A DNA stretch of 46,926 nucleotides from a virus: positions 1 to 46,926 of IMG/VR virus record IMGVR_UViG_3300017917_000355; one strand, written 5' to 3'. The translations under genes and the position numbers were made by a program. Below the pieces are notes generated by a model. It searched no databases, was not told where the DNA came from, and saw only the letters and a program-made list of their open reading frames with translations. Numbering within the stretch: the first letter of the stretch is position 1; every line of letters starts with the position of its first letter. This document shows, one piece after another, positions 1-46,926 of the stretch.

Positions 1-255
1 CAGCGGATATTCAGGTACTACTGGTATTTCAGGATACAGTGGTACATCAGGTATCAGCGGATATTCAGGTACTACTGGTATTTCAGGTACAACAGGTGTA
101 AGTGGCTGGTCAGGAACAACTGGTGTAAGTGGATTTACCGGTACTTCAGGCTGGAGTGGTACAACCGGTGTCTCGGGTTGGTCAGGTTATACGGGTGTCA
201 CTGGTGTATCAGGTCGTTCAGGTTGGAGTGGAACATCAGGATGGTCAGGCGTTGC
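1..255 (+). repeat. Tandem Gly-X-Y coding repeat, partly 54-bp period
   Basis: The stretch encodes consecutive G-X-S-G-T-T/S-G units. At DNA level a block of about 33 bases beginning at 1 recurs at 55, a 54-bp period equal to six collagen triplets. Farther downstream the repeats degenerate. Such arrays expand and contract by recombination and change fibre length. Confidence 0.8.
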
Positions 256-721
256 AGGTCCTAGTACAGTTATCAATGCTGCTACAGATTCAAGCACGGC
301 TACATTGTATCCTGCATTAGTCGGTGCACTGGATTCTAATCAAACTGCTAAAGGTGCTACTTCACTAGTGTTTGATGCAAACGTTGGTGCATTAACATCA
401 AACTATCACATTAGTGCAGTGGCAAATATACCAGCGGCGGGAACAGCATTAGCTAACGCAGCCGCAATTACGAAGTCAATGGTATATGTTAATACATGTT
501 TGAACGGAGCGAACTCTGTGAGATTACCCAACATCACTGCAGGTATGTCAATATTCATAACCAACGGTACAGCCAATACACTAAACGTTTTCCCACCAGC
601 AAACGCACAAATCAACACCAATGGTGCAAACGCAGTATATTCTCAGTTAGCAGGATCGACATTGATTTATATTGCACCAATCGCTAACCAATGGTACACA
701 GCCGGTGCAACTTACATGTAA
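2..721 (+). CDS. Collagen-like tail fibre protein (5' truncated)
   Basis: The reading frame is open from the window edge and runs without a stop to 721, so the N-terminus lies outside the window. The first ~85 visible codons are Gly-X-Y triplets (GYSGTTGISG, GWSGTTG and similar), a collagen-like triple-helix stalk. From about codon 88 an Ala/Asn/Thr-rich, beta-type domain of ~150 residues follows, ending in WYTAGATYM. Collagen-like stalks with a small terminal domain are usual in phage tail fibres and other virion appendages. The next genes are an endolysin and further adhesin-like proteins, which fits the tail region. Which receptor it binds cannot be read. Internal ATG starts such as 305 are not needed because the frame is continuous upstream. 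Confidence 0.8.
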   Translation, partial: SGYSGTTGISGYSGTSGISGYSGTTGISGTTGVSGWSGTTGVSGFTGTSGWSGTTGVSGWSGYTGVTGVSGRSGWSGTSGWSGVAGPSTVINAATDSSTATLYPALVGALDSNQTAKGATSLVFDANVGALTSNYHISAVANIPAAGTALANAAAITKSMVYVNTCLNGANSVRLPNITAGMSIFITNGTANTLNVFPPANAQINTNGANAVYSQLAGSTLIYIAPIANQWYTAGATYM

Positions 722-730
722 GGATAAAAT

Positions 731-1354
731 ATGATTACTATAGAACTATTACAGGCTTTGTGCCCAAAGACAAAAAGAAGTGTATTAGAAGGTTACGTGG
801 AGCCGTTGAATACGGTTGCTGAATACTATGATATGTACGATAATCCAAAGCGAGTTGCCGGTTTCTTAGCACAGATTGCACACGAATCAGGTGGTTTCAA
901 CTTTGTCAAAGAGAACTTGAACTATAGCGCAAAGGGATTGATGACTACATTTAAGAAGTATTTCCCTACAGAAGAATTAGCAAAACAGTACGAACGTAAA
1001 CCAGAAAAGATCGCCAATCGTGTATATGCTAATCGTATGAGCAACGGATCCGAAGAATCAGGTGACGGTTATCGTTTCTGTGGTCGTGGATTGATTCAAT
1101 TGACAGGTCGTGCTAACTATACAAAATTTGCAGAAGATTTAGGAATGTCCATTGAAGATACAGTTGCATACTTAGAGACACCAAATGGTGCAGTTGCAAG
1201 TGCAGGTTGGTTTTGGGACAATAATAAACTAAATCAATACTGTGACAAAGATGATTTCATTACATTGACCAAACGAATTAATGGTGGAACTATTGGATTA
1301 GCGGACCGACAACATCACTATCACTTAGCACTACAACATTTAGGCGCACATTAA
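731..1354 (+). CDS. GH19 chitinase-like endolysin
   Basis: A 207-aa protein of the glycoside hydrolase 19 (chitinase-like lysozyme) family, expected to cut peptidoglycan at lysis. The signature AHESGGF places the probable catalytic acid at Glu52, and the GYRFCGRGLIQLTGRANY segment is the typical GH19 substrate-cleft region. Its length matches single-domain phage GH19 lysins, with no separate wall-binding domain and no signal peptide, so a holin is needed; a candidate holin is at 12469. AAGGA lies 6 bases before the ATG. Its position between fibre genes also allows a virion-associated role, but the soluble, domain-only form favours a classical endolysin. Confidence 0.93.
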   Translation: MITIELLQALCPKTKRSVLEGYVEPLNTVAEYYDMYDNPKRVAGFLAQIAHESGGFNFVKENLNYSAKGLMTTFKKYFPTEELAKQYERKPEKIANRVYANRMSNGSEESGDGYRFCGRGLIQLTGRANYTKFAEDLGMSIEDTVAYLETPNGAVASAGWFWDNNKLNQYCDKDDFITLTKRINGGTIGLADRQHHYHLALQHLGAH

Positions 1355-1355
1355 T

Positions 1356-3872
1356 ATGGCACAACCAATATGGAATACCCCTGCAGGTGCACTAGGAACT
1401 TTTCCCGCAGGAATGGCAGCATCATTTCAGTTGTCTGCTGATCCGGTGCTTCCCGCGGTCACAGTCACGTACTCACTATTAAGTGGTAGCCTGCCCCCTG
1501 GATTATCAATAGATGAGAACGGTCTTATCTATGGTATACCTGAATTAGTAACAAGAGAGACAGTATCATCATTTGGTGTTAGGGTTACTGATAATTACGG
1601 CAACATACGTGACAGAACATTCAGTATGACTGTGACAGGATCAGCACTTCCGTCATTCACTACCCCTGCAGGAACATTGTTGACCACAAATGATAGTATT
1701 TGGATTGAACTTCAGATTCAATATGACAACCCTGATCCCACTAATATAGTGACTATTGACTTGTTAGGAGGATTGTTGCCACCTGGATTAGAAATAAATG
1801 AACAGGGTTTAATTAGAGGATACGCAGAACCTCCTACAGTGAATATTACTGTACCTTCTGTTACTACTGCTGCAACAGTCACCGAAACTACAAACGTCAT
1901 TACGTGCCTGAGCACTACAGGGTTCACGTTAGGTAGACCAGTCACTTTCACAGGCACGGCAGTCTTTGGTGGAATTGAAGCAGGAATAACGTATTACATA
2001 AAATCGATTGTGGGTAGCACTGGATTTACAATATCTGCTACACCTAACGGGTCAACACTAAGTTTAACTAGTGGAACTGGCTTTATGACTGTGACATTGG
2101 CTGCGATATCTGTAGGACAACCTACGATTCGTACATATAATTTTAGTTTGCAGTTAGATAGTTTATTAGGCAGTGATATCAGTTCATACTCCATTACAGT
2201 TGTTAATCAGAATACTCCTATTAGCCAAGGTGGTCCTGGATATCCTATCAATACTAGAGTTCCAGTAATATACAACACAAGGCCGGAGACATACAATTTA
2301 ACCAATGCTAATCCTTACTATGGATATTATGTGTTGCCTCCTATAGATAGTACATATGATACATATCCACCTGGTACTTCTGCATTCATCGGTACTATTG
2401 AGAACGACAACTTCTTTGCGTTTAAGATCATAGGTCATGATTTTGATAATAACGAGATAAAATATGTTTTTGCCGGCCTGCCATTAGGTCTTGTAGGTAA
2501 CACATCTACTGGATGGATTACAGGCACACCTGCAATCTCGACTGACGGTATAAATCAATATAGTTTTAGTGTTGCGGTATACAAAGTAGCTAACCCGGCT
2601 ATACAATCACCATTCTTTAACTTCTCATTCAACTTAGCAAATCAAGTTACTGGTGATATCACTTGGATTACACCTAGCAACTTGGGTCAGATATTCAACG
2701 GAACTATCAGTACTAAGAGCGTAGTAGCATACTCTGATGTAGCATTAGAGTATAGGGTATCAAGTGGTTCACTACCACCCAACTTAACGTTATTGAGCAA
2801 CGGTGAGATTACAGGTTATGTAGCTAATCAACCCACTAGTAAGTTGTTGGCTCAAGGTACAACTACAGAATTTACGTTTACAATCGAAGCATACAGCCCA
2901 TTGTATCCTATTGTAAAATCTAGCAGAACATTTACCTTATCTGTATTGCAAGAATACAGTCAGCCAACCGACATTCTATACATCAAGGCAGCACCAAGCA
3001 TACATGATAGACAGATCATTGACACATTGTTAGATAGTGAAACATTGATTCCTACAGAATACTTGTATAGACCAAACGATATTTACTTTGGTAAAGCAAC
3101 GGACATAGTATATGAACACGCCTATGGTATCTATGCAAGTGACATTGAGGAATACTTGGCAGCAGTAACAAAGAACCACTATTGGAGAAATATTACACTA
3201 GGTGAGATAAAGACTGCACAAGCTAGAGATGAAAACGGTACAGTAATCTATGAGGTGGTATACAGTCAAGTAGTAGATAACTTAGTAAATCCACAAGGTG
3301 TTAGCATATCAGAAGAAATCTATTGGCCAAGACCTATTGATTTAGGATTAGGTCCATGGTATACCAGCGTCACTAATATCTACACAAGCTATGCAGATAT
3401 CTTGGGGAAAGAGTATTACACAAGTTTAACCCCAGGTTACGCACGTACACTATATCCAAACAGTTTGTTCAATATGCGTCAGCGTGTAGGACAGATACTT
3501 GGTCAAGAGTTTGACAGTAGACTATTACCCCAGTGGATGACTAGTCAACAAGATAACGGTAGCACACTGGGATATACTCAAGCTTGGGTCATTTGCTACA
3601 CAAAGCCTGGATATGCTGATATTGTAAAGACAAACATCGATGCATTCTGGAAACAGCCTGATGGATTGCCATACAAACTGAATATGATTAACTTCAGAAT
3701 TGACAGATTCAGCGTAGATAAGAGCATTACGTATAACTACGACAAAAACACAAGTCCTCCTGCGTGGACTGGTTTACCTAGCGCAACTCCTGTACCAAAT
3801 CCGTTGGATAGTAAAGACTTTTATGTATTGTTCCCCCGTCAAACTATTTTACCCGATGAAACGCAGTACTAA
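1356..3872 (+). CDS. Large tail-fibre/adhesin protein with He_PIG (Ig-like) domains
   Basis: An 838-aa protein with at least four copies of the putative-Ig (He_PIG, cadherin-like) signature: LPPGLSIDENGLIYGIP near residue 45, LPPGLEINEQGLIRGY near 140, LPLGLVGNTSTGWITGTP near 373 and LPPNLTLLSNGEITGY near 470. Residues ~175-247 hold a separate beta-repeat also found twice in the next gene. The last ~300 residues are a different Tyr/Asp-rich domain with no repeat that I recognise. Such multi-Ig proteins are long virion fibres that contact the cell surface. It follows the endolysin stop by one base. The exact location (long tail fibre, whisker or baseplate spike) is not determinable. Confidence 0.8.
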   Translation: MAQPIWNTPAGALGTFPAGMAASFQLSADPVLPAVTVTYSLLSGSLPPGLSIDENGLIYGIPELVTRETVSSFGVRVTDNYGNIRDRTFSMTVTGSALPSFTTPAGTLLTTNDSIWIELQIQYDNPDPTNIVTIDLLGGLLPPGLEINEQGLIRGYAEPPTVNITVPSVTTAATVTETTNVITCLSTTGFTLGRPVTFTGTAVFGGIEAGITYYIKSIVGSTGFTISATPNGSTLSLTSGTGFMTVTLAAISVGQPTIRTYNFSLQLDSLLGSDISSYSITVVNQNTPISQGGPGYPINTRVPVIYNTRPETYNLTNANPYYGYYVLPPIDSTYDTYPPGTSAFIGTIENDNFFAFKIIGHDFDNNEIKYVFAGLPLGLVGNTSTGWITGTPAISTDGINQYSFSVAVYKVANPAIQSPFFNFSFNLANQVTGDITWITPSNLGQIFNGTISTKSVVAYSDVALEYRVSSGSLPPNLTLLSNGEITGYVANQPTSKLLAQGTTTEFTFTIEAYSPLYPIVKSSRTFTLSVLQEYSQPTDILYIKAAPSIHDRQIIDTLLDSETLIPTEYLYRPNDIYFGKATDIVYEHAYGIYASDIEEYLAAVTKNHYWRNITLGEIKTAQARDENGTVIYEVVYSQVVDNLVNPQGVSISEEIYWPRPIDLGLGPWYTSVTNIYTSYADILGKEYYTSLTPGYARTLYPNSLFNMRQRVGQILGQEFDSRLLPQWMTSQQDNGSTLGYTQAWVICYTKPGYADIVKTNIDAFWKQPDGLPYKLNMINFRIDRFSVDKSITYNYDKNTSPPAWTGLPSATPVPNPLDSKDFYVLFPRQTILPDETQY

Positions 3873-3877
3873 ATACT
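3869..3877 (+). promoter_or_regulatory. T4-type late promoter motif CTAAATACT
   Basis: CTAAATACT overlaps the stop codon of the preceding gene and lies 16 bases before the next ATG (3894). It belongs to a recurring family in this window (GATAAATAC/CTAAATAC) that resembles the T4 late -10 element TATAAATA. Transcription would start near 3882, giving a short leader. Confidence 0.5.
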
Positions 3878-3893
3878 ATACGGAATTTAATTT

Positions 3894-5168
3894 ATGAGCG
3901 CAATAAACACAAACGGACTTGATGTAAACTACCCAGTTCCCGGTCAGAACAACAGTTCACAGGGATTTAGAAATAACTTTGCTAGTATCAAAACAAACCT
4001 TGATACCGCAGGGACCGAGATATCTGACTTGCAGAACAAAGTAGTTGTCAAAGCTGCATTAGACAATACGATTGTCAACAATGACATGGCTAACACATTG
4101 ATTAGCAATGCTAGTACCCGCGGCTTTAGAGCAACTACGTATAATTTAGGTAATGCATTGTCAGGTACTGTCACTATTGATGTTAACGCAGGTGACGTTC
4201 AATACGGTACTGTTGCAGGGAACGTAACACTGAACTTTGGTGGCTGGGCTCCATACGGAACACAAAGCAATGTTCAACTTCAGTTAGCTGTATCCAATGC
4301 AAATGCGGTGATATCATTCCCTAGCGCAGTTGTATCTTCTAATAACGACTTTGGTTTGACCACATTAGAGAATTATGTTTCAACCGGAAACGTATCTATT
4401 CCCTACGGAGTAACTCAATTAGATTATCGTCTAAGTTCAACAGATTGCGGTAACACAATCACAATTGAGCCATACAATAGACCTAGACAGACTACTCAAT
4501 TGCAGTTGCGTACTCCTAGCCCTGTTGGTCAACAAGGTGATGTTCCTGGCACAGTTGCATTGGGTGCGACTTACGATCAATTGACTATTTCTACGACCAA
4601 TGCTAGTGATTATTTCACTACTGGAAATACAAGTCAATTGTACACTGATCTACCTATTGTGTTTACTGGCGTCAGTATGGAAGCAAACATTACAGTTGGT
4701 ACAACATATTATGTTCGCAACGTAGTATCTAGTACAACATTCACTGTTTCATCTACACTAGGTGGAGCTAATGTTAACCTAGCAGGTAACTCTAGTCCTA
4801 CAAGTTCAATGTACGGTAACCCTGTATCATACACTTACGTTTGTACAGACACATATAATGCAACTACTTATAACAAGACTGTTACAGCGACAACCACATC
4901 TACTAATGTGATTACGGTTAGTAATACTACTGGATTGACATTGAATGCACCTATTATATTCTCAGGAACAACATTTGGTGGAATTACTGCAGGTATAGTA
5001 TATTACATCAAGTCTATTCCAGGTGGTACTACTATCACAGTTAGCAGATCCAGAACAAACGGAGTTGCTGATTCGGTAGTTGCATTAACAACAGCTTCGG
5101 GTAGTTGTAGTGCTACTGCATATGTTGGTTCTGATATTTGGAAAAGATCGACACTACAATCTTGGTAA
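3894..5168 (+). CDS. Virion structural protein with two beta-repeat modules
   Basis: A 424-aa protein starting MSAINTNGLDVNYPVPGQ, an N-terminus I know from fibre-region proteins of aquatic T4-like phages. Residues ~70-200 are a beta-rich head. Residues ~223-300 and ~330-406 are two copies of a ~75-aa module (TSTNVITVSNTTGLTL...PIIFSGTTFGGI...YYIKSI...TITVS). The same module occurs once in the preceding gene at residues ~175-247. No enzyme motif is visible. Gene order and composition point to a tail-fibre or baseplate-attached protein whose repeats were exchanged with its neighbour. Confidence 0.7.
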   Translation: MSAINTNGLDVNYPVPGQNNSSQGFRNNFASIKTNLDTAGTEISDLQNKVVVKAALDNTIVNNDMANTLISNASTRGFRATTYNLGNALSGTVTIDVNAGDVQYGTVAGNVTLNFGGWAPYGTQSNVQLQLAVSNANAVISFPSAVVSSNNDFGLTTLENYVSTGNVSIPYGVTQLDYRLSSTDCGNTITIEPYNRPRQTTQLQLRTPSPVGQQGDVPGTVALGATYDQLTISTTNASDYFTTGNTSQLYTDLPIVFTGVSMEANITVGTTYYVRNVVSSTTFTVSSTLGGANVNLAGNSSPTSSMYGNPVSYTYVCTDTYNATTYNKTVTATTTSTNVITVSNTTGLTLNAPIIFSGTTFGGITAGIVYYIKSIPGGTTITVSRSRTNGVADSVVALTTASGSCSATAYVGSDIWKRSTLQSW

Positions 5169-5180
5169 TAAATATATAGG

Positions 5181-5417
5181 ATGAAGCATCCTTTTATCAA
5201 CGACCTTTCAGATAAGACTTTAGATGAGTTGCAAACAACCATTTCGGGTCTTACAAACAAGCTTACATTTGCCTACCGCACAGGTAATAGCGCATTAATT
5301 CACCAATTGAACATGGCCATAGAAAGTTATAGAGATGCCTATGCCAAGAAAATGGATGAAATGATGGGCAAACAAAAAATCAATACAAAAATCAGTATTG
5401 AAAAAGACGCCAAATGA
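5181..5417 (+). CDS. Small helical conserved phage protein
   Basis: A 78-aa, charged, largely helical protein (MKHPFINDLSDKTLDELQ...), with a probable coiled coil across residues 15-65 and a Lys-rich C-terminus. It looks like a small conserved protein of T4-like phages, but I cannot assign a function. Its stop overlaps the next start (ATGA), indicating translational coupling. The upstream ATAAATATATAGG holds a weak AGG and an AT-rich element too close to the start to be a clear promoter. Confidence 0.7.
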   Translation: MKHPFINDLSDKTLDELQTTISGLTNKLTFAYRTGNSALIHQLNMAIESYRDAYAKKMDEMMGKQKINTKISIEKDAK

Positions 5418-6010
5418 ACACACGAATCTCTAAACAATTCCCGTTGCAATCAGCGATCCACTATGATGGTACTTTCATCATAAACAACTATGATTTAGAA
5501 CTGTTTATGGATGTTACGACAGAAAGTATACGTGAGCAAAACATCGCTATGGATAGAATCAAGTATCTGTTTAGCCAATGTTTTGATAGTTGTATCTTTG
5601 TTGACGTAAATGATACAAAAGCCATGGAAGGTTACAGCAAAGCAGGGATTAGAATCTGTCCATTACCAGACGAACCATACGATCAAGTAGTTGCTGCCGT
5701 GTTGATTAGCAAGATAAACGCCATCACCGACGGGCATCTATTCTTGACTGAGGTAAAGATCAAATCCGATATCTGTGACGATGTATGTTTCTATGTATCA
5801 CAAGATGAAGATGCAGAGTTTCAACATTTATCCAATGTATGGTGGACAGATAGCAGCCCAAATACAAATATCATCGCAAAGAAAACCAAACGAGAAAAGG
5901 TTGTAGATTTGCGTAAAGAGCAAATAGATTGGAACAGTTTGGGTTTGGGTTGGAAAGAAGAATGCAAGACTGATAAGGGTGAAGTCTTGTACATTCCAGT
6001 TGACAAGTGA
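5414..6010 (+). CDS. Conserved hypothetical protein
   Basis: A 198-aa soluble protein with no membrane segment, signal peptide or catalytic motif I recognise. An alpha/beta pattern is visible at residues 40-110 (CIFVDVNDTKAMEGYSKAG...VVAAVLISKINAITDGHLFL), and the acidic C-terminal third ends WKEECKTDKGEVLYIPVDK. It is translationally coupled to the gene before it (4-base overlap). Its 3' end carries the -35 box of the promoter for the next gene. Function unknown. Confidence 0.65.
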   Translation: MNTRISKQFPLQSAIHYDGTFIINNYDLELFMDVTTESIREQNIAMDRIKYLFSQCFDSCIFVDVNDTKAMEGYSKAGIRICPLPDEPYDQVVAAVLISKINAITDGHLFLTEVKIKSDICDDVCFYVSQDEDAEFQHLSNVWWTDSSPNTNIIAKKTKREKVVDLRKEQIDWNSLGLGWKEECKTDKGEVLYIPVDK

Positions 6011-6028
6011 TACTTGAAAGTGTATCAT
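6000..6028 (+). promoter_or_regulatory. Sigma70-type promoter for a leaderless transcript
   Basis: A perfect -35 TTGACA (6000-6005) is followed by a 17-base spacer and -10 TATCAT (6023-6028). Exactly 6 bases separate the -10 from the ATG at 6035, so the expected start of transcription coincides with the start codon. No Shine-Dalgarno sequence precedes that ATG. A small inverted repeat TGATAC/GTATCA (6008-6013, 6022-6027) overlaps the spacer and -10 and could be an operator. The architecture is shared with the sites at 13042 and 33527. Confidence 0.7.
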
Positions 6029-6034
6029 ACTTAG

Positions 6035-6544
6035 ATGAAAGTAGATAAGTACGGTCAACACATTTACACTGAAACAGATATCTGTGATTTTATAATGATG
6101 GACCCGGAACGGTCAATGAAGCATACCGTTCTAGTAGACAACCATATCAAAGTATCTGATATTATAGACATAAGCAGTCTACCCCAATTCATTGAATATC
6201 AAGAACCGGCTATTACGGTTAAAGAATTCGACAGCAGGTTACAAGATAACTGGAAACTCCCCGAAGCCTACAAAGACTTTGACATAGCAAAGTATGTATT
6301 GGATTTATGCCAAAACGAAGAAGAATTGCAACGAGTGGGTGAGGAACTATTGATGTTCCAAGAACGTGAAATGTTCCCATTGCTACGTTACTTGAAGTAT
6401 CTAGTTGATACCATGAGAGAAAACAACATTGTTTGGGGAGTAGGTCGTGGTAGCTCAGTATCCAGCTTTGTATTATTTTTGATCGGCATACATAGGATAA
6501 ATAGTTTGTATTATGACTTGTCCATAGATGAGTTTTTAAAATAG
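6035..6544 (+). CDS. DnaE/Pol III alpha-like fragment (stand-alone GRGS palm segment)
   Basis: A 169-aa protein whose C-terminal ~60 residues resemble the start of the palm of bacterial C-family polymerase (DnaE). FPLLRYLKYLVDTMRENNI, GVGRGSSVSSF (GRGSS at residues 137-141), IGIHRINSLYYDL and a terminal IDEFLK match in order the DnaE stretch that reads VGPGRGSGAGSL...LKITDLDPLEFDL..ERFLN. The protein stops where DnaE would continue into its catalytic Asp motif, so the DxD residues are absent and polymerase activity is unlikely. The N-terminal 100 residues match nothing I know. The phage carries its own family B polymerase (34445), so this may instead bind DNA, nucleotide or the host replisome. 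Early sigma70-type, apparently leaderless, expression. Confidence 0.6.
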   Translation: MKVDKYGQHIYTETDICDFIMMDPERSMKHTVLVDNHIKVSDIIDISSLPQFIEYQEPAITVKEFDSRLQDNWKLPEAYKDFDIAKYVLDLCQNEEELQRVGEELLMFQEREMFPLLRYLKYLVDTMRENNIVWGVGRGSSVSSFVLFLIGIHRINSLYYDLSIDEFLK

Positions 6545-6554
6545 GAGAAAACAA

Positions 6555-7022
6555 ATGGCAAAATATCGCACAGCATTAGGTAAAGTAATTGACATGAGCA
6601 CCCTTGCGGCTAAGAACGAAAAGACTAGAGCAGTGGGCAACATGAAAGTTAACGCACGTGGTGACACTATCGACTCATTGGGTAGAGTGGTCAAACCTGC
6701 AACAAGCAAAGTCAATGAAGCATACGGCAAAACTGTAGGCAATCGTTCTGCACAACCAGTAGCACAGAAGCCTAGGAGAAGTGGCAACGACCCAGTACCA
6801 ACACGTGCTGCCCCTACTCCAGTTAAGTCTGCTGTTCCTACGTCAGGTGGAGTCAATCAACGAGTCGATGAACCCGAAGTTAAACTAGCACCTGTGGTGA
6901 AGGAAGAAGTAGTAGAAGAATTGACCCAAGACGAAATGGATCTTGATCGTGAGCTAGACGATGATGAATTGGTCGAACAGATCAAAGCTATGGAGTCTAA
7001 TTTACCAAAGGCAAAGAAATGA
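6555..7022 (+). CDS. Conserved T4-like phage protein, disordered middle, acidic tail
   Basis: A 155-aa protein beginning MAKYRTALGKVIDMSTLAAKNEKTRAVGNMKVNARGD (pieces of a conserved ~45-residue N-terminal block that I associate with aquatic T4-like phages), followed by a Pro/Ala/Thr-rich disordered linker (residues ~65-105) and a Glu/Asp-rich helical tail. No enzyme motif. AGGAG lies 7 bases before the start. The stop overlaps the co-chaperonin start, so the two are likely coexpressed. The acidic C-terminus suggests a binding partner, but the function is unknown. Confidence 0.65.
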   Translation: MAKYRTALGKVIDMSTLAAKNEKTRAVGNMKVNARGDTIDSLGRVVKPATSKVNEAYGKTVGNRSAQPVAQKPRRSGNDPVPTRAAPTPVKSAVPTSGGVNQRVDEPEVKLAPVVKEEVVEELTQDEMDLDRELDDDELVEQIKAMESNLPKAKK

Positions 7023-7396
7023 GCGAATATAGCAAACCAGCATTCAGTCCTACAAAAGTAGAAAAACTGAAATTCATGCACGATAACATCGTTGTTTCGG
7101 ACATGCACTTTGATGAACGCATCAGTAAGGGCGGTATCGTTCTACTAGATGACGACAAAAAGAGTTCCGGTATTCGTCCTCGTTGGGCAAAGATTTATGG
7201 TCTGGGTCCCGACGTTAAAGACCCAGAACTACAAATCGGTAAATGGGTACTTATCAGTCACGGTCGTTGGACACGTGGCATCACCGTTGAAACCCCAGAG
7301 GGCAAAGTGACGTTGCGAAAAGCTGATCCTAATGATATACTACTGATATCGGATGAGCCGATGCAAGACGAAACAATGAGTGATAAGGTGTACTAA
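7019..7396 (+). CDS. GroES/gp31-like co-chaperonin
   Basis: A 125-aa Hsp10-fold protein. HDNIVVSD, the mobile-loop block DERISKGGIVLL and RPRWAKIYGLGPDV follow the GroES order (RVIVK, TKSAGGIVL, GEVLAVG), and GKWVLISHGRWTRGI corresponds to the later beta strands. T4 gp31 replaces GroES on host GroEL to enlarge the folding cage for the major capsid protein; the same role is inferred here. The mobile loop carries the GGIVL hydrophobic tripeptide region that docks on GroEL. There is no GroEL in the window, as expected. ATGA overlap with the gene upstream. Confidence 0.85.
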   Translation: MSEYSKPAFSPTKVEKLKFMHDNIVVSDMHFDERISKGGIVLLDDDKKSSGIRPRWAKIYGLGPDVKDPELQIGKWVLISHGRWTRGITVETPEGKVTLRKADPNDILLISDEPMQDETMSDKVY

Positions 7397-7397
7397 A

Positions 7398-7901
7398 ATG
7401 GCAACATGGTCTGTTAAACCGACTTGGAAGAAGTCAATTATCGAGCGTAACTATCTTACCAAAGGTAGCAACACTGTTATGATTGAAACAGGTTGGCGTT
7501 GGGGTGAGTTTACTGTTGAGACAGAAGATGACAATCCCCCTGATATTGAAGCAGGAGTAGATATTTACAACTGCGATTATGAAACTGAGTTGGTTGAGAC
7601 TAATGACGGTTGCTGGGAAGAAATCGATTACGATGATTGTGACGATGACACCCGTGAATGGCTAGAAGAATTCTTTGAAGAAGGCAATTCTTGGCTTGAC
7701 CTCGAAGAACATGGCTGGATGCAAGACGAGTGTGAAATGATTATTGACTGTGACTTAGAAATCACCAAACTCAATGATGATGGCACACCTAGCGATACTG
7801 TTATTACTACAGGTCAGTCAGAAGAGGAATTCAAAGAAGCACTTAAATTGACCCCTACTGCGGCGTGGCCTTTCAGCAATAGTACTAAGGATGAAGAATG
7901 A
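7398..7901 (+). CDS. Conserved acidic, Trp-rich phage protein
   Basis: A 167-aa protein starting MATWSVKPTWKKS. This ATG directly follows the previous stop and has AAGG upstream, so it is preferred over a start 18 bases earlier inside the co-chaperonin gene. It is strongly acidic with conserved-looking Cys and Trp clusters (GWRWGEFTVETEDDNPP, DDCDDDTREWLEEFFEEG, WMQDECEMIIDCDLEI). I recognise the type as a conserved protein of T4-like phages of aquatic bacteria, without known function. Cysteines appear as isolated pairs rather than a clear zinc site. Confidence 0.75.
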   Translation: MATWSVKPTWKKSIIERNYLTKGSNTVMIETGWRWGEFTVETEDDNPPDIEAGVDIYNCDYETELVETNDGCWEEIDYDDCDDDTREWLEEFFEEGNSWLDLEEHGWMQDECEMIIDCDLEITKLNDDGTPSDTVITTGQSEEEFKEALKLTPTAAWPFSNSTKDEE

Positions 7902-8230
7902 AATGGTTTGATAGATGGTTTGCTAAGAAAGTTAAGCAAGCATGGGAAGATGCCCGAGATGATCCACAAGAAGCAAACATTGGATTAGCAATTGGATCAG
8001 CTAAATCAGTAAAAAGAGTTCGCAACATTGGAGTGCGTGAAAGTGATGAATTGGGTACAGAACCAATCACATTCAAAATGTTCAAAGCTTCAGGTGGTTG
8101 GGCAATTGAGTTTAGACAATACGATCATAAAACTGATAGAATAGATACTAACCTGTATGTTGTCAATGACGAAGAAGAACTTGGCAAGCATATTTCACAA
8201 ATTATCACTATGGAAGCATTGAAGCGATGA
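7898..8230 (+). CDS. Conserved hypothetical protein upstream of the clamp loader
   Basis: A 110-aa protein (MKWFDRWFAKKVKQAWEDARD...) with an amphipathic basic N-terminal helix followed by a beta-rich domain (ITFKMFKASGGWAIEFRQYD...TNLYVVNDEEELGKHI). It is overlapped by 4 bases at both ends and is thus coupled to its neighbour and to the gp44-like gene. The position suggests coexpression with replication genes. No motif gives a function. Confidence 0.65.
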   Translation: MKWFDRWFAKKVKQAWEDARDDPQEANIGLAIGSAKSVKRVRNIGVRESDELGTEPITFKMFKASGGWAIEFRQYDHKTDRIDTNLYVVNDEEELGKHISQIITMEALKR

Positions 8231-9150
8231 AGAATCAACTCTGGGTTGAAAAGTATCGTCCTAGTAGCGTATCTGATTACGTATTCGTGGATGAACGTCA
8301 AAAAGAACAAGTTAAGCAATGGATTAAAGACGGATCCATCCCCCACCTATTATTCAGCGGTGATGCTGGTACAGGTAAGACTACACTAGCAAAGGTTCTA
8401 ATCAATGAACTAGGTGTAGAAAGCTATGACGTTATGGAAATCAACGCAAGTCGTGAAAACGGCATTGATAATCTGCGTGATAAGATCAATGGTTTTGTTA
8501 GCACAATGCCTTTTGGTACGTTCAAGATCGTATTGCTTGACGAGGCTGACTATTTGACTCAACCTGCACAGGCTGCATTGCGTAATGATATGGAAGCATA
8601 TCATCAAACTGTTCGCTATATCTTGACTTGTAACTATCAATACAAGATTATACCAGCACTTAAAAGCAGATGCCATGAGTTCCATATCGCTAAGCCAGAT
8701 ATGACAGAATTTACTGCACGTGCGGCTACTGTATTAGTATCCGAAGGTGTAGAATTTGATTTAGACACACTTGATACGTATGTTCGTGGCACATATCCTG
8801 ACTTGCGTAAGTGTTTGAATCAATTGCAAGTCAATAGCAACAGTGGTAAACTATTGCCTGCACAAGCACAGGGTTCTAGTGAGCATGACATACTGATTGA
8901 AGCTACAAACCTGTTCAAGAAGGGTAAGATTCTTGAAGGTCGTCAGCAATTGATGCAGTACATCGCTATGTATCCTACTCGTATTGAAGATACTTACAAG
9001 TGGATGTACGAGAACTTGGATCTGTGGGGCAAGGATCAAGAAAAGAAAGATGCAAGTATCGTTATCATTCGTAACGGTCTAGCAAATCTGCCGCTAGTGG
9101 GCATACCTGAGATTTCACTGGCAGCAACACTAGTGGAGTTAACAGCATGA
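8227..9150 (+). CDS. 44: Sliding-clamp loader ATPase subunit (gp44-like)
   Basis: A 307-aa AAA+ ATPase of the RFC/gp44 type. WVEKYRPS at the N-terminus, Walker A GDAGTGKT (residues 45-52), Walker B LLDEAD (103-108) and the SRC arginine-finger motif (ALKSRCHEF) are all present. In T4, gp44 forms the loader that opens and places the gp45 clamp, working with gp62. A gp45-like clamp is encoded at 37231. A gp62-like partner is not recognisable in the two genes that follow. ATGA overlap with the gene upstream. Confidence 0.93.
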   Translation: MKNQLWVEKYRPSSVSDYVFVDERQKEQVKQWIKDGSIPHLLFSGDAGTGKTTLAKVLINELGVESYDVMEINASRENGIDNLRDKINGFVSTMPFGTFKIVLLDEADYLTQPAQAALRNDMEAYHQTVRYILTCNYQYKIIPALKSRCHEFHIAKPDMTEFTARAATVLVSEGVEFDLDTLDTYVRGTYPDLRKCLNQLQVNSNSGKLLPAQAQGSSEHDILIEATNLFKKGKILEGRQQLMQYIAMYPTRIEDTYKWMYENLDLWGKDQEKKDASIVIIRNGLANLPLVGIPEISLAATLVELTA

Positions 9151-9404
9151 GATATTTGATGATTACGTTCTTCCGTAAACCCGGAGGACAAATTGATGAA
9201 CAGGTTCAGGTTTCTAAAAAAGTCAAAATGAGTGACGCTCAGACCTGCAACGTGATCTTGGACTTTGAGAAAAAGAAAATTACTAAGTGCGTGATTGAAG
9301 GTAAAGTAGTTGACAGTGATTGGGACAGAATGTGTGAATACTACAAGCGTGTTTATCCCTCATTGATTGACCAGCTTGAAAAGAACAATGCAGTTCAAAG
9401 TTAA
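9147..9404 (+). CDS. Small conserved protein following the clamp loader
   Basis: An 85-aa protein (MRYLMITFFRKPGGQIDEQVQVSKKV...), beta-rich with a helical C-terminus (WDRMCEYYKRVYPSLIDQLEK). It overlaps the end of gene 44 by 4 bases and the next gene by 17 bases. The location matches that of small conserved genes downstream of gene 44 in T4-like phages. It is too short to be a normal gp62 (T4 gp62 is 187 aa). No function can be given. Confidence 0.65.
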   Translation: MRYLMITFFRKPGGQIDEQVQVSKKVKMSDAQTCNVILDFEKKKITKCVIEGKVVDSDWDRMCEYYKRVYPSLIDQLEKNNAVQS

Positions 9405-10302
9405 TTTCACAAACGAAATCTCACTATATTATCAATTAGTGGACCATGACATTGTACGTCACTGGTCTACACTTATAATGGCACAGACCGTCGATACGTG
9501 CTGTAAGATCAATCACTATTCAGGGTATAATGACCCTGAATTAGTGAGAGAGAGATTAGATAGACTATTTGAGTTGGTCGATATCATAAACTCGGTAGTA
9601 GATAACAAAATAGAGAAAGCAACATTTTCCAAAGAAACTTTCACGAATGCATTGAACATAATGCATGTTCATTTCCCCGAGTTTAAAAGTAGGAATGAGT
9701 ATCGTTCGATCAAGATATATTTGGATGAGTACAATGACACTATACATTGGTTAGAATCTATCCTACCAGACTTCTATAATCAAAAAAACGACAGTAGTAA
9801 ATTTTCAATAAAACTTGACTTCAATAAGTCAGAACCTTATCAAACATATTCTATTCCGGAATCTGCGTATCCATTATTCAATGGGTACTTTTCCTTTGGT
9901 CAATTAATGTTACACTATGTACATGTCGGTAGACATGCTTGGGAGTTGTTTTTTTCGAATGATTTAGTTTGCCCCAAAGAACAATATGTACCGCAGCATA
10001 GGTACAAGGCTAGTGTTAGACTGCACTTTTTTGATAACTACTTAGATCAACCTGTTCTTAGAGAACAGTTTGATAAGAAATGGAACTCTTTTTATCTCGC
10101 AAGAGGAGGAAAAGATTTTTTTGAAGCTGAGATTGACGATCCAAAGATTCGTTTTGGATACTGTCAAATAGGTACACTAGAAAAAGTAGCTATACAAGGA
10201 ACAGACTTATCAGGACCATTCAACATGAGACATGTATCTTACATACGAGATAAGATAACAAAAAGTAAAATACTAAACTGGGAAATAATAAACGGGGCCT
10301 AA
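9388..10302 (+). CDS. Conserved phage protein of unknown function
   Basis: A 304-aa protein. The ATG at 9388 (MQFKVNFTNEI) is chosen over a TTG 21 bases earlier. Aromatic- and His-rich, it has a helical N-terminal half (DHDIVRHWSTLIMAQTVD) and a block FGQLMLHYVHVGRHAWELFF near its middle. No nucleotide-binding or catalytic motif is recognised. It resembles hypothetical proteins I know from aquatic T4-like phages only in general terms. The last codons and stop lie inside the bidirectional terminator hairpin shared with phoH. Confidence 0.6.
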   Translation: MQFKVNFTNEISLYYQLVDHDIVRHWSTLIMAQTVDTCCKINHYSGYNDPELVRERLDRLFELVDIINSVVDNKIEKATFSKETFTNALNIMHVHFPEFKSRNEYRSIKIYLDEYNDTIHWLESILPDFYNQKNDSSKFSIKLDFNKSEPYQTYSIPESAYPLFNGYFSFGQLMLHYVHVGRHAWELFFSNDLVCPKEQYVPQHRYKASVRLHFFDNYLDQPVLREQFDKKWNSFYLARGGKDFFEAEIDDPKIRFGYCQIGTLEKVAIQGTDLSGPFNMRHVSYIRDKITKSKILNWEIINGA

Positions 10303-10315
10303 GCCCCGTTTATTA
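10286..10315. terminator. Bidirectional intrinsic terminator between convergent genes
   Basis: A perfect 13-bp inverted repeat (10286-10298 with 10303-10315), GC-rich inside (ACGGGGC/GCCCCGT) and A/T-rich outside, with the 4-base loop CTAA. The outer A/T arms give a U-run on either strand. The loop contains part of the + gene's stop codon, and the last three bases of the right arm are the phoH stop, so the hairpin is built into both gene ends. Confidence 0.85.
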
Positions 10316-11098
10316 ACTGTACAATTTCAAAACATGTTCAATGATTCTGTGTCGTTGTACATCCTTAACATCAAACTTGCACACACTTAGTCCGGGGACT
10401 TTGTATGCTACAAGTCTATCAATAAGGTCCATGAGACCATTCTGAGCAGTTCGTCTATCTGTTTGTTCAACATCTCCTGTAATTACAAGTTTACTACCAA
10501 CTCCAATACGTGTCATAATCATCTTGAGTTGACTCGGTGTTGCGTTTTGTGATTCGTCTAGGACTATCCAGCTATGCTTGAAGTTTCTTCCTCGGCAAAA
10601 TGCTAGTGGTGCGATTTCAATAATCTGTTCTTCTAGCATTTGTTGTATTTCTTTAACTGAGTAATATTCCTGTAGAACGTCTAACAACGGACGAGTCCAA
10701 GGTTCCATCTTAGCGTTAAGATCGCCAGGTAAGAAACCGTGTTTTTCATCGTCCACACTAACCGCGGGTCTTGTCAAAATGATTTTTTGACACTCACCAG
10801 AACGCAGGGCTTTAATAGCAGCCTGCATAGCCAGATACGTTTTGCCTGTTCCTGCAGGTCCTGAAACTACGACTACATCGGTTTCATCGTCTAGGAGGGC
10901 TACTATGTATTTTTCTTGATTCAACGACTTCGGGATAAGATCAACCGGCTTGCGCGGTTTCTTTGGCTGTTGTGCCTGTGCGAAATCTATTGTTTTTGAC
11001 TGGTTCATGTAGAATGTCTTTACTTCATTTTGTGGGAACTGTGTGTATCTGGATGTATTGTCTTTACTGCGTACTGCGCTGGTTTTGCGTTTGCTCAA
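10313..11098 (-). CDS. phoH: PhoH-like ATPase, TTG start
   Basis: A 261-aa P-loop ATPase of the phage PhoH family. Walker A GPAGTGKT (residues 80-87), the RPAVSVDDEKHGFLPGDL segment, Walker B IVLDES (179-184) and the ITGDVEQTD sensor follow the family order. PhoH is common in marine and freshwater phages; its role is unsettled (RNA metabolism or phosphate stress have been proposed). The first 55 residues are a basic, disordered leader. The start is TTG at 11098, supported by AAGGAG exactly 6 bases upstream; no ATG is close by. It is one of only two minus-strand genes and converges on the gene at 9388 through a shared terminator. Confidence 0.92.
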   Translation of the reverse strand: MSKRKTSAVRSKDNTSRYTQFPQNEVKTFYMNQSKTIDFAQAQQPKKPRKPVDLIPKSLNQEKYIVALLDDETDVVVVSGPAGTGKTYLAMQAAIKALRSGECQKIILTRPAVSVDDEKHGFLPGDLNAKMEPWTRPLLDVLQEYYSVKEIQQMLEEQIIEIAPLAFCRGRNFKHSWIVLDESQNATPSQLKMIMTRIGVGSKLVITGDVEQTDRRTAQNGLMDLIDRLVAYKVPGLSVCKFDVKDVQRHRIIEHVLKLYS

Positions 11099-11204
11099 GT
11101 TGTTCTCCTTCGGTAGAGCTTTGATTGCTTTTTCAGAAGCATTCAGAAGATATTTAAATCAGGGTGAACCATGTATATAGCTAGCATTAAAAAGGAAAGT
11201 TCTT

Positions 11205-11213
11205 GTATAAATA
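11205..11213 (+). promoter_or_regulatory. Late-type promoter motif GTATAAATA
   Basis: This exact TATAAATA element matches the T4 late -10 consensus and lies in the 175-base divergent gap between phoH and the gene at 11274. Transcription would begin near 11219, giving a ~55-base leader. The rest of the gap (11099-11204) holds the phoH ribosome-binding site and A/T-rich sequence; no clear sigma70 pair was found there. Confidence 0.5.
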
Positions 11214-11252
11214 TTAGGCTAAGGGTAAAGTTTTCGATTCTGAACAAATAAA

Positions 11253-11275
11253 GTGTAGAGTGATAAATACTACAT
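11253..11275 (+). promoter_or_regulatory. Late motif GATAAATAC inside a start-codon hairpin
   Basis: GATAAATAC (11262-11270) lies 3 bases before the ATG at 11274. GTGTAG (11253-11258) can pair with CTACAT (11270-11275), putting the late motif in the loop and the first two bases of the start codon in the stem. A transcript begun at this late promoter would lack the left arm and be nearly leaderless. The stem is only 6 bp, including one G-U, so this is weaker than the sites at 16879 and 22509. Confidence 0.4.
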
Positions 11276-11900
11276 GAAACATAAATCCGCAGACAACTTC
11301 TTTGATGATATCGACTTTGTTAGTGTTGTGAGCAACATTAAAGGTATCATGACCAGCGACGGTACTATGTCCACATTGCTAGATTTTGAGCGTGTCTTGG
11401 ACGAAGCCGATCTATACGCATTCCAAAACTGGGAGCTAGGAGAGCTAGTTCAGGGACCAAACTCAGGTCGCTATTCAGTGTCATGCGTTTTCATGTGGCC
11501 TTACAAACTAATGCCCGATCCAAGTGGTGCAAAAAGACTTGCAAACATTGGTTGCAACGTATCATTCAAAAAGGGCAAAATCAAAGTACCCATCGAAGTA
11601 AAGAATTACGATGACTTTGTCCAGGGGACACGTTATCCTAAAGGTGTGGAAAAGAAAATTTGGTTTGTGATGATTGAGATTCCTAAAGAACTAATGAACG
11701 AAATCAAAGAAGGTTCTATTGACTTAGCAGACCAAACAATTGACTTGGATGACATTGAGAATGCATACGAGGACGATTTAGATAAAGAGAATACACAAAA
11801 AGAGGGAGAAGCCCCTGAAGATCAAGCACAAGCCGGCGGTATGGGTGGCGGAATGCCTACTGCGCCAGCAGGAGCACCAGGAGCGGTTCCACCGATGTAA
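11274..11900 (+). CDS. Conserved T4-like phage protein with Gly/Pro-rich tail
   Basis: A 208-aa protein starting MKHKSADNFFDDIDFVSVVSN. I recognise the N-terminal and central blocks (LLDFERVLDEADLYAFQNW, WPYKLMPDPSGAKRL, KKIWFVMIEIPKELM) as a conserved protein of aquatic T4-like phages, of unknown role. Residues ~150-180 are acidic, and the last 25 are Gly/Pro/Ala-rich and probably disordered. Late-type promoter motifs immediately upstream suggest late expression and perhaps a virion or assembly role. Two bases separate it from the next gene. Confidence 0.7.
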   Translation: MKHKSADNFFDDIDFVSVVSNIKGIMTSDGTMSTLLDFERVLDEADLYAFQNWELGELVQGPNSGRYSVSCVFMWPYKLMPDPSGAKRLANIGCNVSFKKGKIKVPIEVKNYDDFVQGTRYPKGVEKKIWFVMIEIPKELMNEIKEGSIDLADQTIDLDDIENAYEDDLDKENTQKEGEAPEDQAQAGGMGGGMPTAPAGAPGAVPPM

Positions 11901-11902
11901 TT

Positions 11903-12448
11903 ATGGAAAAGAGAATAATATTTGAAGGTTTAGACTTCCATGACATGGAAGGTCAAATTATCCCACTAGTAACAGTAGACGAATACTCTGCTAAGATGGG
12001 TTCAGATAGTGATGTTGTCACACTGTCTTTCATTGTAAAATCAGAAGCTGCTGGAAACGATCTAGTTGATTGGTTCGAACGTGGTTATGATTGGGTAATG
12101 GATGCTAGCTTGAGTGAAGGTGAGATTGAACCTAATCGCTGGTTAGTATTCGTTGAAATAAGCCGCAGGTCTACTGTGCCCGGCAGAATCATTGAACTAT
12201 TAAAAGACTTAAAAACACTAACAAGCTTGAAGCTGTCACAATGGACTGTACAAGTTGAAGATGAAGATTATGATCCTGAAGAACAAATTCTACACCAGGT
12301 TATCATCTGCAACCCTAATGAATACAAGATTGAAAAAGAAAAAGAAGATGAGTTGAACGAAATGCGTAGTGTAGCGGGGCTATCTACGAAGCCTATCTTT
12401 GAAAAGGACAGTGAACTTAAAGACTTCATCAGCAAAGCTGGATTATAA
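11903..12448 (+). CDS. Conserved T4-like phage protein paired with the preceding gene
   Basis: A 181-aa protein (MEKRIIFEGLDFHDMEGQIIPLVTVDEY...). Alpha/beta composition, with WFERGYDWVMDASLSEGEIEPNRWLVFVE and a run RIIELLKDLKTLTSL. It sits 2 bases after the preceding gene, and the pair looks like a conserved unit in related phages. No catalytic motif or membrane segment is visible. Function unknown; coexpression with the upstream gene and the downstream holin suggests late synthesis. Confidence 0.65.
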   Translation: MEKRIIFEGLDFHDMEGQIIPLVTVDEYSAKMGSDSDVVTLSFIVKSEAAGNDLVDWFERGYDWVMDASLSEGEIEPNRWLVFVEISRRSTVPGRIIELLKDLKTLTSLKLSQWTVQVEDEDYDPEEQILHQVIICNPNEYKIEKEKEDELNEMRSVAGLSTKPIFEKDSELKDFISKAGL

Positions 12449-12468
12449 TAAGAATAAAGGGAGCAAAC

Positions 12469-13038
12469 ATGCCAACTATTTTAGCTAAAAGAGCAGGAAC
12501 AGAACAACCAATAGCAACAGATGATGAACACCATGACCAGCTAGCTGGTGATCCTTCTATACAACAATTCCCGCAAGGTAGTAGCTTTGGTTCGAACGCA
12601 TTCGGTAATAATGCATTTGGATCACCTGCATCAAACTCATTCGGCTCTCCAACTAACCCCGGGTTCCAATCAACCGCAGTAAACAATTTCGGTGGATTAC
12701 AACAGCAACAGCAACAACCTCAGCAGAACTTGACACAAGCAGGTTCTAATGCGGCACAAGGTGCTGACGTACTAGTTGCAAACGATAATACAGATTGGAT
12801 CAACAAGAAATGGCGTCCTGCAATGGGATGGGTGTACATGGCAACATGTACAGCAGACTTTGTATTGTTCCCAATTCTTTGGTCATTGCTACAAGCATTG
12901 AGCAAGGGTAACGTTACAACACAATGGCAACCTCTGACACTACAGGGTGCTGGTTTATACCACATCGCAATGGGTGCAGTTCTAGGTATCGCAGCATACG
13001 GTCGTACAAAAGAAAAGATCGAGGGCGCGGCTAAGTAA
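12469..13038 (+). CDS. Holin-like membrane protein
   Basis: A 189-aa protein with a Gln/Asn/Gly/Ser-rich, probably disordered N-terminal ~105 residues, then WINKKWRPAMGWVYM leading into a hydrophobic segment (~119-144) and a second one (~162-178), ending with the basic tail YGRTKEKIEGAAK. The N-K-x-W-R-P entry and R-T-x-E-K exit are characteristic of the holin family related to the 3-TM gene-transfer-agent-release holins. It would permeabilise the inner membrane and let the GH19 endolysin (731) reach the wall. The low-complexity N-terminal extension is unusual and may regulate timing. AAGGGAG precedes the start. Confidence 0.75.
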   Translation: MPTILAKRAGTEQPIATDDEHHDQLAGDPSIQQFPQGSSFGSNAFGNNAFGSPASNSFGSPTNPGFQSTAVNNFGGLQQQQQQPQQNLTQAGSNAAQGADVLVANDNTDWINKKWRPAMGWVYMATCTADFVLFPILWSLLQALSKGNVTTQWQPLTLQGAGLYHIAMGAVLGIAAYGRTKEKIEGAAK

Positions 13039-13041
13039 ATA

Positions 13042-13070
13042 TTGACAGAAACAGAGAAATCTGTTACACT
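13042..13070 (+). promoter_or_regulatory. Sigma70-type extended -10 promoter for a leaderless transcript
   Basis: -35 TTGACA (13042-13047), 17-base spacer, -10 TACACT (13065-13070) preceded by TGT, i.e. an extended -10. Six bases then lead directly to the ATG at 13077, so transcription should start at the start codon. No Shine-Dalgarno sequence is present. Box sequences and spacing closely match the site at 33527, which has the same TACACT. Confidence 0.8.
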
Positions 13071-13076
13071 GTAAAT

Positions 13077-13892
13077 ATGGATCATTACGCTACGCTAGGG
13101 ATAGCCAAAACAGCTAGTCCCGACGAAATCAAAAAAGCATATCGCAGATTGGCGAGTAAGCATCACCCTGACAAGGGTGGTGATACTGCCATGTTTCAAA
13201 AGATCGAAGAAGCATATCGCACTCTGTCAGATCCGCAGAAGAAACAAGAATACGATAACCCAAAACCCGATTTCCAAGGCTTTAACTTTGGTGGATTTGG
13301 AAACGATCCTAGCATGTTCAGCGGTGACATGGACCCCAGAGATATCTTTGCACACATCTTTGGGCAACGTGCAGGAAACCCATTTGCTAATCGAAATCAA
13401 CGACAAGTATTCAGAACTCAAATGGCAGTGTCACTAGGAGATGCATATTTGGGTTCTAGTCAGATTCTAAAAATACAAACACCCACTGGGCAAAAAGTTA
13501 TCACAATCGATATACCCAAAGGTATTCAGACTGGTGCCCAAATCAAATATGACACTGTGCTAGACAATGCGACATTGTTGGTAGAGTTTCATGTTCAACC
13601 TCACTTGAAGTTTGAACGTAGAGGTAACGACCTATATTGCAATCAGAAAGTATCAGTACTAGACTTGATTGTGGGCACAACTGTGAATTTCATCACCATT
13701 TCAGGTAAGGAATTTGAGGTTACAATCCCACCCAAAACACAACCTTTTATGCAATTGAAGATACCCGGTCAAGGTATGCCCATTGGCAACAGTAACCAAT
13801 TTGGAGACCAAATACTCTTGCTAAAACCCTTCATACCTGATATAATTGATGACGAGATAACTCAAAGCATTTTGCGTTCCAAATCTAAGTAA
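13077..13892 (+). CDS. DnaJ-like co-chaperone (type II, no zinc finger)
   Basis: A 271-aa protein with an N-terminal J-domain (MDHYATLGIAKTASPDEIKKAYRR in short; HPD at residues 30-32), a Gly/Phe-rich linker (~65-105) and two DnaJ C-terminal substrate-binding repeats (IKTPTGQ/IDIPKGIQ-type at ~140-165, then VSVLDLIVGTTV and QFGDQILLLKPFIP). The four CxxCxGxG zinc motifs of DnaJ are missing, as in CbpA-type Hsp40s. It should stimulate host DnaK; diversion of DnaK to phage replication or assembly is inferred. It precedes a ClpA-like gene by 12 bases, and a sigma70 promoter at its start codon suggests early, leaderless expression of both. Confidence 0.92.
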   Translation: MDHYATLGIAKTASPDEIKKAYRRLASKHHPDKGGDTAMFQKIEEAYRTLSDPQKKQEYDNPKPDFQGFNFGGFGNDPSMFSGDMDPRDIFAHIFGQRAGNPFANRNQRQVFRTQMAVSLGDAYLGSSQILKIQTPTGQKVITIDIPKGIQTGAQIKYDTVLDNATLLVEFHVQPHLKFERRGNDLYCNQKVSVLDLIVGTTVNFITISGKEFEVTIPPKTQPFMQLKIPGQGMPIGNSNQFGDQILLLKPFIPDIIDDEITQSILRSKSK

Positions 13893-13904
13893 CTTAAGGA
13901 AACT

Positions 13905-16172
13905 ATGACAAATTCACCTGAAATTGAAAGCATCATTGAGCAAGCGATTGCTTATGCAAAAGAGCGCAAGCACCAATACGTAACATTGGAGCACTTACTT
14001 CTAGGCCTGATCGACCACAAACCGTTCAAGAAATGCTTGACTAGTTTTGGTGTTGATGTAGATTCAATGAATGAAGAAGTATCAGCGTATCTTAATGGTC
14101 TACATGCTATTGAGAGCAAAGACCCAGAAGTTGTTCCCCGTAGGACAAACAGCTTAGAACGAGCAATGAACCGTTGCGTTACGCAAGTATTGTTCACTGG
14201 TCGTAGACAAGTCACTACTATCGACTTGTTCCTATCTATCGCCGCAGAAGGCAACAGTCACGCACATTACTTTCTGTTGAAGTATGGTATCAACAAGAAC
14301 GAATTCGTTGCACACTGGCAAAAATCATACAAAGGTCAAGAATACAGTACTGGTTTGACTGATAACCAAGCTGACGAGATTCTTGAAGAATACACAACCA
14401 ACATGACCAAGCTTGCAGAGTCAGGTAAGCTTGAACCCGTCATTGGTCGTACTAAAGAACTTGAGGACATTATCAACGTTCTCGCTAAACGATTCAAGTC
14501 TAACGTATTGATGGTCGGTGATCCGGGCGTTGGTAAGACTGCTATTGTTGACGGTCTTGCACAAGCAATCATTAACGATGAAGTTCCTGAATTCTTGAAG
14601 GGTCATGAACTCTATAGTCTTGAAGTTGGTGCATTGCTTGCAGGTAGTAAGTATCGCGGTGACTTTGAAGAAAAGGTCAAAGCAGTTATCGATGCACTGA
14701 ACACCAAGAAGAAAGCTATTCTGTTCATTGACGAAGCACACACTATGAGTGGTGCAGGTTCAAGTAACAGTGGTGGCCCTGACTTTGCTAACATGATTAA
14801 GCCTGCAATCACTAAGGGCACATTGAAAGTCATTGCAAGCACTACATGGGAAGAATTCTACGAATCATTTGAGAAGGATCGTGCATTGATGCGCCGATTC
14901 TATCGCATTGGTGTCGATGAACCAAGTCACGATGCAACCGTTCGTATTCTCAGCGGTCTTGCTAGTCGTTTGAATGACTTCCACGAAGTCAACATTACAG
15001 ACGAAGCTATCAATGCGGCAGTTGATATGGCAACTCGCTATATCCCCGATCGTAAGAACCCTGACAAGTCTATTGATTTGCTTGACGCGGCATGTGCTAA
15101 ACAACGTGTTGCGATGAACACGGACGCAATCATTACTAAGGAACTGATCTACGAACAAGTAGAGAAATATACAGGTGTTCCTGCTGACAAACTCAAGGGT
15201 GACAACATGGAGCGTATCCAGTCACTTGAACTCAATGTCAAGGGCAAGTTGTATGGTCAGGATGAGACAGTTGAACAGGTACTGGAACGTATCTATGTCA
15301 GTTTCGCTGGCATCAGTAACGAAACAAAGCCAATGGCAAGTTTCTTGTTCTTGGGCCCAACAGGTACAGGTAAAACAGAATTGGCTAAGTTGTTGAGCAA
15401 GAACCTCGACATGCCATTGCTCAAGTACGACATGTCAGAATACGGTGAAAAGCATTCTGTGTCTAGCTTGATCGGTCCGCCCCCTGGTTATGTTGGCTTC
15501 GGTGATAGTCAAGTTCAAGGTGGTCGTTTGATTAGCGACTTGTCTAAGAACCCACATGCTATCATGTTGTTTGACGAAGTTGAAAAGGCACACCCCGATA
15601 TCTTCAACATCTTCCTGCAAATGCTTGACGAAGGTACTATCACTGGATCTAATGGTAAGAAAGTCAGTTGCAAGAACACTATCATTATTATGACCAGTAA
15701 CTTGGGTAGTGCTGATGGTGAACGCAACAACATCGGCTTCGGATCACAAGAAAAGATCGGTGAGGATGACAAAGCATTGAAGGAATTCTTCAAGCCTGAG
15801 TTCCGTAATCGTTTGGATCTTGTCTGCAAGTTCGCAAAACTGGATACATTGTCTATCAAGAAAATTGTTATCAAGTTTAGTGAAGACCTCAAGAAGGCAT
15901 TGGCTGATAAACACAATATCAATCTGTCATTGTCTGAGGAAGTTATCGAACATCTTGCAGAAGTCGGTTACGACAAGAAGATGGGTGCTCGTCCTCTTGC
16001 ACGTAAGATTGATGAATTGATTCGTGTCCCGTTGTCTAAGAAGATTCTTTTCGAGCAAATCAAGAATGCAAATATCAATGCAACCCTTGACGAAGAAAAG
16101 AAGATTGTATTCAACACAGTGGTCAAAATGTCAGCTAAGGTGAATGACGATGGGATTATTGAAATCAGTTGA
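13905..16172 (+). CDS. ClpA-like Hsp100 AAA+ unfoldase
   Basis: A 755-aa, full-length Hsp100 protein. It has an N-terminal Clp_N domain (~1-140), a first AAA+ module with Walker A GDPGVGKT (205-212) and LFIDEAH, and a second with GPTGTGKT (484-491), the GPPPGYVGF pore loop and LFDEVEKAH. The length is close to E. coli ClpA (758) and the middle domain of ClpB is absent. IGF at residues 610-612 occupies the place of the ClpP-docking IGL/IGF loop, so docking on host ClpP is plausible. In a phage this could redirect degradation toward host or restriction proteins. It follows dnaJ in one operon, with AAGGA before the start. Confidence 0.93.
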   Translation: MTNSPEIESIIEQAIAYAKERKHQYVTLEHLLLGLIDHKPFKKCLTSFGVDVDSMNEEVSAYLNGLHAIESKDPEVVPRRTNSLERAMNRCVTQVLFTGRRQVTTIDLFLSIAAEGNSHAHYFLLKYGINKNEFVAHWQKSYKGQEYSTGLTDNQADEILEEYTTNMTKLAESGKLEPVIGRTKELEDIINVLAKRFKSNVLMVGDPGVGKTAIVDGLAQAIINDEVPEFLKGHELYSLEVGALLAGSKYRGDFEEKVKAVIDALNTKKKAILFIDEAHTMSGAGSSNSGGPDFANMIKPAITKGTLKVIASTTWEEFYESFEKDRALMRRFYRIGVDEPSHDATVRILSGLASRLNDFHEVNITDEAINAAVDMATRYIPDRKNPDKSIDLLDAACAKQRVAMNTDAIITKELIYEQVEKYTGVPADKLKGDNMERIQSLELNVKGKLYGQDETVEQVLERIYVSFAGISNETKPMASFLFLGPTGTGKTELAKLLSKNLDMPLLKYDMSEYGEKHSVSSLIGPPPGYVGFGDSQVQGGRLISDLSKNPHAIMLFDEVEKAHPDIFNIFLQMLDEGTITGSNGKKVSCKNTIIIMTSNLGSADGERNNIGFGSQEKIGEDDKALKEFFKPEFRNRLDLVCKFAKLDTLSIKKIVIKFSEDLKKALADKHNINLSLSEEVIEHLAEVGYDKKMGARPLARKIDELIRVPLSKKILFEQIKNANINATLDEEKKIVFNTVVKMSAKVNDDGIIEIS

Positions 16173-16875
16173 TAACGTGCCCGGTATCGACTTCTACGAT
16201 TACCGGGATACAGACTACTGGTCTAAGTATACATACCGTGCTAGGGTGACTTTCGAGGGCATTAGGTATGTATACTGGGCGAACACAGTAAACGAATGGG
16301 TAGCTAGAGTAAAGACAGCACGTAAGGCTCGTGGACAAGTTGATCTTACCCAAGATGAAATCAACGCACTGATTGACCAAAAGGCAATCGTTGAAAACTT
16401 CATTAAGTTGCGTAAGAAGCAGAAGAAGGACAAAACCTTCAGTATTCGACTTGAGGGCAAGACTGCCGCTATCTTCTCAAATGACTTGAAATTCCTACAG
16501 AAAATCAAGAAATGGCACCCTGAGATTGTCGTTGACTTTACTATGGTACAGAAGGCAGAATTTTCAGGTGTTAAGTACTTTGTCAATGATCCTCCCAGCA
16601 AGTATCGTGTCTACTTAAAGTCAAGGCGTGTGGATGCAAATATTCCTGAAGATTTGCAGGATTTGTTCAAGCGTTATGAAGCATTGAAACCGTGCAGATC
16701 ATTGGAATATTGGGTCAGTCCCAAGAGTAAAATGAACACTTGGAAGCGCAGATTCTGTAGCGCAACATACTTTATTGACTATAACGATGAATCTACACTG
16801 AGTTATCTAGCACTGGTTCACGGTGAGTTGCTGGGTAAGAAGTATAAACTTGAAAAGCGACCCGATCCTATCTAA
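16150..16875 (+). CDS. Conserved hypothetical phage protein
   Basis: A 241-aa basic protein. The ATG at 16150 is preferred to that at 16144 because AAGGTG then has normal spacing. It overlaps the end of the ClpA-like gene by 23 bases, in another frame. Visible blocks are IDFYDYRDTDYWSKYTYRAR, a helical middle (WVARVKTARKARGQVDLTQD), a beta-rich segment (FSIRLEGKTAAIFSNDLKFL) and RVYLKSRRVDANIPEDL. It could be a DNA-binding or adaptor protein given charge and position, but no family is recognised. Confidence 0.65.
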   Translation: MGLLKSVDNVPGIDFYDYRDTDYWSKYTYRARVTFEGIRYVYWANTVNEWVARVKTARKARGQVDLTQDEINALIDQKAIVENFIKLRKKQKKDKTFSIRLEGKTAAIFSNDLKFLQKIKKWHPEIVVDFTMVQKAEFSGVKYFVNDPPSKYRVYLKSRRVDANIPEDLQDLFKRYEALKPCRSLEYWVSPKSKMNTWKRRFCSATYFIDYNDESTLSYLALVHGELLGKKYKLEKRPDPI

Positions 16876-16878
16876 TAT

Positions 16879-16907
16879 GATAAATACTCTATTAATGGAG
16901 TATTTTT
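16879..16907 (+). promoter_or_regulatory. Late motif GATAAATAC in the 5' arm of an RBS-masking hairpin
   Basis: GATAAATAC (16879-16887) overlaps the left arm of a perfect 8-bp hairpin, AAATACTC (16882-16889) with GAGTATTT (16898-16905). The Shine-Dalgarno GGAG (16897-16900) is partly in the loop and partly in the right arm. Late transcripts starting near 16892 would lack the left arm and be open, while read-through RNA would fold over the ribosome-binding site. The following T-run also makes it a weak terminator for the upstream operon. Confidence 0.6.
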
Positions 16908-16908
16908 C

Positions 16909-17076
16909 ATGGCAAAAATCGTTGAAGATGTATTAGTCATCAAGTTCAGTAAGATCGTTAAGGACAGCGAAGCCGAAGTTTCTGGCATCGCTGGTTCCGA
17001 CGTTCAGGCAGCATTAGAACAAGTAGCCCAAGAACTAGTGGGTGAGGCAGTTGTTGTTGAAGTGGTAAGAGCATGA
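16909..17076 (+). CDS. Small conserved T4-like phage protein (55 aa)
   Basis: A 55-aa protein (MAKIVEDVLVIKFSKIVKD...) ending ALEQVAQELVGEAVVVEVVRA. I recognise it as a small conserved protein of T4-like cyanophage-type genomes; function unknown. The start is supported by GGAG 8 bases upstream and by the late motif and hairpin just before it. The stop overlaps the next ATG (ATGA). The hydrophobic strand-helix-strand pattern suggests a compact folded protein, possibly oligomeric. Confidence 0.75.
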   Translation: MAKIVEDVLVIKFSKIVKDSEAEVSGIAGSDVQAALEQVAQELVGEAVVVEVVRA

Positions 17077-17459
17077 GCCAAACAACCACGTTGATATTGT
17101 TGCCTGCAACAACGTATACTAACCCAGGAAATAGCCAACCCTACACTGTTACAGGGAACGCATTTCCTGCGGCTGCATACTATCTAGGTAACAAAGATTT
17201 GCAAACAGTTAACATGAAACTCGCAGGGGTTACTGGTAACGTTGTCATTGAAGCAAGTCTAGCAACTACCCCGTCGAACAATGACTGGTTTAAGGTACAT
17301 GAACTAGTTGCAAACGCAAACGCTACCCCGAATAGTGCGCCACAGCTAGCAAGCAATGCTAGCGTATATACCAACATCACTGGAAACTTTGTGTTCATGA
17401 GAGCCAAGATAGAAGACTTCCAGAATGGTATCGTACAATTTGTTAAGTTGAGTTATTGA
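17073..17459 (+). CDS. Putative virion structural protein
   Basis: A 128-aa beta-rich protein (MSQTTTLILLPATTYTNPG...) ending NITGNFVFMRAKIEDFQNGIVQFVKLSY in outline: a jelly-roll-like strand order with Asn/Thr/Ala-rich loops. The pattern NVVIEASLATTP...DWF...TGNFVFMRAKI resembles small virion-surface or fibre-associated proteins in aquatic T4-like phages. It is coupled to the 55-aa gene and probably late. No catalytic residues. Confidence 0.55.
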   Translation: MSQTTTLILLPATTYTNPGNSQPYTVTGNAFPAAAYYLGNKDLQTVNMKLAGVTGNVVIEASLATTPSNNDWFKVHELVANANATPNSAPQLASNASVYTNITGNFVFMRAKIEDFQNGIVQFVKLSY

Positions 17460-17489
17460 TGCATAAGTACATTCTTTAAAGGAAATATT

Positions 17490-17687
17490 ATGAACTCATT
17501 AGACCAACTCAAAGAACAATTCGACTCCGCAGTAGCAGAATACGAAAAATTTGCAAAAGGTAACTCAGCAGCAGGTACACGTGCCCGTAAGGCATTAGGT
17601 GAACTAGCTAAGGTTTGCAAAACTATTCGTAATGAAATCACCGCAGAAAAGAATGCTCGAAAAGAAGCTAAAGAACAAGGTAAATAA
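17490..17687 (+). CDS. Hc1-like (histone H1-like) small basic protein
   Basis: A 65-aa, Lys/Arg/Ala-rich, helical protein. The block FAKGNSAAGTRARKALGEL followed by AKVCKTIRNEI resembles the conserved helix of the bacterial histone H1-like Hc1 family (KGNKAAGTRARK.. then LEKL.K.YRK). Members bind and compact DNA. Here it may coat phage or host DNA or act in packaging; this is inference from composition and motif. AAAGGAAAT precedes the ATG. Confidence 0.6.
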   Translation: MNSLDQLKEQFDSAVAEYEKFAKGNSAAGTRARKALGELAKVCKTIRNEITAEKNARKEAKEQGK

Positions 17688-19451
17688 ATGAAACAAATCG
17701 TCATCATGCCGGGAGGCTTTCACCCGTTTCATGCGGGTCACTACGCTTTATATCAAAGCGCATTAAAAGCCTTTCCGGGTGCTGACGTTTATGTAGCAGC
17801 AACAAACGACCAAAGTGAAAGACCATTCCCCTTCTCTATTAAAGAGAAATTAGCTAAATTAGCAGGTGTTCAACAAGGTCGTTTTGTTCAAGTTAAGAGC
17901 CCGTTTCAGGCTAAAGAGATTACACAACACTATGATCCAAACAGCGATGTACTGATTTTCGTTCGTAGTGAAAAAGACAAGACAGAACAACCCAAGCCAG
18001 GTGGAACAAAGAAGGACGGGAGTCCATCATATTTTCAACCCTGGACAGGAAAGAATTTACAGCCATTCAGCAAACATGCATACATTGCATATCTACCAAC
18101 AGTGACATTTGGTCCTGGTATTCAAAGTGCAACTGAGATTCGCAAAGCATGGCCTACACTAGATGACCGTCGTAAGACAGCAATGGTCATGAGTCTATAT
18201 CCAGCAACTCAAAAGAACCCTAAGTTAGCACAGAACGTTGTGCAACTATTAGACATGGGTATGGGTGGACAACAAGTAAATGAGTTTGCACCCGGGAACG
18301 GTGATGGAGGTCGTAACCATGAATATGAAGTTTATCAAGCAAACTTAAATGACCAATTCGATTGGATCGGTGGACCACTTTATCAAACAGATAACTTAGG
18401 TCAAGCACATTCTGTAGCTTATGATTTGTGGAAGAAACATCCAGACAAAATGTTCATGGTCTGGCAAGAGCGAAGTCAAGGCAGTCGAGGTGGTTATGGT
18501 CCTAAAGGATCTGAACTTGCACCAGACGAGGATCTAGATGAAGGTTGGAAAGAAAAAGCAGCAGCCGCAGCATTAGCAGGCACAATGGCTACAGGTGCAG
18601 GTGGTATCGTATTGAATCCGAATCGTATCATCGATGGTTCCGGTCGTAGCGCAGCCAATCCATATGGCAACGTGAATAGCATGGGTCACCCTATCAAGAA
18701 AGCTGAACCTAAAGTTATCACAATTAACGGTAGAGATTATCTTCGCCATGAATTGCCTAGCGACATGAGCAAGGTACAGATAGCTACCGATGACAAGGGC
18801 AATAAAGTATATGTATGGGTTGAAAAGGCTGGCATGAAGCCTCAATATACATACTACTGGTATGCTCCTATGCAACAAGTTAAAGAATTTGCCCCTGGTG
18901 GAGACTTCAAACCTCCTGTTCCCCCGAAAGAAAAAGGTAATGATCCTTGGGGCAACGATGACCGTAGCAAGATTCTGCAAGCAGTCAAGCAACTATTAGC
19001 TGCAGGCAATAAAGTAGACTGGAAAGTCCCTGGTCAAATGGGACATGTCGTTAGAGTTACTGACGATGCAGTTACAATGAAGCGTTGGGGCAAGCCTTAT
19101 AGCAAGATTCATTATTCACTAATGATGACTGATGACCGTGATGACCAGTATCAAATCATGATGGTCAAACCGGGCTATTATAAAGTCGTTAGCACTGATC
19201 CTAATTGGCAATTGGAAGAAGCAGATATGTTCATGCATGATCCAGAATCTGAAAAGATCATGAACTATGCACAACAGCATTATCCCGGCGCATTGAATAA
19301 ACAGCAAGCATTCATGAAATTCGTACAACGTGCCTTGAAGCACAGTCAAGAAGAAGATGAAGCACAGGATGAGCAGATCGCTCAATTGACCAAAGCGGTG
19401 AAACAGCTAGATAAGGTCACCGAAAGCACTGATTATCTAGAGGAAAAATAA
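17688..19451 (+). CDS. Cytidylyltransferase-like domain fused to modular cargo-type C-terminus
   Basis: A 587-aa protein. Residues 1-~180 form a nucleotidylyltransferase domain (MPGGFHPFHAGHYALY, HxGH at 15-18; the later FGPGIQSATEIR stretch suits an ISSTxIR-type motif). The remainder is modular and broken by hydrophobic-x-Glu sites: VNE|F (197-199), LDE|G (283-285), VKE|F (398-400) and VTE near the C-terminus. After LDE comes an Ala/Gly-rich hydrophobic stretch (KAAAAALAGTMATGAGG) and a small beta domain, an arrangement repeated in the 1105-aa protein at 23339. It lacks the short N-terminal targeting signal. The role could be nucleotide or NAD-type metabolism plus a packaged C-terminal part; both are inferred. 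Confidence 0.65.
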   Translation: MKQIVIMPGGFHPFHAGHYALYQSALKAFPGADVYVAATNDQSERPFPFSIKEKLAKLAGVQQGRFVQVKSPFQAKEITQHYDPNSDVLIFVRSEKDKTEQPKPGGTKKDGSPSYFQPWTGKNLQPFSKHAYIAYLPTVTFGPGIQSATEIRKAWPTLDDRRKTAMVMSLYPATQKNPKLAQNVVQLLDMGMGGQQVNEFAPGNGDGGRNHEYEVYQANLNDQFDWIGGPLYQTDNLGQAHSVAYDLWKKHPDKMFMVWQERSQGSRGGYGPKGSELAPDEDLDEGWKEKAAAAALAGTMATGAGGIVLNPNRIIDGSGRSAANPYGNVNSMGHPIKKAEPKVITINGRDYLRHELPSDMSKVQIATDDKGNKVYVWVEKAGMKPQYTYYWYAPMQQVKEFAPGGDFKPPVPPKEKGNDPWGNDDRSKILQAVKQLLAAGNKVDWKVPGQMGHVVRVTDDAVTMKRWGKPYSKIHYSLMMTDDRDDQYQIMMVKPGYYKVVSTDPNWQLEEADMFMHDPESEKIMNYAQQHYPGALNKQQAFMKFVQRALKHSQEEDEAQDEQIAQLTKAVKQLDKVTESTDYLEEK

Positions 19452-19471
19452 TTCGTGTAGTGTTCTGACAT

Positions 19472-19491
19472 GTAAATATTCTTATATTTTT
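19472..19491 (+). promoter_or_regulatory. AT-rich late-type motif and weak hairpin
   Basis: GTAAATATT (19472-19480) resembles the late element but lacks the usual ATAAATAC. AAATAT (19474-19479) and ATATTT (19484-19489) can form an A/U stem with a T-run behind it. It may be a weak terminator, a weak late promoter, or both; GAGG (19494-19497) serves the next gene. Confidence 0.3.
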
Positions 19492-19502
19492 ATGAGGATC
19501 TC

Positions 19503-20363
19503 ATGTCAGACAATAACGAAGAAAAAACAGTACCAGTAGAAAAGGTACTTGAAATCGCTGAAGAAGCAGCAAAGCAACAGCCACAACAAGGTCAAGTTCA
19601 GGTAAACGTAGATTTTTTGCGTACTACCAGAGTTCATATTGCGATGCCGTGCTATGGCGGAATGCTCACTGAATCAACATTCATGAGTTTTATCAAGTGG
19701 GCTAACACAGCCCGTCAACTTGGTATAGATTGGACATTGGAAACAATGGTCAACGAATCACTCATCTCCCGCGCACGTAACACACTAACTGCAAAGTTCT
19801 TGGATATGCCTGATGCTACTCACTTGTTCTTTGTTGACGCTGACATTGGTTGGGAACCATGGCACTTGTTGGTACTATTGAACCGTGACGTTGACGTTAT
19901 TGGTGGACTATACCCAATGAAGACTATGCCAATCAAGTGGGTTGTTAATGGATTCGAGGGTGCAGAAGAAGGCCCTGACCAACTACAAGAAGTATCCAAA
20001 GCAGGTACTGGTTTCTTGTTGATGAAGAAGCACGTATTTGAGAAATTGAATAGTCACCCTGCAGTCAAGCAGTACAAGAATGATATCGGTCTAGATCCTA
20101 AGTATGACCAATATCTAAAGACATACTTTGATACAGCAGTTCGGCAGAATCGTTATTACAGCGAAGACTGGACATTCTGTGAAAACTGGCGTGACCTAGG
20201 TGGTAAGATTTACGTTGATAAGCGTGTTCTACTACGTCACAGCGGTGCATACGTATTCTGTCAAGAAAATCAGGATCATTTGTTGCGTACAATAGGTCCT
20301 ATGTATGTAGAGAATCAAGCAGCGATAGAGGCTCAACAAAAAGCACTAGACGCTAAGAAATAA
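19503..20363 (+). CDS. GT-A glycosyltransferase
   Basis: A 286-aa family 2-like glycosyltransferase. It has the N-terminal strand VHIAMPCYGGMLTEST, SLISRARNTLTAKFL, the metal-binding DxD FFVDADIGW (D112, D114), GGLYPMK, the acceptor loop AGTGFLLMKKHVFE and a late SEDWTFCENWRDLGG where the catalytic base is expected. The first ~35 residues are an acidic, Gln-rich extension. T4-like phages use such enzymes to glycosylate DNA, virion proteins or host surface sugars; the target is unknown here. A strong terminator follows. Confidence 0.85.
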   Translation: MSDNNEEKTVPVEKVLEIAEEAAKQQPQQGQVQVNVDFLRTTRVHIAMPCYGGMLTESTFMSFIKWANTARQLGIDWTLETMVNESLISRARNTLTAKFLDMPDATHLFFVDADIGWEPWHLLVLLNRDVDVIGGLYPMKTMPIKWVVNGFEGAEEGPDQLQEVSKAGTGFLLMKKHVFEKLNSHPAVKQYKNDIGLDPKYDQYLKTYFDTAVRQNRYYSEDWTFCENWRDLGGKIYVDKRVLLRHSGAYVFCQENQDHLLRTIGPMYVENQAAIEAQQKALDAKK

Positions 20364-20365
20364 AC

Positions 20366-20388
20366 AAAGCCCCGAAAGGGGCTTTTTT
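20366..20388 (+). terminator. Rho-independent terminator with GAAA tetraloop
   Basis: Stem AAAGCCCC (20366-20373) with GGGGCTTT (20378-20385), GAAA (GNRA) tetraloop, and a T6 run at 20383-20388. It ends the glycosyltransferase transcript and directly abuts the late promoter motif at 20391. Confidence 0.93.
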
Positions 20389-20390
20389 AT

Positions 20391-20399
20391 GATAAATAC
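20391..20399 (+). promoter_or_regulatory. T4-type late promoter motif GATAAATAC
   Basis: GATAAATAC lies 2 bases after the terminator T-run and 6 bases before the ATG at 20406. With T4 late spacing, RNA would begin near 20404, so the transcript would be almost leaderless. No Shine-Dalgarno sequence is present. Confidence 0.6.
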
Positions 20400-20405
20400 A
20401 ATACT

Positions 20406-21959
20406 ATGAATTTTAACGAACTTGAATCCTTCAGTATGTCAGACGCTGTGAAATTTCACACTGAACTGAATCCACTATTATGGCAACATAGCAAGTTGCG
20501 CCCAGAAGTCAAGCGACAACTAAAGAAGATTGCTGATGACTTCCTTGAGGAATTAGGTATCAGTGGATTAGACGTTGCTGATTTGACTGTTTCAGGTTCT
20601 AATGCAGCCTATAGCTACACACCCCATAGTGATATTGACTTGCATATTCTTATAGATATGGAAGAGTTGAACAATGATGAAATCTATCGTGAGTTGTTCA
20701 ACGCTAAAAAGACAATCTATAACCAATCTCACAAGATCACAATTCATGGCATTCCAGTAGAAGTATACGTACAGGACGCTAATGAACCTGTCATTAGCTT
20801 GGGTGAGTACAGCATTCTACAAGACAAATGGCTCAAGATTCCTGTCAAGCGCAGATCAAATTTTGACCAAGCAGCTACAAAGCAGAAATATGAGAAGTTA
20901 TTAGAGTTGATTCAACATGCATTGAAGTCTAAGAATTTGGCTACAATCAACAGTGTATTAAAGAAGATTAAGCAATACAGACAAGCAGGGTTAGATAAGG
21001 GCGGAGAGTTTGGCCCCGAGAACTTAGCATATAAAGCACTTAGAAATCAGGACTACATTACTAGACTATACGATTTGCGTGATAAACTACATAGCGAGGA
21101 ACTTACTATTGAAACTATGTATCAGCAATCGAACAACTTATTGAATCGTCCTGAACTAAGTCTACGTCAATTGTCAGCAAAGCATAATGTTCCAATAACT
21201 CACTTGATTGCTCAATTAAAGCAGGGCATCAAAGTAGAAAAAGAACATACAACTTACGGTCAGACAGCACGTGAAATAGCACTAGACCACTTGGCAGAAG
21301 ATCCTAATTATTACACCAAGTTGAAGAAAGCTGAACTTGAAGAGGACAAGTACGATGAATTACCTGAGAAGGTATATCATGTTACTCCTGCAGTGAATTT
21401 AGACAATATACTAATGCAGGGTCTGATCCCACAAACAGGTGATCGCACCAGAAAGATTGAGGGCGAGAAGCCTGCTATATACTGTTTCCCTGATAAGGTT
21501 GCAATGGAAGATGCTATGATGAACTGGTTAGGTGACGAATTCGAAGAAGATGAAGCACTAGCATTACTAGAGATTTATACAACAGGGTTGAAGGGGCAAG
21601 TAACTGAGGGAGCCGAATACGAAGTTGCGATTACGAGTAAGATTCCTCCTCAGAATATCAGAGTAATATCTAAGGATTTAGCTACACCTTTAGCTGAGAC
21701 TGATACCATGCAATATGCAGCTTCAAAAACAGCACCTACAAATCCATACGGTGGTTTCAGAGACATACAGTATCGTGGTAGTATTTCAGAAGCTAGTGGA
21801 TATATTCCATCTGAGAAAGAAAAGAATGATCCTCGCTTTAAGACAGCATTAACTGTAGATGTTAAGCCTGATTCTATCAAAAAGAATGCTAAAGCATTTT
21901 ACAGCAAAGTAAGTCGTGCCGGCATACCTCCGACTCTTAATACTCACGGGAAATTCTAA
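20406..21959 (+). CDS. Nucleotidyltransferase (pol-beta fold) fused to ADP-ribosyltransferase-like domain
   Basis: A 517-aa multidomain protein. Residues ~50-170 are a pol-beta-superfamily nucleotidyltransferase: VSGSNAAYSYTPHSDIDLH gives the GS motif (64-65) and DxD (76, 78). A middle part (~245-300) has an HTH-like segment and a block resembling DUF5661 (KEHTTYGQTAREIALDHLAE). Residues ~318-420 look like an ADP-ribosyltransferase fold: VYHVTPAVNLDNILMQGLIP (H325), AIYCF (Y359) and YEVAIT (E406) give the H-Y-E order and recall the DarT/KptA-like entry strand. The last ~60 residues follow ISE and begin ASGYIPSEKEKNDPRF, a cargo-like module. It could modify host RNA, DNA or protein; substrates are unknown. 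Confidence 0.65.
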   Translation: MNFNELESFSMSDAVKFHTELNPLLWQHSKLRPEVKRQLKKIADDFLEELGISGLDVADLTVSGSNAAYSYTPHSDIDLHILIDMEELNNDEIYRELFNAKKTIYNQSHKITIHGIPVEVYVQDANEPVISLGEYSILQDKWLKIPVKRRSNFDQAATKQKYEKLLELIQHALKSKNLATINSVLKKIKQYRQAGLDKGGEFGPENLAYKALRNQDYITRLYDLRDKLHSEELTIETMYQQSNNLLNRPELSLRQLSAKHNVPITHLIAQLKQGIKVEKEHTTYGQTAREIALDHLAEDPNYYTKLKKAELEEDKYDELPEKVYHVTPAVNLDNILMQGLIPQTGDRTRKIEGEKPAIYCFPDKVAMEDAMMNWLGDEFEEDEALALLEIYTTGLKGQVTEGAEYEVAITSKIPPQNIRVISKDLATPLAETDTMQYAASKTAPTNPYGGFRDIQYRGSISEASGYIPSEKEKNDPRFKTALTVDVKPDSIKKNAKAFYSKVSRAGIPPTLNTHGKF

Positions 21960-22492
21960 TGCCAATAAGTTTAGACGGAGTTACAATAACTACAGGAATG
22001 ATGGTGGGAGACAACACCAGCGTATTCAGAATGCGTTATGACTTGTATGGATGGTTTGTGGGTACAAACGGTGCCTGCAACATCGCAAGAGACACATCAA
22101 CCGGACTTAGTCCTAACGGTGGTATTCCATTGAAAATGTCTATCACTGGCAATGACCCTTATATGGCAACATACAATGCCATACAGTATAATTTAGGTGC
22201 TGCAGCCAGCGGACAAACATGGATAGCTACAATGTGGGTCAAATCATCAGTCGCAACGACCGGTGAAGTCTTCTTGTTCGGGGACACTAATGCAGGTGGT
22301 CAAGTTTTTACATTGAATGACTATGGTGCAGGTGCAATTAACATCACTACTTCTTGGACTCAAGTAAGCTATTCTCGTACTTTCACCAATGCAGGAACAC
22401 AACAGATTCAGTGTAGATTAGACGGTACAAACTCAGGTGGCACCGGCATTGATATCTGGTGGGATGGTTTACAAGTATACCGAGTATCCTAA
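21959..22492 (+). CDS. CBM-like jelly-roll protein, probable virion component
   Basis: A 177-aa beta-sandwich protein. The order AIQYNLGAAASGQTWIATMWVKSS, GEVFLFGDTNAGG, TSWTQVSYSRTFTNAG and IDIWWDGLQVYRV matches carbohydrate-binding-module (CBM 4/9-like) domains, where the final W-D-G-L-Q-V strand is typical. Such domains occur in phage fibre and capsid-decoration proteins that bind host glycans. The ATG shares one base with the preceding stop and GGGA lies upstream. No signal peptide or catalytic site. Confidence 0.6.
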   Translation: MPISLDGVTITTGMMVGDNTSVFRMRYDLYGWFVGTNGACNIARDTSTGLSPNGGIPLKMSITGNDPYMATYNAIQYNLGAAASGQTWIATMWVKSSVATTGEVFLFGDTNAGGQVFTLNDYGAGAINITTSWTQVSYSRTFTNAGTQQIQCRLDGTNSGGTGIDIWWDGLQVYRVS

Positions 22493-22547
22493 CATAAATC
22501 GTATAAATGAGGACTGAGATAAATACTATATTATCTCGGAATTCCTC
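22493..22547 (+). promoter_or_regulatory. Late promoter inside a long start-site hairpin
   Basis: Three ATAAAT elements stand in a row (22493, 22502, 22518), the last being the full GATAAATAC. It forms part of the left arm of an interrupted hairpin: GAGGA (22509-22513) with TCCTC (22543-22547), and GAGATAA (22516-22522) with TTATCTC (22531-22537). The structure ends one base before the ATG at 22549. RNA begun at the late promoter (~22531) lacks the left arm and is open, while read-through RNA would be closed. Confidence 0.6.
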
Positions 22548-22548
22548 T

Positions 22549-23337
22549 ATGAAAATCAATCAAATCATACTAAGTGAGATGGCAACGTGTGCTGGTTCAG
22601 TAGCATCAGTTGCCAAACCAATGGGCGAAACACAAAAAAGACCTAAAGTAAAAGGTCTTGAACCTGCTGAAAAAGTAATGTTCGGCAAGACAAAGAAAAA
22701 AGGCCCATATGCTAACAGTCTAAGCGAGGGTAAAGTTAAACAACTTTCAATGGATTTGAAGGGTGGTAAAGACGGACTATCCGACGAAGAATTTAAAAAG
22801 AAGTACGGTAAGACGAAGCAAGAAGTTCGTGCCGCAATGAAAGAAAAACCACAAAAGCAAGAGCCAGTACAAGAAGCTAAACTAGACGAAGAAGATATTA
22901 TTCTTGTTCCTGGTCGTGGTGCTAAACGCAAGACAGGCTTTGTACCACGTGGACAAAGTCGTGTAGATCATGAAGTTGAAATGGCTCGTAGCGATGTGTT
23001 AGCAACAATTAAAAACGCTAAAGCAATATATGAATTACTACAAAACCGTAGCGAAGATGAAGGTCTTGAGGGTTGGGTACAAGAAAAACTAATCAAAGCC
23101 AATGACTATCTAAATGCTGTTAAAGAATACTACGATGAGAAGATCGGTGAGATGACCGGTGGCGTTATTGCAGGTGGCATCGCAGCCGAAGGTGCTAAAG
23201 TAGATCGTATGGTAAAGCACATCACTAAAAGCGAGAAGAAGCTAGGTCACTCTAAGAAAGAAGCAGAGAACATTGCTTGGGCAACAGCTAATAAACGTGG
23301 CATGCTAGACAATAATAACAAGAAGAAGGCGAAATAA
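22549..23337 (+). CDS. Basic phage protein with T4-like capsid-targeting N-terminus
   Basis: A 262-aa Lys-rich protein. The ATG at 22549 is chosen because it follows the late-promoter hairpin and yields MKINQIILSE|M, resembling the T4 capsid-targeting sequence MKTYQEFIAE with a hydrophobic-x-Glu cut site (LSE, residues 8-10). Further LSE, VQE and AAE sites occur internally. Other segments are FKKKYGKTKQEVRAAMKEK, a helical middle (NAKAIYELLQNRSEDEG) and a C-terminal block VDRMVKHITKSEKKLGHSKK resembling small modules at the ends of other phage proteins. It is probably an internal head protein; its activity after release is unknown. Confidence 0.6.
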   Translation: MKINQIILSEMATCAGSVASVAKPMGETQKRPKVKGLEPAEKVMFGKTKKKGPYANSLSEGKVKQLSMDLKGGKDGLSDEEFKKKYGKTKQEVRAAMKEKPQKQEPVQEAKLDEEDIILVPGRGAKRKTGFVPRGQSRVDHEVEMARSDVLATIKNAKAIYELLQNRSEDEGLEGWVQEKLIKANDYLNAVKEYYDEKIGEMTGGVIAGGIAAEGAKVDRMVKHITKSEKKLGHSKKEAENIAWATANKRGMLDNNNKKKAK

Positions 23338-23338
23338 T

Positions 23339-26300
23339 ATGAGTCGTATTTTAAAAGGGTTGAACGAAAGTCGTGATTCTTGGGATAGCAACATGCCCGG
23401 CTACAAAGGTGATTACGGTGGCGCAGAAAACTGGGGCCGTAGAAATCGTGAATGGGATGAAGATGATAGAATCGATGCACAGATAAGACAACGACATGCA
23501 GAGAAGATGGAGTATGAAAAATCAGGTAAGTTCTGGTTGAAATTAAAAGATACTCAACAGCACTTACCTGCAGGTCCGTTCATTGGTAAGCAAGCAGCTA
23601 ATACGGCAGCATTAGACTTGTTAAAGCAGCAACCTGAGTTAAAAGGTAATCTATTGATTACTGCGTATGGTCCTGATGAACAAATCAATGAACTAAGCCC
23701 ACAAGCATTAGCAAATTATAAAAAAGCAGCCGGAGCAGATGCTAGTAAGAGTGATAGATTAGCACAAGCAAGCAGAGATATTAATGATACTGAAATGGCA
23801 CAGAAATTAACAAATCGTGCTAATAAGCGTTTCGGTGGTATTGTTAAGGCTACGAAGAAAGAATTTGACAATGACGCCAAAGGTCTAGCAGAAGGCTCAC
23901 AAACTGAAGGTGAAGCAACTCTAGCAAAGATTGCCGCTAGCGGCGATGATGGCTATGAAATGATTTATGATGGTCTAAATGGACTATTAGGTACTGAAGC
24001 ACAAATCATTCTTCAGGATATGTATGACGATGTATCTATTGAACATAGATTACATCCTGATGACGACTTTGAAGCAATTCAAAACCGCATGATGGATCGC
24101 ATCGAAAAAGATTATGGTGTCAACGAATCATACTATGACAGAGGTGATTACTATGATGCACGTATGGGCGGTGAGTATGGTAGAAATCTAACACCGCAAG
24201 AGTTAGGTGGTGCTGGCAGATATGTAGCAAGAGGTGACGGGGATGGCGAAGTAGGTCGCCCTGCAAAAGTAACAGGTGTAACTAATAAGTTGCCAGCAGA
24301 TCCGTTTGGTCGTACAAGTGGTGTAACACCAAAAGACTTAGGTACTGGCAGAATTCATAGAATTGCCGGCCCCGGTGACGAAGTTGATGAAGGCATCGGT
24401 GCTGATATGGCTAAACTAGGTGGTATGGCAGCGATAGGAATCGGTGCAGGACTAGCAGGTAACTATGCCGATCAACAACAAACTAAAGTAGAAGTCGGTG
24501 GACAGAAAGCATACTTAGTTAAGAACCCAGGTTGGGGCAGAGTCCCTGACAATGCCATGACATTACAAGGCAAGGATGGTAAGACATACACTGTATGGGC
24601 AGCTAAAGGTAAAGGTACTACTCAATATTATGCTACACCTTCAGAAGTCAAAGAAGAAACAAACCCACATACTAGTGCAATCGGTAAGGCATTGTTTCGT
24701 GACCTAAGCAAAGAAAAGAAGGCAAGTCCGGCACAAGTTAAGCGCAACGAAATTCGTTGGGCACAGCGTCAGAAAGCAAGAGCAGAGCAACCACCAACAA
24801 AAGGTATGAGCGATGCTGAGAAAGTAGACAAAGGTTGGCGTAATCCTAACATTGATGAAGGTGAGTTAAACGAATCTTCTACCATTGATTTTATCAGAGG
24901 ATTAATCTCTGAATTTAATACACAAATGAGTGGTAGTCCATACTATCCAATGGATTACAAGAATCCAGGTATGAGAATGTGGACTCGTGGTGATGGCTCA
25001 AAATACAAAGATCCTGGTTACATTTTTATTGACCGTGACTTGAAGCCAGAAGATCAACCTAAATGGCACAAAGCAAAAGCAGTTGAAAAGTTTTGGAAGT
25101 TCTTAGAGTCCAAAGGTGCTCGTAAGATAGGTGATGTTTCCGGTGAGTTTGGTTCAGATCCACATAGCCCTGCTGTTGTATTAAACAAGCAAGTATTCGT
25201 ATTCAACGGTCGTAGTATTGCGTGGGGTTCAACTAGCAGATTAAAGAATTCTAGTGTATGGCGTCAAAAACAGCAAGGTGTAGCGGAAGACGATGCTGGT
25301 GATGTTGAACAGCGTATGCTTGTTAAAATTGAAAAAGAAAAACAGCGTTTAGCACAACTAAAGAAAACTGACCCAGAAGCATACAAGCGTGAAATGGCCA
25401 AGCGTGAACAAAGTCGTAATAGAATGCCTGCAGTTTCTACTTTTGAACAGCAAGGTGTAACAGAAGGCTGGGTTGATACTATCAAAAATATATTCAAGCG
25501 TAAGCCTAAAGATAACAGAACTGTGTTTGAAAAAGATCCAGAAGCAATGCGTGAATTTGAACGCTCAGGTGGATACGAAGCCGGCTTAGATATCATGGGT
25601 TGGCAAATAGGCTGGTTCGCCGCCGAACATGCACAGGGTGATACTATGGAACAAGCGTTTTCAAAGTTGTATTACGGTGGCGGTAGCCCAATGCCCTTTG
25701 ATAATCGTTCATTCAAACTAGCATGGGTAGCATACAACAAGCATCACGGACCTCAAGTAGCAATGGAAGGTCCTGTTTTTGACAAGTGGGCAGATGAAAG
25801 AGTAGCATCGCAACTTTATAAACTAAAACCCTTTGCGATCTGGGAAGTTAGTTTCGATTATGGACCACACATGTCAGACTCCGTAAAAGTCAAAGCAAGA
25901 TCAGAAGAAGAAGCTATTGCTAAAGTTGAGAAAGCGGCAGATAAACAAGGTCGCAATATAATGATTAACTGGGCAAGATCACAAGAGCAAGATGTTACTG
26001 AAGACTGGCAGAAAGTCAATAAGAAAGACAAGACCGATGGTATGAGTCGTAAAGCAGTCAAAGCATATCGCAGAGAGAATCCCGGTTCTAAGCTAAAAAC
26101 CGCTGTTACTACAAAGCCAAGTAAACTAAAGAAGGGTTCTAAGTCTGCTAAACGCCGTAAGTCATTCTGCGCTCGTATGAGTGGCATGAAGAAAGCACAT
26201 GCAAGTGCTAAGACTAAACGAGATCCAGATAGTCCAATCAATAAGGCATTGCGCCGTTGGAACTGTGAGAGTGTCGAGCAATTACAAGAGTTAATGATGA

Positions 26301-26656
26301 TTGCTGAACAGAAAGTAAAGCAATTACGTGAGGCTGCAAACCCAGCACAACAGGCTGCAATTGCTATTAGCAAGAAAAAAGAACAAGGTGTGGCGGAAGA
26401 AAAACAACGCTTAGATGCTAAATGCTGGACCGGATACAAGAAGCAAGGAACAAAAATGAAAGGTGACACTAGAGTAAATAACTGTGTTCCTATCAAAAAA
26501 GAAAGTGCTATCGAAAAGGGTCTAGTAGACGAGAATTTAGGTATGCCGAATCCAGGAACATACGAACAAGAGACAGCTCCTTTAAGACGCAAACTAGGTC
26601 AACAAGAGCGTGTACAAAAAATCGCATTTGAAGGAAAGAAGAATGCTAGCAGATAA
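23339..26656 (+). CDS. 1105-aa modular polyprotein with repeated protease-type sites
   Basis: It begins MSRILKGLNE|S, a capsid-targeting-like start. Hydrophobic-x-Glu sites recur: LAE (183-185), VNE (261-263), VDE (349-351), VKE (437-439), LNE (510-512), GVAE (647-650), GVTE (706-709), DVTE (885-888) and GVAE (1017-1020), dividing it into ~10 unlike modules. The module after VDE has an Ala/Gly-rich, membrane-like segment. The module at ~889-985 is very basic (SAKRRKSFCARMSGMKK) and matches a widespread phage domain (DUF6321-like), probably nucleic-acid binding. Another reads CWTGYKKQGTKMKGDTRVNN. Inferred: a precursor cut by prohead protease into several packaged proteins. No module has a recognised enzyme motif. 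Confidence 0.6.
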   Translation: MSRILKGLNESRDSWDSNMPGYKGDYGGAENWGRRNREWDEDDRIDAQIRQRHAEKMEYEKSGKFWLKLKDTQQHLPAGPFIGKQAANTAALDLLKQQPELKGNLLITAYGPDEQINELSPQALANYKKAAGADASKSDRLAQASRDINDTEMAQKLTNRANKRFGGIVKATKKEFDNDAKGLAEGSQTEGEATLAKIAASGDDGYEMIYDGLNGLLGTEAQIILQDMYDDVSIEHRLHPDDDFEAIQNRMMDRIEKDYGVNESYYDRGDYYDARMGGEYGRNLTPQELGGAGRYVARGDGDGEVGRPAKVTGVTNKLPADPFGRTSGVTPKDLGTGRIHRIAGPGDEVDEGIGADMAKLGGMAAIGIGAGLAGNYADQQQTKVEVGGQKAYLVKNPGWGRVPDNAMTLQGKDGKTYTVWAAKGKGTTQYYATPSEVKEETNPHTSAIGKALFRDLSKEKKASPAQVKRNEIRWAQRQKARAEQPPTKGMSDAEKVDKGWRNPNIDEGELNESSTIDFIRGLISEFNTQMSGSPYYPMDYKNPGMRMWTRGDGSKYKDPGYIFIDRDLKPEDQPKWHKAKAVEKFWKFLESKGARKIGDVSGEFGSDPHSPAVVLNKQVFVFNGRSIAWGSTSRLKNSSVWRQKQQGVAEDDAGDVEQRMLVKIEKEKQRLAQLKKTDPEAYKREMAKREQSRNRMPAVSTFEQQGVTEGWVDTIKNIFKRKPKDNRTVFEKDPEAMREFERSGGYEAGLDIMGWQIGWFAAEHAQGDTMEQAFSKLYYGGGSPMPFDNRSFKLAWVAYNKHHGPQVAMEGPVFDKWADERVASQLYKLKPFAIWEVSFDYGPHMSDSVKVKARSEEEAIAKVEKAADKQGRNIMINWARSQEQDVTEDWQKVNKKDKTDGMSRKAVKAYRRENPGSKLKTAVTTKPSKLKKGSKSAKRRKSFCARMSGMKKAHASAKTKRDPDSPINKALRRWNCESVEQLQELMMIAEQKVKQLREAANPAQQAAIAISKKKEQGVAEEKQRLDAKCWTGYKKQGTKMKGDTRVNNCVPIKKESAIEKGLVDENLGMPNPGTYEQETAPLRRKLGQQERVQKIAFEGKKNASR

Positions 26657-27083
26657 TTTAAAAGTGCTATTAGCAAGCACACAGAGTTTTGCGATTAAGT
26701 CGCAGAACTTTCATTGGAACGTTGAAGGAAGTGATTTCCCTCAATACCACGCATTCTTTGACACATTATATAGTGATGTAAGTGATACTATAGACCGTAT
26801 CGCTGAGTACATCAGAATACTTGGTGCTTACACTCCGGGCAGTTTAACTCGCTATAGTGAACTAAGTATCATCCAAGATCAAACAAAGATTCCACGTGCG
26901 GAATTAATGTTTCAAGAGTCATTGCACGATTGCGAAGTAATGAGTGAACTAGTTGTTGCTATGTTTCATGAAGCGGCGAATGAGAATCAACAGGGCATCT
27001 CTAACTTTATGGCTGAACTACAAGACCTCTATGGTAAGAAGGCATGGTTCATCCGTTCTATATTGAAAAAGGCACGTGAGTAA
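26643..27083 (+). CDS. Dps-like ferritin
   Basis: A 146-aa four-helix-bundle ferritin of the Dps family. The ferroxidase ligands H24, H36, D40, D51 and E55 (NFHWNVEG, QYHAFFD, DTIDRIAE) have the spacing of E. coli Dps H51, H63, D67, D78 and E82 (12, 4, 11 and 4). Dps dodecamers bind DNA and detoxify iron and peroxide. The ATG at 26643 is preferred over an upstream GTG because AAGGAAAG stands before it. It overlaps the polyprotein's end by 14 bases. It lacks the lysine-rich DNA-binding tail. Phage use may be DNA protection or iron sequestration. It lies within the suspected cargo operon but has no targeting signal itself. Confidence 0.85.
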   Translation: MLADNLKVLLASTQSFAIKSQNFHWNVEGSDFPQYHAFFDTLYSDVSDTIDRIAEYIRILGAYTPGSLTRYSELSIIQDQTKIPRAELMFQESLHDCEVMSELVVAMFHEAANENQQGISNFMAELQDLYGKKAWFIRSILKKARE

Positions 27084-27084
27084 A

Positions 27085-27762
27085 ATGAAAATTTCAGAAC
27101 TTCTAACAGAATCTATAGTTGACGAAGCAGAAACTGATCCGTCTATTAGAAAGATCCTACAACAAAAGGGTTATAAGTATTTAGGCGCGGGGGTAGATCA
27201 AACAGCTTACTTAGCACCTGATGGTATGATTTTAAAAATCTTTGGTACCAGTCGCCATGCTAAGCCTGGCAGCTTAGAATTAACCAAGAGCCAAAAGACA
27301 TTCAAGGCTTATGCAGACTATTGCAAAGCAAATCCTGATAATCAATTCTTGCCACAGTTTAGCGATTGGGCTATGTTCCAATATAAGGGTAAACCTTATC
27401 TACAGATTAAAATGGAAAGACTATTCCCATTCAATAAAGGTGCCGCTGGTTGGAATGATGTGTTAGAAGCTATTGCTGACCGTGCTGCATATAGTAAGCA
27501 GCCAGCCGCTAAAAAGAAATTCTTAGACAGATATTTGAATCAAAGCTATGACTCTTGGTCTGTAAAAAGAACAGAAGAATTGTTATCACACTTAGGTGAC
27601 GAGGGCTTCAACAAGTTATGGGATACAATCTATGACTTGAGACAAGTATCTAAAAAGATTGGTCTAGGTAACTTAGACTTACACAGCGGTAACTTCATGC
27701 TAGGTAGCGATGGTGAAATCGTTATCAGCGACCCATTCTTTGCAGGTTGGAATGCAGAATGA
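27085..27762 (+). CDS. Protein-kinase-like phosphotransferase with capsid-targeting N-terminus
   Basis: A 225-aa protein beginning MKISELLTE|S, like T4 MKTYQEFIAE. The rest is a small kinase/aminoglycoside-phosphotransferase fold: Gly-rich loop LGAGVDQTAYLAPDG (33-47), candidate ATP-binding Lys51 (ILKIF), catalytic loop NLDLHSGNF (D198, N203) and metal-binding DPF (216-218) in place of DFG. All key residues are present, so activity is plausible. If packaged and injected it would act in the first minutes of infection, in analogy to T7 gp0.7 (kinase) or T4 Alt (packaged transferase); this role is inferred. The ATG follows the dps stop by 1 base. Confidence 0.7.
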   Translation: MKISELLTESIVDEAETDPSIRKILQQKGYKYLGAGVDQTAYLAPDGMILKIFGTSRHAKPGSLELTKSQKTFKAYADYCKANPDNQFLPQFSDWAMFQYKGKPYLQIKMERLFPFNKGAAGWNDVLEAIADRAAYSKQPAAKKKFLDRYLNQSYDSWSVKRTEELLSHLGDEGFNKLWDTIYDLRQVSKKIGLGNLDLHSGNFMLGSDGEIVISDPFFAGWNAE

Positions 27763-29654
27763 GATTACGTGAGTTTATAGTAGAAACACCAGAGATGCTC
27801 GATGAAGTATCAATGCGTCCTTCTACCCTAAAACAAATGGCAGCACAAACAGGTGCAAAGGCCGGCATCGAATTTGAAATGATTGTCCCCAATGCTGAGA
27901 CAGACGATGGCGACCAAGAACCTGATTATGATAGCGATGAGCGAGTCACTGACTTTGACAGCATTGATGAATTCTTTAGTAACGGAGACATGAACTCAAG
28001 TAGTGACATTCGTAGACTGATCGAAGGTCTTAAGGAAGGTTACTACGATTGGGCCGGTGAAAAGCGTTATGAACAGTGGGAAGGTGAGAAGTATGACTTC
28101 TTCAAAGACTACTTCACACTAAACGAATTTGATGACGATGGTGCAAAAGAACAAGCCGAAGAAGAAATCCGCGAAGCTAACCCTGAATTACCTGAAGATA
28201 GTGAAGAATTTCAAAGTGCAGTCAAAGAGCGTGTTGATGAAATTCTTGACGAACAATTAGAGGAAGCATGGGACGATCAGGGTAGAATCTATGATCGTGC
28301 TAGAGAAGAATGGGAACAAGATGCTGACTGGCCAGATGAACAAGACTATCTAAGATATGAAGGCTATCGTTTTATGAGCGACTTGCCATATAACGACTAT
28401 GATGTATACTGGCCTTACTACACAAACGGCGGCGAAGTATCCATTGAAGAAATTGCACAGGAATTCCAAGACGCAATTGATAGACCTGTAAACTTCAGTA
28501 GTTCATATCACGGTGGCGCACGTGAAGAAAACACATACGTTGTAGAACCTGATAGTAGTCTAAGTGGTGAATCAGGTGACGGTGGACTAGAGTTTGTTAG
28601 CCCTCCACTACCAATCGATGAAATGCTTAGTGACTTCAACAAAGTTATTGCATGGGCTAAACAAAAGGGTTGCTACACAAACCAATCAACTGGTCTACAC
28701 ATGAACGTTAGCGTTCCTAACTCAAGTCGTGAAAACATTGATTACGTTAAACTAGCATTGTTGTTAGGTGATCGTTATGTACTAGAGCAGTTTGGTCGTG
28801 CAGCTAACACATACGCAAAGAGTGCGTTTAATGAAGTTATTCGTAGAATTAAACAGCGCCCAGAAGATGCACAAGCACTATTACAGCAAATGAAGTCTGG
28901 TTTAGGTGCACAAGCATCTAAAGTTATTCACAGTGGCATCACTGACAAATATATCAGTATCAATGCTCACGGGGAATACATTGAATTCCGTAGCCCCGGT
29001 GGTGATTGGTTGAATGCTGACTGGTCTAAACTAGAGAACACATTGTTGCGTTTCGTTGTTGCACTCGATGCGGCGTGCGATCCACAGAAATTTAGACAAG
29101 ACTATTTGAAGAAGTTATATCAAGTACTGCAACCAAAATCTGAAACTGATCCCATTGCATTGTTTGCTAAGTTCAGTGCAGGTGAAATGTCTAAGCAAGA
29201 GTTGACACAGTTCATTAAGCAAGTGCAGACACAACGTAATATTGCCAAAGACCCAACAGGTGGCAAGAAATACTGGTGGAACGTACAAGGAGAGAGTCAG
29301 CGTATGGAAGTTGTTGCTACTAATACACAAGAAGCCATCGCTACCGCAGTTAAAGAATGGGGTGTTCATCCAGAGAGCGAATTTGCTAGAATGTTAAGAG
29401 CTACACCTATTAGACCATACGTTGAAGCACCTGCGACTAATCAGCAAGAACCACAACAAGCTGGCCCAATGAGTCATACGTATAGAGTATTCACTACTGA
29501 TGGCAATCAGACTGTTGGTACGTTTGAGGCTCCTGGACCACGTGGTTCTAGAGAAGCACAAGTAGCATACAATAGTTTCTTAGCTAGAATGGGCAGAAGT
29601 ATATCTGATGCACAAGGATTATTCGACTATCAGGAGATAGGAAGAGTACGTTAA
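27759..29654 (+). CDS. Amidoligase-like protein with capsid-targeting N-terminus
   Basis: A 631-aa protein starting MRLREFIVE|T. After a leader come AGIEFEMIVP, a long acidic helical insertion (~40-220), then YVVEPDSSLSGE, GGLEFVSPPLP and STGLHMNVSVP, the ordered motifs of the putative amidoligase (COOH-NH2 ligase, ATP-grasp-like) family. Later ISINAHGEYIEFRSPGGDWL fits the second acidic/Arg motif. The C-terminal 150 residues hold WWNVQGESQRMEV...A and SHTYRVFTTDGNQTVG, small modules that look appended. Amidoligases join carboxyl and amino groups, e.g. on peptides or cell-wall precursors; the substrate is unknown. ATGA overlap with the kinase-like gene implies joint synthesis. Confidence 0.65.
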   Translation: MRLREFIVETPEMLDEVSMRPSTLKQMAAQTGAKAGIEFEMIVPNAETDDGDQEPDYDSDERVTDFDSIDEFFSNGDMNSSSDIRRLIEGLKEGYYDWAGEKRYEQWEGEKYDFFKDYFTLNEFDDDGAKEQAEEEIREANPELPEDSEEFQSAVKERVDEILDEQLEEAWDDQGRIYDRAREEWEQDADWPDEQDYLRYEGYRFMSDLPYNDYDVYWPYYTNGGEVSIEEIAQEFQDAIDRPVNFSSSYHGGAREENTYVVEPDSSLSGESGDGGLEFVSPPLPIDEMLSDFNKVIAWAKQKGCYTNQSTGLHMNVSVPNSSRENIDYVKLALLLGDRYVLEQFGRAANTYAKSAFNEVIRRIKQRPEDAQALLQQMKSGLGAQASKVIHSGITDKYISINAHGEYIEFRSPGGDWLNADWSKLENTLLRFVVALDAACDPQKFRQDYLKKLYQVLQPKSETDPIALFAKFSAGEMSKQELTQFIKQVQTQRNIAKDPTGGKKYWWNVQGESQRMEVVATNTQEAIATAVKEWGVHPESEFARMLRATPIRPYVEAPATNQQEPQQAGPMSHTYRVFTTDGNQTVGTFEAPGPRGSREAQVAYNSFLARMGRSISDAQGLFDYQEIGRVR

Positions 29655-29688
29655 ATTAAAGCACCTAATTATCCAGACTATATAGTTG

Positions 29689-30609
29689 ATGAACATTACA
29701 GTCTGCTTTGATAAGATTGACCCGAAACCCTGGGTAGAGTTGCTACGCAATTCTATCCCGGGTTCTTTTGTGTCAGAATGGAAATCAGGCAATGAACCTA
29801 GCGATATAGCAATTGTTTGGGAACCCACTCAACAATTCATAGACGAACAAAAAGACCTCAAATTCATATTCAATATAGGTGCTGGTGTAGATTCATTGCT
29901 GAAGTTGAATTTACCAGACTCAGTTAGGATAGTTAAGCTAGACGACCCTGATATATCACTACAAATGTCCGAGTATGTTTCTCATGCTGTGATTCGTCAT
30001 TTCCGCAAGTTTAATGAATACGCCACTGATGCTAAGAAGAAGCGCTGGACCCTAAGAAAACCAAGAAATCGCTCTGACTTCACTGTCGGTATTATGGGAT
30101 TAGGTAATACGGGTCAACGTGTAGCAAAAGCACTCAGAGTATTTGACTTTCCTGTTAACGGATATAGTCGTAGCAACAAGGATATAGAGGGTGTAACTTG
30201 TTTTTCAGGAAAAGAGCAGTTCAGTGACTTCTTGGGTTCTAGTCAAGTGCTAGTAAACTTACTACCATTGACAAATGACACTGAAAACATACTAAATCGT
30301 GAAACAATGTCACAGCTTCCCCGCGGGGCCTATGTCATTAACGTGGCTAGAGGAAATCACTTAGTAGAAAGAGACTTAGTTGAATTGATAGACAATGGAC
30401 ATCTGTCCGGTGCTACGCTTGATGTATTCAGAACTGAACCATTGCAACCACAGCATCCATTTTGGGAGCATCCAGATATAACAATTACTCCACATATAAG
30501 CGCACGTATAATGCGTGAAGAAACAGTTACACAAATAGTAAGCAAAATAGAAGCGATAGAACGAGGGGAATCTATCACCGGTGTCATTGACTCATCTAAA
30601 GGATATTGA
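29689..30609 (+). CDS. GhrA-like 2-hydroxyacid dehydrogenase
   Basis: A 306-aa D-isomer-specific 2-hydroxyacid dehydrogenase closest in pattern to glyoxylate/hydroxypyruvate reductase A. NAD(P)-binding IMGLGNTGQRVAKAL, the segment VLVNLLPLTNDTENILN, catalytic Arg in NVARGNHLVERDL, Glu in FRTEPLQPQHPFW and catalytic His in ITPHISA are intact. Such enzymes reduce glyoxylate or hydroxypyruvate. As an auxiliary metabolic gene it could adjust redox or one-carbon/serine metabolism during infection. The ATG at 29689 is preferred over the adjoining TTG. No clear Shine-Dalgarno sequence precedes it. Confidence 0.9.
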   Translation: MNITVCFDKIDPKPWVELLRNSIPGSFVSEWKSGNEPSDIAIVWEPTQQFIDEQKDLKFIFNIGAGVDSLLKLNLPDSVRIVKLDDPDISLQMSEYVSHAVIRHFRKFNEYATDAKKKRWTLRKPRNRSDFTVGIMGLGNTGQRVAKALRVFDFPVNGYSRSNKDIEGVTCFSGKEQFSDFLGSSQVLVNLLPLTNDTENILNRETMSQLPRGAYVINVARGNHLVERDLVELIDNGHLSGATLDVFRTEPLQPQHPFWEHPDITITPHISARIMREETVTQIVSKIEAIERGESITGVIDSSKGY

Positions 30610-30616
30610 TAAATAC
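30608..30616 (+). promoter_or_regulatory. T4-type late promoter motif GATAAATAC
   Basis: GATAAATACT overlaps the stop codon of the dehydrogenase gene and would start RNA near 30621, giving a ~125-base structured leader before the nuclease gene at 30746, far longer than any other late leader in this window. Confidence 0.55.
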
Positions 30617-30639
30617 TTATAACATAAAGAACCCACCTT

Positions 30640-30736
30640 AGGGCACGTTGTCGTCAACGGTTAATGGCGTCAAAAGGGCGGCTGCTGCCCTGACTATGAT
30701 TACGCCAGATCATACTCAAAGTGAGCATTTTATTTT
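30640..30736 (+). ncRNA. Candidate structured leader or small RNA
   Basis: Within the 136-base gap several stems can form: CGTTG/CAACG with a TCGT loop (30646-30659); TGGCGT (30665-30670) with ACGCCA (30702-30707) enclosing AGGGC (30675-30679) with GCCCT (30687-30691); and CTCA/TGAG (30715-30725) followed by a T-rich run. AGGGCA at 30640-30645 could instead pair with TGCCCT (30686-30691), so two exclusive folds exist. It could be a regulated leader for the nuclease gene or an independent small RNA ending at the T-run. No known riboswitch family was recognised. Confidence 0.35.
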
Positions 30737-30745
30737 GGATTAAGA

Positions 30746-31558
30746 ATGAAAAGAATTATAACAACAATCGCACTTACTCTTTTAGCAGGTTCTGCATTTG
30801 CATGGACTCAACGAGCACCTCTTCCAGTAGAGCAATGCAAAGTACATGCACCATATGGATTCCCTCAAACTGCTGGCGCGCAGCCATTATGTCAGCAGGC
30901 ATATCTAGTTGGATATGATGCTGCCGCAAAAATACCAAAGTTTGTCACTTATGAATTACTACCTAAAAATGCTCTTGGCTGTGTCGCTCGTACTAACGCT
31001 TTTGTTGCTAATCAATATGTTCCAAATAGCCCCACTCCCGCCGATTACGCTGGTAGTGGATATGATAAAGGCCATGCTGTTCCTGACGGAGATTTAAGTT
31101 GGGACCAACAAGTTGAGTATGAATCATTCTTAATGACTAATATGTATCCACAACATGGTTCATTAAATCGTGGTATCTGGAAGCTATTAGAGACAAGTAT
31201 TCGAGGTTGGGCAGTACAAAAGAATCAATCTTATACAGTTTACGTAGGTGCAATCTATAGCAATGCAGACAAGAAGATAGGTAATGGTGTTGTAGTACCA
31301 AATGCATTCTATAAGATAGCTATCAACAATGCAACTAAAGAATTCGCAGCATGGGGATTCCCACACAATCCACCGTATGGTAACTTGGGTAATGATTTGA
31401 CTAAGTTCCGTGCTCCTATAGCAAAGATTCAGCAAATGGCTGGTGTACAATATGCATTACCTCAAGGGGCTATTGAATTACAGCCGGGCAAAGAATGGGC
31501 AGTAGATTTCGGGGCATTGACAAATGCGAAACGTGCTAAATGTGGCAAAGCAGACTAA
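30746..31558 (+). CDS. Exported DNA/RNA non-specific endonuclease
   Basis: A 270-aa NucA/Serratia-type beta-beta-alpha-metal nuclease with a Sec signal peptide (MKRIITTIALTLLAGSAFA, cut before W20). The active-site motif reads YDKGHAVP (DKGH at 107-110, where DRGH is usual; His110 the base), and the metal-binding Asn is N141 (GSLNRGIWKLLE). The family cuts DNA and RNA without sequence preference. Export predicts action in the periplasm or outside, where it could digest host-released or superinfecting DNA. Late motif and structured leader upstream. Cysteines at the mature N-terminus and end may form disulfides. Confidence 0.88.
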   Translation: MKRIITTIALTLLAGSAFAWTQRAPLPVEQCKVHAPYGFPQTAGAQPLCQQAYLVGYDAAAKIPKFVTYELLPKNALGCVARTNAFVANQYVPNSPTPADYAGSGYDKGHAVPDGDLSWDQQVEYESFLMTNMYPQHGSLNRGIWKLLETSIRGWAVQKNQSYTVYVGAIYSNADKKIGNGVVVPNAFYKIAINNATKEFAAWGFPHNPPYGNLGNDLTKFRAPIAKIQQMAGVQYALPQGAIELQPGKEWAVDFGALTNAKRAKCGKAD

Positions 31559-31578
31559 ATACATAACGGAGATATTAG
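31555..31578 (+). promoter_or_regulatory. Late motif CTAAATAC with hairpin around the RBS
   Basis: CTAAATAC (31555-31562) overlaps the nuclease stop codon. CTAA-a-TA (31555-31561) can pair with TATTAG (31573-31578), leaving the Shine-Dalgarno CGGAGA in the loop, just before the ATG at 31580. The stem is A/U-rich with a bulge, so this is a weak candidate for the hairpin-lock arrangement. Confidence 0.35.
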
Positions 31579-31579
31579 T

Positions 31580-31801
31580 ATGAGCGAACATGTTTACACC
31601 TCAGCAAACGAGACATTCTTACCATGGAATGAGTGGGTTAACGAATTTGGGTCAATTGAAGATAAGTTAACTCATTTGTCCGAGGGTTTTAGTGACGAGA
31701 AGAAAGAACTATATGAGCGTTGGCTAGAAGACCAAAAGATTACTAGCTACAAGCACATCGTAAGTGACAGTGTAGTTCAAGAAGAATATTGGACATGGTA
31801 A
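31580..31801 (+). CDS. Small acidic hypothetical protein
   Basis: A 73-aa protein (MSEHVYTSANETFLPWNEWV...), acidic, aromatic and helical, with no cysteine, membrane segment or known motif. CGGAG stands 8 bases before the start. It ends one base before the metallopeptidase gene at 31803 and probably shares its transcript. Function unknown. Confidence 0.6.
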   Translation: MSEHVYTSANETFLPWNEWVNEFGSIEDKLTHLSEGFSDEKKELYERWLEDQKITSYKHIVSDSVVQEEYWTW

Positions 31802-31802
31802 T

Positions 31803-32381
31803 ATGAAGGCTAGAGAATACATATCAGAAAGTGCAGCCGATGAACTAGCCACACGTTTGCCTAGTTTAGAGAAGCATAACTACAACACCATCGACAAACT
31901 GATGCGTAAGATTGCAGCTAAACACAGGATCACTGGTGATCTATTGCACGACATGTTTGTAAAAAAGTTTGACTCGACCCCTGATGACTGGATCAAAAAC
32001 AAACTAGATGAACAGGGTTCAGATGATATCGACATAAAAGACGAGATTGAAAAGTTTGTTGACTGGACTTGCCGTAGACTACACATCAAGACTCGCCCTG
32101 AACTTGAACTAAGTACAGACTCAGAAGAAGCACAAAACAATCACCACACTGGTGCACACACCGCAGGAACAAACAAGGTGTGGGTATATGTCAAGAATAG
32201 AAACCTAGTAGATATTCTACGCACAGTGTTCCATGAATTAGTACACATACGTCAAAGCGAATTGAATATGATTAAGCCGGGCGATAGCTACCCCGGTAGC
32301 CCTATCGAGGTAATGGCAGATATGCTTGCTGGCAAGTATATCAAGATTTACGGAGAGAAGCATCATTATATATTTCAGTAA
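31803..32381 (+). CDS. HExxH metallopeptidase with capsid-targeting N-terminus
   Basis: A 192-aa protein starting MKAREYISE|S, the closest match in the window to T4 MKTYQEFIAE|A. The C-terminal half holds the zinc-peptidase motif FHELVHIRQ (H144, E145, H148) and a likely third ligand in SPIEVMADMLAGKYI (E169), a gluzincin-like arrangement. The N-terminal half is helical and acidic. A packaged, injected peptidase could cleave a host protein at once after entry; substrate unknown. An alternative is cell-wall work during entry, though no wall-binding domain is seen. Its stop overlaps the next start (TAATG). Confidence 0.7.
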   Translation: MKAREYISESAADELATRLPSLEKHNYNTIDKLMRKIAAKHRITGDLLHDMFVKKFDSTPDDWIKNKLDEQGSDDIDIKDEIEKFVDWTCRRLHIKTRPELELSTDSEEAQNNHHTGAHTAGTNKVWVYVKNRNLVDILRTVFHELVHIRQSELNMIKPGDSYPGSPIEVMADMLAGKYIKIYGEKHHYIFQ

Positions 32382-33529
32382 TGTACTATATCGGTCTAAT
32401 CAATCTACACGCATATCTAACACAAAGCAATGGTGAATACATCTATCCAGTAAGTAATATATTGGATGATATAGCGCACTTTGAAGATCAAGTTAGACAA
32501 GAAAACTTCAAAGTTTATCTTATGCTGATGGACGTTATGGAGGGCCGAGTCTATTCCAAAGAAGAAGCGAAAATCATAGATGATATCAGAACATTAGTAT
32601 CGTCAATGGGATATGGATACGTATTCGTACTAGACTCGGATCAATTACATCTTAGTGAAATCCCAGAGAGCCCTGATATTATTTTCATAAACCAGCTTAG
32701 TGTTGTTACGTATGCACGTACAATACTCAATCCATTACAAGAAACAAATCCAAAGTGGAATAGCAGTGCATCAAAAGGATTGTTTATCCCCGGTAAGATG
32801 GATAGACCTCACAGGATACACTTAATAACGAAACTTTGGGAAGATCAGTCGCTAGGGCACCTTGAGTGGTCGATGAACATGTCTGCTGACGAAGAAGCAA
32901 GGTGCTTATCTTTATTAGACAACAATGTTGAAAAGTTTGAGTTGTTGAAAAAGGGCTGCGTTCGATCATTAGATTTGCAAAAAGCAGAAGAATATGACTC
33001 AGGTGACTTTGCCTTCAATGGCTTTCCTTATGATGTTAACTTATATTCAGACAATTTGTTTTCTATCATAACCGAATCAGATTTCAGCGGACAAATAGGA
33101 AGACGCAACCATTGGCTACCTAAACTTACAGAAAAAACTTACAGAGCAATTGTTAATCGACACCCATTTATATGCTGCTGGTACCCTGGTATGGTAAAGC
33201 ACATTGAAAGCATGGGATTCAAGTCATTCAAAGAGTACATGCCGATACCCGACTACAATGAGCCTGAATCACTACAAGAGCGAATCAGCAAGACAGCGTA
33301 TAACATAGCGCACTTTGATCCGTCGAAGTATGAGGATCAAATCAGAGAAGATGTTGAGCATAACTACAACCATTTCGTGTCGATTGCAGAAGCCGAGATT
33401 GCGAAGATGCAACGGGTGTTTGACTTATCACAGAAAAGAAATCCTGACTTTGGGATGACACTAAACCGTTTTGTTGGGTTTAACTTTCCCACAACATTCC
33501 TATCTAGAAACTGGGAACCAAAAATCTAG
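32381..33529 (+). CDS. Putative glycosyltransferase
   Basis: A 382-aa protein. The late segment SIITESDFSG...LTEKTYRAIVNRHPFICCWYPGMVKHIESMGFKSF (shown in part) is typical of a phage glycosyltransferase group related to exostosin/GT10-like enzymes: an E-S acidic site, T-E-K-T-Y and HPF...PG...LGF. The N-terminal part has a Rossmann-like pattern (KVYLMLMDVMEGR, YVFVLDSDQLHL, DIIFINQL). The sugar and acceptor are unknown. The start overlaps the metallopeptidase stop. A possible -10 (TATATT, 32369) 6 bases before the ATG exists, but its -35 is poor. Confidence 0.6.
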   Translation: MYYIGLINLHAYLTQSNGEYIYPVSNILDDIAHFEDQVRQENFKVYLMLMDVMEGRVYSKEEAKIIDDIRTLVSSMGYGYVFVLDSDQLHLSEIPESPDIIFINQLSVVTYARTILNPLQETNPKWNSSASKGLFIPGKMDRPHRIHLITKLWEDQSLGHLEWSMNMSADEEARCLSLLDNNVEKFELLKKGCVRSLDLQKAEEYDSGDFAFNGFPYDVNLYSDNLFSIITESDFSGQIGRRNHWLPKLTEKTYRAIVNRHPFICCWYPGMVKHIESMGFKSFKEYMPIPDYNEPESLQERISKTAYNIAHFDPSKYEDQIREDVEHNYNHFVSIAEAEIAKMQRVFDLSQKRNPDFGMTLNRFVGFNFPTTFLSRNWEPKI

Positions 33530-33555
33530 ACAGAGAATCACATCCGTGATACACT
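33527..33555 (+). promoter_or_regulatory. Sigma70-type extended -10 promoter for a leaderless transcript
   Basis: -35 TAGACA (33527-33532), 17-base spacer, -10 TACACT (33550-33555) preceded by TGA (extended -10), then 6 bases to the ATG at 33562, giving an expected leaderless mRNA. It overlaps the end of the upstream gene. Same -10 hexamer and geometry as the promoter at 13042. Confidence 0.75.
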
Positions 33556-33561
33556 GAGTAG

Positions 33562-34152
33562 ATGCTAAAATTACTCGTACCATTACCCAAAAAGATCACC
33601 GTTGCTTGTAGCGGTGGTGTGGATAGTATGGCTGTAGTTGACTTTCTCAAACGAAAGCACGATGTGACCATTGCGTACTTTAATCATGGAACTGAGCATG
33701 GTTACGATGCATTCAAATTCGTTGCCAACTACTGCACAGAAAATCATATCCCCATGATGTATGGAACTTGTCGCAGTGAAAAATGTAATACCGAATCACA
33801 AGAAGAATACTGGCGTAGGGAGCGTTACGATTTTCTAAAAGATTTGGGCCCGGTAATCACATGTCATCATTTGGATGATTGCGTAGAGACATTCATCTGG
33901 TCTAGTCTACACGGCACACCCAAAGTCATTCCATTGACTCGCAATAATGTATTACGCCCATTCTTAACTACACGCAAGGACGAATTCAGATCCTGGTGCT
34001 TGCGTCATGAAGTACCTTGGATCGAAGACAGTTCCAATCAAGACACCAAATACATGCGTAACTATGTCCGAAATGTGATGATGCCACAAGCATTACATGT
34101 TAACCCAGGTTTGCATACTTTGGTAAAGAAAATAGTTGAAAAGCAACAGTAA
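33562..34152 (+). CDS. tilS: tRNA(Ile)-lysidine synthase-like PP-loop ATPase
   Basis: A 196-aa protein with the TilS/MesJ catalytic core: PP-loop SGGVDS (17-22), the substrate motif TCHHLDDCVETFIW, RPFLTTRKDE and EDSSNQDTKYMRNYVRN. Cellular TilS enzymes are longer (about 320-430 aa); the C-terminal tRNA-binding domains are missing here. TilS converts C34 of the CAU-anticodon isoleucine tRNA to lysidine so that it reads AUA. The phage uses AUA codons, so boosting this modification is a sensible role; a narrower tRNA-thiolation-like role is less likely. Leaderless sigma70-type expression suggests early synthesis. Confidence 0.82.
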   Translation: MLKLLVPLPKKITVACSGGVDSMAVVDFLKRKHDVTIAYFNHGTEHGYDAFKFVANYCTENHIPMMYGTCRSEKCNTESQEEYWRRERYDFLKDLGPVITCHHLDDCVETFIWSSLHGTPKVIPLTRNNVLRPFLTTRKDEFRSWCLRHEVPWIEDSSNQDTKYMRNYVRNVMMPQALHVNPGLHTLVKKIVEKQQ

Positions 34153-34184
34153 TTCATATATACTTAACACTTTAAGGAGAACAC

Positions 34185-34448
34185 ATGTCCAGCACTAAGA
34201 CTTTCAGCGGCGATCAAAAGATCAAACTCACACAACTAATCAACGAGGGCATGGCAACCATGCATGAGATTGATACTCTTAATGGTGGTCTAACTGACAC
34301 TATCAAGGCAGTTGCTGAGGAATTAGAAGTTAAGCCTTCTGTACTGAAAAAGGCTATCCGTGTAGCACACAAAGCAAGTCTAACACAGACCAACCAAGAC
34401 AACGAAGAACTCAATACTATTCTGGAGACTGTTGGTAAAACCCTATGA
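34185..34448 (+). CDS. DsbA-like dsDNA-binding protein
   Basis: An 87-aa helical protein. IKLTQLINEGMATMHEIDTL followed by KAVAEELEVKPSVLKKAIRV and AHKAS recalls T4 DsbA (KLKISGYNELIKDI, DELGVDGKMFNRLLALYHK), a small double-stranded DNA-binding protein linked to late transcription. Strong AAGGAGA before the ATG. It overlaps the DNA polymerase gene by 4 bases. The match is by pattern only and the identity is moderate. Confidence 0.55.
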   Translation: MSSTKTFSGDQKIKLTQLINEGMATMHEIDTLNGGLTDTIKAVAEELEVKPSVLKKAIRVAHKASLTQTNQDNEELNTILETVGKTL

Positions 34449-37153
34449 GTTACATTGATGCTATTCACGACCGTGATAGTGATCGCATTTATGTAGTCGA
34501 ACGAACTCCTGAAGGTAAGAGAACCTATCAGGAATTTCCAGCTAACTACGTACTGTACTATCCCGATCCTAAGGGTAAGTTTCGTAGTTTATACAACGAA
34601 CCCGTAAGTAAGTTCAGCACACGCAAACGCCAAGAGTTTGAAAAAGAACGCAGGATTCATCACGGCAAGAAATTGTACGAGAGTGATGTTAACGTAGTGT
34701 TTCGTTGCCTTTCAGAAAACTACTTGGGGGTAGAGCCTCCTAAACTTCACACTTGCTTTTTCGACATTGAAGTAGACTTTGATCCTGTCAAAGGTTTCAG
34801 TCCTACGTCAGACCCATTCAATCCAGTGACAGCTATCAGTTGCTATCTAGATTGGTTAGACACCTGCTTCACATTAGTCATTGCACCTAAGCATATGACT
34901 AAAGAAACAGCACAAGAAATCATTGGTGAGTTTGAGAACACACTTCTTTTCGATAACGAGAAGGACATGTTTGATGTGTTCTTTCAGTTGATTGAGGATG
35001 CTGACGTATTGACTGGTTGGAACTCTGAGGGCTATGATATTCCATACATGGTCAATCGTGTTACACGTGTCATGAGCAAGGACGATACTCGCAAGTTTTG
35101 CTTGATGGGTCAACTTCCCAAGCCACGTGAGTATGAACGATTCGGCAAGACTGAAATGACATTCGACCTTATCGGTCGCATTCACCTTGACTATCTTCAA
35201 CTTTACAAAAAGTATAACTACGAGTCACGACATTCGTATAAGCTAGACGCCATTGGTGAGATGGAAGTCGGCGAGAACAAGACACAATATGAAGGTACTC
35301 TTGACCAGTTGTATAACAAGGACTTTAAAAAGTTCATTGAATACAACAGACAAGATACGATGTTGTTGGTTAAGATCCACAACAAGTTGAAATTCCTTGA
35401 TCTAGCAAATGCGCTAGCACATGAGAATACAGTGTTGTTGCCCACTGTCATGGGTTCTGTAGCTATGATTGAAATGGCTATCATGAACGAAGCACATGAA
35501 AGAGGCTTAGTTGTTCCTGATAAAAAACGAAAGACTGAAAATGATGATGAAGTCCAGCAAGCGGCAGGTGCCTATGTTGCTACGCCCAAAAGGGGATTAC
35601 ACGAATGGGTCGGAGCAGTTGACATTAACTCACTCTACCCGTCAGCAATCCGCGCTCTTAACATGGCACCGGAGACCATCGTTGCTCAAGTCAGACAAAC
35701 ACTAACTGACCAGTACATGAAAGAAAAGGGCGCCAAACTCGCCCGTGAAAAGAAGTTCTACAAAGAAGGTGACGAAGATGTTACCGGAGCTATTCTATGG
35801 GAAGGATTGTTTGGTGCGTTAGAGTACACAGCAATCATGAACCAAGAACGTGGTACAATGCTTACACTTGACTATGAAGATGGTCGTAGTGAAGAAATGT
35901 CTGCGGCAGAGATTTGGAAGCTTGTATTTGATAGTCACAAGCCTTGGATGCTAAGTGCGAACGGTACAATCTTTACGTATGAGCAAGAAGGTGTCATTCC
36001 CGGTCTACTCACACGTTGGTATACTGAACGTAAGAGTATCCAGAAGCAAGCAAAAGAAGCGTATGGTACAGACATGTATGAATATTACGATAAGCGTCAA
36101 CTAGTTCGTAAGATTCTGCTTAACTCTGCATATGGCGCACTGTTAAACGAACACTGCCGATTCTATGACAAGCGTATTGGTCAGTCTGTTACATTGAGTG
36201 GTCGTCAGATTGTTAAACACATGATGAGTCAGATCAACAGTGTTATCACAGGACAGTACACTCACGAAGGTGAAGCTATTGTTTATGGTGATACTGACTC
36301 ATGCTATTTCAGCGCATTCACTACAATGAAGCAACAGATTGAAAGTGGTGAATTAGAGTGGAATAAAGAGACTTGTATTGGATTGTACGATGCTATTGCT
36401 GACGAAGCTAACGCTAGTTTCCCTGCATTCTTAGAGAAAGCATTCCACGCACCTCGTAAGAATGGTGCAATCATCAAAGCTGGTCGTGAATTGATTGGTG
36501 ATCGTTCAATCTTCATCACTAAGAAGCGTTATGCTATCAATATCTTTGATAAAGAAGGTAAGCGCAAAGATAAAGACGGTGCATTGGGTGATATCAAGGC
36601 TATGGGTCTTGACTTGAAACGTGCTGATACTCCAAAGTATGTGCAAGAGTTCTTGATGGACGTTCTAGAAATGGTTCTTCAACACGGCAAGTTGCGTGAG
36701 GATATCATTGAACGTGTGAAGGAATTCAAGCGTGTTATGGTTGCACAAGATAGTTGGACAAAGGGTTCACCTAAGTCAGTTAATAACTTGACTAAACACA
36801 CTATCAACTTTGAGAAGACTGGTAAGTGTGGTGTTGGTCATGCACGTGCCGCTATCAATTGGAACTATCTGCGTAGAATGAATAGCGACAACTATTCAAT
36901 GCAAATTGTTGATGGTATGAAGATCATCGTGTGTAAGCTAAAACCCAATCCATTAGGATTCAATAGCATTGCTTATCCAGTTGATGAATTGCGTCTGCCT
37001 CAGTGGTTCAAAGAGTTGCCATTTGATGATGACGCTATGGAATCTACGTTGGTCGATGAAAAGATTGACAACTTACTAGGTGTATTGAATTGGGATATCA
37101 AGAGTAACATTGATGTTAAGTCCACTTTTGATGATTTGTTCTCATTCGGTTAA
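34445..37153 (+). CDS. 43: Family B DNA polymerase (gp43)
   Basis: A 902-aa replicative polymerase, the same size class as T4 gp43 (898). Exonuclease motifs are FFDIEVDF (D107, E109), GWNSEGYDIPYM and YNRQDTMLL. Polymerase motifs are A DINSLYPSAIR, B KILLNSAYGALLN and C YGDTDSC (D616, D618). All catalytic Asp residues are intact, so it is a proofreading polymerase that should work with the gp45-like clamp encoded next. It is coupled to the DsbA-like gene. A sigma70-type promoter for the clamp gene follows its stop. Confidence 0.97.
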   Translation: MSYIDAIHDRDSDRIYVVERTPEGKRTYQEFPANYVLYYPDPKGKFRSLYNEPVSKFSTRKRQEFEKERRIHHGKKLYESDVNVVFRCLSENYLGVEPPKLHTCFFDIEVDFDPVKGFSPTSDPFNPVTAISCYLDWLDTCFTLVIAPKHMTKETAQEIIGEFENTLLFDNEKDMFDVFFQLIEDADVLTGWNSEGYDIPYMVNRVTRVMSKDDTRKFCLMGQLPKPREYERFGKTEMTFDLIGRIHLDYLQLYKKYNYESRHSYKLDAIGEMEVGENKTQYEGTLDQLYNKDFKKFIEYNRQDTMLLVKIHNKLKFLDLANALAHENTVLLPTVMGSVAMIEMAIMNEAHERGLVVPDKKRKTENDDEVQQAAGAYVATPKRGLHEWVGAVDINSLYPSAIRALNMAPETIVAQVRQTLTDQYMKEKGAKLAREKKFYKEGDEDVTGAILWEGLFGALEYTAIMNQERGTMLTLDYEDGRSEEMSAAEIWKLVFDSHKPWMLSANGTIFTYEQEGVIPGLLTRWYTERKSIQKQAKEAYGTDMYEYYDKRQLVRKILLNSAYGALLNEHCRFYDKRIGQSVTLSGRQIVKHMMSQINSVITGQYTHEGEAIVYGDTDSCYFSAFTTMKQQIESGELEWNKETCIGLYDAIADEANASFPAFLEKAFHAPRKNGAIIKAGRELIGDRSIFITKKRYAINIFDKEGKRKDKDGALGDIKAMGLDLKRADTPKYVQEFLMDVLEMVLQHGKLREDIIERVKEFKRVMVAQDSWTKGSPKSVNNLTKHTINFEKTGKCGVGHARAAINWNYLRRMNSDNYSMQIVDGMKIIVCKLKPNPLGFNSIAYPVDELRLPQWFKELPFDDDAMESTLVDEKIDNLLGVLNWDIKSNIDVKSTFDDLFSFG

Positions 37154-37161
37154 ACTGAGTG

Positions 37162-37190
37162 TTGACTTGCGTAATAAAACCCATCATAAT
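37162..37190 (+). promoter_or_regulatory. Sigma70-type promoter for the sliding clamp
   Basis: -35 TTGACT (37162-37167), 17-base spacer, -10 CATAAT (37185-37190). RNA would start near 37197, giving a normal ~34-base leader with AAGGA before the ATG at 37231. CTAAATAA at 37205 may add a late-type element. Confidence 0.65.
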
Positions 37191-37230
37191 ACACATTATA
37201 ACTGCCTAAATAAGGTAACAAAGGAAAAAC

Positions 37231-37959
37231 ATGAAAGATTATTTACTAGACCTCATTCAACACACTAACGTAGGTGAAATCGACCTCGTCAAGATTGTTG
37301 GTACTGCTACTGAAACAAAGATCGCCGCAAGAGCAGAAAACAAATCTGTTGTTGTTGAAGGTACATTCAAGACTCCGGTCGCTGACTTCATCGGCACATT
37401 CGGTATGCCTAACTTGGCTAAGCTGAAAACTATCGTTGGTTTCGATGAATATGATGACACATCAAAGATCAACGTTACACGTACTCAACGTGACAACGAA
37501 GATGTGCCAACTACTATTCACTTTGAAACTGCTAACGGTGATTTCGTTAACGATTATCGTTTGATGACTAAATCAATCGTTGAAGAAAAAGTTGGCAAGT
37601 TAACCTTCAGAGGTGCTGCTTGGAATGTTGAGTTTGAACCAACTGTTGCAGGTATTCAGCGTTTGAAGAAGCAATCCACTGCTAACAGTGAAGAACAGCA
37701 CTTCACTATGACTACGAATGGTTCTGACTTGAAGATCAACTTCGGTGACCCTAGCACTCACAGTGGTAACTTTGTGTTTCACTCAGGTATCACTGGTAAG
37801 TTGACTCAGCCTTGGAAGTGGCCCGTCAAAGTCTTCCAAGCAGTTATGGATCTGCCCGGTGACAAGACTATCAAGATCGCAGATCAGGGTGCAGTTGAAA
37901 TCACAGTTGACAGTGGTCTTGCAACTTACAAATATCTATTGCCTGCACAAGCAAAATGA
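37231..37959 (+). CDS. 45: Sliding clamp (gp45-like)
   Basis: A 242-aa protein of the T4 gp45 type, near the usual length (228). Two beta-alpha clamp-like halves are visible (VEGTFKTPVADFIGTFGMPN, then FHSGITGKLTQPWKWPVKVF), with the late TIKIADQGAVEITVDSGLATYKYLLPA typical of the C-terminal strands. The trimeric clamp tethers gp43 and in T4 also activates late transcription with gp33/gp55. The clamp loader is at 8227. An early-type promoter is upstream, and its stop overlaps the next start. Confidence 0.85.
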   Translation: MKDYLLDLIQHTNVGEIDLVKIVGTATETKIAARAENKSVVVEGTFKTPVADFIGTFGMPNLAKLKTIVGFDEYDDTSKINVTRTQRDNEDVPTTIHFETANGDFVNDYRLMTKSIVEEKVGKLTFRGAAWNVEFEPTVAGIQRLKKQSTANSEEQHFTMTTNGSDLKINFGDPSTHSGNFVFHSGITGKLTQPWKWPVKVFQAVMDLPGDKTIKIADQGAVEITVDSGLATYKYLLPAQAK

Positions 37960-38345
37960 TCGATTACGTCATGGGAGGCGAGTACCTCAATGTTACTAGT
38001 ACCAGAGGTGCTCAGCCTTATATTAGCACGGGCACTGGTCAACCAATGGTCGGTGCATTGTCTTACGACCACAGTAGTCAACACATGAAAGTCTATGATG
38101 GCAATGGTTGGCAACAGATTGGTGGAGGTAGTGCTTCCATAAATCTGAGTGGTAATGCAATCGCTATACTCAAGTGGGCAGAAAACAAGATGCGAGAGGA
38201 ACAAGAACTCAAAGCATTGTGTGAAAAGCATCCCACTATCAAATCTATTGTTGAGCAAATGAACATGGACATTGCTAACTATCAACATAAGATTGAAATG
38301 GTTAAGATCCTAATTAAAGAAGAACAACAAGTTGGAACAAATTAA
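37956..38345 (+). CDS. Hypothetical protein with C-terminal coiled coil
   Basis: A 129-aa protein. The N-terminal ~60 residues are beta-rich (GALSYDHSSQHMKVYDGNGWQQI), like small virion-type domains, and the C-terminal half is helical and charged (ILKWAENKMREEQELKALCEK...), a probable coiled coil. It overlaps the clamp gene by 4 bases and the DpdA-like gene by 14. It could be a baseplate- or fibre-associated protein despite its replication-gene setting. Function unknown. Confidence 0.6.
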   Translation: MIDYVMGGEYLNVTSTRGAQPYISTGTGQPMVGALSYDHSSQHMKVYDGNGWQQIGGGSASINLSGNAIAILKWAENKMREEQELKALCEKHPTIKSIVEQMNMDIANYQHKIEMVKILIKEEQQVGTN

Positions 38346-39873
38346 TCTATCAAATCAACAAAAGCCTGACTGGGCACTGTTCTTACCAGCAGTGTCTAGT
38401 TTCTTTATTAGTGGCTTAGGTAAACAACGTGAAGGTGAGAACTACTTTGACGCTGCTAGAATTCCTAAAGGCTTCAACGGTGATGTTGAATGCCTGAACT
38501 TTCTAAACAGTAAGCAAGGTCTGTACACTTACAAGTGGGGTCTATACTCTGCTGGTCACGCAAACTTAGATCCTACTAAAGATGACTCTAGTGAAAGTAT
38601 CATTCGCAAACGTGAAGCTGGTACGTTCATGTTAGGTGACTCGGGTGGCTTCCAGATTCTTAAAGGTCAATGGCCAGCAGACTGGAAAGATCCTAACTGC
38701 CCCAAAGCTATGGCTAAGCGCAAAGAGGTTCTACTATGGATGGACACATACATGGACTATGGTATGTGTCTTGACGTTCCTAGTGAATCATATCGCAACA
38801 CCAAAGCATATGAACAGCACAAGATTGCTAATCTAGCTGATGCAGTTAAGGCTACTCACATTAACAATGAGTACTTTATCAACAATCGTACTGGTAAATG
38901 CAAGTTTCTTAACGTTATGCAGGGCTTGACACATGAAGATAGCAATGCATGGTATGAAGAAATGAAGAAGTACTGTGATCCGAACATCTACCCTGATAAT
39001 CACTTCAACGGCTGGGCATTCGGGGGTCAAAACAAGATTGACGTAGACTTGATGTTACGTAGACTTGTGGGTATCATTCACGATGGATTGTTACAAGAAG
39101 GCAAGCATGATCTATTACACTGTCTGGGTGTGAGTATCATGGAATATGCTGTGTTGTTTACAGACATTCAACGTGCAATTCGCAAGTACCACAATCCAAA
39201 GTTCACCATCACATTTGACTGTGCTAGTCCATTCTTCTCTGCGGCTAAAGGTCTTGCTTATTTCAACACAAGCATCGAACACAATAAGAAGTGGGCGTAC
39301 TCAATGACCAAGACTGCTGAGAGTAAAGACTATGCCAATGACAATCGCAAGTTTAGTGATGCTGTTTTGCAGGACAAGATTCATACATCATTCACTGATA
39401 GTCCTGTGACTGACCGAATGTTGTTAAAAGACTTGTGCTATCGCGGTCATGGCTTTATCAACAACCAAGGCAAAGAAACAAAGACTAGCTGGGATACATT
39501 AAGCTATACATTGTTACAAGCACACAATGTCTATCAGCATATCACTGCGGTTCAAGAAGCTAACCGTCGATATGAACAAGGTATTATGCCAAAGATGGTG
39601 TTGAACAAGTTTGATGACAATCACTTAGGTACAGTCATTGATGAAATCTTTAGACTAAACGACAGAGACAAGAGCCTAGCTCTTATCAAGCAACATGAGA
39701 ATCTATGGACTCAGATGCAAAGTGGTAGTCAAGGTCTAAGCGGTAAAAAGACCATCAATGCTATTACTATGTTCAATCAGTTGTTTGAGGAAGAAGTAAA
39801 TACTGTTGAATCCGAAGCTGTTCTTGATGACGAGGACAGTGATGATGCTATCCAAGAAGCCTTAGGAGAATGA
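38332..39873 (+). CDS. dpdA: DpdA-like 7-deazaguanine DNA transglycosylase, TTG start
   Basis: A 513-aa protein of the tRNA-guanine transglycosylase superfamily. LGDSGGFQ (D103, the TGT active-site motif), NGWAFGG, LHCLGVS and TFDCASPFFSAAKGLAYF (nucleophile D296, matching TGT FDCVMPTRNARNG) occur in order. The CxCxxC zinc site of tRNA enzymes is not visible, as expected for phage DpdA proteins, which exchange guanine in DNA for a 7-deazaguanine such as preQ0. That hides DNA from restriction. FolE (44566) supplies the first pathway step. No ATG fits the frame before Met-containing internal positions, so the TTG at 38332 is the likely start. Confidence 0.82.
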   Translation: MEQINLSNQQKPDWALFLPAVSSFFISGLGKQREGENYFDAARIPKGFNGDVECLNFLNSKQGLYTYKWGLYSAGHANLDPTKDDSSESIIRKREAGTFMLGDSGGFQILKGQWPADWKDPNCPKAMAKRKEVLLWMDTYMDYGMCLDVPSESYRNTKAYEQHKIANLADAVKATHINNEYFINNRTGKCKFLNVMQGLTHEDSNAWYEEMKKYCDPNIYPDNHFNGWAFGGQNKIDVDLMLRRLVGIIHDGLLQEGKHDLLHCLGVSIMEYAVLFTDIQRAIRKYHNPKFTITFDCASPFFSAAKGLAYFNTSIEHNKKWAYSMTKTAESKDYANDNRKFSDAVLQDKIHTSFTDSPVTDRMLLKDLCYRGHGFINNQGKETKTSWDTLSYTLLQAHNVYQHITAVQEANRRYEQGIMPKMVLNKFDDNHLGTVIDEIFRLNDRDKSLALIKQHENLWTQMQSGSQGLSGKKTINAITMFNQLFEEEVNTVESEAVLDDEDSDDAIQEALGE

Positions 39874-39874
39874 C

Positions 39875-40090
39875 ATGCCGTATACTAATCGAATCAGAGC
39901 ACTAGAAGAATCACATCGTTTAGCGGACAATCAGTTATTTCAACTTGAGAAATCAGGTTCAAAAGATACTGAAAAGTTAAAGACGTTGAGCGAAGCAAAG
40001 GAAAAGTATCTCAATGAGCTACGACAACTGCGTAGACTTCAATGGGATCATGACCACGAACAAGTTCACTTTGACGATGAAGATACGTAA
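39875..40090 (+). CDS. Small coiled-coil protein
   Basis: A 71-aa charged, fully helical protein (MPYTNRIRALEESHRLADNQ...) with a heptad-like pattern through residues 5-60, ending in the acidic DHEQVHFDDEDT. AGGAG stands 6-7 bases before the ATG. It overlaps the next gene by 14 bases. It resembles small coiled-coil proteins common in T4-like phages; no function is known. Confidence 0.65.
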   Translation: MPYTNRIRALEESHRLADNQLFQLEKSGSKDTEKLKTLSEAKEKYLNELRQLRRLQWDHDHEQVHFDDEDT

Positions 40091-40916
40091 GATCATTACA
40101 TCTGGGTGTAGTTTCAGCGATGCGACTACACCTTATACTTGGCCCAATCAATTAGAAGCATATATTACCAAGAACGTTGATCCTACTGTCAGGTTCGATC
40201 ATCGTGGGTTGGCTAGTCAAGGGCAAGAACTTATCCAAAAGAAGGCTTCTCACGCCATTCATGAAGCATTACTCACTGGTTACAAACCCGAAGAAATTGC
40301 CGTGTTTGTTATGTGGTCCTCAGTCGATAGGAAATCCTTCTATGTTGACAACCCAGATACCATATCCGAAATCGTAGAGAATTGGAAAGGCTCTCAGCAA
40401 GGATGGAGTCTGCAACTTGCAGACCTCAAGAACGACCTTTCCAATATTCAATCTATCGAAACATCTGCGCTATCCAATAACACAATACGGTATAACAAAA
40501 AGGGTGGTTGGTTGATTACATCAGCACATGTACAAGATGAAATAAGTTTCATCAGAGAATATTTCATGATGGCAGCCGAAACAGTGGCCGCGGGACCCGT
40601 TCATACTAGTTTAGAGAATATTCTTATGTTACAATATCTTTGTAAGTCGAAGGGTATCAAACTATATCAACAGTTCTATATGGATAACATCATCAATGAT
40701 ATCGAATCTATGAAAGATCACCAAGCAGTGAAATATCTGTATGATGATTTGGATCGTGAAACATTTATGCATAGTGGTTCAATGCATGGTTATATGAATG
40801 GTAGAGAAGAATTGTTTGTAGGTGTAGGTAACGCTCATCCAAATGGTCTGGGCAATAGAGTCTGGCTGAATGAAGTGATGCTACCCTTTTTAGAAGAACG
40901 TGAATTTTTTGAATAA
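40077..40916 (+). CDS. SGNH-hydrolase-like protein, paralogue 1
   Basis: A 279-aa protein. The ATG at 40077 gives MKIRKIITSGCSFSD, an SGNH/GDSL-like block I (G-C-S-F in place of GDSL); the upstream GTG is inside the previous gene. Block RGLASQGQELIQKK could supply the oxyanion Gly/Asn, FVMWSSVDR a central strand, and AHPNGLGNRVW the C-terminal region. A paralogue at 43525 shares GCSF, the VMWS/IMWS strand, LENIL..Q and HPN. Such proteins often deacetylate sugars; here a role in glycan decoration with nearby glycosyltransferases is inferred. In this copy the usual terminal His after HPN is less clear. Confidence 0.55.
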   Translation: MKIRKIITSGCSFSDATTPYTWPNQLEAYITKNVDPTVRFDHRGLASQGQELIQKKASHAIHEALLTGYKPEEIAVFVMWSSVDRKSFYVDNPDTISEIVENWKGSQQGWSLQLADLKNDLSNIQSIETSALSNNTIRYNKKGGWLITSAHVQDEISFIREYFMMAAETVAAGPVHTSLENILMLQYLCKSKGIKLYQQFYMDNIINDIESMKDHQAVKYLYDDLDRETFMHSGSMHGYMNGREELFVGVGNAHPNGLGNRVWLNEVMLPFLEEREFFE

Positions 40917-40917
40917 T

Positions 40918-41370
40918 ATGGATAATCATCAAGTAACAATGACAGAAAAACGTCAACGAATTAAGCATCATGCCAAACGCATGATCTTTGTAACTTTTCA
41001 AAAAGAGGGTATTCACAAGTACCCCGCGGCAGCAACAGATCCATTACTCGCAACGGGTGATGAATATGATGTTAGCTTTCTAGGAACTCCACATCGTCAC
41101 ATCTTTCACTTCAACGTGGCGATTGAAGTATTTCACAATGACAGGGATATTGAATTCATTCAGTTCAAGCGCTGGCTAGAGAACCTCTACAAAGGCGGTA
41201 CACTTGAATTGAATTACAAGTCTTGTGAGATGATTAGTGATGACCTCTATGAGCAAATCGCTACTCGTTATCCCGATCGTAACATCGAAATTACCGTTTC
41301 GGAAGACAACGAGAACGGTGCTACGATATACTACAACACTCATCAACCCTATCAACAACTCGCTGTTTAA
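40918..41370 (+). CDS. QueD/PTPS-like T-fold protein (tentative)
   Basis: A 150-aa protein; the ATG at 40918 is preferred over the GTG at 40900. The order FQKEGIHKYP (H33), PHRHIFHFNVAIEVFHN (H59, H61), IEFIQFKRWL, then LELNYKSCEMISDDLYEQI and IEITVSEDNENGA parallels QueD/6-pyruvoyl-tetrahydropterin synthase (zinc His, HGH, DF..LK, PT.EN.A, V.E). Two points weigh against full QueD activity: HGH is HRH, and no cysteine stands just before it. If it is active, it would follow FolE in 7-deazaguanine synthesis and serve the DpdA-like enzyme. Confidence 0.42.
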   Translation: MDNHQVTMTEKRQRIKHHAKRMIFVTFQKEGIHKYPAAATDPLLATGDEYDVSFLGTPHRHIFHFNVAIEVFHNDRDIEFIQFKRWLENLYKGGTLELNYKSCEMISDDLYEQIATRYPDRNIEITVSEDNENGATIYYNTHQPYQQLAV

Positions 41371-41381
41371 AGGAAATCAAA

Positions 41382-41591
41382 ATGGCAAAATATCAACATC
41401 AACCCAATCCCCGCGTCCGTCAAATCTTTGACGATCTTGAAAAGTATCTGGCATTCTGCCAAGACTTCGGGTACAAGTTTGATGAAAGTGACTTGTATAG
41501 TAATAAAAGTTACATCTACCGTCAGTTCAATAAATATCTCACAGGGAAGCCTGTACGAGATATGTGGGAACTAGATGCAAAACCAAACTAA
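41382..41591 (+). CDS. Small conserved hypothetical protein
   Basis: A 69-aa basic, Tyr-rich protein (MAKYQHQPNPRVRQIFDDLEKYLAFCQDFG...). AAAGGAAA precedes the ATG. It overlaps the nucleotidyltransferase-cupin gene by 17 bases. The compact helical pattern (FDDLEKYLAFCQDFGYKFDE, YIYRQFNKYLTGK) suggests a small folded domain. No assignment can be made. Confidence 0.65.
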   Translation: MAKYQHQPNPRVRQIFDDLEKYLAFCQDFGYKFDESDLYSNKSYIYRQFNKYLTGKPVRDMWELDAKPN

Positions 41592-42345
41592 AATAGTGAT
41601 TGTAACAGGTGGCTTTGATCCGATACACAGTGGGCACATTGCGTATCTCAAAGCTGCCAAGAGTCTCGGCGATGAATTAGTCGTCGGACTTAATAGTGAT
41701 GAATGGTTGGCCCGTAAAAAGGGCCGACCTTTTATGCCATTCACTGAACGAATATCAGTTATGGCTAGTCTGAATATGGTCGACTGGGTAATCAACTTTG
41801 ATGACGGTGACGGCAGTGCAAAGTGGGCAATTTACGCTGTGCGTGAAAAGTTCCCAGATGCAAAAATCATATTCGCTAACGGTGGTGATAGGACAGACAA
41901 GAACATTCCAGAAATGGATGTAGAAGATGATAACATCGAGTTTGTTTTTGGCGTCGGCGGCGAAGATAAAAAGAACAGTTCAAGTTGGATTCTTGAAGAA
42001 TGGAAGAATCCAAAAACTAAACGTCCTTGGGGATGGTATAGGGTGCTTGACGACAAACCGGGGTACAAAGTCAAAGAATTGGTCATTGAACCCGGAAAAC
42101 GATTGAGTATGCAACGTCATTCCCTGCGTTCGGAACACTGGTATGTGCTTAAGGGTAAATGCGATATTGCAACTTCTGTAAATGGTAGTATAATGAGTAT
42201 TACTAAAAATGCAAATGAGACTTACCAAATAGGACGAGGGGTATGGCATCAAGGTCAGAACAACTACACTGAACCCTGTCATATATTAGAAGTTCAATAT
42301 GGTGAGAAATGTGTTGAAGAAGATATAGAAAGAAAAGATGCGTAA
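41575..42345 (+). CDS. Nucleotidyltransferase fused to mannose-6-phosphate-isomerase-type cupin
   Basis: A 256-aa bifunctional protein. Residues 1-~135 are a HldE/GCT-like cytidylyl- or adenylyltransferase (GGFDPIHSGH, H18-H21; ARKKGRPFMPFTERISVM; IIFANGGDR). Residues ~140-250 are a cupin of the type II phosphomannose-isomerase family (KRPWGWYRVL, VIEPGKRLSMQRH, RSEHWYVLKG, IGRGVWHQGQN). Together they would isomerise and activate a sugar phosphate, e.g. a heptose or mannose derivative. It overlaps the downstream GT-B gene, suggesting one glycan operon. The exact sugar cannot be read. Confidence 0.8.
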   Translation: MQNQTKIVIVTGGFDPIHSGHIAYLKAAKSLGDELVVGLNSDEWLARKKGRPFMPFTERISVMASLNMVDWVINFDDGDGSAKWAIYAVREKFPDAKIIFANGGDRTDKNIPEMDVEDDNIEFVFGVGGEDKKNSSSWILEEWKNPKTKRPWGWYRVLDDKPGYKVKELVIEPGKRLSMQRHSLRSEHWYVLKGKCDIATSVNGSIMSITKNANETYQIGRGVWHQGQNNYTEPCHILEVQYGEKCVEEDIERKDA

Positions 42346-43525
42346 ACTGTATTACATGGGTCTAGAACCCTACAAAGCAAGATACACACTACAACTACTA
42401 GAGTGGAATGTAGAAGTATTCAAGCGTAGAAAGATCAAGCACGTTGTTGTGCCCGGTGAAACACTAAGTAATGACCAAGCTATTGTAACTGGTCAAGTGT
42501 TAGATGCACATGGACGTAGCTATTTCGCTATGAGCCAGATGATGAATCTTGTTAAGATGATGAAGGCAGGGGAAGTTACAAGTGATGATGTTGTCTACTT
42601 TGAAGACATGTTCCAACCGGGCTTTGAGTCATTGCCTTATATTCTTAATCAAGTGCCTGGAACACATCGTCCGAAGATTTTTGTTCGTTGCTTGGCGCAG
42701 TCAATCGATCCTGATGACTTTGTCCATGTCTGGGGCATGTCAAAGTTTATGGCATCCTACGAACAGATGGTATGTGAGGCTGTACGTCAAACTGGGGGTG
42801 CTGTCCTTGCTACTAACGAAGAAATGGTTATGAACATGAAGATTGCAGGTTGGGACTGTCCAATCTACAATATCAGTGGTCTAGCATTCGGTAAGAGCGA
42901 AGTCATGAACCGCGTTGAGCGTGACATTCCATTCAGTCAGCGCAAACATCGTGTTGTATTTTCCGCACGTTGGGATCAAGAAAAACAGCCTGACTTCTAC
43001 ATGGATTTGATTGAAGCATGGCATAAGCGTCATCCAAACAACAGTGTAGAATTCTGTGTATGTAGTGGTAGCAAACTACGTAGCAACAATGACAGCTACA
43101 TGAAGCGTACCTATGATTTAGTTGATCGTGACATGTTGCGTATCTATGAGGATTTAGAAAAAGATGCTTACTACAATATTGTCAATGATAGTAGGGTTGT
43201 GTTTAATTGCGCCCTTCAGGACTGGGTCAGCAACACCGTTAGTGAAGCTGATGCTTTGGGCTGTAATGTCTTGTATCCTGCTTATCGCAGTTTCCCAGAA
43301 ACCTTTGCAAATGACCACGAACGAATGTACATTCCATGGTCAATCGAAGATGCACTTGACAAGCTTGAAAAGTTGTTGAAGAAGCCACACGAAAATATCG
43401 GCAAGATCAGCGACTACAACAACGGCACCATTGATCGCATTATCGATATCATGCAAGGCAAGGGTGAGCAATATCTACGAATGTCAACTGACTATCGCAA
43501 ACATTCACGTGAATCCAAATATTGA
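42338..43525 (+). CDS. GT-B glycosyltransferase
   Basis: A 395-aa protein with two Rossmann-like halves. The C-terminal half has HRVVFSARWDQEKQPDFYMD (GT4-like donor-domain entry strand) and RVVFNCALQDWVSNTVSEAD followed by GCNVLYPAYRSFPE, where the acidic Glu of E-A-D is the usual donor-sugar contact of GT1/GT4 enzymes. It lies between the nucleotidyltransferase-cupin gene and an SGNH-like gene, overlapping both, so it probably transfers the sugar activated by the former. Acceptor (DNA base, virion protein or host glycan) unknown. Confidence 0.75.
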   Translation: MRKLYYMGLEPYKARYTLQLLEWNVEVFKRRKIKHVVVPGETLSNDQAIVTGQVLDAHGRSYFAMSQMMNLVKMMKAGEVTSDDVVYFEDMFQPGFESLPYILNQVPGTHRPKIFVRCLAQSIDPDDFVHVWGMSKFMASYEQMVCEAVRQTGGAVLATNEEMVMNMKIAGWDCPIYNISGLAFGKSEVMNRVERDIPFSQRKHRVVFSARWDQEKQPDFYMDLIEAWHKRHPNNSVEFCVCSGSKLRSNNDSYMKRTYDLVDRDMLRIYEDLEKDAYYNIVNDSRVVFNCALQDWVSNTVSEADALGCNVLYPAYRSFPETFANDHERMYIPWSIEDALDKLEKLLKKPHENIGKISDYNNGTIDRIIDIMQGKGEQYLRMSTDYRKHSRESKY

Positions 43526-44322
43526 TGTTTAAGCACTTCATAAGTACTGGTTGTAGTTTTACGGATGTTCCATTCACTGAGTTGAATGGGGTAACCAACC
43601 CTGATATTTCTCTTTACCCTCATCCAAAGGCACTGTCATGGCCAGTTCATGTTACTAGCAACTTAAATGATTGCAGTCCCTCATATAAGGGCAAAGGTGG
43701 CTCGGGTAACGGTATCATCAGTAAAACTACCATATATGAGGTCAACGAAGGTCTGAAAAAATACAAACCAGAGGAAATTCTAGTTGGTATCATGTGGAGC
43801 GGTGCGTATAGACAAGAGATATATTACACTGAACCTAGACTAGGATATCATGAGGTGCATAATGGTAATGCACATCAGAGCAACCCTGCATCGATTGCTG
43901 GTGTCTATAACTATTACAAAGTAATGCCTTATTGGGATGATGAACTATCAACCTGGTACTATAAAAATGTATATGATGATGTTGGAGCATATATCCAAAC
44001 CCTTGAGAACATTCTTAGGGTACAATGGTTTTTGAAATCATATGGCATACGATATTTTATGACCACTTATTACCCTGAGGTATTCCCAAAGACACAGGAA
44101 ATGATGGATCATCCGGATATTAAGTATCTGTACGACATGATAGACTTCAATGAATTCCTTGATGTTGACAGTGAGTATCAGTGGTGTGTTAGGAAACAGG
44201 ATCCTGTACTTGAACCATGGGACCCGTATGGTTGTGAGGTCGCTCATCCAAACACAAAACTGCATAAGGCATTTGCCGACGAAGTTATCATGCCGCATTT
44301 ACAAAAGAAAGGTTGGATATAA
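43525..44322 (+). CDS. SGNH-hydrolase-like protein, paralogue 2
   Basis: A 265-aa protein; the ATG at 43525 overlaps the GT-B stop (TGATG). MFKHFISTGCSFTD gives block I, GKGGSGNGIISKTT is a good G-x-x-N block, VGIMWSGAYRQE the central strand, and AHPNTKLHKAF supplies the usual terminal His. It parallels 40077 with a different insert, pointing to duplication. A clearer SGNH core than the first copy. Probably an acyl/acetyl esterase or transferase acting on the glycan made by the adjoining enzymes; this is inference from context. Confidence 0.6.
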   Translation: MFKHFISTGCSFTDVPFTELNGVTNPDISLYPHPKALSWPVHVTSNLNDCSPSYKGKGGSGNGIISKTTIYEVNEGLKKYKPEEILVGIMWSGAYRQEIYYTEPRLGYHEVHNGNAHQSNPASIAGVYNYYKVMPYWDDELSTWYYKNVYDDVGAYIQTLENILRVQWFLKSYGIRYFMTTYYPEVFPKTQEMMDHPDIKYLYDMIDFNEFLDVDSEYQWCVRKQDPVLEPWDPYGCEVAHPNTKLHKAFADEVIMPHLQKKGWI

Positions 44323-44501
44323 TGGCAACAAAGAAAAAGACAACATGGCCTAAAGTCACGGTAGGTACGCATCTTACCGTAACAGAACATGAAGATGGCC
44401 GAACAGAACTAGTTTGGGATGACGAACAACTGTTGAAAGAGGTTCGTGAAGCAACTAATACAGAGCCTGTTAAAAAGTCTCGTAAAAAGAAATCAGCATA
44501 A
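44322..44501 (+). CDS. Small basic-tailed protein
   Basis: A 59-aa protein (MATKKKTTWPKVTVGTHLTV...) with Lys-rich ends (KKSRKKKSA at the C-terminus) and a beta-hairpin-like acidic centre (EDGRTELVWDDEQLL). The ATG at 44322 overlaps the preceding stop by one base and is preferred over a TTG upstream. The stop is part of ATAAATAAG. Possibly nucleic-acid binding from its charge; no family recognised. Confidence 0.6.
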   Translation: MATKKKTTWPKVTVGTHLTVTEHEDGRTELVWDDEQLLKEVREATNTEPVKKSRKKKSA

Positions 44502-44565
44502 ATAAGTATGTCACACAACGGTGACAAAATTTCAAAACTCATATCCGCGTAAGGAAGGATTCTAT

Positions 44566-45249
44566 ATGTCATATAACAAAACAAAAACTGACCCTGTATT
44601 GGGTCAACAAGTACACGAACATCTGGTTAAGATGGGAGTTGAAACCCCAACATTCAAAACAGCACTAGATCGCAAAGATAAGATTGCAGAGATTGAAAAG
44701 TCTTTCAGTCATATCATGCAGGTTCTAGGACTTGATTTGAATGATGATAGTCTTATCGAAACGCCCAAGCGTGTTGCTAAGATGTATGTCAATGAAATTT
44801 TCTGGGGTCTAGATTATGAAGCATTCCCAAAGTGCACCACAGTGGATAATAAGATGCAATACAATGAAATGGTCGTTGAGCGTAATGTGTCGGTACAGAG
44901 CAATTGCGAACATCATTTTGTTGTTATCGATGGTCTTGCTACTGTTGCTTATGTTCCTAAGCAAAGAGTCTTGGGACTCAGTAAGATCAACCGTATCGTT
45001 GAATATTTTTCAAAACGCCCTCAGATCCAAGAGCGCCTCACAGAGCAAATTTTCCATACGCTACAGTTCATCCTCGAAACTGAGGATGTGGCAGTTGTAA
45101 TCAATGCTAGACACTACTGTGTTCGTAGCAGGGGCGTAGAAGATACAGGTAGTTCTACCGTAACTAGTCGCTTGGGCGGAGGATTTAAAACTGACCCAGC
45201 CGCAAGAGCAGAGTTTATGCGGATGGTTTCTTTAAACGACCTAGGTTAA
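44566..45249 (+). CDS. folE: GTP cyclohydrolase I (FolE)
   Basis: A 227-aa FolE. The core has SNCEHHFVVIDG (zinc Cys114, His117), YVPKQRVLGLSKINRIVEYF, the substrate loop ERLTEQI and ARHYCVRSRGVED (zinc Cys185). All catalytic residues are present. The ATG at 44566 follows AAGGAAGG and is preferred over a GTG 45 bases upstream. FolE turns GTP into dihydroneopterin triphosphate, the entry to folate and to 7-deazaguanine (preQ0). Given the DpdA-like gene at 38332, supply for DNA modification is the likely reason to carry it. Its 3' end is overlapped antisense by the homing endonuclease. Confidence 0.94.
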   Translation: MSYNKTKTDPVLGQQVHEHLVKMGVETPTFKTALDRKDKIAEIEKSFSHIMQVLGLDLNDDSLIETPKRVAKMYVNEIFWGLDYEAFPKCTTVDNKMQYNEMVVERNVSVQSNCEHHFVVIDGLATVAYVPKQRVLGLSKINRIVEYFSKRPQIQERLTEQIFHTLQFILETEDVAVVINARHYCVRSRGVEDTGSSTVTSRLGGGFKTDPAARAEFMRMVSLNDLG

Positions 45250-45886
45250 GAGACACTGTTGCAGGATCATCTGGGAATAGATAGTAAGTTTTGATACCAT
45301 CATTATACCACTTTCTTCCTGCAACAGCACTCTTACCAAACATTGGATTCTTTTCGCCAGCTGATTGACCTTTTTTACTTATGGACATCTTGAGTTTACT
45401 TTCTTCACTATGGGCTTTACCAACCCAAGTACCAGGTAATCCTTTGTTCCATGCAGGTCTACCTTTACCGGATTCAGAGATTTTGCGCTTTGATTCATCA
45501 GTGTGTAAACCTCCTTTAAAAGGTGCTCTATCTCCGCGAGAAGCCTTCAATTTAGATTTCCAATCGTCTAAATCTTGTACCTTAAATCCACCTGAACCCC
45601 CGACTACTAAATTGTATGATAGTCCAGATGAAATTAAATCTTCATTTACTATTACTCTTTCTCGGTCAAACATATCTTCTGGGTTTGAAAAGGTTTCAAG
45701 TATTTCTCTAGTAAAGTTCTCTTTACCGTATTTTTTGATAGCGGCGAAAAGTAGTTTACCCGAGCCAAGATACCCATCTTCAAGGTTGTTAGTAGCATGA
45801 CAGCCTATATAGATTTTGTTGTTAACCAAACAGGTTGTCTTGTAGATGAAATAATGCGAAAATTGTTGTCTAATGTTGTGTCCCAT
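45215..45886 (-). CDS. GIY-YIG homing endonuclease with NUMOD3 motifs
   Basis: A 223-aa protein. The N-terminal nuclease domain (YFIYKTTCLVNNKIYIGCHAT, GYLGSGKLLFAAIKKYG, RE at FTREILE) is a GIY-YIG module. Two NUMOD3 DNA-binding motifs follow (HTDESKRKISESGKGR, HSEESKLKMSISKKG) with a final tail. It is a free-standing mobile endonuclease, placed on the opposite strand behind folE and overlapping that gene by 35 bases. The ATG at 45886 is preferred to a TTG at 45901 because a late-type motif and hairpin stand immediately before it. Confidence 0.88.
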   Translation of the reverse strand: MGHNIRQQFSHYFIYKTTCLVNNKIYIGCHATNNLEDGYLGSGKLLFAAIKKYGKENFTREILETFSNPEDMFDRERVIVNEDLISSGLSYNLVVGGSGGFKVQDLDDWKSKLKASRGDRAPFKGGLHTDESKRKISESGKGRPAWNKGLPGTWVGKAHSEESKLKMSISKKGQSAGEKNPMFGKSAVAGRKWYNDGIKTYYLFPDDPATVSLNLGRLKKPSA

Positions 45887-45899
45887 AAATATATTTATC
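45885..45899 (-). promoter_or_regulatory. Late motif/hairpin covering the homing endonuclease start
   Basis: On the minus strand GATAAATAT is followed directly by ATTTATG. ATAAATA and TATTTAT form a perfect 14-base palindrome whose right arm includes the first two bases of the ATG. A late transcript would lose the left arm, while read-through RNA would hide the start. It mirrors the reported hairpin control of T4 I-TevI. Confidence 0.5.
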
Positions 45900-45928
45900 A
45901 AATGTTGTGAAAACTAGAGGATTAGAAG

Positions 45929-46105
45929 ATGAAATTAATAAGTAGGCATATAAAAATGAATCCCGATACCTTTGCTCCAGAAATGGAAATTGTATTGAGA
46001 ATGCCGATGGAACTAGCAATGGATACCCTTGTCACGATGACTGAGGAAGAATTCACGAATAAACTTGGAAAAGAGTTATTTGAGATGTTGAGGTCAAAAG
46101 AATGA
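45929..46105 (+). CDS. Small hypothetical protein (58 aa)
   Basis: A 58-aa protein (MKLISRHIKMNPDTFAPEME...), Met- and Glu-rich, with a beta strand (EIVLRMPMEL) and a helix (TEEEFTNKLGKELFEML). AGAGG stands upstream at normal spacing. Its stop overlaps the next start (ATGA). Coding character is supported by spacing on both sides. No known family. Confidence 0.6.
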   Translation: MKLISRHIKMNPDTFAPEMEIVLRMPMELAMDTLVTMTEEEFTNKLGKELFEMLRSKE

Positions 46106-46227
46106 ATTTGTTAATCATCCTACTCGTTATTGCAATCGCAATTTCAATCGTTCGTAGATTGCCAAAGAGCGATTGCACAGGCGACTGTAATCAGGGGCGT
46201 AACTGTGACTGCAAACACAAATCTTGA
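46102..46227 (+). CDS. Tiny membrane protein with Cys-rich tail
   Basis: A 41-aa protein: one hydrophobic helix (MNLLIILLVIAIAISIV) then a cytoplasmic-type RR and a tail with CTGDCNQGRNCDC. I know this Cys-Thr-Gly-x-Cys-Asn-Gln-Gly-Arg pattern from short proteins in betaproteobacteria and their phages; function unknown. Coupled to the gene upstream by ATGA. The four cysteines could bind metal or form disulfides. Confidence 0.65.
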   Translation: MNLLIILLVIAIAISIVRRLPKSDCTGDCNQGRNCDCKHKS

Positions 46228-46510
46228 CTGGATCAAAGAGGCCGCTGAACGGACAATGAGGCGTATGAAGGAAGATCCTGAATACGCCAAACAGTTCCTT
46301 AGAGCAGTCATGGGTCCGCCTCGCAGAGTATTAGAAGGTCAAGAGCGAGAACACATGCTTACTGTGTTCAGATTGCTAGAACCGTTTGAAACTAGCAATA
46401 ATCAACGGTCATTCACAGAAGAATATAGACATGCAAATAAAATATATCATGTACATTATTTTGAAGGTGAAACAGAAGTAGAGGAAATACTAGAGGATGA
46501 GGAATCTTAA
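46205..46510 (+). CDS. Hypothetical protein, GTG start
   Basis: A 101-aa charged helical protein. The frame is open further upstream, but GTG at 46205 is chosen because AGGGG precedes it and an earlier TTG (46130) would lie deep inside the membrane-protein gene. Blocks are IKEAAERTMRRMKEDPEYAKQ and an acidic tail (EGETEVEEILEDEES). Overlaps its neighbours by 23 and 14 bases. No function known. Confidence 0.5.
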   Translation: MTANTNLDWIKEAAERTMRRMKEDPEYAKQFLRAVMGPPRRVLEGQEREHMLTVFRLLEPFETSNNQRSFTEEYRHANKIYHVHYFEGETEVEEILEDEES

Positions 46511-46688
46511 ATTAGTTGATCTAGTAATCGCATTACATGAGATCCGTAGAGAAGTAGAAGAAGAATGTGGTATATGTAAAGTCTCTATTGAGATTGAACG
46601 ATGTGCCGATCAGCTACACGAAATGTCATTACAAGATGCCAAGAACGTTGTAGCCGTAAAAGACATTATCAATAAGGCTAAAGAATGA
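46497..46688 (+). CDS. Small hypothetical protein (63 aa)
   Basis: A 63-aa acidic helical protein (MRNLKLVDLVIALHEIRREV...) with two cysteines (CGIC) and a final helix (DAKNVVAVKDIINKAK). It overlaps both neighbours (14 bases and ATGA). A GGAAG-like purine stretch lies upstream. No known family. Confidence 0.6.
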   Translation: MRNLKLVDLVIALHEIRREVEEECGICKVSIEIERCADQLHEMSLQDAKNVVAVKDIINKAKE

Positions 46689-46926
46689 TTTTCAATCATG
46701 TTAAAAAACTTAAACAAGAAGGTAAAAAGATTGGCATCGTTTTTTCATCATTCGATTTGCTTCATGCGGGACATGTGGCAATGCTTAGTGAAGCGAAGAA
46801 CCACTGTGACTACCTCATTTGCGGGCTACAAACAGACCCCACTATCGATAGGCCAGAGACTAAGAATAAACCGATACAAAGTATTGTCGAACGCCAGATA
46901 CAATTGGCAGCTTGCCGCTATGTTGA
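46685..46926 (+). CDS. Nucleotidyltransferase, 3' truncated by the window edge
   Basis: Eighty codons are visible, starting MIFNHVKKLKQEGKKIGIVF. SSFDLLHAGHVAML gives the HxGH motif of cytidylyl/adenylyltransferases of the HldE/GCT type, and the later QTDPTIDRPETKNKPIQS fits the conserved D-P-T..RP..K stretch. It is the third HxGH nucleotidyltransferase in this window. The substrate is probably a sugar- or alcohol-phosphate. The C-terminus lies outside. Confidence 0.8.
   Translation, partial: MIFNHVKKLKQEGKKIGIVFSSFDLLHAGHVAMLSEAKNHCDYLICGLQTDPTIDRPETKNKPIQSIVERQIQLAACRYV

What the first reader, a model, noticed from the sequence alone, without database searches (positions are those of the whole stretch)
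22549..32381. Five proteins share a T4-like capsid-targeting N-terminus: a candidate injected effector set
Seen: MKINQIILSE, MSRILKGLNE, MKISELLTE, MRLREFIVE and MKAREYISE start five different genes, each followed by S, T or M. Established: T4 internal proteins begin MKTYQEFIAE|A, which targets them to the prohead core, and gp21 protease cuts after I/L-x-E. Inference: these proteins, otherwise unrelated (basic protein, polyprotein, kinase-like, amidoligase-like, metallopeptidase), are packaged, trimmed at residue 9-10 and injected with the genome. I know of no description of such an enzyme set in this kind of phage.
Basis: partly seen in the sequence, partly recalled or inferred. Interest (0 to 1): 0.87.

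Follow-up and report, generated by a model that had tools for sequence, protein, structure and literature searches.

The report
Tagged head-cargo proteins in T4-like phages
In a large family of uncultured T4-like phages, dozens of unrelated enzymes and multi-part proteins start with the same short removable peptide that T4 uses to load proteins into its head, so these phages probably carry a large, interchangeable set of proteins inside the particle and deliver it with their DNA.

Summary
In detail: five genes start with M-x(5-7)-[IL]-x-E followed by S, T or M. Four of 56 window ORFs fit a stricter form (0.04 expected). Homologues settle it for the metallopeptidase: of 35 distinct readable junctions, 35 have Glu at P1, 34 have I/L/V/M at P3 and all have a small residue at P1', while the rest of the tag varies. 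The same 9-residue peptide (M[RK][AI]x[EQD][FI][IL]xE) precedes about 58 unrelated families. Its F/I/E positions match the T4 residues needed for head targeting (7) and gp21 processing (8, 10).

Relatives encode gp21 and have L-x-E at the gp23 cleavage position. The 1105-aa protein is modular; its boundaries fall at [ILVM]xE sites, and one module occurs both behind an N-terminal tag and internally.

Published virion mass spectrometry gives independent support: in Synechococcus phage S-CREM2 all five T4-type tagged non-structural proteins were detected, as were homologues of window modules.

Best reading: a T4-type capsid-targeting tag plus polyproteins cut by gp21, delivering many effectors. 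Cleavage and injection are inferred. The principle is known from T4; the scale, the cargo and the polyproteins are new as far as I found.

The parts
22518..22525 (+). GATAAATA, late-promoter-like motif about 30 nt upstream of ATG 22549
   Evidence: Same spacing (29-30 nt) before MKINQII genes in G004 and G008. The NATAAATA late promoter of T4-like cyanophages is described in PMC2984593.
22549..23337 (+). Tagged basic protein; tag MKINQIILSE at 22549-22578, predicted cut after E10
   Evidence: homologues MKINQII(S/N/V/Q)E|(T/M)T in dozens of loci.
23339..26656 (+). 1105-aa modular polyprotein; tag MSRILKGLNE at 23339-23368
   Evidence: homologues MSKILKGLDE (G004) and MSNIIKGLNE (G008).
23690..23692 (+). 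Internal site E118 (EQINE|LSPQ); the following module is N-terminal behind tags such as MKPSDFLTE and MRTNEFLAE in other phages
   Evidence: 16 proteins with an aligned site at the alignment edge.
24125..24127 (+). Internal site E263 (GVNE|SYYD)
   Evidence: Aligned QGVAE|GNYD in L007.
24872..24874 (+). Internal site E512 (ELNE|SSTI)
   Evidence: Aligned QLDE|ASMY in L250.
25286..25288 (+). Internal site E650 (QGVAE|DDAG)
   Evidence: Aligned QGVAE|DDAG at an alignment edge in L212.
25463..25465 (+). Internal site E709 (QGVTE|GWVD)
   Evidence: Aligned QGVAE|GWVD at an alignment edge in L007.
26000..26266 (+). Internal site E888 (QDVTE|DWQK) and the DUF6321 module (residues 889-976)
   Evidence: Pfam PF19846, 2e-10. 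Solo tagged form MRINEIEIVNE|DWQK in L194. Homologous segments in MS-detected virion proteins S-CREM2 gp137 and S-SCSM1 ORF29.
26330..26332 (+). Internal site E998 (QLRE|AANPAQQ)
   Evidence: Aligned SVEE|AANPAQQ and GVEE|AANPAQQ.
26396..26398 (+). Internal site E1020 (QGVAE|EKQRLDAKCWTGY)
   Evidence: Four proteins with an aligned site at the edge. The CW.GY module resembles MS-detected S-CREM2 gp160, 38%, 9e-6.
27085..27762 (+). Kinase-like protein; tag MKISELLTE at 27085-27111, second site E14 (IVDE|A)
   Evidence: phrog_15752 (phage protein kinase / host transcription inhibitor), 3e-14. Invariant Glu and LDLHSGNF motif; tagged and internal homologues.
27759..29654 (+). Amidoligase-like protein; tag MRLREFIVE at 27759-27785, second site E16 (LDE|VSM)
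   Evidence: PF12224, 1e-8. Homologues tagged or internal, body starting after a site of the same type.
31803..32381 (+). Predicted Zn-metallopeptidase (HELVH); tag MKAREYISE at 31803-31829
   Evidence: 36 distinct homologue junctions; alignment A1.
20391..20398 (+). GATAAATA late-promoter-like motif just before ORF 20406
   Evidence: the same motif is read as 'DKY/INT' before many homologues.
20406..21959 (+). Modular nucleotidyltransferase protein with DUF5661, probable further cargo; no clear tag
   Evidence: homologous to MS-detected virion protein S-CREM2 gp156, 35%, 2e-39; modular C-terminus.
17688..19451 (+). Cytidylyltransferase-like protein with C-terminal modules, possible further cargo; untagged here
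   Evidence: Relatives tagged: MYAHELYE|A in L006. The cyanophage virion cytidylyltransferases are tagged.

Best explanation
These genes encode head cargo. The first 9-10 residues are a T4-type capsid-targeting sequence: the hydrophobic part docks the protein on the prohead scaffold core, so it is built into the prohead during late infection. The gp21-type prohead protease then cuts after [ILV]-x-E, removing the tag and, in polyproteins, splitting the chain at further [ILVM]-x-E sites into small modules. DNA is packaged around the cargo, which leaves with the DNA into the next host, where enzymes such as the kinase, metallopeptidase and amidoligase act at once. Because the tag and the cut sites are standard parts, new cargo can be added by recombination, either as tagged single proteins or as beads in a polyprotein. 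Shown here: the tag, its site-specific conservation, its portability, module boundaries at sites, gp21 and a consistent gp23 site in relatives, and published virion detection of tagged proteins and homologous modules in T4-like cyanophages. Inferred: docking, cleavage, injection and the action of each enzyme.
For: Site conservation: P1 Glu 35/35, P3 I/L/V/M 34/35, P1' S/A/G/T 35/35, P2 free. Five homologues carry the same body internally behind [MI][YN]E| with no start codon 15-24 residues upstream. Portability: 199 tagged ORFs in 59 body clusters, one of them (ClpP) a likely chance hit. Tag length 9 in 165/186 and position 5 E/Q/D in 158/165, neither fixed by the search; synonymous codons vary, GAA 155 and GAG 31. 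DNA pattern for MRAxEFIxE in IMG/VR: scan stopped at its limit with 120 stretches, 135/146 hits at gene starts, 29 body families among those with at least 60 aa; scrambled MRAxEIFxE: 23 hits in all, 8 at gene starts. gp21 and gp23 in relatives, gp23 with HLAE|N, HLTE|S, YLKE|N, HLQE|T. Module edges: 57% within 6 residues of a site against 20% of random positions; co-aligned sites at 18.8% of internal edges in the cargo network against 4.2% outside. Virion MS (PMC10665884): T4-type tagged S-CREM2 proteins SAM hydrolase MKDFDSFLEE|F, kinase VKRFDAFLTE|E, cytidylyltransferase MKNFSSFLTE|A, gp13 MKDLHSFLTE|Q and gp136 MQTFSMFFSE|D all detected; S-SM1 cytidylyltransferase MKKFSAFLNE|A and S-SCSM1 NMNAT MKSFLQFLKE|A also detected. 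Homologues of window modules in S-CREM2 gp137, gp156, gp160 and S-SCSM1 ORF29. T4 genetics: residues 4 and 7 target, 8 and 10 are needed for processing (PMC9026906).
Against: No cleaved N-terminus, polyprotein fragment or injection has been measured in these phages. The window lacks head genes. With the looser tag pattern only 5 of 9 tagged non-structural S-CREM2 ORFs are in the virion list (p = 0.003); the 5-of-5 figure (4e-5) uses a T4-type template chosen after inspection. In S-SCSM1 the one other T4-type tagged ORF (SSCSM1_30) is not labelled as a virion protein. The cytidylyltransferases of HTVC008M, Cr30 and Bellamy, and of this window, lack the tag. Several MS-detected proteins have no tag, and the S-CREM2 authors allow for contamination. 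Some candidate internal sites (185, 351, 984) have no edge support.
Confidence: 0.8

Rival explanations
1. The tag targets and is cut as in T4, but the 1105-aa chain is not a polyprotein: the internal QGVxE-like motifs are recombination joints or linkers left by module shuffling and are not cut.
For: Some module joins lie away from sites (43% of edges). Repeated QGVAE-like joints could spread by homologous recombination.
Against: Motifs at the joints share little beyond [ILVM]xE: QINE, LTE, DIDE, DVEE, NLAE, DMNE. The same module starts after the N-terminal cut site when it is first in the chain.
Confidence: 0.2
2. The tagged proteins are core or scaffold components used only in head assembly and are not delivered to the host.
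For: T4 gp22, gp67 and gp68 are also cut at LxE and mostly leave the head (PMC9026906).
Against: The bodies include enzyme families (GNAT, NUDIX, Zeta-toxin-like kinase, GH19, amidoligase) and vary greatly between relatives. Tagged enzymes remain in mature S-CREM2 virions.
Confidence: 0.1
3. The shared N-terminus is a nucleic-acid signal (translation initiation or recombination hot spot) rather than a peptide signal.
For: The start of a gene is where such signals lie, and tags recur in tandem genes.
Against: Synonymous codons vary at P1 and P3. Conservation is at [ILV]-x-E with free P2, and the same site occurs internally in proteins.
Confidence: 0.03
4. Chance or inheritance from one ancestral gene family.
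For: [ILV]xE is a short motif; MK and E are common near N-termini.
Against: 34 observed against about 3.7 expected over eight genomes. About 58 unrelated body clusters. The tag is at least five times as frequent as its scrambled form in IMG/VR.
Confidence: 0.02

Closest known systems
T4 capsid-targeting sequence (CTS) of internal proteins IPI-III and Alt, cut by gp21 (PMC9026906, PMC3012670)
   Same: Short N-terminal peptide, hydrophobic core, cut after [LI]xE, diverse bodies. F/I/E of the 9-mer align with T4 residues 7, 8 and 10. The cyanophage form MK.F..FL.E matches T4 residues 4, 7, 8 and 10.
   Different: Mostly 9 rather than 10 residues, consensus M[RK][AI]x[EQD][FI][IL]xE. Dozens of cargo families in the phage group, many enzymes, and cargo joined in polyproteins with internal sites.
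Inner-body and ejection proteins of phiKZ and SPN3US, cut by gp175/gp245 (PMC5694885)
   Same: Many head-packaged proteins processed after Glu by a gp21-like protease.
   Different: Those mostly have long propeptides and S-x-E or A-x-E sites; here a 9-mer tag and [ILV]xE.
Polyvalent proteins of phages and conjugative elements (PMC5512222)
   Same: Multi-domain proteins with disparate activities, thought to be co-injected with DNA.
   Different: Here modules are joined at prohead-protease-type sites and occur also as single tagged proteins.
Virion-associated kinases and NMNAT/cytidylyltransferases of T4-like cyanophages (PMC10665884, PMC9602691)
   Same: Enzymes in virions, now seen to carry the same kind of tag; related modules in S-CREM2 gp137, gp156 and gp160.
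   Different: Reported without a loading mechanism; the S-CREM2 authors could not exclude contamination.

Membership tests
T4-type capsid-targeting sequence proteins | N-terminal peptide of about 10-19 residues ending in [LI]xE | tested here: met
   9-10 residues, P1 Glu invariant, P3 I/L/V/M. Slightly shorter than the T4 range.
T4-type capsid-targeting sequence proteins | Same peptide on otherwise unrelated bodies | tested here: met
   59 clusters, one a likely chance hit; 29 families behind strict MRAxEFIxE.
T4-type capsid-targeting sequence proteins | Phage encodes a gp21-type protease with matching specificity | tested here: inconclusive
   Present in four long relatives, with gp23 L-x-E at the T4 cleavage position. 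The window is a fragment without head genes. Specificity itself was not measured.
T4-type capsid-targeting sequence proteins | Protein is found inside the virion | tested here: inconclusive
   Published MS for tagged proteins and homologous modules in S-CREM2, S-SCSM1 and S-SM1, not for the window's own phage.
T4-type capsid-targeting sequence proteins | Tag removed by the protease during head maturation | not testable with these tools
   Needs semi-tryptic peptide data or an in vitro assay.
T4-type capsid-targeting sequence proteins | Late expression | tested here: inconclusive
   GATAAATA about 30 nt before 22549 and in 13.5% of tagged against 2.8% of other genes; most downstream genes have none.
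Polyvalent proteins (Iyer et al. 2017) | Two or more domains of disparate activity in one chain | tested here: inconclusive
   1105-aa protein: eight module joins with support, but only DUF6321 is a named domain. 20406-21959: nucleotidyltransferase plus DUF5661.
Polyvalent proteins (Iyer et al. 2017) | Delivered to the host with the DNA | not testable with these tools
   Inferred only.

The most novel reading that the evidence does not exclude
A widespread T4-like phage lineage has a general protein-delivery platform: a portable 9-residue head-loading tag together with polyproteins made of interchangeable modules that the prohead protease cuts inside the capsid, so one gene yields several injected effectors.
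Probability: 0.6. Interest if true: 0.88.

Novelty: new variant of a known kind. Interest (0 to 1): 0.8.

Why it matters
A 9-residue signature would let anyone predict head-delivered proteins from sequence alone in abundant uncultured phages, turning many 'hypothetical proteins' into candidate host-takeover or counter-defence effectors. It also offers an explanation for why kinases, SAM hydrolase and cytidylyltransferases appear in cyanophage virions, a puzzle whose authors could not exclude contamination. If internal cutting is confirmed, it is a way for a DNA phage to make and deliver polyprotein-encoded effectors, and it offers ready-made tags for loading proteins into phage heads.

Tried and rejected
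(1) Peptidase_S77 (gp21) search of the window's own record: no match, but the record is a 46.9-kb fragment, so uninformative. (2) Counting bare [ILV]xE at residues 9-11: only about 1.8-fold enriched over eight genomes (135 against about 75); too loose, replaced by K/R-led patterns and homologue columns. (3) Late-promoter motif before gp23 of relatives: none within 60 nt, so the promoter argument is only supportive. (4) Relatives of the amidoligase by IMG/VR scan: none; homologues came from loci fetched for other genes. (5) AlphaFold model of the metallopeptidase (pLDDT 78) and Foldseek against PDB: no match with E <= 0.001 (best 0.7), so 'metallopeptidase' rests on HELVH and invariant His/Glu only. 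(6) PADLOC: no meaningful hit among the cargo. (7) Near-identical DNA in the phage collection: none. (8) Considered and rejected: chance, common ancestry of all five genes, a nucleic-acid-level signal. (9) Neighbouring Dps, dehydrogenase and secreted nuclease genes (26610, 29686, 30746) carry no tag, which argues against a merely regional feature.
Full report
OBSERVATION. The window (G000) is a single 46,926-base IMG/VR fragment of a T4-like myovirus, with a T4-type DNA polymerase and clamp loader. All five N-termini exist in frame: MKINQIILSE|M at 22549, MSRILKGLNE|S at 23339, MKISELLTE|S at 27085, MRLREFIVE|T at 27759, MKAREYISE|S at 31803. For three of them the start lies at an ATG inside the longest ORF. 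Relatives and a GATAAATA motif at 22518-22525 support this for 22549; relatives support it for the other two. Under a pattern written after the fact, four of 56 ORFs match where shuffled N-termini give 0.039 on average. MSRILKGLNE is outside that pattern but keeps its Glu in G004 and G008.

CONSERVATION OF THE SITE. For the metallopeptidase I collected 36 distinct homologue junctions, 35 of them readable. P1 is Glu in 35/35, P3 is I/L/V/M in 34/35 and P1' is S/A/G/T in 35/35, while P2 and the upstream residues vary (MRFKQILSE, MLSVDIINE, MHSSNFITE, MKTYQIVLE, MLTEHIIIE and others). This is what a protease site behind a loosely constrained docking peptide would give. In five loci the same body lies inside a longer protein behind '...GGGES[MI][YN]E|', with no start codon 15-24 residues upstream in any of them. 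Kinase and amidoligase homologues also occur in both forms, and several share a second site (IVDE|A, LDE|VSM) at which the conserved body begins, so their mature ends may be residues 15 and 17.

PORTABILITY. In loci held by then, 199 ORFs carry a K/R-led tag in 59 body clusters, at least one of which (ClpP) looks like a chance hit. The logo is M[RK][AI]x[EQD][FI][IL]xE|[STAN]; 165 of 186 distinct tags have length 9, and position 5 is E/Q/D in 158/165, although the search fixed neither; codons vary. These loci were fetched for their likeness to window genes, so the sample is biased. Two checks are less exposed to that bias. Whole-genome counts over eight genomes give 34 N-terminal matches against about 3.7 expected. 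In an IMG/VR scan for MRAxEFIxE DNA the search stopped at its 120-stretch limit with 135/146 hits at plausible gene starts, whereas the scrambled peptide MRAxEIFxE gave 23 hits, 8 at gene starts. Pfam names among tagged bodies include GNAT, NUDIX, GH19, Zeta-toxin-like kinase, amidoligase, LysM and HEAT/LRV repeats.

LINK TO T4. Four long relatives have gp21, gp22 and gp23 in T4 order. At the T4 gp23 cleavage position (placed from my knowledge of T4 gp23) they read HLAE|N, HLTE|S, YLKE|N and HLQE|T. T4 gp21 cuts after L/I-x-E; in the T4 IPIII tag residues 4 and 7 govern targeting and 8 and 10 processing (PMC9026906). The F, I and E of the 9-mer align with T4 residues 7, 8 and 10. GATAAATA, a form of the cyanophage NATAAATA late promoter (PMC2984593), lies 29-30 nt before MKINQII genes in the window, G004 and G008, and within 60 nt of 13.5% of tagged against 2.8% of other genes.

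THE 1105-AA PROTEIN IS MODULAR. Non-redundant BLAST edges fall within 6 residues of an [ILVM]xE site in 57% of cases against 20% for random positions. Eight internal sites have an aligned site at an edge in at least one other protein. The module after EQINE|LSPQ is the N-terminal module, behind MKPSDFLTE, MRTNEFLAE or MKTTDFLTE, in other phages. The DUF6321 module follows QDVTE| here and stands alone behind a tag as MRINEIEIVNE|DWQK in L194. Over the cargo network, 18.8% of internal left edges have co-aligned sites in the first nine columns, against 4.2% outside it.

EXPERIMENTAL DATA IN THE LITERATURE. The DUF6321 module occurs in 307 isolated phage records, nearly all marine cyano- and pelagiphages; in the genomes MA01, P-HM1, S-CREM2 and S-SCSM1, which I opened, it lies between the terminase genes. 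For Synechococcus phage S-CREM2 a virion proteome is published (PMC10665884). Its T4-type tagged non-structural proteins are all in the list: SAM hydrolase MKDFDSFLEE|F, kinase VKRFDAFLTE|E, cytidylyltransferase MKNFSSFLTE|A, gp13 MKDLHSFLTE|Q, gp136 MQTFSMFFSE|D. With a looser pattern the association is 5 of 9 tagged against 22 of 183 untagged non-structural ORFs (p = 0.003); with the T4-type template, chosen after inspection, 5 of 5 (p = 4e-5). Virion-detected S-SM1 cytidylyltransferase and S-SCSM1 NMNAT start MKKFSAFLNE|A and MKSFLQFLKE|A; one further T4-type tagged S-SCSM1 ORF is not labelled as a virion protein. Virion-detected S-CREM2 gp137, gp156 and gp160 are homologous to window modules: gp137 to 1105-aa residues 858-976 (53%, 1e-28) and weakly to the metallopeptidase's first module, gp156 to ORF 20406-21959 (35%, 2e-39), gp160 to residues 997-1064. 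S-SCSM1 ORF29, also virion-detected, matches residues 890-976 (56%). The S-CREM2 authors could not exclude contamination; a targeting tag offers the missing explanation.

MECHANISM. Shown: tag, site, portability, module boundaries, protease genes in relatives, virion presence of relatives' proteins. Inferred: docking on the scaffold core, cutting by gp21, internal cutting of polyproteins, ejection with DNA, and early action in the host. The kinase resembles a phage protein kinase family annotated as an inhibitor of host transcription. The metallopeptidase assignment rests on HELVH and invariant residues only.

COMPARISON AND NOVELTY. The principle, a CTS cut by gp21 carrying varied proteins, is known in T4, and reviewers have suggested it as a general way to load proteins (PMC9026906). 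Polyvalent proteins (PMC5512222) are the nearest concept for multi-domain injected proteins. I found no description of this tag family, its use on dozens of protein families, or polyproteins with prohead-protease sites in T4-like phages; the library searched is open-access only. I rate it a new variant of a known kind.

Noticed in passing
window 11903-12448 and 11274-11900: Two PHROG 'head and packaging' proteins. The second starts MEKRIIFE|GLDFHD, with MTVKIINE|GLDYRD (G004) and MMFEHLLE|GLQYKD (G007) in relatives, so it may also be processed.
   Followed up: partly
window 20406-21959, residues about 325-430: YHVTPAVNLDNILMQGLIPQ resembles ADP-ribosyltransferase/KptA-like sequences by eye; similar YH-containing stretches follow tags in L134, L314 and L357. 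Not tested by profile.
   Followed up: no
window 26610-27083, 29686-30609, 30746-31558: Untagged neighbours: Dps-like ferritin, D-2-hydroxyacid dehydrogenase, and a DNA/RNA non-specific endonuclease with an apparent signal peptide.
   Followed up: partly
L261:7704-10313 (S-CREM2 gp12): Protein annotated as Cas9 and detected in virions has RFASFMAE|A at residue 25, a tag-like stretch further in; the Cas9 label looks doubtful.
   Followed up: no
L097:6322-11970 (Synechococcus phage MA01): 1882-aa protein annotated as tail fibre has an N-terminal region related to the metallopeptidase's first module, next to cargo genes between the terminase genes.
   Followed up: partly
L069, L036, L045 (G005, G006, G007), between gp20 and gp21: Small ORFs (MFLNEVFQ in G005, MILNEFFN in G007) and an acidic protein starting MNKYEQLIEFIINE or similar, in the place of T4 gp67/gp68, which are reported missing in cyanomyoviruses.
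   Followed up: no
window 17688-19451; L006; L065: Cytidylyltransferase family: tagged in some relatives (MYAHELYE|A, MFLNDLYE|N) and cyanophages, untagged in the window and HTVC008M, so tag gain or loss can be traced.
   Followed up: partly
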